A DNA stretch of 64,000 bases. It comes from Gymnopus androsaceus JB14. Its lineage: Eukaryota > Basidiomycota > Agaricomycetes > Agaricales > Omphalotaceae. A program made the translations under genes and the position numbers. Positions 1-64,000 of the stretch are shown piece after piece. Position 1 is the first letter of the stretch; the number at the start of each line of letters is the position of its first letter. The stretch is taken from assembly GCA_009733575.1 (NCBI GenBank), contig ML769428.1, positions 248,001 to 312,000 on the forward strand, given 5' to 3'. The notes below the pieces were generated by a model. That model did no database searches. It saw only the letters and a list, made by a program, of their open reading frames with translations, and was not told the DNA's origin.

Positions 1-3000
1 GGCGGCACCCAACAATAGCAGCACTGGACGTGGACGTCGAGGTGGAAAAGTGAGAGTCGTATCTGGCTACCAAGAAATAAATTATCTTGTGGTTATACTG
101 ACGGAACCGGTAAGCAACTACTACTGGATCTGAAAATATTATTATGCTAACAATCTTCTTAGCCGTCAACTTGCTTCCCTTTCATTGAAAGGCCCAAACC
201 AGCAGGTGTACTTCGTGCACCGCCAGCCGAGATGCAGGCCCTGTTTGTCAAACAAGCTGAAAAGCTGAATCTTTCTTTTTCAGTACAAGGTTCAGTAAAG
301 TTGTCTGACGCCGCTATGAGTCGTATTCAGGAGCGGCTATTTCTCCACATGAATAACCATGGACTTGCATTTGTGGACGATCAGGACCGACCTCAGCGTA
401 ATCACCACGACATGTGGACATTCATGGAGGTTCATCAAAAACAACGATCTACCTCTGATCTTCCTCCGCCACTCCACACAGTCTCTCAGCCATAGCGTAC
501 AACATTTCGGGATATCAATACCAGCTGTGACAAGTTTTCTGCCCTTGTGCCGCCCTTTTTGGATGAAGCCGCTCCGTCTCTTGTGATTATTGGTATGTGT
601 TTGCTGACTTTTGTCTGATTCTCGACTAATTATTATATCTTTTCAGCTCCCAGAACCCATTTCATTACTGGTCCTCTCAATTCTTCTGCCGAACGTCACT
701 TTTGCCTTGGCAGTCATCTTCGGGCAGTTCTCGAACAGGACGTGGATGGAGTCCCCTGCTGGGACATTTGTCCAGTAAGTTGACGTTATTAGTGAAAATA
801 TTGACTACTGATTGTATCTTATCTAGGGAGATGACGATGATATTTCTGCGCAACTATCAGATCCTGGCTCTACTCGACTTCAGTCCCGTGGACGTGACGA
901 TGACATTGCTGCGCAACTATCAGATCCTGGCTCTACTCAACTTCAGTCCCGTGGACGTGCTTCCAATAATGAGCCATCAACGAGCCTCCGAGCTGGTACT
1001 AGCTCAAGTCATTCTCTCCAACAACATCGCCTTGTAAATCGTCAGAGAATTGTTTTTTCTGACGATGAAGATGAGGTCTCTACAGGCTTTAATTCACGTT
1101 CCGCTACGCCTTTTGATGACTCTTCGATTCCTCCTCGACGTGAGCCAATGGGACGTTCCACTACGCCTTTTGACGACTCTTCGATTCCTCCTCGACGTGG
1201 GCCAATGGGACATTCCACTACGCCTTTTGACGACTCTTTGCTTCCTCCTCGACGTGGGCCAACCGGTACCACACGACAAGTTTGGCTATCAAATCTTTCT
1301 GCAGCAGTCAGAAATGCCTCACCAGCAGCATCTTCTTCTTCCCTGCAAGATGTAACCGGTATGTTGCTTGGATCCCGAGCATCAACGCCTACACACGCAT
1401 CTGCTGTTTCAGGTCCAAGCTCTACGATGGAGCCTGCTTCTGCTTCCAACCCTCCTCTCCCTCCTCATCCAACCCGGCGATCACCATACATGAACTACGA
1501 AAGCTTCACAGATGCCATGTTGCCTGAACTCGGTGGTCAGTTTAACATTTGGTTTGCGGCACTGCAGAACTACATCCCGACCATCGATGATGGGGATTTG
1601 CTCGTAGAGGGACCTGATATCGACATGGTAGTCTCTGCTTTATGGACCGAGATCGTCTACCTAGCAGGTGGGCGACCTCCAAGTACTCCAGATAGCATCG
1701 TCATTGAAAACTTCAACGCATCACATTTCGTTATCGAAGGCCAACGGCGGATTATCAGAATGTGAGTCTGAGCCTTTCTCGTTCCTTTCTCATTTCTAAC
1801 TATTTTTGCAGTGGTACTCCTCCTTCAGGAAACGAAATGGACAATCGAGCGCAAGGACGGGGAGTCTGGCGATCAGTCTTTCATCTTCTGGAAGAGCTAA
1901 TCCTCACACACCCACAGTCCTCGATTTGGACGATGCTAGAGGATGATCAGGTCTATACCACAAGAATGCTCAAGCCTCATCTGGTCCCTTTGACGGATGA
2001 CCTGATGAACTACCTCCAAGGAGTGGGTCTCTTTATCCGTATATCCCTCCTATGGAGAATGCCATTTCTACGTCTCTCCCCTGCGTTTGTCTATTTCCTC
2101 CTCTCCAACAATCGTGAGGCTGCTACCGCAAAAACCTTTCTCAAAGCCACTATGCCAGTCCTTTCCGGCCGATTAGACACTTGGCCTCCTCCTCGAGTAG
2201 ATCCTCAAAATCCTTACTCTCCATATGATTTATCAACTACCAAAGATCCGTTACAACTTATAATGAGTGTTCTCGACATCACAGTGAGTTGATTTTCCAG
2301 TTTTATGATGATATTGTGAATTTACGTTCTTTCTATAGCCAAACGAAGCTCGTAACACCGCTGATGTTGTTTCGCTTACCCAAGACTTAATACAAACAGC
2401 GGTATGGGGGGTGAACGAGGATCTCCTTGAGACTCATACGTATACAAAGTATCTTCGTATTGGCTTGGACCTTGATGCGTACCCAAGTTCTGCTCCTCAA
2501 TACCGCACCTCATCATCGGGAACTATATTCAGCAGTATCTTCTCAATCCGAAGAAGTCTCACCGGTGCCGGTATAGATGTTGGCTCATTTTTGCAAGACT
2601 TGTGGCAAGGTGGCGTAATTAGGTCGTTTCAACAATTTGCGATGGCTTTTGATTCCATTGACTCGGCGGGAGCAGCACATGAGATCTGGGAGCGTAGGTT
2701 CATGGCAGCAATGATGCGCTTCCTCGATCGCGACATCGGTCATTGCGAGCATTTTGCACTTGCAATTTCTGGAAGCCGGTATCTTCCTCGAAGATCTTCC
2801 CTCTTCAAGGTATGTCTATGAATCTATTTATGCGATTATTTGTTTACGCTACTCACGCTACTTGCTACAGATCTCGTTCCATTTGCAAGGAAATGCCGAG
2901 GTCAATTTCCACACATGCTTTACGAAGGTCGAAATACGACATACACCAGGACTTCATGCAATGTTGGACGAGCAGCACCTAGAACGGAGTTTAAACGAAG

Positions 3001-3065
3001 ATACCCCATTTGATATGTGGCTCAAGGACGTTTTAACAGACGTGGTTACTTTCAACTCAGCTTAG
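1..3065 (+). CDS. HECT-like E3 ubiquitin-ligase domain protein (5' end outside window)
   Basis: Spliced gene with visible exons 2-49, 163-429, 496-592, 647-774, 827-1761, 1812-2283, 2339-2809 and 2871-3065. All phases agree across seven introns of about 50-113 nt. The 430-495 intron has a weak donor (GTTCAT) but removes the only in-frame stop. About 870 codons are visible. The first exon encodes a Gly/Arg-rich stretch; the middle (827-1500) is Ser/Pro/Arg-rich with tandem repeats. The last two exons resemble a HECT C-lobe: an LAISGSRYLP segment (like the LxFxTGSxxLP of HECT proteins) and, about 25 residues on, NFHTCFTKVEI, where TCF fits the catalytic-cysteine motif. HECT enzymes carry ubiquitin on that Cys. 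The gene converges on the integrase gene with 5 bp between stops, so it is probably cargo or a partner of a mobile element. The HECT call is by motif only; the large N-terminal half is unrecognised. Confidence 0.6.
827..1263 (+). repeat. In-frame tandem repeats inside the HECT-like gene
   Basis: Two arrays lie in one exon. The first is two copies of a 63-66 nt unit (about 830-958) encoding an acidic stretch followed by AQLSDPGSTRLQSRGRD. The second is three copies of a 57-nt unit (about 1100-1263) encoding ATPFDDSSIPPRRGPMG. Both units are multiples of three, so copy-number change would keep the frame. The region is probably disordered. Confidence 0.8.
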
Positions 3066-3070
3066 CAGTA

Positions 3071-4926
3071 TCATACAAATGTCCGTATTAAATTTGCAGC
3101 AGAACTCCATAATTGTACTAGAGATGCTTCGTCATTGTTTCCAAAGTATGGCAGATGTTCGACGTGGTTAGTTAATCTCTGAAGACCCTCTGGTGACAAC
3201 GGACAATCTGTTTCTGGGACCTCGATGTGATTCATCTCCTCTGGAGTATTCGCGTCGAAGAGGTTAGTGGATTCATGCTCTACAGAGCGTTGGTGGTTAA
3301 GTTGATGATGACTGAGTATTCGTGGATTTTCTAAATCGTCCCAGTCAATACCTATAAAAATATCAGATAAAGTATCACAGGTGAATAGTGGAACACACCA
3401 AAATCTGCATAATCGTTATCACTGCTACCATCCTCAGAAACCTGATCATCGGTTGGAAACACCCCTCGAACCCCGTTCTCCATTATCCCATAGCGATACA
3501 TATCAAGGGGAGTCTGATGAGCATGAGTGCGAGATGACAGTACATGGTGATTCCAAGAGTCACTCCAGACTTCAGCGTCATGATTGATTCGAGCAAGGAA
3601 GAGGAAGTGGAGGAGCCAGAGATGTAATGGATTGTCGACATTCAATCCATGGTAGACTTCTAGCAGATGGAAAAAGTCTTTCCATTTCTTGCCAAAGCCT
3701 TGAGTTACGTCTACCCAGAGACGCTCGATACGTATATTGTGTACTGATCTAGAGAACTCGTATATTAGTGATGTATAAAAGACAAACAACTAACATACCG
3801 GCCAAAAATGTACGAGCCACGTCTCATACCTCGAACCTGGTTCATACGACTCGCGACCAGAACATTTTCAGTCCCACAGTCTCCTCGACACCTACTTGGA
3901 CATCCGTGAACCCGACATATGTCATCGAACAAGTCGAGAACTGTCTGTGCACGATTATTAGTACTCGCACGTAAGCCAACGACATAGCGCGAGTAGCCAT
4001 CAATGAAACCGTGAAGAATTATACGGTAGCGGATGAGACCTTGAATGACACGTTAATCGAAATTCCTGCAGTATGAAGAATGCATACCATGCTGCCCATC
4101 ATGATGCCACAATGACCCTGGTCCTGGTACGCTGTAAGTTGATCGTTGAATGGTCCGTTGAGCAAACCTGCGATTTGAAGGCCCAAATAAACGACTGAAG
4201 GACTCATTGATGCGTCGACGAGGGACACGTTGACCAAGCTGCATGAGATATCCATCAATCATACGCCTTCCAAAGGAAGGAAATTGGGTTCGGATCTGCT
4301 GCATGAGTGCATCCAACTCATCGTCAGATAAGCTCGAGAGGTCTGCAGAGGAGCCCGGATAAAATGTCTGAATGTATGTCCCATCGGGCTCTTGAGTTGT
4401 TTCGTAGACTGGAGGACCCGCTGGAGACATTCCATATTCAACGAGTCGACGGCGTATTGTCCGTCCGCTACATTCAAAAACCTGTCCTACTCTATCCCGG
4501 GTTGCTCGAGAGGAGGAAGTTATTGCCTCAAGAGCATCAGGATTAACGATCTTTCGAGGTCGTCCACGCTGTCTCCTGACTGGAACATCTGAGGGCTGCT
4601 CGAAAGTTGGAGGTGGAGCATCAGGGTAGTCGGGAAATGTGGTGGCTGCTTGACGAAGAACTGCTATCATATTGTTGACAGAGTCAACATAGATATTATA
4701 GTTGTCCCCCAAGCTTTCTTGGAACTAGGAAGTTAACTTCAAATTAGTTACTTGGATCAAAGAGGTGAATGAAACGTACCTGAATAACTTGATTCAGGAA
4801 TCTGGAGCATTCTCGTTCTTGCTGGTAGAGGATATCTGCATTCCCACGCTGCGTTAGCAGTGTCCGATTGACATCTTGCTGCAAGTGCTGAAAAGAGTTG
4901 AAAATAGTCTGAGCAGCTTCAGACAT
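3071..4926 (-). CDS. DDE integrase-type transposase (retroviral-integrase-like core)
   Basis: Five exons on the minus strand: 4780-4926, 4088-4724, 3799-4039, 3399-3748 and 3071-3351. The introns have GT..AG ends and the spliced length is 1656 nt (551 aa). An AT-hook-like RRQRGRPRKI sits near residues 99-108, then an HTH-like segment (VFECSGRTIRRRL). The catalytic core shows WHHDGQHG (D about 258), GFIDGYSRYVVGLRA, RGDCGTENV (D about 315) and VHNIRIERLWVDV (E about 351), a plausible DDE triad. This matches the eukaryotic integrase-core family seen in fungi and fish, recalled rather than searched. The start at 4926 is the first Met of the continuous frame. A further in-frame exon from about 4982-5087 (ending LELSHQ), joined by an intron ending just before ATCGCC, could extend it upstream. 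It ends 5 bp from the stop of the convergent HECT-like gene. No internal stop was found in the spliced frame, so it may be functional. Confidence 0.72.
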
Positions 4927-5329
4927 GGAGGCGATCTAGCACTAGTAAGAGAAAAGAGAGGGGAAGCAAGCGAAAGACAGACCTGATGTGAGAGCTCAAG
5001 ATAAAGAACAGGTCTACTTCTCAATCGACGTAAAAAACCTCGTTTCTGGTGCAACGTAAAGCCTTGGTAAGTGAAAGCAAGAGTCATGAGAGCATAGATT
5101 ACTCTTGGATGGGGCTTCTAGTACCGCAAGATTCTTTACCGGAGTCAAAGAATAATCTCCGAGTCCCGCCTGACCAGACCAGTAGGGAAGGAGCAAGGTC
5201 GAAGCGGATTGTTGGGTCACTGGAGATGGATAAATAAATATTAATTATAATTTTTAGACAGGCGGACGACATACTAGAAATGGTAGATCCAGTAGCGTGT
5301 TCATCGCCGGCTGTGTTGCTTTAGTCACC

Positions 5330-5747
5330 TTAAAGAACACCCAAAGTCGGAACAGACGTAGTAAAGAGCCAGATGTTGGGAATAGTGGTGCAGAATGCCG
5401 GGAGCTTTCGTTGCGATTTCTCGGTTCCCATACATTGCCTCCTGTCCAACTCCCTCAGTGAGACGTGCCAATCTGAGCAGAGAGGCGCAGGGCTTCCGTT
5501 GCGTTCAATGTTGGTAGGATCCATCACTGGATAGTCATAGGCAGGCTCGGGCTGGGCGAACGAGTAGAATAATGGGACTCGGGCACGTACTCTCGGGAAT
5601 GTGCCAGTAAGATCCGAGGTCGCGCTCAACGTCGTCATCTGCGGGCATGCCGAAGGGCTCGAAAACTAGGGGTTCAGGGCACTCAGAGAAGATTTCGAGA
5701 TCCCACGATGGGAGCTCATGTTGAGCGGGATTCACTTCCGTCTGCAT
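5330..5747 (-). CDS. Possible small hypothetical gene upstream of the integrase
   Basis: An ATG at 5747 opens an acidic frame (MQTEVNPAQHELPSW onward, rich in E, P and D) with a GT donor candidate after SYWHIPE. A second overlapping frame ends at 5330. Neither is recognised, and no splice pattern is convincing. It may be a 5' exon of the integrase gene, a small independent gene or chance. Confidence 0.25.
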
Positions 5748-5759
5748 AGTTTTTTTCCT

Positions 5760-6830
5760 AAAATCAATAAACTCAAATATTAGACTTTGTACGCGAGAGA
5801 AATTCAGTGAAACGTACTAGGTCGCCATACCAGACCATACTAGACCATATCGTAGTATCCATCTAAGAGCAAGCTGGCGCTATGCAGATTCCAATTGGAT
5901 AGAGGATAAGCATCACCCCACCGAATGATGCCATGAGCAAGGAATGGGAAGATTTGAATCGTCGGGTTGAACAGGTGGCCCGTTCGACTACAGCAAGTCA
6001 AACAGCACAATTTCGCCTGTTGCAAGACTGTGAGGCGAGACGTGGATTAAGTAGGAGTGTCGTATCCAAGCCTTCTTGTGCCTTTTTGATGAAATCGAAT
6101 AAGACCAGTCCACTATGCACTCCCAAGAAGCATGGATGCTCGATCGTTTTGATGGTTATGCTTCTGGTCAAAGCGTAACCACCGCTGATGAGATTTGGCC
6201 ATGCATGGGTTGGGACATGGGTGGTGAACGTCAAATGATGGGCACTGGAGCTGGGACCATGCCTATGCATTTGCAAAGCTGGCCAGAAATGAAATCAGAA
6301 AACAAAATGAGAGGGTATAAACTCAATATAAACTTACCAAGGCGTTGTTCAACCATTATGAAGAGTTAGGCTTGAGAGCCATAGATATATAACCATACCT
6401 TACCTGCGCAAACCGGAGGCTGCCCCAGCGTATAGGCCGGCAGGTACAAGGCCCATAGATGGTAGAAGGCTTGAAAGAGAGAAAACCCGTGGCATCACTG
6501 GTATATCATTCCGGCATCGGCCCGATATAGGCGCCCATGCGCTTATAGGATTGTACGAGATTGTACCCTGATTTTAATTATGTGACCTCCCGAGTTGCAG
6601 AAAGAGCTACATATATCTATCTACAGCTTCCAAATCAAGTTGTGAAAACGAGTTATGACAACATCCTAATCGAGTTATGAAAACGAGTTACGGAACGAGA
6701 TGTCAAACGAGTTATGACGTCCGCGTGATTTTTGTCCGGCGGGGACCTTCATAGTTCCAACGAGTACAGACGCTCCTCTTCCCTCTTCAATAGCGAATCT
6801 TACAACCTTCAAAACAATATCGTTCTTCTA
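5760..6830. other. No gene recognised; short CGAGTTATGA repeats near the right end
   Basis: Only short frames are present and none is recognisable. Exact copies of CGAGTTATGA occur at 6649-6658, 6671-6680 and 6708-6717, with a diverged copy at about 6684. Such clustered short repeats can mark transposon subterminal regions, so this is a candidate end of the HECT/integrase unit. No matching left end can be seen because that side lies outside the window. Confidence 0.35.
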
Positions 6831-8290
6831 GACCCGTCACAGCTTCCGCCAACACCTCTCTTTCAATCACTCTCAATGTCATCGGAAACTTCTGGTCTCT
6901 CGACCATCCTCGGCCCACTTTGCCAGCCTTCTCTTCTCTCATCTGCTGCGCTCATCCCCTCATTGTAGAACCCTCACACTGTCTATCAAACCCTAACCTC
7001 CGATCTAAATACAATCCTTCGCAGCCAGTGGCAGCTTTTTCGTTCCCGCCTACGGTCCAGCTCTAAAACCTACGCCTGCCGCTCATGAAGAGGACGATGG
7101 TCCTCCACAAACACTACTGCAGATCCTCGCAGAGCATGCATTCTTGTCCAGGTCGAAAATGGATACGTCAGGCTTATAATCGAGAGAATGGGATCGATTG
7201 ATTGTGGGATATTTGAGTCTTCTATGTCAGTGCTTATGGGAGGATCCGGCGGCAGCGAGGGACTCTTTGAGCTCGGGCGGGTTGGGAATACTAGTGCGCG
7301 TCCATTTTTCACGACGATATGTAGCTGCTCACGTTTTTTCAGCTTGTAGACCTCATCAAGCAAGTGACGGAGACGGATTTCCTTATTCCAGGTTGATGTG
7401 TATTCTTACTAGGGATCATGTACGAGTACAACCGGGAGCCTGGAGAAATTACTTGGTAAGCATCCACTGTTCGCTGTGTACATTTTGAAGCCAACTCGTA
7501 TCCTTCAGTGCAACAATAAGTCCCATCCTGAATCGTCTCGACGTAGACACTCCCCTTTGGCGTATGGCTCGTCTGAGAGAGGATGAATGTTTTAAACCCC
7601 GGGCCCGGCATTCCAGAAACAATCGTACAGTATTATCCTAGCTCTGCGTCACACCTACAAGCTACCACTTCTGCTGCAACTACGAAATCGGAAGCGGAAG
7701 GAGAAGTGTAGTTCGATTGGACATTTGTCAATTTCTGGCAATCGAATTATTGCAAGTGATATCGGTTTAAACACGTTGTTGATATGCTCACGTAGTGTGA
7801 CTTTGCATTAGAAACTGTCCAAAGTGGGGCTTTCGACGGATCCGGATCAGCTGGCTTGTACATCTGGTGCGTTTTGTTCAAGTAATCGGTCACCTCTGTG
7901 TACTGAATTTTTGTACAGGAGACAGCTAGGCTGATATCCTGCCTCCAAGACACGTTTCGCAGTCAGTCGCAGAAAATCGACCATCTCCGTAACCAACTGC
8001 AACAACAAAAACCGCCTCTTCCGGACAGCAGCGCCGAGGTTCGTGGACCTATTCTCGAGAAAGGAGCTAAACTGACGCTTTTTGTTCTTTCTTAGAATGC
8101 TGCTCTCAAATCAGAACTAAATTCTCTTCGCGCTACACTTCAAGCCTCGGAAGAGAAGCAAAAAGAGATTGAGAAGGAACGAGAAGACTTGCTGGTATTT
8201 GTGAAGGGAAAGCGGGATAAGGCTAGATTGCACACAGCCGGGATGGAAATATCTGAAGACGAAGCGGAGGACGAGGTGATGATGACGATG
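6830..8290 (+). pseudogene. Uso1/p115-like vesicle tethering protein, decayed copy
   Basis: Pieces of the Uso1/p115 armadillo head and tail occur in order but in different frames with stops: WDRLIVGYLSLLCQCLWEDP (about 7190), GIMYEYNREPGEIT (about 7408), TISPILNRLDVDT and MARLREDECFK (about 7510-7595), then EGEV-stop-FDWTFVNFWQSNYC (about 7700), where a conserved Trp codon has become TAG. A coiled-coil stretch (SQSQKIDHLRNQLQQQ, about 7955; then ALKSELNSLRATLQASEEKQ and EDLL, about 8100-8190) and an acidic tail (SEDEAEDEV, about 8250) follow. Intact Uso1 tethers ER-derived vesicles at the Golgi through Rab1. Frameshifts, stops and missing segments show this copy is dead. It lies directly upstream of the NLR promoter. 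Confidence 0.68.
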
Positions 8291-8514
8291 TGTGATTATT
8301 TAAATATTTGTGATAAAAACGGCGCTGTAGGTGCATCTGGTTACGTGTTAATGGAGGAGTTCTGCGCTCTGCGAGGGAGTCACTCAGTATCTGCAGGAAC
8401 ATTGCCAATTTTAGAAAAAGCTTGTTATCTAGATCTCTTGTTATCTAGATCTCCGCATCCGATCCGAGCGCTGATTCCCAGTGTCGATGAACTGTCATGT
8501 GCTCCATTGAGCGG

Positions 8515-8522
8515 TATAAAAG
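8515..8522 (+). promoter_or_regulatory. TATA box of the NLR gene
   Basis: TATAAAAG lies 46 nt upstream of the ATG at 8561, and the leader between them is pyrimidine-rich (CTTCTTCATCTTTCCC). The spacing suits a fungal core promoter and supports the 8561 start over the internal ATG at 8628. Confidence 0.55.
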
Positions 8523-8560
8523 AGCCGAAAGACTTGTTCCTCTTCTTCATCTTTCCCATC

Positions 8561-11500
8561 ATGACTGCCGAACCTGTTCCTCCCAGCGTGTGAGCATCTT
8601 TTAAAAATGTTCTAATTCAACAGCGAAATGAAACAAAATGAACATAGATATTTTCCAAATGCCTCCGATTTTGAGATGCACAATCCTCAGTTCATGAATG
8701 CACAGAATATATACATTAATGAAAGCTCAAGTAAGCTCAACATAGAATTTGATGCATCTCCTAAACTGATGATAATTTGTAGTCAAGCACAAACTCCAAG
8801 CAGAGCTGAAGCCTATCACTGGTGCTCATCTTAATCCAGACAAGATCTGCTTAAAGGGCACCAGGGTAGGAATTATAGCTGATATACTGGCATGGATTCA
8901 CAACCCAGATAATGAGGTTCCCAAAGTATTCTTCCTATGTGGAGAGGCTGGGACTGGCAAGTCAACTATAAGTCATACTATTGGGCAAAAAGCAAAAGAC
9001 ACAAAATGTCTAGGGGCTTTTTTTTGCTTTGACCGCACATTATCCACTGAGCGTACACCAAGCAAAGCCTTGCAAACTATTGCTTATGATCTTAGTATTA
9101 GCTTTCCAGAATTTGGAAAGGGCTTGGTGGAGGTATTGGATGCTGACCCAAATATCTCAAGTAGCATGAGTCTCAAAGAGCAGTGGAATAAGCTCATTAT
9201 GGCACCTGCAAAATGTTTCATTCCAAGTAGGCCTGTAGTGATTATAATTGATGCACTTGATGAATGTGGACCTAAAGAAGAGGGTGGGCCAAGAGATGTG
9301 TTATTGTCATTGTTAACTAACAGTGTTTGTGAACTTCCCAAAAACTTCCATGTTCTTGTAACATCTAGAATGGAAAGTGATGTACATGTGGCTGTTAATG
9401 AAGGTTCAGCTGTACAATCACTTCAAGCTCAGTATATGAGCAATCTTCAACAGACACAGGAGGATATACACAAATATGTAGTTCATAGGATGATGACAAG
9501 GAAAGGTGCCTCAGGTGTTCTCAATGAATCTCAATGCCAGATTCTTGCAGAAAAAGCACAGGGCTTTTTTCAATGGGCATATACAGCATGTGAAGCACTA
9601 CATGGAAGGGGAAAAGCAGGACTGACAGTTAAGAAGCGCTTTGAACGTTTTATGTCACTTTCTCCAAGCCATGGCCAAGATTTGCTGCCACTTGATAAGC
9701 TATATAGATCAATTTTGGAAGATGTATTTGATTGTGATGACTCAGAGGCCATGGCTCAGTACAGAATGGTGATGGCACAAATATTGGCAGCCTTTGAACC
9801 ACTTTCAAGCCTGTCATTGAAGAACATACAATTATCCAGGTGTAGGTATCTTGGGGAAGATTATGATGATGAGGAAGTTGATGCAGTCATTCAATTTTTG
9901 GGATCTCTGCTTACAGGCATAATTCAAAGAGATACTCCAATTAGACTGGTGCATACCTCAATCCATGATTTTCTTGTGGATGAGAAGCGAAGTGGAGAAT
10001 ATGCAGTGAAATTAGAGGAGGGACATCAAATTTTAGCAATGAGCATGCTCCACCTCATGATTACAGATCTTCATTTCAATATGTGTAATTTGGAAAGCTC
10101 ATATCTTCTAAACTCCCAGGTTGAAAATCTAGCAGAGAGAATAATACAAAATATATCACCTGATCTTTCATATGCATGTCTATACTGGGGTAGCCACATC
10201 ATTTATGCCCAGTCATGTACTATATTGGACCCTCTATTGAGGAGATTTTTCACAGAAGTTTTACTGTTTTGGATGGAAGTGCTCAGTATTTTGGGCAAAG
10301 TGGATGTGATTTCTGAAACTGCAGGAGCTCTATTGGACTACGGTAATTCTGTGGTATGTATGCAGGCTATACTGAATGACTTGGAGTGCTAAATTTTGAC
10401 AATAGGGAGCTCTCGAGACTGATATTCTGAGAGAGATACAACAGTTTATACAGATCTTTGGGAGAATGATTGGGAGTGCAACTCCACATTTATATCTCTC
10501 TGGAGTACCATTTTTGCCAAAAGATTCAGTTATATGTCAGCAATTTATGTCTCAACTGGATAAATCATTGGTTGTATGTAGAGGGCAGAGATATAGTTGG
10601 CCAGCCCAACAGGCAGTACTAACTGGGCACAAATCATGGGTAAATTCAGTCACCTTTTCACCAGATGGCAAGAGGATTGTATCTGGATCTGAGGATTATA
10701 CAGTGCGCATTTGGAATGCAGAGACTGGAATGATCATTGGAGAGCCACTGCAAGGGCACACAGATTCTGTAAATTCAGTTGCCTGTTCACCAGATGGCAA
10801 GAGGATTGTATCTGGATCTGAAGATTATACAGTGCGCATTTGGAATGCAGAGACTGGAATGATCATTGGAGAGCCACTGCAAGGGCACACATTTCGTGTA
10901 AAATCAGTTGCCTTTTCACCAGATGGCAAGAGGATTGTATCTGGAGCTTTGGACAAGACATTGCGCATTTGGAATGCAGAGACAGGAATGATCATTGGAG
11001 AGCCACTGCGAGGGCACACAGAAGCAGTATATTCAGTTGCCTTTTCACCAGATGGCAAGAGGATTGTATCTGGATCTTCGGACAAGACAGTGCGCATTTG
11101 GAATGCAGAGACAGGAATGATCATTGGAGAGCCACTGCAAGGGCACACAAGTGTATATCCAGTTGCCTTTTCACCAGATGGCAAGAGGATTGTATCTGGA
11201 TCTAGTGACAAGACAGTGTGCATTTGGAATGCAGAGACAGGAATGATCATTGGAGAGCCACTGCAAGGGCACACATCCTGTGTATTTTCAGTGGCCTTTT
11301 CACCAGATGGCAAGAGGATTGTATCTGGATCTTGTGACAAGACAGTGTGCATTTGGAATGCAGAGACAGGAATGATCATTGGAGAGCCACTGCAAGGGCA
11401 CACACATTGGGTAAATTCAGTTGCCTTTTCACCAGATGGCAAGAGGATTGTATCTGGATCTTATGACAAGACAGTGTGTATTTGGAATGCTGAGACAAGA

Positions 11501-13566
11501 ATGATCGTTGGAGAGTCACCACAAGGGCACACAGATTCTGTAAATTCAGTTGCTTTTTCACCAGATGGCAAGAGGATTGTATCTGGATCTAGTGACAAGA
11601 CAGTGTGCATTTGGAATGCAGAGACTGGAATGATCATTGGAGAGCCACTGCAAGGGCACAAATTGAATGTAAATTCAGTTGCCTTTTCATCAGATGGCAA
11701 GAGGATTGTATCTGGATGTGATGACCAGACAGTGTGCATTTGGAATGCAGAGACTGGAATAATCATTGGAGAGCCACTGCAAGGGCACACAGATTGGTAC
11801 ACATGCAGTGTACAATCAGTTGCCTTTTCACCAAATGGCAAGAGGATTATATCTTCTTCGGACAAGACAGTGCGCATTTGGAATGCAGAGACAGGAATGA
11901 TCATTGGAGAGCCACTGCAAGGGCACAGAGACTATGTTAGATCAGTTGCCTTTTCACCAGATGGCAAGAGGATTGTATCTGGATCTGATGACAAGACAGT
12001 GTGCATTTGGAATGCAGAGACAGGAATGATCATTGGAGAGCCACTGCAAGGGCACACAGATTCTGTAAATTCAGTTGCCTTTTCACCAGATGGCAAGAGG
12101 ATTGTATCTGGATCTAGTGACAAGACAGTGCGCATTTGGAATGCAGAGACTGGAATGATCATTGGAGAGCCACTGCAAGGGCACACATTTCGTGTAAAAT
12201 CAGTTGCTTTTTCACCAGATGGAAAGAGAATTGTATCTGGATCTTATGACTGGACAGTGTGCATTTGGAATGCAGAGACAGGAATGATCATTGGAGAGCC
12301 ACTGCAAGGGCACACATCCAATGTAAATTCAGTTGCCTTTTCACCAAATGGCAAGAGGATTGTATCTGGATCTTTGGATGAGACAGTGCGCATTTGGAAT
12401 GCAGAGACTGGAATGATCATTGGAGAGCCACTGCAAGGGTACACATCCAGTGTAAATTCAGTTACCTTTCCATCAGATGGAAAGAGGATTGTATCTGGAT
12501 CTTGGGACCACACAGTGTGTATTGAGACTGTGACTGACAGTGACATGTCTGAAAGTACATTTGCTCTATCATTCTGTCCTTGGCACCCTGACCATCATCT
12601 CATGCATACTGATTCATTATTGCATGGAGTTCATCTTAATTCTGATGGATGGATTTGTAGTACTGATTCCTCTCTGCTGCTGTGGATTCCCCCAGCGTAT
12701 CGCCCAGGTCTTATGTTCCCTAACATTCAAATTTTGATTTCAAGATATAGTCCAATCTCTCTTGATCTCAGTAATTTTGTTTATGGGAAGGATTGGGTCA
12801 AATGCTTCAAGGCCAAGGAAAGTGAAGGTAGTCCTGAGTTGAGAACTGGAGGCAAAGAGGCTGAGGATGAGGAGGATGATTGGACAGGATGGGAAGACTC
12901 AGCCTGTCCAGGGAATGTCACCTCGGCTGATCAGGAAGAGCTAATTTTCGGAAGTACTTACTGCGCCAAAACGCTCCGGCTTGTATCTCCTCCACTGCAT
13001 GATGGTGATACAGACAGTAGCAATATGGGTGAACAATTGGTCAATCATGCCAGAGATGATAGTAACACTCTTTCCTTGAAGGCTGAGAGTCTCTCTCCTC
13101 CATTGGTCAACCTAGCAGATACATCCAACTCTTTTCCAACTGCTTCTCACAAGGCTCATTGCCCTTCCTCATCTATCTCCACTACTTCTGAGCCCATAGA
13201 AGTACCTGTACTGCAAGTTGCCAAGGGTATAGCAATGGGATCAATGGACGAGCCCGAAGGAGTCCGAAGGTTAGGTAGATCAAGGAAAAGGGTGATTTCC
13301 GATGTACTTTCAGAATGTACATGTGGAATTCGTGTTTTGGCGGAGGATAAAGAGGGTGAGCAGGCAGCAGAGTGTACCAAACCTGGTTGTGAAACTGTCT
13401 GGGTGAGTACAGCAGTAATTTCATTAATTTTTGAATACTTACATGCTATTTCTAATGCCAGTTCCATAGACTGTGTGTTGGGCTTGATATGTTTGTGCCC
13501 AAGTGTTGGGTTTGTGAAGCGTGCATGGCATCAGAGAAGCAGGAAGGAAACAAGAAGTGGCCATGA
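8561..13566 (+). CDS. NACHT-WD40 NLR-type protein with C-terminal PHD-like zinc finger
   Basis: Five exons: 8561-8589, 8624-8730, 8783-10353, 10406-13402 and 13462-13566. Introns are 34, 52, 52 and 59 nt; the spliced length is 4809 nt, 1602 aa, with consistent phases and no internal stop. The N terminus has the FPNASDFEMHNPQF-type motif common on basidiomycete NLRs. The NACHT domain has Walker A GEAGTGKST (residues 99-107) and Walker B VVIIIDALDEC (about 197-207). Residues about 640-1277 hold 15 WD40 repeats. An acidic linker leads to a finger at about 1540-1597: C-x-C, C-x5-C, ETVWFH, C, C-x2-C-x2-C. In fungi, NACHT-WD40 proteins are non-self recognition receptors: WD repeats sense ligands and the NACHT oligomerises. 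No classical N-terminal effector domain is visible, so the finger or the short N terminus may serve as output. The first intron (34 nt) is very short; if it is not used, translation starts at 8628. The intron-3 donor and acceptor restore frame exactly between the two long frames. Confidence 0.85.
10613..12530 (+). repeat. Array of 15 near-identical WD40 repeats
   Basis: Each unit is about 126-129 nt (42-43 aa) and nearly identical even at synonymous sites. Constant parts include PDGKRIVSGS, RIWNAETGMIIGEPLQ and GHT. Variation is concentrated in the 2-5 residues after GHT (DSVN, FRVK, EAVY, SCVF, HWVN, LNVN, DWYTCSVQ, DYVR, SNVN) and at the SGSxDxT positions. The DSVN-FRVK pair occurs twice (units 2-3 and 12-13), suggesting block duplication. 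The last unit is degenerate (SWDHTVCIET). Confidence 0.95.
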
Positions 13567-14366
13567 GGCAACATGAGGCTTGGAGGCTGCGTTACCCACA
13601 TAATAGCTTCCATATGTCACATCATGTGGCTGGATGGTCCCCTTCACAGGTCTCCTAAAAATTTTCATCATTGTGTAGAAAAAAAAACCAATCATATTTG
13701 TCTTCTGTGATCTTTGTCTGCTACAAATTTTGTTAGGCAAATACTTTGGAATAAATCATTGGCAGAACAGTAGGATAAATATGTGATTTAGTACCAAGCC
13801 ATGTACACTATATGACTGGGCCAAACATTCAATTCACTTATTTCTTTTTGATGCCTCCCAAATTCATTTGAGTGTATATATTGTATAATTTTCGATTTTA
13901 TGCTTAGTAAACAGAGATACTGAGTACTAGTATCTGTTAAGCCCGTGCAGCCCAGATCAAAGCGGCGGGAAATCGATCGCAAATTGATTGTGGGAATCGA
14001 CCAATGTCGATTGATCGATGATCCGGGTTGGACCCTTGAAGTAACGGGACTTGGTGAAGCTATTAGCAACACCCTTAACGAACTGTAATGTGTCCCAGAG
14101 GGAAGGAGTGGAAGAAGGGCGGAGTGGAGCAAACACACAGCCGCAAGTCGATCGCAAATCGATCGCAACATCAATTGATTGATCGGCGGAGATGTCAGAA
14201 ATAAGACTAGAGAAGATCAGCTAGGCTAAGTTGATTTTCAAACTAAAGTTACAATACATGGTATACTACTTACAGACACAAACCCAGAAAAGAAAGATGC
14301 CCAGAAGCAAAATTTTTTATATTTAAGCCATTTAGAGTGCATTTTAGGATGCAGTTCTTTTTATAC
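13567..14366. other. Intergenic; no gene seen
   Basis: AT-rich sequence downstream of the NLR. The 13960-14190 stretch has clustered CGATCGCAAAT/GATTGATCG words, similar in style to the 22540-22700 region. No coding frame is recognised. The last 5 bp (TATAC) are the left target-site copy of the Copia-1 insertion. Confidence 0.6.
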
Positions 14367-14888
14367 TGTTGAAGCAGACATATGATCAACAAATGGTGAG
14401 ATGCAATACTCACCTGGATATGTGCTTGTAGACTGGTCTGGAGGACTAGTTGGAGAGTGAAGAGTTCTTGTATAGACAAGTAGTAGTACAACTGAGTGTG
14501 CTAAGGAGTACGGATACTAGGTACAGTATTTATACTAAGTACAACTACAACTATACAGTATCATAGTAAGGTGGCTTAGGGCATAGGGTACAATCATAAG
14601 GGTTCAACAGCATGTAAGTACGATGTAAGATTGAGTAATTACAACTACGTTTGACTATTAATGTATTGAACAGTTCATATGCTTCATAAGTGTATGTATC
14701 ATATTTATAGAACTAGCAAATGGCATAATTACAGCGTCTAGTATGCTGAGTGAGCAGATACAAAGACAATGCTGTTGCCTTATGTAGTGCAGCTACAAAG
14801 GTGTTTCAAGGAGTATTAACGTTGAACGAAAGACTCATGTCGAGTCAATCAATGATGTCACTATCGTAAGCGTCAGATCCTTTCAACA
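14367..14888 (-). repeat. Copia-1 3' LTR
   Basis: 522 bp, starts TGTTGAAG and ends TTCAACA, with the polypurine tract immediately inside (14889-14900 as read on the minus strand). Confidence 0.93.
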
Positions 14889-14990
14889 CTCCCCCTTGCT
14901 AAGAGTAGTGATAGGGAATTAAGCTTTAAGGACTTAGAACCACATTCTAGTTTTTTGATATGACTTAGCATATGGTCATCGAAGATTTAT

Positions 14991-17900
14991 TCAAAGAAAT
15001 GTAATGCCAAGAAGATCTCGGAATTTCTTGAACTTAATCAATGCGAGATTCTTTGTCAGAATATCTGCAATGTTATCTTCAGTTCGAACATAGAATAGTT
15101 CGACATTTCTGTTTTCAATCTTTTCCCTAATATAGTGGAAGCGAATATCAATGTGTTTCGTTCTTCTCTCTTGAATTGGATTAGAGGTGAGGAAGATCGA
15201 ACCTTGATTATCACCACATAAAGGTAATGATTGAATAGGAATTCCGATCTCATTGAATAAAGATTGAAGCCACTTGAGTTGTCGACAGGAGTTGGACAAT
15301 GCCATGTATTCGGCTTTGGTGGATGAGAGTGCAACAGTTTTCTGTTTATGGGAAACCCAACAGATTAGAGCAGCGGCCAATTGTATGATCATCCCAGTAT
15401 GGGATTTTTGGTCATCTGGATCAGAGGCCCAATCTGAATCACAGTATGCCATAAATCCTTCATTGGAGTTACCATCAAACACAATTTCATATTTCCGAGT
15501 ATACATTAAGTAACAGACTATATGAAGTGCTTTGTTTAGATGATCCGGACTTGGATTAGCTGAGTATTGACTCATTTTTATGACAGTGAAATCAATGTCA
15601 GAGTGTGTGCCAAGCATTAGATACAATAAAGATCCAATAACTTGTTGAAACTTCTGTCAGAGTTTTGGATTGACTTTTCCATTGTTTTCACAAGGATTCC
15701 ATGAAGAAGGTAATGGGGTGAGAGCATCTTTAAAGTTTGACATCCCAAATCATTTAATGATTTTATCGAGATAGTCACATTGATCAAGGATTAACTTCTT
15801 TTTAGATTGGTCTCGTTTAATGCGCATTCCTAGGAGCTCTTTAGGTTCACCAAGATCGTGACATTCCCATGTTTTCATGAATTGTTGTTTTTTCTTCATA
15901 ACCAGGGATTTGTCAGATCCCATGAAGAGAGCATCGTCAACATATACAATGGCAATTACAGTTTTGCCTTTTTCTTTGAAGGTGTATACACTGCCATCTG
16001 AACTAGTGCGCTTGAATCCCAGTTTACCCATGGATTGATTCATTTCTTTCCACCAGGATAAGCCACTTTGTTTCAGACCGTATAATGAATGATGTAACCG
16101 CCAAACCTTGGTTTTGTCCTTAACAAAACCTTCGGGTTGTTCCATGTAAATCTCTTCATCAAGCTTGCCGTACAAATAAGCCTGTTTGATGTCTAAAGCC
16201 TGGATTTCCCAGTCTTCTAAAGTGGCTAAAGCGAGAAGAGTTCTAATGGTTTCGAATCGCGCAACTGGCAAAAACAACTCGTTATAATCAATACCAAATT
16301 GTTGTGAAAAGCCTTTAGCAACAAGTCAGGCTTTGTAGTGACCATCTTTCTTTTTATTAAAGACCCAACAACATTTGATTGGTTTACAACCGTGAGGGAT
16401 TTCGACTTCCTCAAATACTTTACGTTTGTGGAGTCCGTCCAGTTCTTCTTTACATGCATGATCCCATTTTGCCTGTTCATCAGCAGGAAGATGCCGATAG
16501 TGCCAAGTAGAACTCCAGGCATCAGGTGTACTTGAAAGGAAACTTTTAAGTTCCATTTTGTAAGTAAACGGAATCAATTGCAAAAGTAAGAAGTTCTGTA
16601 ATTCTACTCCCCCTTCCTGAACTATATGAGAGAAGTTAATCTCTTCAAACCATGGTTCTTCATTACCACTATCATCATGATCTTCATCTTCCCGAATGGG
16701 AGATGCCGGTGGAGTGTCAAGATCTATAGGAGATGGATGATGATTGGGATCATTGATAGGTTGTGTACTTGTACTAGGCTCGTTTGGTTTAGGAACATTG
16801 ACATGAACTTGACGTTTTTCTTCAATCTTTTTATTTCGATCTACTTTTTGTCTAGTAAGTATGTCATCCTTGACCTTATCTTTTTCTTTTTGAGCTTGTC
16901 TCTTCCAAGTAGAAACTGCGAATATTTTCGCGTGTGGTAGGAATTAAACCAGGACGATTAGGAGTAGTTCGGGTATGGACAGGATTTTTACTTTTTCATT
17001 CAGCAATAGCTTCCGGGTCATACCAAATAGATTTAGGTGGGACCGGTGGAGGCTGTTCATGAGGAATTTCATTATCATGAGTAGAGGGTGGACGTTCCGG
17101 ACTATTTTCTCGTGATGTGCACCGAGATGTGGGTGCATTTGTATAAATGTCACCGGCATCATCCGGATCATTGTCAAAATCTCCTGGCTGTTCAGGAGAA
17201 TGATCTGGTTCATCGGGAGAAGTAAACGGAATATGACTAGGATCAAAAGGATCATTGTCATCTGGAGATCCATCATCAGCAGGATCATCAGTTGGTTGTG
17301 TTGGGGGTTTATCACTTGGTATGATAGGACTAGGTTTATTGGAGGGTTTATGACTCTTGTCAGATTTGCGGCAGCGTGGAAACCAATCTTCAATAAAGTG
17401 AGCTTGAGCACCATAGTATAGCGCGTTATTACTATGCATGAAGATATATCCTTTGCTTCCTGTGTCGTAACCAATGAAAATCATTGCTTCGGAATGCGGA
17501 GATAGTTTATTCTTCCACTGTGCACATGGAATGAACACGTATGCACCACAACCAAATGTTCTAAAATAAGAAACATCCGGTTTGTTCCGTAAGAAGATTT
17601 CTATAGGTGTCTTCCAATTCAATCAACGGATCGGAGTGTGGTTGTATACATGCATAGATGTGGAATATGAAAATTCCCACCAAGAATCAGGGCAGCAAGC
17701 GTGGTGTCGCATAGCTTCTGATTTATCTATTAGAGTGCGATGTATGCGTTCGGCACGTCCGTTCTGTTGATGAACATGAGGTTCAGATTTATTAACCTCG
17801 ATACCTTCCGTTTTGAGATAATTGATAAATTGATCCAATAAGAATTCTCCCCCTCGATCAATACGTATCTTTTTAATTTTACATCTGGTTTGCTTTTCGG

Positions 17901-18832
17901 CCCATGCTTTAAATTGATTAAAAGCAAGGAAAGCTTTGGACTTAAGACATAGTTTGACTGAGTAAGCGTAAGAAGAACAATCATCCAAGAATGTGACTAT
18001 ATATTTATATTTGTGATAAGACTGAATTGGTAATTCTGTCAAATCAAAGTGCACCAGTTCCAGAGGATGTTCGGCATGCTTATACGAAGAGGGGTATGAT
18101 TTCTGAGGTTCTTTACCAATAACACAACCTTTACAAGTTTGTTTCTCAGTGGGAATAGGCACATTAGGAAGACCTTTGATGTTAGCAGGAGCATGTTTAA
18201 GGATCTCATTGCCTGGATGAGCAAATTGGTTATGCCACAAGTCGTAATCAATAGAAACCATATTGACCATGTGCATTTCAGGATTCAACACATCAGCGTG
18301 AAGCCAGTGAAGCGTATCACCAACGTTAGTTGGTTTACAGGTCATAAGTATTTTACATTAGACTTTTTGCGTATCTGAGTTTGATCTCCATTAATGACTG
18401 TATAGCAGCCATTTTGATTTATTTGACCAATTGAAATAAGGCAATGTGGGCTATTGGGCTGGTAATACACTGGGTGTAACTTAGTTGTGTGGGTAATACC
18501 TGTTCCATTTTTGTGACGAATATATACCATTCCAGCGCCAAGTACATGCAAACAAGATTTCTTATCAGCAGATACAAGTGGAATTGGATTCTCCATTCCT
18601 TGTAATCAGCGAAATCTTCAATATTTGGAGTAAAGTGGTGTGAAGCGCTGGAATCAAGTAACCAAGACGTGTTATACGTTGTTGCTTTTATTCTTACGTT
18701 ATTCTCAGGTAGTTCCTTATTCACAGAAATTGCATGCAGAAAATTAATATATTCTGCCTCGTCAAGAGGCTCGGAACTAAGTACAGAATCAAATAAATAA
18801 GAACTAGTTGCATGGTACAAATGTTTGTGCAA
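14991..18832 (-). pseudogene. Copia-1 pol (protease, integrase, reverse transcriptase, RNase H), broken
   Basis: Reading minus-strand pieces from right to left. A retropepsin-like WLLDSSASHHFTPN (about 18660) has SSA where DSGA/DSGC is usual. A GAG-pre-integrase/zinc part shows LWHNQFAHPGNE and TCKGCVIGKEPQK. The integrase core shows HFDLTELPI, IRIDRGGEFL and HQQNGRAERIHRTL. Reverse transcriptase is split into two frames with QALDIKQAYLYGKLDEEIYM and IVYVDDALFMGSD. RNase H shows YCDSDWASDPDDQKSHTG and ALSSTKAEYMAL, and ends near 14991. At least five frame breaks or stops interrupt the polyprotein. The domain order PR-IN-RT-RH fixes it as Copia rather than Gypsy. Confidence 0.9.
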
Positions 18833-18839
18833 AGTATCA

Positions 18840-19969
18840 TGTATTTATAGTAGAAGCTCTGTTTAGCCAATGCAATGAATTAGTGAATGTCTTTTTGAAG
18901 AAATTAAAAGGAACTTGCCAGTAAGAGATACGCTCATCGCCAGATCCATACATTTCCTTGTTGTAATTGATCGATTCTGGCAAAGCCATCATCGATGACG
19001 GATTGAGCCCAATCAGTGCAGCAACTCTTGTTCCTCTATCTTCATATCTCTGAGGAGAGGATTGAGTTTGCCTGTGTAAGGGTCAATATCCTTAAGAGGA
19101 TTGGCAGTGGCAGATGAGAAAGAGGTGAAGTTAGCAACTGGAAGTGGATTGTCGGTGGAAGCCTCATTGGCATGCGGTTTGCCTTTGCCTTTGCCTTTCT
19201 TCTTCTGATTGCCTTTATCGTTGTTGCCATTATTGCCACCAGAGGAAGAAGTCTGATTGGTTTGAACCAGATGCATCAGTGTTTTGCTTCTGCTTCTTTT
19301 GTTTTGACCAGGCATTCTTAGATTTGCGCTTCTCATTCACTGTAGAAAGGCAAGAAGCAAGCAATGTGGCATTAGAGCAGCGACAATTGTATTCATCCTG
19401 AATCTTGGGGATGATGGCAGTTAGCATGAGATTTCGTGCCAGTATATTGGCTCAACATTGTCATTGCTAAACCATCCCAAGCACGAGGAAGTGCGGCAAG
19501 AAGAATCATGGCTTTTACCAGTTCTGTCAAGGTAAGACCAGAGGCATCGAGGCGACCAAAGATCGAAGTTAGAGATGCAATCGGCATAGCTGGATCGGAG
19601 TTCTCAGCGATCTCAAAACCAATGGCCTCTCGGAGGATTCCAAAGAGTCCAGTGGCGCCAGGAGTACCGTAGGTAGTCTCAAGATGTTGTCAGGTTTCCC
19701 TAGTAGAAGCCTTAACAGCCATTTGCCTAATGTGGTTAGGCAGGCGAAGAGAAATAGCACCAATGGCAGCACCATCATTTCTCATCCCAGGTGCCGATGG
19801 CATCCTGGTTGGTAACAGGATTGCCAGTGGGAGAAGGACAAGTCTTAGTGCCAGAGGCATGTCCGAAGAGCTTGCTCACTTGGAGGTAAGCCTTCATACC
19901 AGACAACCAATCATTGTAGTTGGAACCGTCAAAGAGGGGAACAGCATTGATTGCAGAGGTGGAAGACAT
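18840..19969 (-). pseudogene. Copia-1 gag remnant
   Basis: Begins with MSSTSAINAVPLFDGSNYND (ATG at 19969), a typical Copia gag opening (x-x-L-x-G-x-N-Y-x-x-W). Further gag-like segments (ASLTSIFGRLDASGLTLTEL, AMILLAALPRAWDGLAM) lie in other frames, then a lysine-rich KGNQKKKGKGKGK tract. No intact CCHC knuckle was found. Broken by stops and frameshifts. Confidence 0.75.
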
Positions 19970-20735
19970 TGTGATTCTGGATATGAACTTGTCAGTAATG
20001 ATCAATTAAGATGTTTGACATGTCCAAGATTATGAATCTCAGATTCACTTGACTTTGGTGATTACCCATTTAGACTTCATTGTGGTGTGATTGCAGTTTG
20101 TTTATATCCATCCATTTTCCATCTCTGATTGGGTCATACACATCCCGCATCAGCAAGTTTGAACCAAACTATATACAAAAACCATATGCCAATAGAAAAC
20201 TGTTTGAATTGTCATAGCTCGTGTTTTTGTTACCAGTAGAATCAATTAAGATTCAAGGTTTAGAAAGCGAGTATTCAGACCTAATAGGTGTTTAAGGGAC
20301 TTAAGGCAATATGGGGGAATACTACAGTAGAAGGCCAAGAAACTCTCACGTGTTCGCAATTGCCCAGCCTATGCGCATATGCTTTTGATTATTCACATAG
20401 CGGCAGAAGTCTACCTGGGAGCAGGAATCGGCCCGCAAACAGCCCAAAATGAATTGGAACTGCCAAAAGTTTGTTCAACGTGGAGTGCCTGTGTATATAT
20501 GTGTAGGTAATAGTTAGTTCAATTGAAGAAGCCTTATACATTTTAGGCTCTTCTGGAAAGGAGGTAACAAAGTGAATCACTGATTACTGTTTTACACCCA
20601 AACCCAAAGCCACTTATCATCATCATGCCTAATGTCTACAAGGCGGGTCCAGATAAGTTCGTTAACATGATCAACCATTTGTCAAAGATGCAATGGTGTA
20701 ATGACCTTTGTCTAGCAAATCCGGGGCCCATAACC
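19970..20735 (-). other. Copia-1 5' leader
   Basis: About 750 bp between the 5' LTR and the gag start with no credible coding frame. It includes the primer-binding site at its LTR end. Confidence 0.6.
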
Positions 20736-21257
20736 TGTTGAAGCAGACATATGATCAACAAACGGTGAGATGCGATACTCACCTGGATATGTGCTTGTAG
20801 ACTGGTCTGGATGACTAGTTGGAGAGCAAAGAGTTCTTGTATAGACAAGTAGTAGTACAACTGAGTGTGCTAAGGAGTATGGATACTAGGTACAGTATTT
20901 ATACTAAGTACAACTACAACTATACAGTATCATAGTAAGGTGGCTTAGGGCATAGGGTACGATCATAAGGGTTCAACAGCATGTAAGTACAATGTAAGAT
21001 TGAGTAATTACAACTATGTTCGACTATTAATGTATTGAACAGTTCATATACTTCATAAGTGTATGTATCATATTTATAGAACTAGCAAATGGCATAATTA
21101 CAGCGTCTAGTATGCTGAGTGAGCAGATACAAAGACAATGCTGTTGCCTTATGTAGCGCAGCTACAAAGGTGTTTCAAGGAGTATTAACATTGAATGAAA
21201 GACTCATGTCAAGTCGATCAATGACATCACTATCATAAGCGTCAAATCCTTTCAACA
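20736..21257 (-). repeat. Copia-1 5' LTR
   Basis: 522 bp, same length and ends as the left copy, followed on the minus strand by GGTTATGGGCCCC (about 20723-20735), the presumed primer-binding site. Much the same motif recurs beside the Copia LTR end at 56015 and at about 60238. Confidence 0.93.
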
Positions 21258-21827
21258 TATACAACATCTATGGCAGTTTATGAACATTATTGTCATAGCT
21301 TGGATATATAAAATCCTTCATAATATGATCATAGATGAACACTATGCCAAAAATGCAATTTTTCTCAGTTTTTGAAATGTTGTGAATTGTACCATGAAAT
21401 ATGTGGCATTTTTTGACATACAATACATTCAAATTACTCTATGAACATGCGTATCCATGCTTCAAACAATCCTGAAGGGATGCAATTTTGTAGTGGCCCA
21501 ATTAACCCAAACTTTCGCTTCTGGATTTTTAGCAGTTTTTGACAGCATAAGAAAGTCAATTTATGATGCATTTGGATGGCCATCAAAAAATCTGATAAAC
21601 TCAGATCATAATCCTTGCATATTATACAACCCATGTATAAAAAAGAATGAAGTGAAACCTTACAGAACTGCTCTGAATATATTATTTTCTGAGAATCTTT
21701 TGCTTCTGGGTTTGCTTCTGTAAATACTAGTGATAAATGGATAAATGTAAAGAACAATAAGTAATACTGTATATATCCAGGAGTGTATTCAGTAAGTATA
21801 ACAATAAAGTAATTCAGTAAGAAAGAC
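21258..21827. other. Intergenic; no gene seen
   Basis: Starts with the right TATAC target copy of Copia-1 and ends with AGAAAGAC (21820-21827), the left target copy of the hAT-type MITE. Short frames on either strand look like chance. Confidence 0.55.
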
Positions 21828-22427
21828 TAGACATGGGCACAAATGCCCATTCGAATGCATTCGACATTCGTGATGCAAGCATTCATGCTCCGAATCTGGA
21901 CATTCACATTCGAGTGCACATTCGTGCAAATGCAAATGTTTTTATACAAAACATTCGAAAATATGAATATTTTAGGCGAATATTCGAATGTATTCACGAA
22001 TGTCATAATAAATAAATACATACATGATTATACATAATAAAACACTACTACTATCTAAATATATAATTTCAAGTACTAAGATATAAAGTGACCATGCCAA
22101 GGTCTGAACTCTAATGGACAGATGGTTTCGGTGTAAATCAGGGCCTTGGTTACATCACACACAAGGGGAACAATAAACAGGTACACCATCTGGTTTTGCT
22201 TAAGGTATACAAATCATAATTATGGTGTTATATGTGAAAATAAATTAATAAGGTGAAATAAGGTCACGAATGTTAAAAACATTTGCCATTCCGAAACCAG
22301 ACATTCACATTCGAATGTCCATTCATGCGAATGTGAATGTTTACCCATCAAACATTCAACATTCGAATGCCGAATGCGAATATATTCACAAATATTCGCA
22401 AACATTTGGCATTTGTGCCCATGTCTA
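21828..22427. mobile_element. 600-bp hAT-type MITE
   Basis: Terminal inverted repeats TAGACATGGGCACAAATGCC (21828-21847) and its reverse complement, with about one mismatch, ending at 22427. They are flanked by the perfect 8-bp duplication AGAAAGAC (21820-21827 and 22428-22435). An 8-bp TSD and TA/CA-starting TIRs are hAT traits. Both subterminal zones (about 21845-22005 and 22265-22405) are packed with CATTCG/CGAATG hexamers in both orientations, as expected for transposase-binding repeats. No coding capacity. Confidence 0.88.
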
Positions 22428-23050
22428 AGAAAGACAAAAGAATATAAAAGGAATAAAACAATAAGTATCGGAAATTTTGTCCAAACATAATAGGAATGTT
22501 TCTGAAGGTGAAGGGCAGCTATCAGATTGATATGTCGATTGATTGATGGCGAGTGATCGGAAATCAGCGGCGAGTGTTGAACATCAGCAGCGAGTGTCGG
22601 ACATTGGCAACGAGCGGTGATGATTGCATGGATATAACAGTAGTCAATATGTCGATACATCGAAAGGTTGATTGATCAATGGCAAGTGATCGGAAATCGG
22701 CGGCAAGTGTTGGAAACAAGTGGTGATGATAGCATGGATATAACAGTATCCTGAATCATGCCAATGTAATATGTAGTGCAGTGTGAAACCAAGGTGTGCA
22801 CATTTGTATATGTTGGGCATGTTCTTGGATGTTTAAGTATAACTGGACCAAATTACTTCCTCTTCCAAACTTCACAAATCCAGCAACACATCTTCTGAGG
22901 CCGATTTCATATTCACTTACAATTTCACCAAGTTTTATGCAAACTTGGGGCCAACTGGACAAAAAGGTGTTGTGAAGGTATCTCAGAAGCAAAAAGTATT
23001 TCCTAAATGATGAGCGCATCTATATCAGATTATTCTTATAAGCTAGGTTA
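22428..23050. repeat. Imperfect direct repeat (GATCGGAAATCGGCGG-type)
   Basis: Two related blocks, about 22545-22640 and 22672-22752, share a GTGATCGGAAATC opening, a GGCGGCGAGTGTTG/GGCGGCAAGTGTTG stretch, and an end of the form GGTGATGAT.GCATGGATATAACAGTA. The rest of the interval holds no recognisable gene. Confidence 0.55.
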
Positions 23051-25510
23051 TATTTATATGGTGTCCAGGATAATGCTACGAGGAACTGGTCTGCAAAGTG
23101 TGACCAGGTTTTCGCAGAAATGATCAGGCTAAAGGGACAAGGCTCATTCATGTCAGCTCAATGCCCCACTTGTGGAGACCCTAATTCTAGTGCTTGCTAT
23201 TGCTGTATGGAATGCTTTACACTGCGGTTGCAATGTAAGGGGTGTTTGGTGAAGGAACATTGTAAGAATCCCTTACATCACATTGAGGTATGCTGTTCAT
23301 CTGCTTGCAGATAACCTACTTACCTATGCCTATATCAGGTTTGGACAGGTACACATTTCCATCAAACATTGTTGTACAATTGTGGCCTGGGCATTTAAGT
23401 TGCACACCCTCTGATGATCCCTGTCCCATTTCCAAAATTTTGACCCTCACTGTGCTGCATACCAACAGGATTCACTACATTAGGGTCACATTCTGCAGCT
23501 GCTCTGTCAATGCAGGGGTTCAAACTTGGCAGCAGCTCATGCATTGCTTATGGTACCTGGCAATGCTTGAATTTCCTAGGACCTGTGCAATGTTTTCACT
23601 CTGCAATACTTTCCACAAAATGATGCTTGAAGGGAAATGTACAAGTTAAGACTACCACAAGGGAATTACAAAGCTTTCCAACAACTTAGGATGCTTGGAT
23701 ACAAAGGTATGTGTGTTGCAGCCCATTGAGTTTTGAGACTAATGTAACTTTAGGAATGCTACAAGGAGTTCATGTGAATTATGCACCAATGGCGGCACAT
23801 GAAGATGCTCATGCATGCAGGGCGGGGGAACAATGGGGTTTGCAAGGTGGAGGAGACATGGCAGGGAGAGCTTGTGGTTTTGTGTCCAACTTCTCCTCAT
23901 CCCAGCATCAACTTGCCAGACAACTGGAGCGACCCCAATAATCCAAAATGGTGTGTTTGTAAATCGATGCCAATGGTCCTTATTGATGCTTTGTATCTCT
24001 GCAGGTGGCTATATACATTATTCTTGGCTATCGATGCCTGTTTCCATCTCAAACAGAAATTGATTATAACTCACAAGAAAGACCTGCCTTTGCAACCAGG
24101 TTGGGCATACATGGTTGATCCTGAGCCCTATCAAGAGTAATTACCTCCTCAGTGTTACAGACCAAGATGAAATGTCCACCTGTACAGGCCTGGCTGCCCT
24201 TGATTACACAAATACAAAATTTTCAAAAGGTTATGCTCAAACCAGGCTCAGAATGTGCTGTTGTGCATGGCATGAAATGGTTGGGAAGAATGCAGCAGAG
24301 GCATTACAAAAAGGTGAAAGGTAATTCATGGAGCTTCAGGGTGGGCCAGCAAATGATGGTTTTTTGAAGGTACTCCAACATGGACTATATTGTTGCATCA
24401 TGGCTCTGGCACCTCCATCATCTTCTTGCTCTTGTCCTATCCTATGATATCATCTGCCAATGGTCCAAGCATTGCATATTGCGGATTTCAGCTCTTCCTC
24501 CTAACATCAGACTTCATGCAGTTTTATTTTTCATCAAATTCATCATCCCAAAGCTTCACATCTATGGCCACAAGCTAGCCTTTCAGATCCTATATTTGTT
24601 GGACTTCATGAAGGGGGTGAGGAGAATGGATGCTGAAGGGATAGAGCATACATGGGCCAGCATGGGTGTGGCTACAAGCACAAAGGAGATGGGTCCTGGG
24701 TTGGCATTGGATACACTGGAGAACCACCTGGGTCACTGGAACTGAGGGAAGGTTATTGGACTTGGTGAGTATTGTTCAACTGGTCTTCCAGCCATACTAA
24801 GCATTTGAATCAAGGAAAAATTCTCCATAAATGCTGCATCATTGCAATGCAGGAGCTTGCTTTGCAAGAAGCTTCTCTTGAACAGTTCAGCAGCAAACGA
24901 ATTGCCAAGATCCCATTGTAGTGACAGGCTGTGGAAGATTTTGAAGACAATCCCTTGAAACCAAACCTATTCGAACTTCCATCCTCAGTACATTGCTTTT
25001 TTTGGAGTTTGGGTGCCTTCCCTCATCTTATTGTCCCAGGCATGGGTTTGAAGGATATCAGAGCTCAAATTGCTGCTGAAGAAGCTGAAGAAGCTCTACA
25101 GGATCAAACAGATTTAGTAGACATCCAGGGCTTGCCAAAGACTTTCGGATCTGCAGAGTTTTTCATGGTCTGTTGGAAGCAGAGGAACACTAGTATGTGG
25201 CTTTTTCTATCAACGTACTTTCTCTTACAGTTTGTATAGATGGCAGCTCAAGAATGAGGCCTCTTATCTCCGTGATCTGATGACTCAGCAGTTGGCACAG
25301 CTGACTGAAAATTGGAACAGGCTTTTACAGAAAATTTCAAGAGTTTGAACTCTGCAAGTGACACATCTCCCTGCCACCCTTCATGCCATTGCCATTCCTC
25401 TTGCCACGTCCCAGCTGTCCTTGTTGAATGCTGAGGATGTTCCCCTTGTTTTTCCATTCAACCTTATATCCCAAGAATACGCTGCATTGCAAGTTATTGC
25501 CAGCTGAAGC
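23050..25510 (+). pseudogene. KDZ (Kyakuja-Dileera-Zisupton) transposase with CxC2-type cysteine cluster, decayed
   Basis: The N-terminal cysteine cluster reads CPTCGDPNSSACYCCMECFT and CKGCLVKEHCKNPLHHIE (23150-23290). It is followed, after an intron-like gap, by VWTGTHFH, a GITKLSNN/LVVLCPTSPHPSINLPDNW part (23640-23930), LPLQPGWAYMVDPEPYQE and DEMSTCTGLAALDYTNTKFS (24090-24230). The catalytic region shows NMDYIVASWLWH, LSYDIICQWSKH, IPKLHIYGHK and RRMDAEGIEHTWASMGVAT, ending DTLENHLGHWN (24380-24743). A C-terminal helical part continues to about 25500. Several in-frame stops and frame changes make this copy dead. KDZ proteins are DDE-type transposases expanded in Agaricomycetes. No TIRs were located. 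Confidence 0.85.
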
Positions 25511-26150
25511 TACTGAGCTTGCTCCAGCTAGCCTAGGAGATGCGGAGTTGCTGGCCTATTCACGGTGAGACACGGACTGGAATAGGCAAGGCAACGTGTG
25601 CACTGCATTGAGAGAATTGTTTCTCTCTTTGCTGCACTCATGGCTGACAGCCATAGAGGTTTCTACGGTGTCCTCCTTTCCTTTCAATATTCCTTTCTCA
25701 GTCATATCTTATTGTTTTTGAATGCTATTCATTATACTCTCTTATCTTCTGACTATAAGATATCAAGACTTTCTTCAACAAGGGATTGAGTGCAGCAATT
25801 CTTTTACCTAGGCTTGAATGAGTAGATGGATGGGCTATGGGTTCTCAGTGAGATTTATGAATGCCCAATTCCTTCCCTCTACTTTATCTCTAGTCTACTT
25901 GCAACTTTGGCTTTTGTCCAGTTGTTGCATATTTTAAATTCCTTCATTTATGCTGAGTGTGCCCTGATAGCCTCTCAATATATGTCTTTTCTTCATTTAG
26001 TGAGCATGCCTTTTAAGCTGCTCACAGGTGTATTGAGGGTGCCAGAAAGCTTCTCAATACATATATATTTCATATCTGCAACTGAGTACACCCAGAAAGC
26101 TGCTCAGTGTACATTGAATGTGCCCAGAAAGCCATTCAATTTCTCTCAAC
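25511..26150. other. Intergenic; no gene seen
   Basis: Downstream of the KDZ remnant. Short hydrophobic frames only. Shares no motif with flanking elements that could be recognised by eye. Confidence 0.4.
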
Positions 26151-26382
26151 TGGTCCTTTGTTCAGTTGGGTATCTCTTCCGTTGTCTGAATTTTAATCCA
26201 GTCAGCCATCTCCTTTTTGTCGCATGTACACTTTTTTCGGCCACCTGAGATATTTATCTTCATTGTTTGAATGTTGTGCATCCGCGGCCTCCTCCTTTTC
26301 GTCGTTTGCTTACTTGGTTCACTCAGCCACCTAATATGTCCATCTTTGTTGTTTGAACCTTATGCTCTTTTGGGCCCTAAAG

Positions 26383-27332
26383 ATCTTCACGAGTCCGGAT
26401 CCCGGTATACCGGGATCCATGCCACAGGTACCGGTGAGTGAAATACCCTGACCTGCGACCCGCCAAAACCCGTGGGAAACAGGTCCGGTATGACCGGGAT
26501 CCGCCACAGGTATACCTGCAGGTACCTGTATGACCTGTCATAGTTTTTTTAACTATAGGTTTCAATACTTATTTGGTACTTACTATGTACTTATTAGTAG
26601 TAAAAATTATACTAGTACCTGTAGCAAATTGGTGTGAATCAGACCCAGTACAATGGCAATGAACTACTTATTCACAACCTTATTAGTAATAGTAAGTATT
26701 TATAGTAATAAAAACTTAATAAACAAAGTGATTTGAGTAGCATACAAGGACCCAGGGCTCTACCACTAAATGAAAATAAGCAATGGATTTTCATTGTACA
26801 GTGGTAAGGAAGAGAACTTTACAGTTTCATATGCATATATCAAGTATTAGACTAAGATAGTGGCAAAACAGTTTCGTCTGGCATCATGTGACTCAGTCCA
26901 AAATATATTGCTAATGGAACAACAAGAAAGCCATTTAAAAAAAAAAGAGCCTTGGGCATGGCTAGCGAGAAGAAGTCTCTAGCCATGCCCAAGGCCGTTT
27001 TTTTGAGAAACGACCTCGTTGTGGCTCTATAAGTTGAGAGGCGGCACGTGATGCTAGACGAAACTGTTCTGCGTATATCTTATTAGTGTTACTACTACTT
27101 ACTTAATAGTGATGTTATAAAATGAAATTAGTACTCTAATACTATATAGTAGTACAAGTACAGATACAGTATAATATTCGGTACCTGCAGGTCACTAAAA
27201 AATTTAAAATCATGACCTATGACCTGCAGGGATCCGTGGGAAACCGGTACCGGGATCCGCGGGTCACAATACCTGCAGGTATTCCCACGGATCTACCTGC
27301 AGGTACCTGTCCCTAACCGGACTCGTGAAGAT
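26383..27332. mobile_element. MITE with ATCTTCACGAGTCCGG inverted ends
   Basis: Left end ATCTTCACGAGTCCGG (26383-26398) and right end CCGGACTCGTGAAGAT (27317-27332) are perfect 16-bp inverted repeats. Subterminal zones repeat GGTACCTG/CAGGTACC and GGATCCCGG words. The centre is AT-rich. No protein is encoded and no clear TSD was found, so the superfamily is open. Confidence 0.75.
26866..27070. mobile_element. Nested foldback element with strong central hairpin
   Basis: About 205 bp that is largely self-complementary: ends AACAGTTTCGTCTGGCATCA (26867-26886) and TGATGCTAGACGAAACTGTT (27049-27068), one mismatch, and a 17-bp perfect stem at 26949-26965/26979-26995 with a 13-nt loop. It sits inside the larger MITE. 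Confidence 0.7.
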
Positions 27333-27500
27333 CATTACTTTTGGCCACCTCCTTTTCATTGTTGTTCACTTAGTTTTATTTGGCCATCTAAGATGTTCAT
27401 TTTTGTCATTTGAAACTTTGTGATCAGCCACCTACTTTCATTTCTTCAGTTCATTCAGCCACCTCTATTTCCGTTGTCTGAACTTTGAGCTTGCCATCTG

Positions 27501-28684
27501 GATGTGAACATTTGAACTTCACATCCAGCTGGTCTCTACTGACAAACTTTCCACTAAAGGTTGCAGAATTCTGTTATTCTTTATTATAGAGCATCAAACA
27601 CCCATTATGTGTTATCTCATGTTCTATCCTCCTTTTCCCCTGTTGTGGAGAGCTGGGAGGTAACTGATGATGTTCTGCAAGCCTCCGTTGGTGGTGGTTT
27701 CAGTTGCCTTCAGATTCTTCCCTCAAGCGAGTGTTGCTCTTGAGAGCCTTGCTTTGTTTTGGTGCTCGGGTCTCATGCTCATGCTTCCTTACCATGGAAG
27801 TTACCGGGCCTGGCTCACCTTGTGTACTGGAATTGGCCAACATTGTCCGGCTCCTGCCTTGGCAGATGTTGATGTCAGTGCGCGCGCCAATTTCATATGC
27901 AAACTTCCTCCTTTCCTGAAGCTATAAACCTGTGTGTATTCACAACTCTTTGGTTGCATACAGGTTCATCAGCTTAGATGTTTATTATACTTATCGTACC
28001 CGTGTCTGTATGCTAATACTTGCCTTATCAAGATTCAGCCATTATAAACCATGTTTTTGCATCCCACTTTGAATTTAGCTGGGAAGTGTCTTTCGCAGTT
28101 GTTTTGGTTAAGTGACTTTGAATTCATACCATCTTCGTTTTTTTGACAGGTGTCAAGCTCCAGAGATCTCTGGAGACCTCCAGCAAAAATACAGGTTTTG
28201 CTGATGCAGACTTGATGCATGATGATTCAGATTTCAAACTTTGGTGATTTTAGAGGAAATTTTGGTGTTGCCAGGATGCACCTGAAAATGCATTGAAAAT
28301 TGAAAATTGGGGGCAATGCACTCTGGTTTCAGCAGGTTCTGCCAATTCAACTAAGTACTACTGCAATCCCAATGCTCTGTTTGCTGCCTCTGAAAGACTC
28401 AGACTCTTGAATTTGTGTTTGGAATCCTATGAGTGTATTGAGCCTTCTTGAATACTTATATCATGATATATCCTGAATCCCAGGAGCTGGGGCATAAGAA
28501 AATTTATTGCCTTGTACTACTGTGTGTTGGGATATATGGGTATGGCATCACTCAAGAAATGGGAAGTCAAACAAATGGTATTCTGTTTGAGCCTTGTAGT
28601 GGTGGTAGGAGGCAAATGGAGGGGGATCAATGTACTACATATAGGTATATATAGTAAAATACTGGTTTCCAATCAGAGGCCATG
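27501..28684. other. No gene recognised; contains a half copy of the 59.9-kb foldback MITE
   Basis: Bases about 28143-28208 match about 60015-60086 almost exactly (CAAGCTCCAGAGATCTCTGG onward to GGTTTTGCTGATG). That is the right half of the foldback MITE. Small frames at 27561-27927 and 28448-28832 are not recognised. The last 5 bp, CCATG, are the left target copy of the hairpin-rich element. Confidence 0.5.
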
Positions 28685-28892
28685 TGTAACGCCCCCGATC
28701 CCTGATTGGCAGGACCTCAGTCTCTACAGGTGGCGGCGCGTTCCTGCGCCTGCCAATAATCTATATTATAATAATTATATATTAGAAACACCTGAGCTTT
28801 ATACCATCACCTTGCGAGTAACCTCTGAATAAATCCAGTAGTACTCGTTTGTGTGATACTAAGGCTCTAGGCTCCACTTAGGAGCCGTTACA
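28685..28892 (+). repeat. Left LTR of the hairpin-array element
   Basis: 208 bp, TGTAACG...CGTTACA. It contains its own inverted repeats (ATTGGCAGG/CCTGCCAAT; GGCTC/GAGCC). It differs from the right copy at about five sites by eye. Confidence 0.9.
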
Positions 28893-28897
28893 CTTTT

Positions 28898-30403
28898 TTG
28901 AGTACCTGTGTACTCTTTAGCGATCCCCGCGAGATGCCGAGTCGTTACGATGACTCAGGTTACGGTGACGTGGTAAATGTCGCCAATAACCATTATTGGA
29001 ATTGCTACGGCAATTCCAGCAACGACGATGTTTTTAACATCATCAACCGTTCAAAAAAGATTCACGGCAGTGAATCTTACAACAGTGACCGTTTTTGCAT
29101 CACTGGTGCCAGCGCATGCGCGGGCACAAATGATTTTAAGCCCGACTCGCGTTGGGCTGGAAATAATAACGTTCAAATTGAACGTTTAAATGTGGCCTCG
29201 ACCACGCTTGAATCACCGATTGGGTCATCCCAATCCGGTGATTTCTTTCAATTATGTGCAACAGCACAGTCCACGAGCCAAAAGGCTCTCCGCGAAATTT
29301 CGAAGTTCACGGAAATGTTAGCAAACGCTAACATAACACGATCCACTCCTCCGGGAGACGTTCCATACCGGAACGTTAGAGATATTGACGGTGATTGGCA
29401 GCCCAGCTACAGCTGGACAGGCACAAAGCCTTGCAGTCATCCCCGCACACCTGGGGGTGAATATTCACCTCCAGGTGACTCTCTGACACCTCTGGTGTTC
29501 TCGTCTCCCACTCCCACTCCTCTTCCTCATCTCCCTTCGTCTCCCACACCTTCCCCTCGTGTCCAAGAAATTGGAAATACCCAATTCCCTGACCAGGGAA
29601 TTGAAAATCGGGCTGGAAACAATGACAATGTTTATAACATTGTCAAACCAAGTAATTTTCATGACTCGGTGCCCCAGGATGCGTCCCGCATCATACCCCA
29701 GCTTGACTCTAGTCAAGCTGAATGTCCATACGTTCATTCCGAACGTTTTGGCGCAGCTCCCGTTGCGCCTTATTCCCAAATTGGATTAAAAACCCAATTT
29801 GGAAAGACACCGAGTCATTTTCACGACTTGGTGCCCCAGAATGTGTCCTGCATTGCAGAAAACACACCCCAGCTTGACTCCAGTCGAGCTGACACTCAAT
29901 ACGTTCATGCTGAACGTTCTGGCGTGACTCCGGTTACGCCTAATTCCCAAATTGGATTAAAGCCTCAATTTGGGAATTCTTCTCGATCATGTACTTTGGC
30001 ACATGAAACGAGCCTTCATGATGTGAGGAACATCATGAAGAACTCGTCCCAGCTCGACGGGAGTCGAGCTCAACGTCCTCACGTTCCCCCGGAACGTTCT
30101 GGCGTGGTTCTAGTCCCGCCAAATTCCCGGATTGGCTTAAAAACCCAATTCAGGAATTCTTCTCGATCATGTGGTTCTGCACACGATTCGAGCCCCCATG
30201 ATGTACCCTGCATCATTAAAAGCTCACCTCAGCTCGATCCTAGTCGAGCTGATCGTCGATACGTTCAAATTGAACGTTCTGGTGCAGCTCCGGCTGCACC
30301 AAATTCCCAAATTGGGTCAAATACCCAATTTGGGAAGTCACCAAGTCGTGAAAACGATTCGGTGACCCACAATGCTCCTCGCATTGTGCAAAACCAAGTC
30401 TAG
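28898..30403 (+). CDS. Repetitive 501-codon frame in the hairpin-array element
   Basis: Unrecognised protein; the start could also be the ATG at 28934. A helical-looking module FFQLCATAQSTSQKALREIS (about residue 115) and NVRD...HPR and QEIGNTQFPDQG motifs reappear in the downstream frame (FLQQCAEAQAASQRALREL; NVRD...HPR; QEIGDSQFPDQG), so the two frames contain a duplicated module. The C-terminal half is a tandem repeat of about 57-60 residues (QLDSSRAD, YVHxERSG, PNSQIGLKxQFG). At DNA level nearly every part is one arm of a hairpin, so the frame could be protein-coding, structural or both. Composition gives no hint of an enzyme. A gag-like role is conceivable for a non-autonomous LTR element but is only a guess. 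Confidence 0.45.
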   Translation: MSTCVLFSDPREMPSRYDDSGYGDVVNVANNHYWNCYGNSSNDDVFNIINRSKKIHGSESYNSDRFCITGASACAGTNDFKPDSRWAGNNNVQIERLNVASTTLESPIGSSQSGDFFQLCATAQSTSQKALREISKFTEMLANANITRSTPPGDVPYRNVRDIDGDWQPSYSWTGTKPCSHPRTPGGEYSPPGDSLTPLVFSSPTPTPLPHLPSSPTPSPRVQEIGNTQFPDQGIENRAGNNDNVYNIVKPSNFHDSVPQDASRIIPQLDSSQAECPYVHSERFGAAPVAPYSQIGLKTQFGKTPSHFHDLVPQNVSCIAENTPQLDSSRADTQYVHAERSGVTPVTPNSQIGLKPQFGNSSRSCTLAHETSLHDVRNIMKNSSQLDGSRAQRPHVPPERSGVVLVPPNSRIGLKTQFRNSSRSCGSAHDSSPHDVPCIIKSSPQLDPSRADRRYVQIERSGAAPAAPNSQIGSNTQFGKSPSRENDSVTHNAPRIVQNQV

Positions 30404-31960
30404 CTCGACTATAGCCGAGCTGGACCCTTCTACATTCATACTGAACGCATAGGTGTGGCTTCAGCTACACCCATATCACCGTTTGGGTTAACCCAAACCA
30501 ATATTTTTCTACAGCAATGTGCAGAAGCACAAGCTGCGAGCCAACGGGCTCTCCGTGAACTTCGACAGTTCACGGACACGTTAGCAAAAGCTAACATGCC
30601 AGGATTTAATCCTGGTAGTTGCAATGAACCGGATGTAAAATCTACATCCACGGCGACTGTAACATCTCGTCATACAATGAGATTGGGTATGTATTCATAC
30701 CCGGAACCTGGCGTTTTGTTCAAACAAAACACATCCCCTGAACGGATTCATGCTAGAATCAACTCAGGGGGACAATCTTCTTGCGGAGATGATCCACACG
30801 AGAACGTCAGAGATACTGATGAAGACCATTGGGCTGACATTGCTCAGAGAGGCCTAAGGCCTTCCTGTCATCCCCGCTCATCTCTGACACTTCCCGTGTC
30901 CTCATCTCCTCCTCCCACCCTGGTTCCTCCCCCTTGCGTCGATCCGCATCCCAAATCAATTCAATTCAAGAGGTTCACCCCTCGGAAGGTCATGCCTTCC
31001 AAATTGATGGTGGTACATGGTACCACTGTAAATTCACGTTTTGGCACAGCCAGGCCCTCGAAAAGGGACTGGATGGACAGAGTCGCTGTCCAGCGACTCT
31101 GTGACCGAGATCTCCAAGAAATTGGAGATTCACAATTCCCTGACCAAGGAGTTCTTTTTAATATTGATGGGTACCCTGCTGATAGACTCCTGGACAGTTG
31201 GAAAGACCCACCATCCAGAAATTGTGGGGGGCAAATCCGTCATAAACTACGACGGATTTCTGAAACTCACAGAGCAAGCTCGAAACATGTACAATGTTTG
31301 CAAGCAAGCTTCTTTTCTCTTCAAGAGGGGGAGGGCCAGTGTAGAAATACACTAGCTCACTCTACATCTCAAGTACATGGGATTAAAAATCCCTCAAAAC
31401 ACAATTTGCCAGAGGATTGGGTACGGTACATCCAGATGTACCCCAACCAATGTCCTACTGGCATAAAGTATGATCACAATGTCTTACCCGTAATGTACAG
31501 GGATGGTTACTAGTAAGTAACCATGCCCCAGTTATAGCAGCGGGGACTCCCAAGGTGAAGCAGCATTGCTTCACCTTACAAACAGTGGAGTCATTCACAA
31601 CTCCGGGACTTTATGCATCCATTACTGGATATGATGAGACAAATATTGTCTCAAATATTTCAACATCACCATATACAGGTGACATTGATAATGCTACATT
31701 GAATGATGTAGCCTTGTTTTATGCCTCCCAAGGCATTACCATTGAAATGGGAAAAGACATAACTGTCTTTGCCTTCAGTGGTTGACTATGTTCCATACAA
31801 TGGACCCTAGTCTTGGATGCGAGTTATGTGCAACACATGACCGTACTCTTCACTCCTGTTTCTGAATACATGGCATGCTGCCATGCATTCGAAATCCCAG
31901 GATATATTCACAAAATGCTATTGTGAATATGTTCCCAACTTCAACTATCAAGTTGAAGTT
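28940..31960 (+). repeat. Tandem hairpin array (more than 50 short inverted repeats)
   Basis: Examples with perfect stems (arms by position): 28998-29005/29010-29017 (8 bp); 29057-29065/29070-29078 (9); 29315-29322/29327-29334 (8); 29582-29590/29595-29603 (9); 29624-29632/29636-29644 (9); 29699-29708/29711-29720 (10); 29942-29954/29966-29978 (13); 30014-30024/30030-30040 (11); 30281-30288/30293-30300 (8); 30304-30316/30324-30336 (13); 30481-30498 (18-bp palindrome); 30553-30560/30568-30575 (8); 31078-31087/31092-31101 (10); 31233-31241/31251-31259 (9); 31503-31511/31516-31524 (9); 31552-31561/31568-31577 (10); 31904-31913/31921-31930 (10); 31937-31946/31951-31960 (10). Between about 29.70 and 30.41 kb they form a higher-order repeat of about 171-180 nt. 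Confidence 0.92.
30455..31513 (+). CDS. Second 352-codon frame in the hairpin-array element
   Basis: Starts MASATPISPFGLTQTNIFLQ and carries the same helical and QEIGDSQFPDQG modules as the upstream frame, 52 nt downstream of its stop. The 31041-31355 alternative frame looks at least as protein-like (LLIDSWTVGK, YDGFLKLTEQARNMYN), so a frameshift may have occurred near 31050-31150. Unrecognised. Confidence 0.4.
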   Translation: MASATPISPFGLTQTNIFLQQCAEAQAASQRALRELRQFTDTLAKANMPGFNPGSCNEPDVKSTSTATVTSRHTMRLGMYSYPEPGVLFKQNTSPERIHARINSGGQSSCGDDPHENVRDTDEDHWADIAQRGLRPSCHPRSSLTLPVSSSPPPTLVPPPCVDPHPKSIQFKRFTPRKVMPSKLMVVHGTTVNSRFGTARPSKRDWMDRVAVQRLCDRDLQEIGDSQFPDQGVLFNIDGYPADRLLDSWKDPPSRNCGGQIRHKLRRISETHRASSKHVQCLQASFFSLQEGEGQCRNTLAHSTSQVHGIKNPSKHNLPEDWVRYIQMYPNQCPTGIKYDHNVLPVMYRDGY

Positions 31961-32058
31961 CTCACAAATATGCTCCAGCTGGGTTGACACGCTATCAAAC
32001 CAGTTGGTGGCCCCTTTCCTTTTTGATTAAACTGTAGGCTCAATCTGGCTGGGGAGGG

Positions 32059-32266
32059 TGTAACGCCCCCAATCCCTGATTGGCAGGACCTCAGTCTCTA
32101 CAGGTGGCGGCGCGTTCCCACGCCTGCCAATAATCTATATTATAATAATTATATATTAGAAACAGCTGAGCTTTATACCATCACCTTGCGAGTAACCTCT
32201 GAATAAATCCAGTAGTACTCGTTTGCGTGATACTAAGGCTCTAGGCTCCACTTAGGAGCCGTTACA
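32059..32266 (+). repeat. Right LTR of the hairpin-array element
   Basis: 208 bp, same ends as the left copy, preceded by the purine-rich GGGGAGGG and followed by the CCATG target duplicate. Confidence 0.9.
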
Positions 32267-33274
32267 CCATGGCAAGCAATGACACTTGCTGTTTTGAGCC
32301 AAAGTTCAGTCTATATCATGCATTACAGGTGTGAAGACCAATTCATTATGTTATATGGAAAAAAAATTGCATTATGCATTCAAGAAATTTCAAGGTTTAC
32401 CTTGGTTTACCTACAATGACACCAATGAGGACTGGTGTATCTGGCATACCAAAATTGCATTACTGTCTTAAAAATTTCATGTTCAGAAGTGTTTGTGACA
32501 TGTTACAATCATTGAAGCAGATCATGTTCCATGGGGGCATTAAGTGCTAAGGATTTTAGCTTCAAAACAGCACAATAGATTGTATTTTTGTACTTGGAGC
32601 AGACATGTATGATGTGTGCTTGATCTCACTTGCTCACAGTCTCAAACTCAAATTTTGGTTTCAGGCATACCATATATAAGCTATCAAAGTAAAATAACAC
32701 ATGGAATAATTTTTCGAAGGGTTATTTTATAAGTGATTTTGCTGTTGAAGGCAACATGAAGGTATTAGAAGCCTCAACATTTAGGTGCATAAAATGATAT
32801 ATTCTTAAATTTATAGCTGGGAGAACCGTAGAGCTTCAGAATCGCTTCCTAACCCACTCAGCCGCATCCAATTCCATTGAGAATCGAGCGAGTTATTGTG
32901 CTTTACATTTGGAGCAACTTTGTGCGCTTAGTTGACGGGCGGCAATAATGTTATCCTATACTTAAAATGAAGACGGGGCGCTTGATTTCAAAGTCCGCTT
33001 TATTTACATAATCATTGGTCAGCTTTTCGAGCGCCATACTTAGCGGCTACGTTTCCCGGCGGAGCCGGAGTTTTACAGTGCCGCGCAGCGGCCAGCAAAG
33101 CCTATCATAGTGCGTACATGCGTGTTGTGCATGAGGCAGAATCATTTTGTGCATATGTTATGCATGAGGCGGAATCATGATTGAATTTGTCCATGATTAG
33201 ACAATTTTTAGCAACTCTCCCTCCTTCTGCCATCTTCTTCATCTGTAGCAGCACTGTAGCACTATACTCTACAC
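32267..33274. other. Intergenic; no gene seen
   Basis: Begins with the right CCATG target copy. AT-rich to 32800, then a more GC-rich stretch (32830-33110) with no recognised RNA or protein. Confidence 0.45.
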
Positions 33275-33340
33275 ATGTATGTTCCATATCTCATTTGCTT
33301 TCCTATATTTTTCCTACTATTTATATATAAACTTTCTATT

Positions 33341-33622
33341 AAGGGACTCCACCACCCAAATACTCCCCAACGGCATCGTAATGCCGAGCGTCGAGAGAGA
33401 GAACGAGATTCACGTGTTTTAGGTAGCCCTGAAAATCGCCATGTCCCTCAACAGCACAACTATGGTCCTCCAATACCTTTTCAGCTTAACATACCTCAAG
33501 GGTTTGTCCCTCCTCCTCATTCACAAGATGATCCTTTCCAGATTGTCCATCATAATGGTCAAGAACTCCATTTATCTCAAGGTATTGCAGCTCAGATCAT
33601 TCCAGTCTACCAGGAAAAGTAA
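33341..33622 (+). pseudogene. Left part of a hypothetical gene next to the giant palindrome
   Basis: An open frame rich in Arg, Glu, Pro and His (NAERRERERDSRVLGS, then FVPPPHSQDDPFQIVHHNGQ) runs to a stop at 33620-33622, beside a GT donor (GTAACT, from 33619). The palindrome begins about 6 bp later. The right part may be at 37339-37560. Unrecognised. The insertion probably lies in or at the edge of an intron. Confidence 0.35.
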
Positions 33623-33769
33623 CTAGTTAGATAGTCCAAAGTGTAACAATCCAGTAACTAATATGATCAAAATCCACAGGAAATCCAGGGCCCTGGAATC
33701 CAGGGGCCCCACCTGGAATCCATACGCCCTGCCTGGAATCCATACAGCTAGGACCTCTGGCACCCTTTG

Positions 33770-34380
33770 GATATGGATTCCATGCATGTTGCATGGAATC
33801 CATACACTAGTAAAAATAGTAGTGTATGGATTCCATGCATGTCGCATGGAATCCATGCACTAGTAAAAACAGTGGTGTATGGATTCCATGCACTAGTAAA
33901 AATAGTAGTGTATGGATTCCATGCATGTTGCATGGAATCCATGCACTAGTAAAAATAGTAGTGTGTGGATTCCATGCATGTTGCATGGAATCCATGCACT
34001 GGTAAAAATAGTAGTGTATGGATTCCATGCATATAGTGTGTATGGATCCATGCATGTGCATATAGTAAAAATAGTAGTGTATGGATTCCATGCATGTCGC
34101 ATGGAATCCATGCACTAGTAAAAATAGTAGTGTATGGATTCCATGCATGTATGTATGGATTCATGCATGTTGCATGGATTCCATGCATGTATGTCATAGT
34201 TGGATTCCATGCATGTCGCATGGAATCCATGCACTAGTAAAAATAGTAGTGTATGGATTCCATGCACTAGTAAATATAGTTAGTCTATGGAATCCATGCA
34301 CATCGCATGGATTCCATACACTGGTAAATATAGTAGCGTATGGATTCCATCCATACACTACTGTATTTACTAGTGCCACC
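33770..34380. repeat. Hairpin-forming minisatellite, left arm
   Basis: About a dozen units of roughly 50-57 bp built from ATGGATTCCATGCA, a short spacer, TGCATGGAATCCAT and ACTAGTAAAAATAGTAGTGT. Each unit is itself a 14-bp inverted repeat. Units vary in length and in the spacer. Confidence 0.9.
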
Positions 34381-34860
34381 TGATATTACCCCTTGATGGT
34401 AACATTACATACAATTGATAGGATTATCTCTGCTATGTAAAGATAATGTTAAGAGTAATAGGGTAGATATAGCAAGATACCTGTAAAGTACTAGTAAATT
34501 TACTAATGAGTTCACTGAGGGTAAGACTTGGTGCGTGGGTTCGAACCCCAGTAGTGATAGATAATTTATATAGGTACGTGAAGATGCCTTCAGATCCCGG
34601 AAATCATGACCAACTCCCTGCCGAAGTCAATCAATGTCACTACCAATCATATGCATATGCCTCCCGCTCATTGATCCCTCTCTCCCCGCCACCTGATATT
34701 ACCCAATGATGGTATCTTTGCATAGCATTGATAGGATTGTCTTTGCTATGTAAAGATAGCGTTAAGGGTAATAGGACAGATTTAGCGAAACATTGTAAAG
34801 TACTAGTAATATACTAATGAGTTTACTGAGGCTAAGACTTGGGTGTGCGGGTTCAAAATC
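34380..34860 (+). repeat. Two tandem copies of a unit with a B-box-like motif
   Basis: Related blocks start with CACCTGATATTACC at about 34377 and 34690. Each runs through TACTAATGAGTT and TAAGACTTGG to GGGTTCGAACCCC (34536-34548) or its degraded version GGGTTCAAAATCC. The motif resembles a Pol III B box, so a SINE fragment is possible, but no convincing A box was found. The right arm lacks this duplication. Confidence 0.4.
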
Positions 34861-36479
34861 CAAAGGCGTGTGCAGGCGCCTTCGGATATCATGACTGACT
34901 TACCGTCACTCATGCCATCAGACAGTTCATCACCATCCCCCTCATGTCACTGGCATCATATGTACATCCCGCTTTCCCGCTCACTGTCCCCGCCTCCCTG
35001 CCCATTATGACAAATGGGATATGTAGTATCCCTACTTGTAAAATTAGATAAATAGGGACATAGTAAATAATAACGACCATTGAGTACTTGAACAGTCCAC
35101 ATGACCTGACTGCAAGGTCATAGGATGCACGGTTACATGCTCAAAAAAAAATTGAGTGCCGCCATTATAAAGCACGGAAGCATGCTAACATACCTTATCT
35201 ATGTCTGCTCCGTGAAGGAAAACACTTCATTACCATTTGTCGCCTCTAAAATGGACGTTCAAAGACGTCCGGAAATGCGGTCCGTGGGCGCTTAGCTCGT
35301 ACTCCGTGCTCGAAACGACGAGCTTGAGCAGTCAGATGATTGTGGATATGTCCCGGACCTATCGGGAACACATCTGGACAGTATATTTCACATTTTGAAT
35401 CCAGTAGATCATCAATTAAGCTTTTGATCCCATTGCTATCCAAGGATATGACATCGACTCACCAAGCTCATTGCATGAAGCAATGGGCTCAAGGGAGAAG
35501 GTGAAATAGGTGGCACCTCAGACTTGAGCAACATGTTATGGACATGTATCGCTTTCATATATGGTAAACTTACACTCATAGAAATAATTGCGGGCTACAT
35601 ACAACATTAAAGTAGGTTTTGTCAATGGATGTAGTATCCAAACTGCACCGAAACTTGTTACCATGCCTTCAAGTATTCAGACAAGCACAGTTCTGTAGTA
35701 TATAAGTCAACTACACTACTAGATCATGGTAATAGCATTATAAGTTGCAAGATGTCCTAGTTCCTCCTTGAGTTCACTGTTATCTGCAATGAACTCGAGT
35801 TTTTAGTGTAACCAGTACACAAAATGACAAATATCCTATTTTTTAACCGCTGAATATCCAAATTAATAGCTGTTGGAATGACGATAGACCTTATAGATGT
35901 GTTCCCGATGGGTCCGGGAAATATCCACAATCATCTGACTGCTCAAGCTCGTCGTTTCGAGCACGGAGTACGAGCTAAGCGCCTACGGACCGCATTTCCG
36001 GACGTCTTCGAACGTCCATTTTAGAGGGTACAAATGGTAATGAAGTGTTTTCCTTCACGGAGCAGACATAGATAAGGTATGTTAGCTTGCTTCCATGCTT
36101 TATAATGGCGGCGTTCAATTTTTTTTTATTAGCATGTAACCGTGCATCCTATGACCTTGCAGTCAGGTCATGTGGACTGTTCAAGTACTCAATGGTCGTT
36201 ATTATTTACTACGTCTCTATTTATCTAATTTTACAAGTAGGGATACTACATATCCCATTGTCATAATGGGCGGGGAGGCGGGGACAGTGAGTGGGAAAGC
36301 GGGATGTACATATGATGCCAGTGACGTGAGAGGGATGGTGATGTACTGTCTGATGGCATGAGTGACGGTAAGTCAGTCATGATATCCGAAGGCGCCTGCA
36401 TGCGCCTTAGGATTTCAAACCCGCAATCAATGTATGTAATGTTACCATCAAGGGGTAATATCAGGTGGCACTAGTAAAT

Positions 36480-37160
36480 ATAGTAGTGTATGGATGGAAT
36501 CCATATGCTACTATATTTACCAGTGTATGGAATCCATGCAATGTGCATGGATTCCATACACTACTATTTCAACTAGTGCATGGATTCCATGCAACATGCA
36601 TGGAATCCATACGCTACTATTTTTACTAGTGCATGGATTCCATGCAACATGCATGGATTCCATACACTACTATTTACTATGCTACATCAGTGCATGGAAT
36701 CCATGCGACATGCATGGAATCCATACACTACTATTTTTACTAGTGCATGGAATCCATATGCTACAATTTTTACTAGTGCATGGATTCCATGTGACATGCA
36801 TGGAATCCATACACTACTATTTTGACTAGTGCATGGATTCCATGCGACATGCATGGAATCCATACACTACTATTTTTACTAGTGCATGGAATCCATGCGA
36901 CATGCATGGAATCCATACGCTACTATTTTTACTAGTGCATGGATTCCATGCAACATGCATGGAATCCATACACTACTATTTTTACTAGTGCATGGAATCC
37001 ATGCAACATGCATGGATTCCATACACTACTATTTTTACTAGTGCATGGATTCCATGCGACATGCATGGAATCCATACGCTACTATTTTTACCAGTGCATG
37101 GATTCCATGCGACATGCTAGTGCATGGATTCCATGCAACATGCATGGAATCCATATCCAA
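36480..37160. repeat. Hairpin-forming minisatellite, right arm
   Basis: Inverted counterpart of the left array: about 12 units of TGCATGGATTCCATGC, spacer, GCATGGAATCCATA and CACTACTATTTTTACTAG. Long frames through both arrays (repeated HAWNPYTTIFTSAW) are products of the repeat and not genes. Confidence 0.9.
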
Positions 37161-37299
37161 AGGGTGCCAGAGGTCCCAGCCGTATTCCAGGCAGGGCGTA
37201 TGGATTCCAGGCGGGGCCCCTGGATTCCAGGGCCTGGATTTCCTGTGAATTTTGATCATATTAGTTACTGGATTGTTACACTTTGGACTATCTAAGAAG

Positions 37300-37720
37300 A
37301 TATAAAATGGGGCAGCCTGAAGTGCTCAGATATGGGGTTTGCCTCCTATGCCTGAGCCACCTGCAAGATGTGGTACTTCCCGTGGACATGGACATGGTAA
37401 TATTGTACATGTGGTAAGTTTATTACATTGCACTGTACTCTTGAGCTTTGTTCTCATTGATTTTTTTTCTTTTCAAATTCAATCTTTAGAATGCCCCAGC
37501 TGGACCTTCAAATTTGCAAAACCGAGTTTGTTGTCCTGTTTAATTTGTGAGGTTTGTGATACTGACTGTTGTACAGTTTGCTCATTTGCCTGCAAATCTT
37601 CAAGCACAACTGGCATCAGTTCCACCCCATCCCACTCATCGGGCCCAGGGTTGACCAAGAACTCAAGTACATGGTCAAAGTCAAGTATTTTTTCTAAATA
37701 ACCAAAGTTGTTTAAATCTT
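37300..37720 (+). pseudogene. Right part of the hypothetical gene next to the palindrome
   Basis: MPPMPEPPARCGTSRGHGHG at 37339 ends at a GTAAGT donor (about 37415). An acceptor before AATGCCCC (about 37490) continues NAPAGPSNLQNRVCCPV to a stop. Composition resembles the left part, but the family is unknown. Confidence 0.3.
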
Positions 37721-37739
37721 ATTTTGTTGCTACTCATCT

Positions 37740-38094
37740 GGAAAAGTGCCTAAAGCCCTGAGATATCTGGATATCTCTGGAGGAGCCCAGGGAGATGCCT
37801 AATTCCTAGGCTTTTTCAGGTAGTATTGAAACGTCCTGGGCACCCTGGGTGGCTCACGGTGCCCAGGGAAATGCCCATATCCTATGGACTCCCAAGATTC
37901 CCTGAGGAAAATTTAAAGTCCCCCAGGATATGCCACTTTTTTTGAAAAGCCTTGAGTATTCCTGGGTACATTCCAGGGCATTCTAGAGCATCCCTGAGTA
38001 GCCCAAACATATCCCTGGGTATCCCTGAGGCATCCTGGGACATCCCTGGGATGTGCCTGGTAAAGCCCTGTGCAGCCCTGGGTCCCTGAGTTTC
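37740..38094. repeat. CCCTGGG-rich low-complexity region
   Basis: Dense, irregular CCCTGGG/CCCAGGG and CATCCCTGGG words with no fixed unit. No gene. Confidence 0.6.
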
Positions 38095-38411
38095 CCCAGG
38101 ATATGGGAAGCGATTGGCTTAGGAATCTTTTGTCGGAATCTTTGGTCCAATTACTCATTTGCGATCCCTATTCCAACGTGGTCCCAGACAAACTAGTCTC
38201 GCCATTTTCGTTGGCGGAAGGTATGATCGTTTTCCACGCTAGGACAAACAGCATCCGATATCCGTATCACTTCATCCACTACGTCATCGAGGAAGTAAAA
38301 TTCGTCTCACATCCTGCCCTACCGAAAACATGACGGCAGACATCTTCACCAAAGCCTTACCTTCGATGAAAGCCAAACACTTCGCAGCATCCATGGGATT
38401 AGCAAAGGTTT
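38095..38411 (+). pseudogene. Copia RNase H C-terminal fragment
   Basis: Nucleotide-level relative of 53536-53830: AGGAAGCGATTTGGCTTAGG-type start, the TCACTTCATCC segment and ACAGCATCCATGGGATTAGC-type end, with small indels that break the frame. It ends just before the LTR at 38418. Confidence 0.75.
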
Positions 38412-38417
38412 GAAGGG

Positions 38418-38546
38418 GAGTGTTGGATATATCAAAGGTAAATATATTCTATCGAACTATACATGGAACGCTTTCTCGTAGTATCCACTTGTTTGTATCC
38501 CATCCCATGCACTCCACTGTTATCGTCTCGCAGACTCCACATAGTC
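38418..38546 (+). repeat. Partial Copia LTR running into the assembly gap
   Basis: Starts TGTTGGATATATC after the polypurine GAAGGGGAG and aligns with the LTR at 53838. Truncated by the N run. Confidence 0.75.
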
Positions 38547-39165
38547 NNNNNNNNNNNNNNNNNNNNNNNNNNNNNNNNNNNNNNNNNNNNNNNNNNNNNN
38601 NNNNNNNNNNNNNNNNNNNNNNNNNNNNNNNNNNNNNNNNNNNNNNNNNNNNNNNNNNNNNNNNNNNNNNNNNNNNNNNNNNNNNNNNNNNNNNNNNNNN
38701 NNNNNNNNNNNNNNNNNNNNNNNNNNNNNNNNNNNNNNNNNNNNNNNNNNNNNNNNNNNNNNNNNNNNNNNNNNNNNNNNNNNNNNNNNNNNNNNNNNNN
38801 NNNNNNNNNNNNNNNNNNNNNNNNNNNNNNNNNNNNNNNNNNNNNNNNNNNNNNNNNNNNNNNNNNNNNNNNNNNNNNNNNNNNNNNNNNNNNNNNNNNN
38901 NNNNNNNNNNNNNNNNNNNNNNNNNNNNNNNNNNNNNNNNNNNNNNNNNNNNNNNNNNNNNNNNNNNNNNNNNNNNNNNNNNNNNNNNNNNNNNNNNNNN
39001 NNNNNNNNNNNNNNNNNNNNNNNNNNNNNNNNNNNNNNNNNNNNNNNNNNNNNNNNNNNNNNNNNNNNNNNNNNNNNNNNNNNNNNNNNNNNNNNNNNNN
39101 NNNNNNNNNNNNNNNNNNNNNNNNNNNNNNNNNNNNNNNNNNNNNNNNNNNNNNNNNNNNNNNNN
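38547..39165. other. Assembly gap (N run, 619 bases)
   Basis: All bases are N. The reading frames that cross it are meaningless. Confidence 1.
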
Positions 39166-39555
39166 GACATTTCCTTATGGAGCCTTGGGAAACCCTAGCC
39201 ATTCCACAAATGGAATCAAATAAAACAACACACCAGACACAGTCACATGAATGTACTCACCCCTTACATGATCAACTTTACATGTCATCATGCTTGCAAA
39301 ACTAACTCAAGTCAATAAGTAGACATTCCTGATAAAGGTTACAATAAAAACATCGTAAAACTACTAATAACCCGGATACAACAAAGTCCATCCCTAGGTA
39401 GATTTGGTATCTCAGCTTTACCCCAACTAGAATTGTTAGAATCGATAACTAGTGGGTGATCTTTGGCGGAGCTGGTGGGACTTTGTCTGGAATGAGTTGC
39501 CTTAAAACTCTGACATGCATTGAGCAATACATGCCGAAGCTTGAGCAGTATTATA

Positions 39556-39900
39556 TCAGAGATCCCAGGCGGAGGAATCCAAGGATAGAAGTGCTATGAG
39601 TGCCTGGAGCTGGAAAACGAGCCCGTTCTCTTGTTTAAGACACGAACTGAGCTCCCAACACAATTGGCAAGATTTCTTGCTGACCCCAATGGGCCATTCA
39701 ATGCTGCAAGCTCCTCCCTTCTAAAGTAATGAGATGAGAGTACAGTTAAGATTATGATGAATGATTAAAGTCTTACCTCATCCAATGTGGTGATCCAGGA
39801 CATGAGTGCTGCTTCAGCATGAACCTTTGCATTCAAAGTCGTGGATAAAATTCTGGAGTATTGTAGGGTATCCTTGATTCTAGTTTCAATTTATTCCCAA
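39556..39900 (-). pseudogene. Deaminase-like (OTT_1508-type) C-terminal fragment
   Basis: Two minus-strand exons (39777-about 39899 and 39556-39720) are joined by a 56-nt GTAAGA...TTTAG intron. The spliced frame reads NAKVHAEAALMSWITTLDE, then PIGVSKKSCQLCWEL and a stop. HAE plus C-x2-C spaced after IGVSKxS fits the zinc-binding motif of the OTT_1508-like deaminase family, which is expanded in basidiomycetes (recalled, not searched). A TAA upstream (about 39898) and absence of an N-terminal half suggest a broken copy; its 3' side runs towards the gap. Substrate unknown. Confidence 0.5.
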
Positions 39901-39952
39901 ACACATCTGTCACTGTCTTGGGATGGAATACTGCAGGCTCCATCCATGAGGA

Positions 39953-40196
39953 AAAGTCTCTCGCCGTATCCACTTGCTCTCTCGCAGTACCCACTTTACC
40001 GTATGGACAGTAGCCACACATATTCACGCAGTAGCCACTTGCCCGATATGTCGTTTGTACATAGGACTGTATATAAGCCTAGGTAGCATACCCTGTAAAA
40101 ACACCGTTGTCCCCCATCGATCTGTGTGATCGTTACTACTAAAGTCCTGTGTGGACTTACTGCTGCTACTTCCTATTTAGGAACGTAACTCTAACA
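39953..40196 (+). repeat. Copia-2 5' LTR, truncated at its left
   Basis: Matches 53975-54197 (ACTTTACCGTATG, ATAAGCCTAGGTA, AAGTCCTGTGTGGACTTACT) and ends CTCTAACA. The 5' part of the LTR is missing, replaced by the deaminase-like fragment. Confidence 0.75.
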
Positions 40197-41220
40197 GATA
40201 CTCCCAACACACTTGTATCACTGGGAAAACTCAACAATGATGGTTACACCATCCATACTGCAAATGGCAAGATGATGGTCAAAGATTGCCATGGGAAACT
40301 TGTCGTAGTTATCCCGAAGACCAATGGACTATACCAGATCCCATCAAGGGAACATGCCTATTCAACCAAGATTGGCAGATTGGTATCTCTTTACGAGGCA
40401 CACTGCATCTTTAGGTCATCTGAATATGCTTACATGAGGCATATGTTCAGAGATAACCAGGTTCGTAGAATTAGATTGGATCCAAAGCAAATGGACAAAC
40501 TGGAATGCCATGCTTGTATGCTTGGGAAAGCATCCAGTTTATCCTATTGCTCAGTTGCAATCATCTCCCTGTACCGAGAAATTTGGAGACACTTTCCACA
40601 TGGACATGTGGAGACCAGCCCAAGTTAGGATGGTAAACCATTGCATTTACATGCTAACTCTAGTGGACAAAGCCACTGATTGGTTGGAGGAACCCCAAAT
40701 GAAGTCAAAGGACGAGTCATTTGCACAGTATGTGGTTCTCCAAACAGGTCTCCAAACTCAATACAGCATAACTGTTAAAGTTCTCCACTTGGATCAAGGG
40801 GAAGAATTTCTCAGTAATGAATTCACAGCATATCTGGAACACATTGGTACACAACAACATCTCGCAGTACACAACACCCTGGAACACAATGGTATGGCAG
40901 AATGTGCACATCAAACTTTGCTAAATACAGTTTGAAGTCTTTTGATCTCATCAGGACTCCCAAAACAGCCTTGGGGTTTTATGATGAAATATGTGGTATA
41001 TGTTTGGAAAAGGACACTGAAGAAGGCCATTGGAATGGCTACACCTTACAAGAAATGGTTTGGTATTAAACTGGACATTACTAATCTTCATATCTTTGGC
41101 AGTATCATTTATGTTAAATGAGAAAAGGAACCTGGGAAACTGGAGATGTTGACTACTTCCCAGATGAAACCTTCACATCTGTTGCAAAACTCGCATCAGC
41201 CCGTGCTATACTCAGCATTG
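40197..41220 (+). pseudogene. Copia-2 pol, integrase part
   Basis: GAG-pre-integrase (LGKLNNDGYTIHTANGK; VIPKTNGLYQIPS) is followed by CHACMLGKAS. A second frame carries integrase core motifs (DTFHMDMWRPAQV, LHLDQGEEFLSNEF, EHNGMAECAHQTLL). Frame breaks occur near 40560 and 40935, and a TGA near 41120. A further frame leads to the RT start before the Gypsy LTR. Confidence 0.82.
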
Positions 41221-41784
41221 TGTCAAGAACCAATTTGGATTCTTGTTGTCCAAACGAAAGTTGGAATTGATAATGGTATATCCAAACGTAGAGTTTGGGT
41301 GCTTGTCAAGCAGAGTTAGACAACGGATTTGAGTATGGATAGTTGTATCGGGACAACTACAATGGTATCGGTTTGGTATAAGTTTCGAGAGTGTTAAAGC
41401 GTAAAATCGTAAACGTAATTCCGGAGAATTACGGTTCGGCGTCTGGGATTTGTGTCAGGTTAGCCCTTCAGTAGCGATGACTGGAAATGGTGAGTCAACT
41501 GTATTTAAAGTAATGGTGCTTGGATACAAAATATTCGACTAAAGTTATTTAGGGATGTAAGTGATTTAAATACTGGTGGAATGATGTGTGGGAGTTTTAT
41601 TATGAGCAATAATGAATCAGATTGAGTCAAAATGGCATTCATTGAGTAAAAATCGGTATACCCCAGTGTTTCGGAACCGTTTGGCATTGACTCGGAGCCG
41701 TTTTGGGTAGATAAGCGCCAATGCTCGTTAAGGCTTACCGGATCGAACCACGGGACCCTTTGGGCGCTAACGTGATTCTTGACA
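41221..41784 (-). repeat. Gypsy-1 3' LTR
   Basis: 564 bp, TGTCAAGAAC...GATTCTTGACA, polypurine tract just inside (41785-41800). Confidence 0.93.
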
Positions 41785-42288
41785 GTACTTCCCCCTTCCC
41801 AAGGACCGAGCCCTCGAGGTCCTGATTCATAAGATGTCCTGTCGGTCCTTTTGTTCGCCTCCCGAGTTCGTTCAGGCAAATTCCACATGTCCTCAGCCGC
41901 ATGTTGAACCCGTCCTCTTCCTCGCTAGGCCTTTTTCCGGCGCATTCTATGCGAATCTATTCCTAGCGTCTTATCATTCTATGTTTATTTTATTCTGTGG
42001 CAGCTCTTTTCTGTTCTCGCGTAACATTCTCCTCTTCCCGTCAATTCGTGTTCGCGTAAGAGCACTACTCTGTTTCAGGACGCATCAACACGTGTTGTAG
42101 TCGTGTTTCCGACGTTCGTAGTCCTTGCCTCGTTTCTGGGAATTCTTGGCAAACTATCGTTCTGGTAGGAGTTTTTTGAGTGACCGTGTACGTCTGGGGT
42201 TGTTTTCTTGTTACGAAACAATTCTAATGTTCCCCTGATGAGTCCTGATAGTGGTTTTGTTTGTTCATTCGGAGTGATAGGCTTGGAC

Positions 42289-42297
42289 TATAAAAAG
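42289..42297 (+). promoter_or_regulatory. TATA box of the Gypsy-1 antisense gene
   Basis: TATAAAAAG lies 66 nt before the ATG at 42355, inside the element and outside the LTR. It supports independent plus-strand transcription. Confidence 0.5.
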
Positions 42298-42354
42298 GGT
42301 ATCCTTTGGCGTAGTTTAAATCCAACAATTGCTGCATTTGCAATTATTTGAACC

Positions 42355-43813
42355 ATGTCTGTTTCTTCGCCCATCGATATTGATACTTTTTCTCCCCAAT
42401 ACACTCCCAGTTCTTTGCCTGCAACTTTTGAAGTTGACGAAGCCGTTGGAAAGGCACCCCTTGACGATATCACTTCCGGCGGCTCCACTGCTCCCAAAGA
42501 GCTTGTTGTCTCTTTTGCTTCCATTCCCGAGGCTGCACAAGTCGCTTTGGTTTCTGCCTTGACCGAAATCGACAGCCAATTCGGTTCGTTTTTTGAGTGT
42601 GTCTGATCCCCTTTCTCTCTCTTTTCCGTCTGTTGATGCCAATTTTCACAGCATCCAATCGCAGGCTATTTCTGATCGCCAGGCCCACGCTTTAGAGGTG
42701 AATGAATTGAAGACTAAGCTCCAAGAGGTTACGGAGTGAGTTCCAATTATTCCCGTTGTCCTTCTCGCCGCTCATTTTTCATAATTTAGAAGGGACGGTC
42801 GTTCCAAGCTGGCTTATACGCGCGTAGTTGGGGACCTTCGACTGGCTCAGCGGTAAGTTCCTTGTATTCCCTTAGAGTTCCATTTATTCCGTTCTTCCTC
42901 TAGCACTATCCGTAGTCGTGCACAAGACTTTGTCAAACAAGAAGCTCGTGTTGACTCGCTTCGTCGCGAACTCCGCGACTATAACAGTCGTCTTGAAAGT
43001 TCTAAAGAGGAACTTTCTCGTACTGCTGATGAACGCGATAAACTTTTCGAAGAGGTTGGATTCCTTCAGAAACGTATTGACCAACAGTCTCCCGTGGAAA
43101 TGTTGGCCAAACTTGAAATGGAGAACGAACGGATGGCACAAGCTTTAGTTGAAGCCAACGTTCAGGTCTCCTCGCTTCAAGACGAGCTCAACACTACTGT
43201 TCGTCGTCAGGAAGAATTGCAGGGTGAAATCTCCACTCTGTCGGCCAGCCTTAGCGAATGTGTTCGCGAGCGTGGCGAACTTGCTCGTTCTGTGCTTATT
43301 CTCCATCGCCTTGATCTTCTGCCCTTCCACATGTATTTGGACGAAGATATTGATCATCTTCGCGCCTATCTTCAAAGTTTGGACGGTAGATCCTTTGATT
43401 CTCGAAGTCTTTTTGACTTTATTATTGATCTTTTGAATGGACTGAGTTCCGTAGTCAGTGCCGGTCTTGACGGTCATGTTTCCATTCAGAACAATCTTGC
43501 TCGCCCTCCCGTTGCTTGGAATTACGCCTCGCTTTTTTCATCCGAAACCGGTCCTTCCGCTTTCGATATTGCGGGTCAAGAAGGTACCATGTTAAGGCCC
43601 GATCTTCATCACTTGGCCTACCCAACCTTCGACCCCGAACCTTCTCCTTCTCCCGTTACTTCTGTTGTTAATTGGGAGTATTTAAACACTATGTTGTACG
43701 ACCCCGGGTTCCGTGCCTCTTCCGCCCCTCCCGAGTTGCCTATCATTATCGAATCTTTCGACGACGCATCTATGTTTACTGACGATTTGTCAGAATCTTC
43801 GGGTGAAATTTGA
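42355..43813 (+). CDS. Antisense spliced coiled-coil protein carried by Gypsy-1
   Basis: Four exons: 42355-42596, 42652-42735, 42790-42852 and 42904-43813. Three GT..AG introns of 50-55 nt keep the frame; 432 aa with no internal stop. The N-terminal 80 residues are acidic and Ser/Pro-rich. Residues about 80-240 form a long coiled coil (LEVNELKTKLQEV; DSLRRELRDYNSRLESSKEE; LAKLEMENERMAQAL; LQDELNTTVRRQEELQGEI). The C-terminal third is acidic with a predicted folded part (HRLDLLPFHMYLDEDIDHL). No family recognised. It stops 99 bp before the convergent pol stop. Retroelements with an antisense or extra ORF near the 3' LTR are known in plants and some fungi. Here the introns and TATA box argue for expression from its own promoter. 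Role unknown. Confidence 0.72.
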
Positions 43814-43912
43814 GTTGCTGGGTTTTTTAGGCTGGTGTTGGTTATGTGTAGTTTGCTTGTAGTAGTTGTAGTGGTGTGTTCCAATACAGCTACTCTTTAT
43901 CCCCCTTCCCTT

Positions 43913-46900
43913 TTATGGGTTCCCACTAATTCCACGTTCCCATTCCCCGAATTCTAACCTGTGTTTCGTTGGGTGGTCTCGGTGAAATTTATCTACACTT
44001 TGTTTTGCGTGTTGCACATTTGCAATTCCTTCCCAAGTGTCTCCTTCTGGTCCGTATGTCTCCCATCTCACTAGATACTTCATTTTTCCTCTGACCCTTT
44101 TATTATCCAGTATTTTTTCCACCACGTATTCGTCAACCCCTTCAATTTCAATTGGTGGTTGTGGGGCTGGTTTTCGTGCCGGATAATATTCCTTTGGTTG
44201 CTCTGTAAGTAGGTCCACATGAAATACATTGTGGACTCCGCTCATGGACTTCGGTAGTTCAAGTCGATATGCATGATTTGATATCTTTTTGATGATCTTG
44301 AATGGTCCTAGCTTTTTGTAGTCCAACTTTTTCGCTGGACGTTTTGTTTTGATATTCTTTGCTTTTAACCAAACCTTGGTTCCGACACTCCAATCAGCGC
44401 TCTCTTCTCGTCGGTGTCTGTTTATCGCCGTTGCATACCCTTTGTTAGCTTGGCTGATTTCGTTTTTTAGAAAATTGTTGATATCTCGCAAGTCTTGCAC
44501 TTTTAGGTGGGCTTGGTGACTTGGAACATTTTTTAAGGACAATGTCAACTTTGGGTGAAATCCCTTATTGGCGAAGAATGGTGAAATGCCCGTTGTATCG
44601 CTGGGTGTATTGTTGTATACGAACTCAGCTATGGGTAGCCATTCTTCCCAATCGTCCTGGTCATAATTGACGAATATCCGTAAGTATTGTTCCAATGTCT
44701 GGTTTGTTCTTTCGGTTTGCCCATCCGTCTCGGGATGGTAAGCCGTCGACAACCGTTGTTGTATTCCCAACATTGAACATATTGATGTCCAAAATTTGGA
44801 TGTGAATAGAGTTCCTCGATCAGACACTATGTCTGAGGGTAAACCGTGTTTCGAGAATACGTGTCGTAGGAATAATTTCGCTAATTCGGGCGCATCGTCG
44901 GTTGTATTGCAGGGTATGAATATTGACTGCTTGGTGAGTCTATCCACTACTACCATTATAGCGTCGAAGTTATTCGATTTTGGCAGTTCTACGATATGGT
45001 CCACTGAGATAGCACTCCAGGGTCTATCGCCAATTGGTAGTGGTTTTAAAAATCCGAGTTTCTTTTGGCGCTCCGCCTTTCCCCTATGGCAGTCATGGCA
45101 TGACCGCACGTATCGGCGGACATCTTTGTGTAGTCCTGGCCAAAAGTACGTTTGCTGAACCAATTTTTGTGTCTTTCTGATTCCCGGATGTCCTCGTAGC
45201 TTGTGATCATGGTGAGTCTGTAAAATTCGGAGTCGGAGGGATTCAATTTTGGGCACATATATCCTCCCTTCCCTAAGGAGCAGTCCATCTTCAACTTTAA
45301 ATGCTCCTGGTTCTTTGGACCTTGCAAGTTTTTCCATAGTTCGCCAGTATTCATCCTTCTCCGAGTTTCTGATTTTGGAAATGTCCAATTCGTCATTTAG
45401 CACTAAATTGGCCATCAATTGTTCTGGACGCAGTAGAATTTTGGAATTCATCTCGTTTGCTTTTTCGAGTTCCTGTTTTTTCGGATATACATCCGGCCTT
45501 CTTGTCAGCGCATCTGGTTTAGCGCCTAATCTCCCAGGACGGTAGTTTATGTGAAAGTTAAATCCGGAAAGATATTCCGACCATCTTGCTTGTCGACGGC
45601 TAAGTGCTTTAGTTGTAGTAAACCACTGTAGATTGTTGTGGTCCGTGAAGACCTCAATTCCGTATTTCGCGCCTTCCAGGTACGCTCGCCATTGTTTGAA
45701 GGATTCCACGATTGCTAACATTTCTTTGTCATAGATGTCGTAGTTAAGTTCTGCTGCCACCATGCTTCTTGCAAAGAATGCTATGGGGTGGATTTCCCCC
45801 ATTTCAGGATCATACTGCGATATGATCGAAGCAATGGCAAAGTCCGATGCGTCCGATTCCACTATTATTGGTAGTTCTGGATTAAAATGTCGAAGTATTG
45901 GGGCTTCCGCAAACGCTTTCTTCAGAAGTTCAAAGACTTCCGTACATTTATTCGTCCAGACCCAAGGTGCATTTTTTGTTAGAAGGTTCGTTAATGGCTT
46001 TACGATTCCCGAGAAATTGTCAATGAACCTTCTATAGAAATTGGCAAAGCCTAGGAAGGATTGTAATTCTTTAATGGATCTCGGTGTTGGCCACTGTTGT
46101 ATTACTTCCACCTTCTTTGGATCCATGGATATCCCCTCCGGCGATATTATCAGTCCCAGATATTCTGTCTTCAAAGTGTGGAATTCACACTTCTCGGGTT
46201 TTATGTGTAGGTCATGGTTTTCTAACCTTTTTAAGACCTGTCTAACATGTTCCTTGTGTTCCTTCTCGTCTTTTGAATAGATGAGTATGTCGTCTAAATA
46301 GACGACCACAAATGTGTCAACCATATCATGAAATACATCGTTCATGAAATATTGGAAATTCGAGGGTGCATTTGTCAAGCCAAAGGGCATGACAAGGTAT
46401 TCGTACGAGCCATAACGAGTGCGAAACGCTGTTTTCCACTCGTGGCCCTTGGCTATTCGCACGTTGTTATAGCCTGCCCGAAGGTCCAACTTGGTGAATA
46501 TTTTTGCTTTCCGCAATTGGTCGATGAGGTTACCAATTAGCGGTAACGGATATCTATTTTTGATTGTGAGCTTGTTTAAGGCTCGATAATCTACGCAGAG
46601 ACGTAAGCTTCCATCTTTCTTTTTAGCAAAGAGGACTGGTGCCCCTATGGGTGAGGATGAGGCTCGTATGAATCCCTTGTCAAGCATATCGTCAAGGTAT
46701 TCTTTTAACGCTTTCAACTCCAGTTCTGACATATTATACAGTTTCCCAAAGGGTGGAAGTTTGTCTCCCTCTGTATCCACTCGGAGATCATAGGAGCGAT
46801 GTTGGGGAAGAGTTTTCGCTTCCGCTGCCGCAAATGTTTTGGCAAAGTCGTGATAATCCCTCGGGACATGTTTATCTAACATGTTTTGGTCTGCCATAGT

Positions 46901-48070
46901 TGAATGACTAGTTGTAGATGCCAAGGTGAATCTCTTTTCCATTTCCGGTGGTTGTGGAGCTATTTCTTGCTCTGAAGTTTCAGCTTTTAGGGTTTGTTCC
47001 CTTTCCAATTCTTCCCATTCGTGTATTCCTCCTTTCGGAGTCAGATGGAGTGTGAATGTTTCACAACCTGCTTCCGCCAGTCGTGCAAATGCTGCGGCTC
47101 CTACAAAGCCAATTCGTGGGCCATTCGTTGTATTTGCCCAGCGTAAATTACGCTTTGACATATTCACTTGTTTGACATGTGCCTGGCGTACATTATCCGG
47201 TCCGAGTTTAGCGCCCTGCTTCTTGTCTTTTGATCTTGCTTTCCTCATATTCTTTTTCTTCTTTCTTCTCTTCTCGAGGTAGTATTGCTCCAACTCGTCA
47301 ATGTGCATCAATATGGGATCTTCGGGACGTAACGCTGGCCATCTGTTCTGTTTTTCCTCCAGAACTTCCTCTATCGACACCTTCCATTCCTTTCGCCTGT
47401 CCCGTCTTTGTGCCTCCAACCTTCGCGTCTTATCCAACAGATACTCCTCTACTTCGTCTTCATGGAGCAATAATGGATCTTCTATCTCGAGTGTTGATTT
47501 AGGGATGGATTCTTCCGGGACATTTTCAATACTTGGGTTGCTACTAGTATGGTTTCTTGGGACGCAAATACTTGGAAATATTTTATCAGCGCATGGTATG
47601 TCCCTTACACGTGCCGCTGCCAACACTACGTAGTCCTGAAGGTTAATTTTCAACTTCTTCCAGTCGATTCTGGGATTGTAGTCACGTAGCCAGGGTAAAC
47701 CGAGGACAATTGGTGTTTTCTCGTGAAGTTTGGTGATCAGGAAATTCCTTGTGTGCGTAGTTCCATCTTCGAATGTTATTTCCAAGACCGACTTATGGTG
47801 AATCAACCCTCCAGATGTATATTGCCCGTCTATCAATTTGAGTGGGACCGGTCGTTCTAGTTTGACAATGGATTCTTTGAATTTCTTTACGAGTTCACTG
47901 TCTATGAAATCGCGGGACGCCCCTGAATCAATGAGCGCCAAATGGGTATGTGTGTTTTTGTTTTGAATTTTTACTGGTACGACGAAGGACTGTTCCGAGC
48001 GCGACGACATTGTTGCTAGTTCGAGTGTCGCGCTTCGGAGATGTTGAGGGAGTTTTGGTTGTTGGACCAT
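43913..48070 (-). CDS. Gypsy-1 pol polyprotein (PR-RT-RNaseH-IN-chromodomain)
   Basis: 1385 codons from the first Met. Retropepsin ALIDSGASRDFID (D48). RT motifs LFAKKKDGSLRLCVDYRALN, FTKLDLRAGYNNVRI, MPFGLTNAPSNFQ and VVYLDDILIYS (about residue 593). RNase H FTDHNNLQWF. Integrase HHCC finger (HDHKLRGHPGIRK; SCHDCHRGKAE, about 955-1005). DDE core with SVDHIVELPKS, VSDRGTLFTSKFW and HPETDGQTERTNQTLEQYL. Chromodomain YVVEKILDNKRVRGKMKYLV plus TWEG (about 1310-1360), which in such elements targets integration to marked chromatin. All key residues are present. The frame is -1 relative to gag and is open upstream of the Met through the frameshift site, so the Met is probably not the true start. 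Confidence 0.95.
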   Translation of the reverse strand: MVQQPKLPQHLRSATLELATMSSRSEQSFVVPVKIQNKNTHTHLALIDSGASRDFIDSELVKKFKESIVKLERPVPLKLIDGQYTSGGLIHHKSVLEITFEDGTTHTRNFLITKLHEKTPIVLGLPWLRDYNPRIDWKKLKINLQDYVVLAAARVRDIPCADKIFPSICVPRNHTSSNPSIENVPEESIPKSTLEIEDPLLLHEDEVEEYLLDKTRRLEAQRRDRRKEWKVSIEEVLEEKQNRWPALRPEDPILMHIDELEQYYLEKRRKKKKNMRKARSKDKKQGAKLGPDNVRQAHVKQVNMSKRNLRWANTTNGPRIGFVGAAAFARLAEAGCETFTLHLTPKGGIHEWEELEREQTLKAETSEQEIAPQPPEMEKRFTLASTTSHSTMADQNMLDKHVPRDYHDFAKTFAAAEAKTLPQHRSYDLRVDTEGDKLPPFGKLYNMSELELKALKEYLDDMLDKGFIRASSSPIGAPVLFAKKKDGSLRLCVDYRALNKLTIKNRYPLPLIGNLIDQLRKAKIFTKLDLRAGYNNVRIAKGHEWKTAFRTRYGSYEYLVMPFGLTNAPSNFQYFMNDVFHDMVDTFVVVYLDDILIYSKDEKEHKEHVRQVLKRLENHDLHIKPEKCEFHTLKTEYLGLIISPEGISMDPKKVEVIQQWPTPRSIKELQSFLGFANFYRRFIDNFSGIVKPLTNLLTKNAPWVWTNKCTEVFELLKKAFAEAPILRHFNPELPIIVESDASDFAIASIISQYDPEMGEIHPIAFFARSMVAAELNYDIYDKEMLAIVESFKQWRAYLEGAKYGIEVFTDHNNLQWFTTTKALSRRQARWSEYLSGFNFHINYRPGRLGAKPDALTRRPDVYPKKQELEKANEMNSKILLRPEQLMANLVLNDELDISKIRNSEKDEYWRTMEKLARSKEPGAFKVEDGLLLREGRIYVPKIESLRLRILQTHHDHKLRGHPGIRKTQKLVQQTYFWPGLHKDVRRYVRSCHDCHRGKAERQKKLGFLKPLPIGDRPWSAISVDHIVELPKSNNFDAIMVVVDRLTKQSIFIPCNTTDDAPELAKLFLRHVFSKHGLPSDIVSDRGTLFTSKFWTSICSMLGIQQRLSTAYHPETDGQTERTNQTLEQYLRIFVNYDQDDWEEWLPIAEFVYNNTPSDTTGISPFFANKGFHPKLTLSLKNVPSHQAHLKVQDLRDINNFLKNEISQANKGYATAINRHRREESADWSVGTKVWLKAKNIKTKRPAKKLDYKKLGPFKIIKKISNHAYRLELPKSMSGVHNVFHVDLLTEQPKEYYPARKPAPQPPIEIEGVDEYVVEKILDNKRVRGKMKYLVRWETYGPEGDTWEGIANVQHAKQSVDKFHRDHPTKHRLEFGEWERGISGNP

Positions 48071-48109
48071 TAGAGTTCCCTCTCCCCTTTGGTCCTTTAT
48101 GTGTTTCCC
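48064..48109 (-). promoter_or_regulatory. Programmed -1 frameshift signal between gag and pol
   Basis: On the minus strand the last gag codons contain G-GGA-AAC (48103-48109), a canonical X-XXY-YYZ slippery heptamer, 4 nt before the gag stop TAA (48097-48099). Slipping back one base enters the pol frame, which is closed just upstream (TAA) and open downstream. About 7 nt after the heptamer, GGACCA (about 48090-48095) can pair with TGGTCC (about 48064-48069), with an inner AGAG/CTCT stem, giving the expected stimulatory stem-loop. Confidence 0.72.
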
Positions 48110-51100
48110 GCATCGTTATTTCCTCCTTCGAAGTCCGATTCTCCCAGAATCGGGTCATCCAGGTGTATGGGTTCCGTGAATCCCTCTATTTCAATGTACA
48201 CTCGTTCAGGTTCTTCATCGTAATTATCGACGAATGTGGCCCTTCCCATAGCAGGTTTAGGTCCTCCTTGCAGAAAATGCTCTCTGTATCTGTGGTCTCT
48301 TGACCCACATACTCCGCATTCTCCACTTCGCATTCTACGGTTCCATTCTTGCATGGAAATTCGTGGGTAGTTTCCTTCGGGTGTACGTATTTCTTCTTTT
48401 GGTTGTTCTTCGATGGCTGCTTCCAGGGTCTCTTCCTGGTCTTCCACTTCTGCGTGTCTTCCCGCTGCTACTTGCTGTCTGGACCGGTAGCCATATTGGT
48501 TATTTGGTCGACTTTGTCCAACTACTGGAGTTGTAGTAGTGATCACTTTTGTGGTTTCTTCGGTTTTTACTTCACTGGTACGTGCATTATTTCTAGCCCC
48601 GAGGCCCATTTCATTGAATGCTTGTTTTGCTCCATCTAGCCGAAGTAACTTCTGTACTACACCATCGAATGTTGGTGGTATTTCTCCGTGGTCTGCTAAT
48701 CTGTCCTGTAGGTTTCGGGTAATCTGACGGAGTAGTCTCCATCGTTTGGCTGGGTCGTTATAGTCGGTGAGTAATACGATGTCCTCGAATCGTACAAGGA
48801 AATCTCCAAACGGCTCATTCCATTTTTGGTAACAGGTATCCAGTTTTGATTGTGCATGAAGAGTTTCGTCATGTAATCCGAAAAGCCTTGCAAAGTGAAC
48901 AATGAAATTTAACCATGTGGTGAGTGCTGGTACATTTCCGCCATTCCTTTTTTGCCTCATTAGGTTTTGATAGTGGCGTAACGCGGGTCCTGTCATGTAC
49001 GAACCAGCAAATGCAATTTGGGCCTGTTCGGTGTCATAAATCAATGGTTTTGCAATGTATGTGTTTTCGCAAGAATCTTGGAACGACCTGAATAATTCTC
49101 TGCTTTCTCCAGAGAATGTTACTGGCTTATTCAGTTCCAACTTCGATTGACAGTTTAACTCGCGGTTGAACTGGTCTCGCTCGCGCTCTCTTCTTAATCG
49201 TTCATCTTCGTCTCCGCGGCCTCTATTATTTGTATCTCGTCCGTCCCGTCCATCGTGACCATCACGGCCATCGCGACCATTACGACCATCTCTCCCGTTA
49301 CGTGTACCTCTCCATCGGTTATTTCGACCTCTGTCTCCATCCTCCCCGCCGTCGCGATCATCAGGCCACCAGTCGTCCGGTGGACCGCCGTTTCCTCCCC
49401 CACCGCTTCCTCCAAAGTCGTTTCTTTGGGAACTACCACTATGTGCTGAAGCAGGATTGTTGGACCACTCGTTACTATCCCCATGGTCGCTCGGTGGGTT
49501 TTGGTTATAAGGAGGTTGTCCTCCTCCGTTTCCACCACCATTTTCACGGCTCGAGGCTGCACCAGTATTTTGATACGGTATTAGGCGTCTATTTATTCCA
49601 GTGCTCCCATTCTCTGAATCCTCGCTATCGTTATGTATTGGATCGTCTGGCGGTTCTTCTGGCGGACCCCCTCCTCCCCCACTTATTCTTTGTGTACGAT
49701 CGCCATCCCTTGTATACTGATATCGTACAATGTTACGCTGTTGTGAAGGAGTGGTGTGCGTACTTTCATGGGAAGAATCCCCGGAGCCTCCGGTGGGAGT
49801 CCTGGGTGGCAAATTTGGTGGGGGAGCTCCAAATCCTTGTTGAGTCCTCGTGTCTCCTCTCCAACTTCTCATTCGTTGTCGCTGATGGCTTTCTTGGACA
49901 GGCTGATTTTCTTCCTCAGTTTCCCCCCTTATTGGTTCTTCGGGATTTGTGATTACTTCAGTTTGTGCTCTGATTTCTTCCAGTATAGTTTGTACAGTTG
50001 TTCGAAGTAGTAAGGGATCGATGGTGGAACCGGAAGAAATACTAGACCTATCACTGTGTCTAGTACCACTAGGACCCGCAGTGCTTCTCACTGTTGGGTC
50101 TTCCGCTTCATAAGGTGGTACTGGATCGGTATGAGGTACCATTTCCTCGTCCCATGCTTCTGGATTCTCATGTCTATGACTTCTATAGTTTGCTTGTTGG
50201 ATCTCGTCGTGAAGATGATCATCATCCGACGAGTTATACATTCTGGGTACTATGGAAGGTCTGATCGGGGTTAAATATGGAGATGGAAGCGATTCTGAGT
50301 TCGAGGAAATATCAATGGGTTCTCTTGGAGGAGCCGCGGGAGTATTTCGAATAGGCATTCGTGTTGGTAGGTGCTCTTCCCTATGTATTGGTGAAACCAT
50401 TCTAACTTCTCTCCTAGGTCCCGGTCCCAGAATCAAGTATGGTTCGCTGTCATTCGTTTGATTATCGCTACTATCTCTCCTGTCAGACCTATTAGTTGTA
50501 ACAGATCGTGAGTATTGCACTGCTGTTGTTGAGGTTCTCGCTGAATTTCCCGTGCGTAGACTATAATTTACTGAATTGGCTTGTCCTGGCATCGAATAAT
50601 TCTCTGTTGACGAGTTTGTACCAGGTTCGAAAGATGGGAAAAGCTCTTGGTCATGGATCAGGTATTGAATATGGGGTGTGTGGGCCTCATCGAGCATGAC
50701 TTCAAATAGTTCTTCATTGTCGGGATTTGTCATTGCCGCTATAAATTCAGCTGATAATCCACGATTTCTTCCCAGTCGTAACAAAATGCGTATCCATCCC
50801 GCATTTGTTCTATTTGGTTCCCGTTCAACTCCCCAGTGTCGCAGGTAGAAGTGAGCTCTGGCCCCCAGATTCATTAGGTGTTCTTCAGGCAATAGTACCT
50901 CCCCCATTCCCAAGGTGGTAGGGATAGGTCGAGCCCTTTCGTGGGGGGTTCCTTCATGCCTATTTAAGAAGGATGGAGTTGCCGTTTCGACCGTTCTTTC
51001 TGGTGTTCGTTCCCGAATTTCCAGGACGGCCTGATTTTCGCTTGGTACTTGAACTGGGAACAATTCTGGGCTTTCGCTCATAATCTCTCGATATTGTGCT

Positions 51101-51990
51101 CGGTATCCCTCCCATGGTTCTTGTGTTTGTGTGGCTGGTGTGGATTCTGCCACCGGAGTTCTTAGTCGGGAGAATTCTGTCATTTCGATTACGGGTGCGG
51201 AAGAATTCTGAGCCTCCATGTTTTGTGAGTATAGGTCTTGTTCTCCACTCTCGAGGGGTGAATTTTCATGATTCTCCTCTACTTGAATAGATGAACGTTG
51301 AGGTACCACGATAATTTCCGATATTGCGCCACTTCGAGATCCACTACCTGCTTGGCTATGTGGGACGCTAGGTTCACGAGGACTTTCATAGAATATTCGT
51401 GGCGAGCTTTGACGGGATTGGGCACCTCGCAAACTTGAGGGAGTCCCCTGTTGAGGAATGGTGGCGTGTACTGGAGTTCGTGGTAGGTGATTTCTTTCAA
51501 ACTCAACAAACTCTGCCATGAGTTGTTGCGTTACTGATGGTCCAGGATCAATAGGTCTGGGAGTAATACGACTACGAGCGCGTCGAGATTCTTCATCCCA
51601 ACGGGGTCTTGAAACCGAACGATTTGGAAGTAATCGTTCTCGTTCTCTTTCGAGTCGCAATGACCTTTCCATCGTAGCCTGGAATAATTCTGCGTTGCGT
51701 GCAGAAGTAGAATGCCATCGAGAAGGTGTTTCAAAGGGATTAGGATTGGGCATAGCACCTAATCGCCGGCCACCAATCGGCATTGCTGCACGTCTGGGTT
51801 GAGCCTGAAGATACCTTGGTAAAGGGGGCTCTGTTGCTGGTTCAGTAGGCGTTCCACTGAAGACCGATGGGGCTATTGGAGTAATGGTAGACCTAACCAG
51901 TCTACGGCCATCGGGTGCCATGACCGAAAACGGAGCAGAACTTTCTTCCTGTAGTTCAGTATTGGTACGGGTACGAGTTCTCGTCGCCAT
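48097..51990 (-). CDS. Gypsy-1 gag (capsid/nucleocapsid polyprotein)
   Basis: 1297 codons, unusually long for gag. The first 850 or so residues are low-complexity (Ser, Pro, Arg, Glu), ending in Gly/Asn/Arg-rich runs (GGNGGGQPPYNQ; NGRDGRNGRDGRDGHDGRDG). The capsid-like core follows (LNKPVTFSGESRELFRSFQD; GPALRHYQNLM; KLDTCYQKWNEPFGDFLVRF, about 970-1130). Near residue 1233 is a finger-like CGVCGSRDHRYREHF (C-x2-C-x4-H-x4-H) rather than a standard CCHC knuckle. No stop interrupts the frame. Start MATRTRTRTNTELQ lies 31 nt from the 5' LTR. Confidence 0.88.
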   Translation of the reverse strand: MATRTRTRTNTELQEESSAPFSVMAPDGRRLVRSTITPIAPSVFSGTPTEPATEPPLPRYLQAQPRRAAMPIGGRRLGAMPNPNPFETPSRWHSTSARNAELFQATMERSLRLERERERLLPNRSVSRPRWDEESRRARSRITPRPIDPGPSVTQQLMAEFVEFERNHLPRTPVHATIPQQGTPSSLRGAQSRQSSPRIFYESPREPSVPHSQAGSGSRSGAISEIIVVPQRSSIQVEENHENSPLESGEQDLYSQNMEAQNSSAPVIEMTEFSRLRTPVAESTPATQTQEPWEGYRAQYREIMSESPELFPVQVPSENQAVLEIRERTPERTVETATPSFLNRHEGTPHERARPIPTTLGMGEVLLPEEHLMNLGARAHFYLRHWGVEREPNRTNAGWIRILLRLGRNRGLSAEFIAAMTNPDNEELFEVMLDEAHTPHIQYLIHDQELFPSFEPGTNSSTENYSMPGQANSVNYSLRTGNSARTSTTAVQYSRSVTTNRSDRRDSSDNQTNDSEPYLILGPGPRREVRMVSPIHREEHLPTRMPIRNTPAAPPREPIDISSNSESLPSPYLTPIRPSIVPRMYNSSDDDHLHDEIQQANYRSHRHENPEAWDEEMVPHTDPVPPYEAEDPTVRSTAGPSGTRHSDRSSISSGSTIDPLLLRTTVQTILEEIRAQTEVITNPEEPIRGETEEENQPVQESHQRQRMRSWRGDTRTQQGFGAPPPNLPPRTPTGGSGDSSHESTHTTPSQQRNIVRYQYTRDGDRTQRISGGGGGPPEEPPDDPIHNDSEDSENGSTGINRRLIPYQNTGAASSRENGGGNGGGQPPYNQNPPSDHGDSNEWSNNPASAHSGSSQRNDFGGSGGGGNGGPPDDWWPDDRDGGEDGDRGRNNRWRGTRNGRDGRNGRDGRDGHDGRDGRDTNNRGRGDEDERLRRERERDQFNRELNCQSKLELNKPVTFSGESRELFRSFQDSCENTYIAKPLIYDTEQAQIAFAGSYMTGPALRHYQNLMRQKRNGGNVPALTTWLNFIVHFARLFGLHDETLHAQSKLDTCYQKWNEPFGDFLVRFEDIVLLTDYNDPAKRWRLLRQITRNLQDRLADHGEIPPTFDGVVQKLLRLDGAKQAFNEMGLGARNNARTSEVKTEETTKVITTTTPVVGQSRPNNQYGYRSRQQVAAGRHAEVEDQEETLEAAIEEQPKEEIRTPEGNYPRISMQEWNRRMRSGECGVCGSRDHRYREHFLQGGPKPAMGRATFVDNYDEEPERVYIEIEGFTEPIHLDDPILGESDFEGGNNDAGNT

Positions 51991-52020
51991 GTCTAGTTGA
52001 CAAGTGGGAGTCGAATATTA

Positions 52021-52584
52021 TGTCAAGAACCGATTTGGATTCTTGTTGTCCAAACGAAAGTTGGAATTGATAATGGTATATCCAAACGTAGAGTTTGGGT
52101 GCTTGTCAAGCAGAGTTAGACAACGGATTTGAGTATGGATAGTTGTATCGGGACAACTACAATGGTATCGGTTTGGTATAAGTTTCGAGAGTGTTAAAGC
52201 GTAAAATCGTAAACGTAATTCCGGAGAATTACGGTTCGGCGTCTGGGATTTGCGTCAGGTTGGCCCTTCAGTAGCGATGACTGGAAATGGTGAGTCAACT
52301 GTATTTAAAGTAATGGTGCTTGGATACAAAATATTCGACTAAAGTTATTTAGGGATGTAAGTGATTTAAATACTGGTGGAATGATGTGTGGGAGTTTTAT
52401 TATGAGCAATAATGAATCAGATTGAGTCAAAATGGCATTCGTTGAGTAAAAATCGGTATACCCCAGTGTTTCGGAACCGTTTGGCATTGACTCGGAGCCG
52501 TTTTGGGTAGATAAGCGCCAATGCTCGTTAAGGCTTACCGGATCGAACCACGGGACCCTTTGGGCGCTAACATGATTCTTGACA
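52021..52584 (-). repeat. Gypsy-1 5' LTR
   Basis: 564 bp, nearly identical to the left copy. Next inside on the minus strand is TAATATTCGACTCCCACTTG, where the primer-binding site should lie; the matching tRNA was not identified. Confidence 0.93.
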
Positions 52585-53830
52585 CATTGGAGCTGAGAAG
52601 AGCATGATTATTCACCAGATAGACATAAAATCTGCATATCTTTATGGAAAATTGGACAACAACAAACACATTTATATGAAGGCACCTCCAGGCATTGATA
52701 TAGGGGTAAAGCCAGGTCAAACCTTATGGCTTAAACTTGCACTTTATGGACTTAAACAAGCCAGTCAAAGATGGTACATGCGGTTCAGGGAAATCATGTC
52801 GCAACTAGGGTTTAAATGGTCTGATTTTGATCATGCTGTTTTCTATTGCACTGATCCCTTCACCATCATTTTCATACATGTTGACAACATGACATTGGTT
52901 ACCAAAACCCTGGCCATCATGGAGAAATTGAAGAAAGAGATTGGGGCTATAATCAAAGTTGTTGATTCCAGAGAAATCCATTGGCTACTTGGGATTGAGA
53001 TCCAAAGATCTCTCCATAACAGGACAATTCACTTATCCCAGTGGTCATATATTGACGCCATACTCTCTTGCTATGGATTCTCAGATATAAAACCACTCTC
53101 TATTCCCTTCAATCCCCACATCCACCTCACCAAAGACCAGTTACCAAAAACAGTTGAGGAAATTGCTTTTATGCACAACAAACCCTACAGAAAGGCCCTT
53201 GGTGCTCTCCAATACTTGTCCATTGCTATGAGACCTGATATTACCTATGCGGTCTCTATCCTTGCTCAAAACCCCAGCATCACTCATTGGAATGGTGTAT
53301 GCTATGTCTACACCTATTTCAAATACACCCATAACTTTTGGCTCAGTACGAGCAACCAGGAGACAGTCCAAGGCTACACAGATGCTGATGGTATGTCCCA
53401 AGAGGACCGACATGCTATTTCTGGGTGCATTTTTATGTTAAACGGCGGAGCAGTATCTTGGTTGTCAAAATGACAGGATACCATTTCTTTATCCACCACG
53501 GAAGCTGAGTATATTGCTTTGACCCATGTGGCAAAGGAAGCGATTTGGCTTAGGCACCTTTGATCAGAAATCTTTGGTCCCATTACTCATGCGATCCCTA
53601 CCATGTCAGACAATCAGTCAGCCATTGTGTTGGCGAAGGATGATTGTTTTCATGCCAGGACCAAACATATTGATATCCAATACCACTTCATCTGCTATGT
53701 CATTGAGGAGGGTGAAATTTGTCCTACTTACTGCCCTACCAAAAACATGATGGCAGACATCTTCACCAAAGCCTTACCTTTGATGAAAGCCAAACACTTC
53801 ACAGCATCCATGGGATTAGCAAAGGTTTGA
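52585..53830 (+). pseudogene. Copia-2 pol, reverse transcriptase and RNase H part
   Basis: Continues the interrupted frame: IDIKSAYLYGKLDNNK, ALYGLKQASQRWYMR, and FIHVDNMTLV at the catalytic site, where YVDD is usual. Then KPYRKALGALQYLSIAMRPD and RNase H (GYTDADGMSQEDRHAISG; then STTEAEYIALTHVAKEA; DNQSAIVLAKDD; HIDIQYHFI; MMADIFTKALP). A TGA at about 53471 splits the RNase H. The DD in YVDD is DN here, so the RT was probably inactive before or soon after the Gypsy insertion. Confidence 0.88.
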
Positions 53831-53837
53831 AGGGGAG

Positions 53838-54197
53838 TGTTGGAATACCAAAGGTAATTTTACTATCACTCTATACATGGAACACTTTCTTGTAGTCTCC
53901 ACTTGTTTTTATCACCACCCCATGCACTCCACTAGTAGTATCTCGCAGTGTCAACTCTATCTATCAGAGTACCTACTTACTCTCTTGTGGTACCCACTTT
54001 ACCGTATGCACAGTAGCCACAGACATTCATGCAGTAGCCTCTTGCCCAATATATTGTTTGTACATAAGACTGTATATAAGCCTAGGTACCATACCTTGTA
54101 ATAACACCATTGTCCCTCATCAATCTGTGTGATTGTACTATTAAGTCCTGTGTGGACTTACTGCTGCTACTTCTTATTTAGGAATATTACTCTAATA
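53838..54197 (+). repeat. Copia-2 3' LTR
   Basis: 360 bp, TGTTGGAATACC...CTCTAATA, preceded by TTGAAGGGGAG (polypurine tract). The terminal CA has become TA, a transition. Confidence 0.82.
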
Positions 54198-55249
54198 CTC
54201 GGAAGGTGTTTGGAAGCATAGAAGCACTGAAGGCATGACAATATTTTCACCTGTGAGCCTCACTGGGAGTGCCTCTCATGTGCTAATCAAGCGCCACCAA
54301 TGTGTACTACATGATTTGCACCAGTACTATGGTTGTTCAGGATGTACTGATCACCCCATTGCAGAACAACCAGTGAGGAAATGAAAAATCTGAGTAGGCC
54401 GTTCAATTTTTAGGCCTTCAGAACCCCCAGAACAAGATTCTTAGATCTTTCTTTAATTTTCTTGTTGTGTTGGCCATCTCCTGAGCAAAAAACCCGGATA
54501 TGCTGACTTTTGATGCACACCAAAACCCTTAGAGGCAAAGAAATTTTTTTGCACAGCATGCTATTCTTCATGTTTTCCTTAGAAAATTTGGATTCAAGGT
54601 CTTACTAGTATATGTTCTGGCTGGAGCAGCCCAGCTCAACACTTGTTATTCATAATATGGTGTTCCTGAAACTTTGATGGGGTACAGAGGTCAATGGTCT
54701 CAATGTTGCATTTACTATACTTCCTAGCCTCAAATATAGGTCTTGATAAAGTGATAAATACTATCTAATAAACTTGCAAAATAATCCTTGTGGGCACCCA
54801 ACAACAGGAATGGTGTAAATTGAGTGTTTTTCAAAAATCAGCATATTCTGGTCCCAGCATATCCCAAACAACCATAGTACTACTTGTTTCCTCTGTGATT
54901 CAGATATGTGTAAGGATCTCATCCTTGTTCCAGCTTTCCTTGTCACATGCCCACTCATCCCCATCCACCCTGCATGTGTATACAAGTTCCTGCACTCTGC
55001 AATCAACCTTAGGAGCTTCAGGATTATCTTTATGTTACTAATTCTATTCTGTTTTGGATTAACTACTAGTGTTTGGATTTACTTACTCTGTTACTCCTTT
55101 ATTTAGACCCATTCGGTACCATTTAAATAGTCTTGTACTCTACCATAGAAAGCCATCAAATCAACTCTCGTTATTTACCTTTGATTCCCATGCAAACCTT
55201 GTCCCAGTTCATAACAGTTTGATTTGACCAACATCAAAGTTGGTTGAAT
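54198..55249. other. Intergenic; no gene seen
   Basis: Only short frames on both strands; none recognised. Bounded by the Copia-2 LTR and the left TIR of the mariner-like element. Confidence 0.5.
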
Positions 55250-55560
55250 TTTATTGCCATTTTCAAAATAGCTGGTGGGACCACTCTCACGCTTGAATTT
55301 CTGCTGAAACACTGCAAAACTTTGGTGAGTGATATCTCAACAAACACTGCACGGATTCCTTAGGCGTTGATTGCGTTGGGGAGTGGTAAGCAATGCGGAG
55401 GTTGCCCCATAATTAGATTTGCAAAATTCAAAAATTCCGCACCTTCACTCTGAGCACCTCTCTCGACCTTGTATCATGTTTAGCACTTGTTCAAAGCACT
55501 TCAGAGCCTCGTAAAGCAATATATATATTCTATTAGACTATATGCAGGGAGCCCCATTGT
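55250..55560 (+). repeat. Left TIR of the mariner-like element
   Basis: Inverted copy of 58876-59189. Includes GGTTGCCCCATAATTAG, CCTTGTATCATG and AGGGAGCCCCATTG words mirrored in the right copy. Confidence 0.85.
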
Positions 55561-55667
55561 AGAAACACAATATTTGAGGCAGTATAGAGAGGAATTTGAC
55601 ACCAAAGTTCATTCCTTCTTTGCTTCTTACCACCATGACTTGCAGCCACCCTCTCTCTGATGACTTA

Positions 55668-56014
55668 TGTCAAAACATGAACCTTTGATACTTACTTTTC
55701 CTTTCCTAGCAATCCTCTTCCCTTATATGTACTTACATACCAACCCAATCCATTACTGCCTTCCATTGTCCCATGCCTTCAGGCCACATATATCAATTAT
55801 CTTGCTAGTCAATACCTCAGTTGTTTATCCATTGTAACCACCTGAGGTATTTTTCCCCTTTTATAGACATCTTATATTCATATACTAATACTCTATGTAG
55901 ACTTGAGACTAGCTAGTCTCTCGTTCCAACAGGTAGAATCATCTTTACAATATACAGTTGTTTACCCATTGTAACTGCCTGAGACTCGAGACTAACTAGT
56001 CTCTCATTCCAACA
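55668..56014 (+). repeat. Copia-3 5' LTR with internal duplication
   Basis: The sequence around GTTTACCCATTGTAAC...CTCATTCCAACA repeats the preceding GTTTATCCATTGTAAC...CTCGTTCCAACA segment, so two LTR ends lie in tandem. The 3' LTR has only one. Confidence 0.8.
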
Positions 56015-56125
56015 GGTTATAGGCCCCGTCGTACTGTTTGCACCTTAAAAAAGCCGGTTACAAAACTACCCTACAACTCATGATAGTGTGATACTCTTTT
56101 ACAAGCAACCCCATGCACAATAGAC

Positions 56126-56563
56126 ATGTCGAGTTCTGGAGGAATTATGCTTCCATTTACACTCAACAATGAGCTCAAGCTCCGTGGACATGAGAATTAC
56201 AAAGGATGGAAACAACAGATGTTGATCCAAGGGAAGCCTAGAGGCCTTAATATCTACTGGAATGGAACAGCTAGTGCCACTGCTCCTACTTCTACCACAT
56301 CCACATCTGCTACCGGAATCACTACCACAACTATTAGTACTGAAAAATCTGCAATCAATGACCTCCATCCGTTCACACTGGAATTCAAACTTCAAGAATC
56401 AGTTGTGCTCTCCTCCATTCTTGGAAATATTATAGATATTGACAGTGCTGAAATCGACAATACCTGGGTGTCAAATGTGTTCTGGACATACCTTGAGAAG
56501 CTGTCAGGCCTTGGCTCATTTCTCATCCGCTATCCACCCGCTGATGCTTCCCACGCTTCCTGA
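56126..56563 (+). pseudogene. Copia-3 gag N-terminal part
   Basis: MSSSGGIMLPFTLNNELKLR, then GHENYKGWKQQMLIQG (the G-x-x-N-Y-x-x-W gag motif), and a Thr/Ser-rich tract. It ends at a stop inside a junction with low-complexity DNA, so the capsid core is incomplete. Confidence 0.65.
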
Positions 56564-57370
56564 CCATCCGCGGATACTTCCCGCACTCATTACCTACATT
56601 GCGGGCACTTTCCATGCTTATTTACCATTTATCCTGCCTGCCGGGCACTTTCTACATGTGATTACCACTTATCCTGCCTCCCGGGTGCCTCCCGCACTTG
56701 ATAACCATCCATCAGGCCCGAGTCCATGCACCCTAGTCTGTTATTACCATTGTTACCAAATCAATCCCCTTTTGCTTCTGTCTCTGTCTCTGTCTCTCTA
56801 TTTCTATCTGTTCTAACCAGTTGTGCCTTCTGAGCTCCATTTGAAGGCTCACTGTCATCTGCATCAACTGCAAGGCTCTTTCTGTAGATACCAAATCTAC
56901 ATCCAGAGCTCACTGTCTTCTATCTCTGTTTACAACTTTACAACCAAAGCTCCTTGGGAGCTTCCTATTTGGGTTTTGCTACCTCTAGAACCTCTGGGAC
57001 TGTCCGCTTTCACTCAATTCTGCCCGCTCCCACGCTATTCCATCCGCTCCCATGCTATTCCCATCTGCTTTCACCCTAGTCCACCCACTCCCACAGTATT
57101 TCCGTCTGCTCTTGTGCTATTCCATCTGCTCCCACGCTATTTCCGCCCGCTTTCACCCCATTCCACCCACTCCCACGCTATTTCCGTCCGCTTTTGCTGT
57201 ATTCCACCTGCATTATCCATATTTGAACTTATTACACCTTTTTGGATCACCCCTTCATCCATATTCCATCCACTTCCACTCATTTCTGGTTGTTGGACCC
57301 CAATACCACCCGCTTCCTCCTGATTATGTCATCGGGTGGCCTGTACACTGTTCCTTGCACCTCTGAGGCT
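56560..57370 (+). repeat. Low-complexity insert (CGCTCCCACGCTATTCC-type words) in Copia-3
   Basis: Irregular tandem words of about 25-35 bp (CCGCTCCCACGCTATTCCAT; CTGCTTTCACCC) fill the place of the missing pol domains. Open frames through it are compositional. Confidence 0.6.
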
Positions 57371-57599
57371 TGTACTGTTCCGTACAACACTCATACTACT
57401 GTCCAGACCCACCTTACGGCACAGTTACCCCGGGTGCTTGCATTTGGTCTCCACCTACATCTATGTGCGAGACATTGGGGATACCTTGGTTCGAGATCCG
57501 TTTTGTGCACCGGGTCTCACAAGGATGCCAACCTAAATACACCCCACTTCCTCCGAATCTAAACCTCATCAACTCCCAACTGTTCCCAATTCCGGAGGC

Positions 57600-58284
57600 C
57601 AATATCATATATATGGCTGATAAGCCATATCGCGGTGCATTAGGAAGGATGAATCACATTGCCAATGGAACACAACTTGACATCTCATATACTGTCAGTT
57701 TCCTAATGACCCTTGCAACCGATCCACGTATGATCCATTGGAGGCTCGTTCAGCATTGCGTTGCGTATTTGGATACAACTATTGCTCACTTGATTACTTA
57801 CCACTGCAATGCACCTATCAAACCCTTTGGCTATACCGATGGGTCATATGCGGATAACCCAGAAACTAGGAAGTCAACCGCCGGTTATGTCTTCATCATA
57901 GCTGGAGGACCAGTCTCATGGAGGGCTAAATCACAAGACCAAGTTGGAACTTCTACAGCTGAAGTTGAATACATGGGACTATCAAAATCTGGGAAGCATG
58001 GAGTATGGATGAAAAGTTGGCTGCGAGAAGTGGAATTGTTTGAGGATGGACCTATCGAAATCAAGGCTGATAACAATGCTGCCATCAGCATCACCAATAG
58101 GACGGCTCCCGGACATTCAAAAATGAAACATATTGATGTTAAACATCACTGGATCCAAGAAGTGATTGTGAAGAAGGACGTCTTGATTTCATATGTTCCA
58201 ACAAACAATAATATTGCTGACATATTCACAAAATCGCTGGGTAGGACCCAACTCAAGAAATTGTTGGGTTTAATGGGAATGTAG
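57600..58284 (+). pseudogene. Copia-3 RNase H domain
   Basis: ADKPYRGALGRMNHIANGTQ, PFGYTDGSYADNPETRKSTA, TSTAEVEYMGLSKSGKH, IKADNNAAISITNRT, MKHIDVKHHWIQEV, NNNIADIFTKSLGRT to a stop at 58284. The domain itself is open and has the usual acidic residues, but lacks its RT and a proper start. Confidence 0.82.
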
Positions 58285-58305
58285 GACCATCAGGTTCAGG
58301 GGGGA

Positions 58306-58562
58306 TGTCAAAACATGAACCTTTGATACTTACTTTTCCTTTCCTAGCAATCCTCTTCCCTTATATGTACTTACATACCATCCTGATCCATTACCGCCTT
58401 CCATCATCCCACACCTTCATATATCAATTATCTCGCTAGTCAATACCTCAGTTGTTTACCTGTCGTGACCGCCTGAGGTATGTTTCCCCTTTTATTGATA
58501 TCTTATACTCATATACTAATACTCTACGTAGACTCGAGACTAACTAGTCTCTCGTTCCAACA
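58306..58562 (+). repeat. Copia-3 3' LTR
   Basis: 257 bp, TGTCAAAACATG...CGTTCCAACA, followed by target copy ACTTA. Confidence 0.87.
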
Positions 58563-58875
58563 ACTTATGCATATCTCTCATCTGCATGGGCGAAAAACTA
58601 CCTGTAGATGCTGTTTCGAAATACTCTGGAGTCCCAGTCAGAACAATTCAAAGAGTATTTTCAGATTATCAAAAGACAAATGGGCATGCTCTCTGCAAGA
58701 AACAAGATATAGAGCTGCGGGGGGCAAGAAGAAAGCTGAAATGAAATGATATGGGTGTATGTAACAGTGATATACCTTGGTGCACAGTCTGTGATTGGAC
58801 AGGTAAAGCAGCAAAGAGATATATATCTTCTAGAATTACAAGATTTGGTCTCTCTACTGTCTCAATTTATGTGTT

Positions 58876-59189
58876 TATACATTGGGGCTCCCTGCATATA
58901 GTCTAATAGAATATATATATTGCTTTACGAGGCTCTGAAGTGCTTTGAACAAGTGCTAAACATGATACAAGGTCGAGAGAGGTGCTCAGAGTGAAGGTGC
59001 GGAATTTTTGAATTTTGCAAATCTAATTATGGGGCAACCTCCGCATTGCTTACCACTCCCCAACGCAATCAATGCCTAAGAAATCCGTGCAGTATTTGTT
59101 GAGATATCGTTCACCAAAGTTTGGCAGCATTTCGGCAGAAATTCAAGTGTGAGAGCGGTCCCGCCAACTATTTTGAAAATGGCAATAAA
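58876..59189 (-). repeat. Right TIR of the mariner-like element
   Basis: Mirror of the left TIR; a handful of substitutions by eye. Confidence 0.85.
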
Positions 59190-59329
59190 GTCTTTGTCAA
59201 TCCTCTACTCCTTGTCACCCTCACCATTGCTGGCATTCCTTGTAGCATTTCCCAATTCCAACTGCAGCCATATCCAAGATACCAACAATCCTTACATGAC
59301 CAACAACAACTTATTGATCCCAACACAAC

Positions 59330-59816
59330 AAACCAACCCCAAACCAGATCCCAATGCAACCGTAAACTTTGCAACAATGCAGAAAGGCTTCTTCAATCTC
59401 AAAGCTATGTTTGATGGATCACTCAAGGATCTTGCGAATTCTCTAACAGACCAAATTGCCAGCCCCCAAACTCCCATGCACCACCACCTAGTAGCCCCAC
59501 ACCTCCTACCCAGACTGCACCTCCCACCACATCTTTTAACCCTCAAGGAACTCCAAAGTTCAAGGAACCAACAGTGTTTACCAGGAAGGCAACACAGGAT
59601 TCCTTCAGGAGATCAAAGACACATTGTACTTACTCTGGAACACATACACTACTGACAAAGATAAGGGCATCTACTTGGCCACCTACCTCAGCGATGGTAC
59701 TCCCAAAGAGTGGTATAAGTCCATGCTCATTTCCAATGTGGACAAGCTCTATAAGGTGTTGGAGATTATCTTGGAAATGCAGTGCAATACTCTGGTTACA
59801 ATCTGTAAGTAAACCA
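59330..59816 (+). pseudogene. LTR-retrotransposon gag fragment
   Basis: A leading frame (KPDPNATVNFATMQKGFFNL; GSLKDLANSLTDQIASP) shifts into PKFKEPTVFTRKATQ and TLYLLWNTYTTDKDKGIYLA, TYLSDGTPKEWYKSMLIS, typical of gag capsid helices. Truncated at 59812; no pol follows. Confidence 0.55.
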
Positions 59817-59908
59817 GTGCTCACCAGTGCAGTGCTATGACAAACTTGAGTCATTATTGACTCATTCTTACACTACCATAGTCAGTATGACTCACTTAAT
59901 ATATACAA

Positions 59909-60086
59909 CATCAGCAAAACCTGTATTTTCGCTGGAGAAAACCCATTCATTTGGGACATCTCTGGAGCAAGGTACCCTATTCCAGAGACCTCTAGAGATC
60001 TCTGGAGAAAATTGACAGTTTTTTGACAGCTGTCAAGCTCCAGAGATCTCTGGAGACCTCCAGCAAAAATACAGGTTTTGCTGATG
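59909..60086. mobile_element. 178-bp foldback MITE
   Basis: CATCAGCAAAACCTGTATTT (from 59909) is mirrored by AATACAGGTTTTGCTGATG (to 60086), about 28 bp of near-perfect TIR extending into CGCTGGAG/CTCCAGC. The middle repeats AGAGATCTCTGGAG. A right-half copy occurs at about 28143-28208. Confidence 0.75.
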
Positions 60087-61267
60087 AAGTCAAGTACAGT
60101 CAGTAGTAGTCACTACCAGTCAGGTTGAGTCATTCATGTATATTTTCCCATGTACTAGCTCGAAGGTATAAATCTAGGGAGTGTACTCTCTATCTGCAAC
60201 TACCACACTTCTACCACCGTGTGAATAACCTGCTAACAGGTTATGGGCCCTGGTCCTAAAGAATTCACCACATCTTTTACTTGTCTCAAACCATTGCACT
60301 TGTTCTACAAGTCCAAACTTTAGTAGGACCACTGAGAGAACATATAACCAACCCAGAAAATTTTATGCTACTTACAAGTCTGAATGAGAGTAGGACCTCT
60401 GATAGACATAACAGCTAAGATAATCCTATACCACCAAATTTATGTTCATCATTATGGGTGAATCATCCTACTGTATTGAGCTCCTCAATGAGGTTATGAG
60501 GCCTGTGGAGAAGATATGCGACATGTGGAGGGCAATAGAGATGCCTAAGGTTGGGTAGCAATGCGAGAGAAAGCGCCTTGAAATCGACATTCGACCACCC
60601 CTGTAACTCGTTTAAGGCCTTATGAGCATTGGGCCCTCATACTTCACCCATCTCTAGCTCCTGCAGTGTCGGCATATCGCAGATAAAATTTTACAGGGCT
60701 GCAAGGTCATATACAGCATCAATCTGCAGCTTTCGAAGCGGTGGAATGGTCTTTGCAGCAAGTGAATTCCCAAGAATTTGTGCACAGCGCTGTCAGACAT
60801 GGGGTTGCAGCAAGTCGAACTGTAGAGGAGTTTCACGCTTCACTCATCGATAAATCATTCTCAATTCGTTCCTACGTTACTCCACATTCTCCTTAGCTCT
60901 CAATGTCCTCATTCTTTCACTTCCCTTCCTTCCCTCATTACTTACCCTTCCAGGGATACGAGGAGAAGGTGAAGGAGAGTCTGGGCCTCCACTATGATGC
61001 CAGAGCCTTGCCAACTCTGCAGGAGCTTTGTCCACTCTCTATTGTCATAGGGGAACACGTCAAGAGGTACCCCAACTCTTCCTGATCCGGAGCCGAGTTG
61101 AACTATTAAAGAAGCTCGATGTCAATCCTTAATTAAAAAGTCACACAGGAACCTTATTTTTTGTCTCTCCTATACTACGTCAATTCTTCCCCAATGATTA
61201 TCTCTTTTTCCCCCAAAAACCACCACCTGCATGAACGGTAGTTCAGCAGAATCCCTTTGACACTGAC
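60087..61267. other. Mixed remnants; LTR end with primer-binding-like motif near 60235
   Basis: CTAACAGGTTATGGGCCC (about 60231-60248) is a Copia LTR end plus primer-binding motif like those of Copia-1 and Copia-3, so a degraded Copia LTR probably ends at about 60236. The rest holds an F-box-like remnant (listed separately) and short unrecognised frames such as 60903-61085. Confidence 0.45.
60470..60800 (-). pseudogene. F-box/LRR-like remnant
   Basis: Minus-strand frame with stops: QILGNSLAAKTIPPLRKLQI, FICDMPTLQELEMGEV and LALLPNLRHLYCPPHVA. The L-x-x-L spacing resembles the leucine-rich part of basidiomycete F-box proteins. No F-box was found. Weak call. Confidence 0.3.
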
Positions 61268-61536
61268 TGTCTACGGAGTAGCAGTCTTTCTTCGAAGTAT
61301 TTTCATTCGAGATCTCGCTTAAGAAGCTTAATCTCACTATCTTATTGATCTCTTTGTGACTGTGTTCTCAACGCCACTCTCAATGCATCAAACATATAAT
61401 TTGTTCAACCCTACATCTACTTCTTCAATATCCGAGCCTGTAGACTCGGATAATCGCTACCTACTATAGGTGAAGCATTGCTTCGACCAGACTAGTGCAC
61501 TGCTCATTCTTTCTTAGGACAATACTCTCTTCTACA
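61268..61536 (+). repeat. Possible Gypsy-2 5' LTR
   Basis: Would start TGTCTACGG and end TTCTACA, followed by GTGGTGACCACTGC, which could be a primer-binding site. The partner LTR is outside the window, so the limits are guesses. Confidence 0.3.
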
Positions 61537-61560
61537 GTGGTGACCACTGCAGGGGGCTAG

Positions 61561-64000
61561 TATCCCGCGGTCAAGCTATCTGTTTGTTTCACCTTCGACT
61601 GTCCCCTAGATGGTCATTCTCACCAAACAGCTCGTCTTGCACGTCTCTCCAAACTGAGTTGGCGCCAAGCTCCATCTCCAGGAGGAAACTCTGGTTCCTC
61701 TGACTCTTCTGCTCCGTCCGCTTCTACATCTGCTTCCTTGCTCAGCTCGATTTCCAGCACCTCGCAGATTCTTTCTCAACTGCCTCAGTCCCTTTCTGTT
61801 TTCCAATCGACACCTTCGATATCTTCGATAATGTCTAATCCAACTCCAGTCATCATTCCGGCTGTTCCCATAATCGTTCCTATGCCTGTTCCCGGTGCTG
61901 CAGATGCACCAGAGTTCAACGGACGGGATGTTGATTGCTTCTTAAAGAAAGTTCTCTTTCATGGGAGAAAAGCGAACATCAATGATGAGGACCAACTTGT
62001 CGACTACCTTCTCGAATACTGCGACCGTACTAGATACAAGGATCTTTGCTACGATCTGGCATTCCAAGCTGGGAAAGCCAATAGGACATGGGCACTGGCC
62101 ACAGATTGCCTAAGACTCCTCTATCTTGCTCTGAACAAACCGGAAGAAGTAACTACCAATGATCTCAAGGAGTACTGCCAGAAATTGTTCTTTTCTGGTA
62201 CCTTCAAGACAAAGACCAATATCCACAACTACACTATTGGATATTGTTGAATCGCTAACGCTCTCTTGAACTCTCAGGAGATCACGGAACTCAGCATGAA
62301 GCAAATGTTCCTTACTGGTCTTCCAAAACACCTAGCTACGTTTGTTATGGAGAAAGTCCCTGAAGTGAATTGAAAATGCAAGAACCCTCCAACTATTGAA
62401 GAAGTCGTGACAATCCTATACAACAGACTCGGGAAAGAGGCTCTCAACTGGAACCCTTACGAATACGCTAAACGCAGATCCACAAAAAGTTCAAAGGTCC
62501 ATTTTGATGACAAGGATCCGGGAAGTGACAACGACACCGAGACTGACACAAAACTGTCTATCACTCCCAAGAGTACCAACACGGGGAAGAAGGTAACTCC
62601 TGCTAACGAGCCGACTATATCGGAACACGACAAATACGAAGCTCTCGTCAGGAAGATGAACGAGATGTCTATTGCTCTTGCTAACGCCAACCAAAGACCA
62701 CCTTCTCCTAGATACAATGCTGAAGGTTGAAGATGTTTCATATGCGGTCAAGTCCATCAATACCCGCTTAGTCCTGGTAGGTGCGCCGAGACTGGTAAGC
62801 TCGTATGTGAAGGTATTCTTGTTCAGGATCAGAATGGTCGTTATACCTTACTGAACAGTATGGAATTACCGAGGTGGGATGGTGTTACGCCTGGCAGTCT
62901 TGCAGAGATGCTACGTGCTGAATGACTTGGTACGAACACGAGAAGAAACGCTAGAGACGCACCTCCTCACCAAGTGAACATGGCGATGATGAATGCCATT
63001 ACCCTCTCTTACGGAGACAGGTGGCAGAACGGAGTCTTAGATGGCAATGTATTCGCTGTCTCACTGTATTACGAAGACAAATACGAGTACAACAAGGAGG
63101 CTGCATACTACAAGAACATTTATAATACTGATGCTGCTACTTGTTCTAACAGAAATAACAATACTAAATACGACCCCGCAGATCAAACTGGATGACACAA
63201 CTGTAGGCCTGACAACTTAGGACCTGCACGACAAGTACTTCCTCCATCGTTGAACACTCAGAACAAACAACCACAACATCCTCAGCAGTCTCGCCAACCT
63301 CCTCCAAAGATAATTTCACATCAAACTGATGACCACAATCCCATGGAAGGTGTCAAAAGGGCTCCTCAACAACCGTTGCAACCTCCTCCGTCACAGCACC
63401 AAAAACGTATGCCAGCCCTGCCTAACCCATCTACGAGCAAGATTCCTCCTCCTCCAAATCTGATAAACAGAAAGGATGGATGGAAAGACTTGCTACCCTT
63501 GAAGAACTCCAACAATTATCAAATTTTGAAACCTCTGAACCAACAGCAGCAAACTCTCCCTTCCGGAACTCATTATCATTACACGTCCAATATACAAGAA
63601 CGAACTGATCCCAGCAAAATCATGAATCAGCTACTTCAAATGAAGATCGAGATCACAATGGGTGAACTCATAGGGGTCAGCCAACCCTTACAGAAGTTGG
63701 TCTCAAATATGGCTCAAACGAAAAGAGCTTATACGAATGGGAAGGAAGGTAAAGCAAGTTCCGCAGTAGCGGAAGTCTACGATACAATGCAGATGTCCAG
63801 CATCGTGGAGAATCTCGAAGTCGAGGTCTCTGACCAACGAGAGTTCGACAATTTCTTGGTCAGGTATTCTAACTCTGTCACCCAGATGCCTGACAACTGA
63901 TACTTCGCGTTGACGACGGGGATTATGGAGATTAAACTCAGTGGAGTCTCATTCCGAGCAATGATAGACTCAGGTTCCGAGTTAAATGTTGTTTCTTTCT
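61561..64000 (+). pseudogene. Gypsy-2 gag and start of protease, interrupted by TGA codons (3' end outside window)
   Basis: One frame runs from 61561 to the window end. Likely starts include ATG 61831 (MSNPTPVIIP). Gag core: PEFNGRDVDCFLKKVLFHGR, AFQAGKANRTWALATDCLRL, KQMFLTGLPKHLATFV. A zinc-knuckle-like CFICGQVHQYPLSPGRC lies near 62735. A Pro/Gln-rich linker and a retropepsin start FRAMIDSGSELNVV (63953 on) follow. Six stops interrupt it (62248, 62371, 62728, 62923, 63193 and 63898) and all are TGA in contexts where Arg (CGA) would fit, so CpG decay is likely. Otherwise there is no frameshift over 2.4 kb. Confidence 0.78.

Follow-up and report, generated by a model that had tools for sequence, protein, structure and literature searches.

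How does a long chain of hairpins persist inside a mobile element, and for what is it kept? The question is raised by an LTR element at 28685-32266 of a 64,000-nt stretch of DNA from the fungus Gymnopus androsaceus JB14 (hereafter the window), whose interior holds more than 50 short palindromes that follow one another end to end and continue through a reading frame. The original prediction took the hairpins of this interior to be under selection for structure, with RNA packaging or dimerisation, a supply of small RNAs, or protein-binding cruciforms as possible roles. The LTRs are direct, have TG...CA ends and are bounded by a short target duplication; the 208-bp length and the CCATG at both ends are as predicted (Table 1).

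Table 1. Features of the element, in window coordinates.
Feature	Position	Strand	Details
Target-site duplication, left	28680..28684		CCATG, repeated at 32267-32271
5' LTR	28685..28892	+	208 bp, TGTAACG...CGTTACA
Conserved leader	28893..28933	+	contains hairpin GAGTACctgtGTACTC at 28900-28915
Predicted reading frame, first part	28934..30403	+	from ATG, 489 codons then TAG; relative P0001, 979 aa
End-to-end hairpin array	28939..32003		
Old in-frame duplicate	29169..29350	+	of 30432-30613, 71%
Four units of 171-180 nt	29697..30400	+	each with hairpins H1-H6; starts 29697, 29868, 30048, 30228
Hairpin H5 of unit 1	29808..29833	+	92% complementary to 30339-30364
Hairpin H5 of unit 4	30339..30364	+	inverted relative to unit 1
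Predicted reading frame, same frame continued	30404..31513	+	369 codons to stop
Second copy of the duplication	30432..30613	+	of 29169-29350
Polypurine-tract-like GGCTGGGGAGGG	32047..32058	+	adjoins 3' LTR; nearly constant among copies listed
3' LTR	32059..32266	+	208 bp
Target-site duplication, right	32267..32271		CCATG

The two LTRs are 98% identical over 210 nt, with 5 mismatches. Behind the 5' LTR no TGG-type tRNA primer site is seen in the leader (28893-28933), and the longest candidate for self-priming, a leader stretch with its complement in the LTR, measures 6 nt. At the other end, GGCTGGGGAGGG encloses the purine run GGGGAGGG, which has few variants among the copies compared. Over 31000-32050 many relatives exceed the window copy in length by 7-8 nt. 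Two other strongly folding stretches lie in the window, at ~26.4-27.6 and ~33.6-37.3 kb, and consist of different palindromic repeats; of the 58 matches that an Rfam search of 28400-38400 gave at E up to 1, 56 fell in the palindromic repeat at 33.7-37.2 kb and 2 in the element, and none reached the curated cut-off.

The element belongs to a many-copy family dispersed through the 83-Mb genome. Its LTR has 40 scored genome matches at 88-100% identity; the LTR core is found 69 times genome-wide at no more than 2 mismatches and the leader 47 times at no more than 3, with none for either reversed control. Our copy set comprises 26 interiors, the window's own plus 25 drawn from 24 of the 40 loci, truncated, nested and rearranged interiors being excluded. 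In a six-frame genome search for reverse transcriptase, in which 150 of 285 candidates were scored, no match fell inside the element and none of the 150 lay between a pair of family LTRs; three (C423, C56 and C66) had a family LTR or leader no more than 10 kb away. This search for an autonomous partner excludes 11 leader loci without an interior match among those listed. Nor did the family frames scanned give any Pfam match at cut-off to reverse transcriptase, integrase or protease, in line with the predicted lack of retroelement enzymes. Assignment to an LTR retrotransposon family without recognisable retroelement enzymes, and not to an autonomous type, is thus supported.

To ask how far the hairpins exceed expectation, we counted perfect stems in 28894-32057, loops being limited to 12 nt, and did the same in 100 dinucleotide shuffles. 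Stems with arms of at least 6 bp number 57 (shuffle mean 8.5, maximum 14), those with arms of at least 8 bp 29 (mean 0.5, maximum 3), and those with arms of at least 10 bp 11 (mean 0.04, maximum 1). In 28934-30400, 16 hairpins compare with a mean of 1.5 and a maximum of 5 in 60 shuffles that keep both protein and codon usage, a more than tenfold excess. The end-to-end array described in the original prediction thus stands far above two kinds of shuffle, the dinucleotide kind having been its own proposed check. Pairing also recurs among copies: beyond the unit array, identical pairing is seen at 48-55% of nucleotides in 60% or more of the copies examined. That the array is due to chance, or is a by-product of the encoded protein, has next to no probability; we found no support for it and reject it, since both sets of shuffles and the recurrent pairing refute it.

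The array runs through a long plus-strand reading frame, which the original prediction missed. The best of the 26 copies has 888 unbroken codons (figures of up to 1127 aa for open frames in the family include read-through and are not unbroken frames). The longest open frame per copy is 129-888 codons and exceeds 256 in 21 of 26, against shuffled maxima of 201-256 for 8 of the 26 copies, picked from the long-frame copies. Along 2.6 kb of five copies the coding frame has 0-8 stops and the other plus frames 25-35 and 60-67; at the 5' end, a grid of 22 copies x 267 codons contains 5 stop cells. When repeat-unit types are compared, third codon positions are the most divergent and stems the least (stems 0.14/0.15/0.26 by codon position, sequence outside stems 0.38/0.35/0.50). 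Close copies show no codon-position bias in their changes, and the old half-duplication shows no third-position excess (30/102, 22/103, 25/104). The argument for coding constraint lies in the codon positions of the unit types and the openness of the frame, and the interior seems, from its sequence, to carry a long predicted coding frame.

What this predicted protein might be is less readily said. Five proteins of the family have no Pfam family above cut-off, including any GAG domain, keeping in mind that a strongly divergent Gag could escape Pfam; no match was found in PDB and no homologue on viral contigs. An 888-aa query has two matches in the protein database, P0001, apparently annotated in the same assembly, and P0002, which is JGI-sourced, lies on a contig of 3,768 nt and is the sole relative besides the same-genome annotation; queried with its C-terminal part, P0001 finds only itself. 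Fold prediction is not confident (mean pLDDT 28.8 with 4 sequences).

Internal repeats also show how the hairpins change. The predicted higher-order repeat is there, with units spaced at 171, 180 and 180 nt and varying in number from element to element. From nhmmer matches on the plus strand that scored above 95 and covered 150 or more model positions we kept 97 units, 93 of them distinct, from the 26 copies; four unit types account for 91, with 2 singletons excluded. The same stems recur in most of the 93 units folded singly (H1 in 77-91, H2 in 59-75, H3 in 45-84), and H5 occurs in two registers. RNAalifold finds almost no structure in the 93-unit alignment, though single units fold well, and pairs were therefore drawn from single-unit folds.

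Stems diverge less than their surroundings: between unit types, changes affect 105 of 576 stem positions (0.18), 71 of 150 loop positions (0.47) and 27 of 90 spacer columns. In five divergent copies, non-CpG changes number 119 of 2711 in stems and 169 of 2223 elsewhere (odds ratio 0.56, p 2e-6). Since close copies likewise have fewer changes in stems (odds ratio 0.67, p 0.001), old and young changes differ only modestly in this respect. Where pairs have changed between unit types, 32 of 69 comparisons are Watson-Crick with both arms altered. On the unit tree there are 17 both-arm events, against a mean of 5.4 and a maximum of 13 in 500 permutations and 2-9 with slid partners. The predicted covariation thus holds between units, where it exceeds that of permuted partners.

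Orthologous copies require more caution. Pieces A, B and C, each called present by a single match covering at least 85% of the piece at more than 80% identity, occur in 22, 9 and 24 of the 26 copies. Both-arm paired cells number 23, 7 and 36, above within-helix shuffle maxima of 14, 5 and 21, so that other genomic copies do show the expected excess; of the paired variants (alternative Watson-Crick states), however, 48 of 60 are at CpG-type sites and can be produced by neutral deamination of both arms. The original prediction had overlooked the many relatives as well as the CpG correction required for covariation among recent copies.

If selection acted on a folded sense RNA (for packaging or dimerisation signals, or protection from nucleases or RNA interference), GU mismatches should outnumber AC. 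Overall they do not: GU:AC is 14:15 over the whole element, with GU forbidden in choosing pairs because a choice that permits GU cannot reveal AC, 98:108 among one-arm changes of divergent copies, and 13:13 in non-CpG variants common to at least three copies. Nor is good folding confined to the sense strand, the antisense reaching z -4.5. Genome-wide RNA structure exists in some RNA viruses, and several observations fit its presence here: folding z averages -5.3 in 20 sense windows of the element and -2.4 in 31 windows outside, which include both palindromic repeats; both-arm changes and stem conservation are as it would have them; the longest perfect arm measures 11-14 bp in all but 2 of 30 copies (four of the excluded interiors being added for this count); and one-arm changes between unit types comprise 18 GU and 4 AC, an excess in the repeat units alone that leans toward RNA. 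We regard sense-RNA selection as quite unlikely. The low divergence of stems fits the predicted selection on structure, and the overall near equality of GU and AC does not favour a sense-RNA component; the element-wide counts and the folding of both strands give a packaging, dimerisation or small-RNA role no precedence over template switching or a cause at the DNA level. A small-RNA source is disfavoured because perfect arms of 11-14 bp are short for a Dicer substrate.

Strand symmetry would also suit DNA-level sites, that is, cruciforms or palindromes bound by protein. Outside the repeat units, though, the letters of the hairpins mostly differ from one another, so whatever reads these 50-odd or more palindromes would have to recognise shape alone, and we consider this explanation very improbable.

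A further possibility is purely mutational. Template-switch mutations, as described in PMC8794818 and PMC8604942, homogenise arms and invert spacers, and repeated switching of this kind might make and keep palindromes that serve no use. Symmetric mismatches are consistent with this, as are loop inversions (the reverse complement fits 4 of 19 strongly changed loops at no more than 1 mismatch), in-place inversions in copies L053 and L015, and a published precedent in the coding palindromes of Nematomorpha mitochondria (PMC6649704). Yet stem divergence is about half that of loops and spacers, and unbiased arm-to-arm copying should not lower it. Moreover, stem density averages 7.8/kb in the element and is 0.3-0.6/kb in a gypsy element and at 9.0-18.4 kb of the window, so general copying error is no explanation. 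Loop inversions are nearly absent from orthologous pieces (2 borderline cells), and the pair asymmetry proposed for intrastrand template switching was not found. Template switching as the sole cause is, in our judgement, unlikely.

Equal GU and AC, CpG-type variants and inverted loops together thus suggest pairing that is kept strand-symmetrically and partly rebuilt by template switching. We tentatively favour, though with somewhat less than even confidence, an LTR element moved in trans whose frame and palindromes are both constrained, a single sequence seemingly kept for two purposes at once. Enzymes of another element would mobilise it, and both layers would have been under constraint during the family's active period. 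The palindromes would be maintained as Watson-Crick inverted repeats irrespective of strand; template switching between arms during copying would occasionally homogenise arms and invert loops, and selection would eliminate elements whose stems are broken. As for use, we conjecture that the hairpins most likely serve to keep a single-stranded stage of mobilisation, genomic RNA or cDNA, compact and paired with itself. A rather doubtful, more specific version has the interior written twice in one strand, as a weakly constrained frame and as selected palindromes; selection would then act on single-stranded DNA or a strand-neutral stage, and template switching might turn round and restore whole hairpins while the element stays the same length.

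How does this compare with known systems? Large retrotransposon derivatives (LARDs) are reportedly due to Kalendar et al. (2004), and TR-GAG elements to Chaparro et al. (2015). As far as the accessible text of PMC7215508 goes, LARDs are LTR-flanked, multicopy, presumably trans-mobilised and without recognisable gag/pol, with conserved RNA structure. The Gymnopus element resembles them in LTRs, copy number, lack of gag/pol and a conserved structured interior, here known as palindromes from sequence; it differs in its predicted frame of up to 888 codons, LARDs encoding no protein, and in its end-to-end array, which that portion of the source does not mention for LARDs. Like TR-GAG, it is a non-autonomous LTR element with coding capacity and no pol (PMC10552921), and unlike TR-GAG it has no detected GAG domain. 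With Nematomorpha mitochondrial genes it shares perfect inverted repeats in reading frames, for which PMC6649704 discusses template switching as a possible cause; those palindromes come and go from species to species, prefer phase 1 and can be as long as 284 bp, whereas the Gymnopus hairpins are short, end to end, nuclear and position-recurrent, with no phase preference relative to codons outside the units. Arm homogenisation and spacer inversion, as proposed here, have been described for RNA genes (rRNA, microRNA) and for coding genes of yeast, and not as something from which an entire element is built (PMC8794818, PMC8604942). The literature searched, part of PMC9674265 included and most subscription journals lying outside it, yielded no such element, so a twice-written interior, if true, would be a type of mobile element without match there.

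The case carries a warning: RNA structure does not follow from paired changes by themselves, as CpG decay and template switching mimic the signal, and the GU:AC count helps to distinguish them. If our reading is right, the family would be a natural case for separating maintenance of hairpins by selection from their maintenance by template switching, with copies and internal repeats as replicates. It would also add a dual-coded form to the range of non-autonomous LTR elements, and provide a test bed for the reading of a long frame through a continuous chain of hairpins.

The element fits a non-autonomous LTR retrotransposon that carries two overlapping layers of information, a reading frame and an array of hairpins. 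Its own two LTRs differ by five mismatches, against 3-14 in the nine other copies where our script delimited both LTRs.

Features of the element in the window copy
Feature	Position	Strand	Remarks
LTR element	28685-32266	+	208-bp LTRs at both ends
Target duplication CCATG	either side of 28685-32266		one copy on each side
Leader	behind 5' LTR		conserved; contains a 6-bp hairpin
ATG opening the frame	28934	+	
Reading frame, first part	28934-30403	+	then TAG
Reading frame, continued past TAG	30404-31513	+	
Purine-rich GGCTGGGGAGGG	adjoining 3' LTR	+	

Across the genome (83.3 Mb, 934 contigs), in which the window is C46:248001-312000, the LTR query gave at least 40 scored matches and the 5' and 3' interior queries at least 40 scored candidates each; we counted 69 occurrences of an LTR core motif (up to two mismatches) and 47 of a leader motif (up to three), against none for either backward-read control. 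Family copies are not uniform: deletions and the number of 171-180-nt units vary, and two copies carry an in-place inversion. Locus L010 (C9:230600-239400) has a pair of similar copies, oriented alike, with starts about 4.4 kb apart. The original observation of no RT in the element is supported, as Pfam gave nothing above the cut-off for five family proteins. As to a partner element, the 150 RT matches scored (of 285) include none placed between two family LTRs, and three of them lie less than 10 kb from a family LTR or leader (on contigs C423, C56 and C66). The leader motif also occurs at C101:168123, C153:48565, C12:87123, C119:137137 and other loci with no listed match to the element interior, which are possibly sister families or an autonomous partner.

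The stretch of the hairpin array also has a long plus-strand reading frame, a feature missing from the original description. The longest frame per copy spans 129-888 codons in the 26 interiors compared; in 21 of these the region just behind the 5' LTR opens a frame of 141 codons or more, which is the longest frame in 12 of the 21. Shuffled sequences yielded frames of up to 256 codons, against 416-888 observed in eight interiors picked among the long-frame ones. Within 2.6 kb of five copies the coding frame holds 0-8 stops, compared with 25-35 and 60-67 in the other two plus frames. Stop cells number five at the 5' end (22 copies by 267 codons) and 38 at the 3' end (24 copies), where 33 are TGA, a bias that we would expect from C-to-T decay at CGA codons. 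Third codon positions are the most divergent between unit types, both in stems (0.14/0.15/0.26 for the three positions) and outside them (0.38/0.35/0.50). Since this excess leaves no trace in the old half-duplication or among close copies, we infer that the frame stayed open even as the amino-acid sequence was fairly free to change. One database relative, P0001, is BT96DRAFT_1004193 of Gymnopus androsaceus JB14, with its own locus on contig C362 (99-100% identity). PDB gave nothing above the cut-off for the predicted protein, and AlphaFold2, run on only four sequences, did not reach a confident fold, its mean pLDDT being 28.8. The two longest helices of the model (101-131 and 540-569, each with low confidence) fall one in each copy of the old internal duplication.

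The dense hairpin array described originally is confirmed, with 29 stems of arm length at least 8 in the window copy against 0.5 in dinucleotide shuffles. Codon-preserving shuffles gave 1.5 stems against 16 observed in the window copy, 2.0 against 28 at locus L026 and 1.6 against 21 at L028. The density of such stems in thirty copies ranges from 3.7 to 10.4 per kb with a mean of 7.8, and in 28 of them the longest perfect arm measures 11-14 bp; beyond the unit array, roughly half of the nucleotides are paired identically in at least 60% of copies (three pieces, with 22, 9 and 24 copies). Elsewhere in the window, the gypsy element has 0.6 stems per kb and the 9.0-18.4 kb stretch 0.3, and other 3,164-nt tiles contain 1-4 stems, except for two tiles with other palindromic repeats (7 and 10 stems).

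A separate foldback-like element at 33600-37300 has a large inverted repeat, ends with long arrays of GGATTCCATGCATG-type palindromes and accounts for 56 of the 58 weak Rfam matches. The ends of the palindromic repeat at 26380-27335 (about 0.95 kb) are inverted, gatcttcacgagtccgg / ccggactcgtgaagatc, and its interior has a strong hairpin at about 26.95-27.0 kb. On the minus strand, 43913-51990 is a Ty3/gypsy-like element whose two long frames have 1385 and 1297 aa; within 42-54 kb the repeat finder returned no direct repeats of at least 100 nt. At 9070-13576 a first frame is followed by a 1036-aa frame of highly alike repeats, which we take to be a NACHT-type gene followed by WD40-like repeats.

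Paired changes in the stems had been read as selection on structure. Among the four unit types, 105 of 576 stem columns differ, against 71 of 150 in loops and 27 of 90 in spacers. A change is seen in 69 of 288 pair comparisons, which are not independent: in 32 both arms have changed to another Watson-Crick pair, one-arm changes gave GU in 18 and AC in four, and the remaining 15 are of other kinds. On the unit tree, true pairs account for 17 both-arm events, with pairing retained in 13; permutation gives 5.4 such events on average and at most 13 in 500 runs, and slid partners give 2-9. Within-helix shuffles of the three interior pieces reach at most 14, 5 and 21 both-arm paired cells, where the copies have 23, 7 and 36. 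The excess over controls and the slower divergence of stems than loops uphold part of that reading. However, CpG-type pairs hold 48 of the 60 alternative Watson-Crick states (interior pieces and unit types), so that recent covariation can mostly be put down to the usual decay of methylated CpG, acting on either arm. There are 44 both-arm changes in the five divergent copies, 36 giving Watson-Crick pairs, and at non-CpG sites of these copies stem changes are rarer than non-stem changes (odds ratio 0.56); the deficit is weaker in close copies (0.67).

If a fold of the sense RNA were selected, it should tolerate GU but not AC. With GU forbidden in folding, majority mismatches inside helices comprise 14 GU and 15 AC; one-arm changes in divergent copies comprise 98 and 108, and non-CpG variants common to at least three copies 13 and 13. 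Both strands fold well (z of -5.3 and -4.5). Unit-type comparisons tilt to GU (18:4); overall, pairing looks strand-symmetric.

Some homologous hairpins are inverted from one unit or copy to another: 29808-29833 and 30339-30364 are 92% complementary, and loops occur as TCCT/AGGA, GAGGA/TCCTC and CAGTTTCACA/TGTGAAAATG. Comparison of 74 loop variants gave 19 with strong changes, of which four fit inversion; in orthologous pieces inversion is nearly absent (two borderline cells). Larger in-place inversions affect 778-903 of L053 (about 125 bp; by eye, its edges share short inverted homology) and 2107-2375 of L015 (269 bp). PMC8604942 and PMC8794818 describe template switching that homogenises arms and inverts spacers, and PMC6649704 describes coding palindromes in Nematomorpha. 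Pairs in the element show none of the asymmetry that has been proposed for intrastrand switching (GC 238, CG 215, TA 211, AT 200). Selection on the palindromes would account for stems diverging slowest, and template switching for the inversions together with part of the paired changes; neither process alone explains both patterns.
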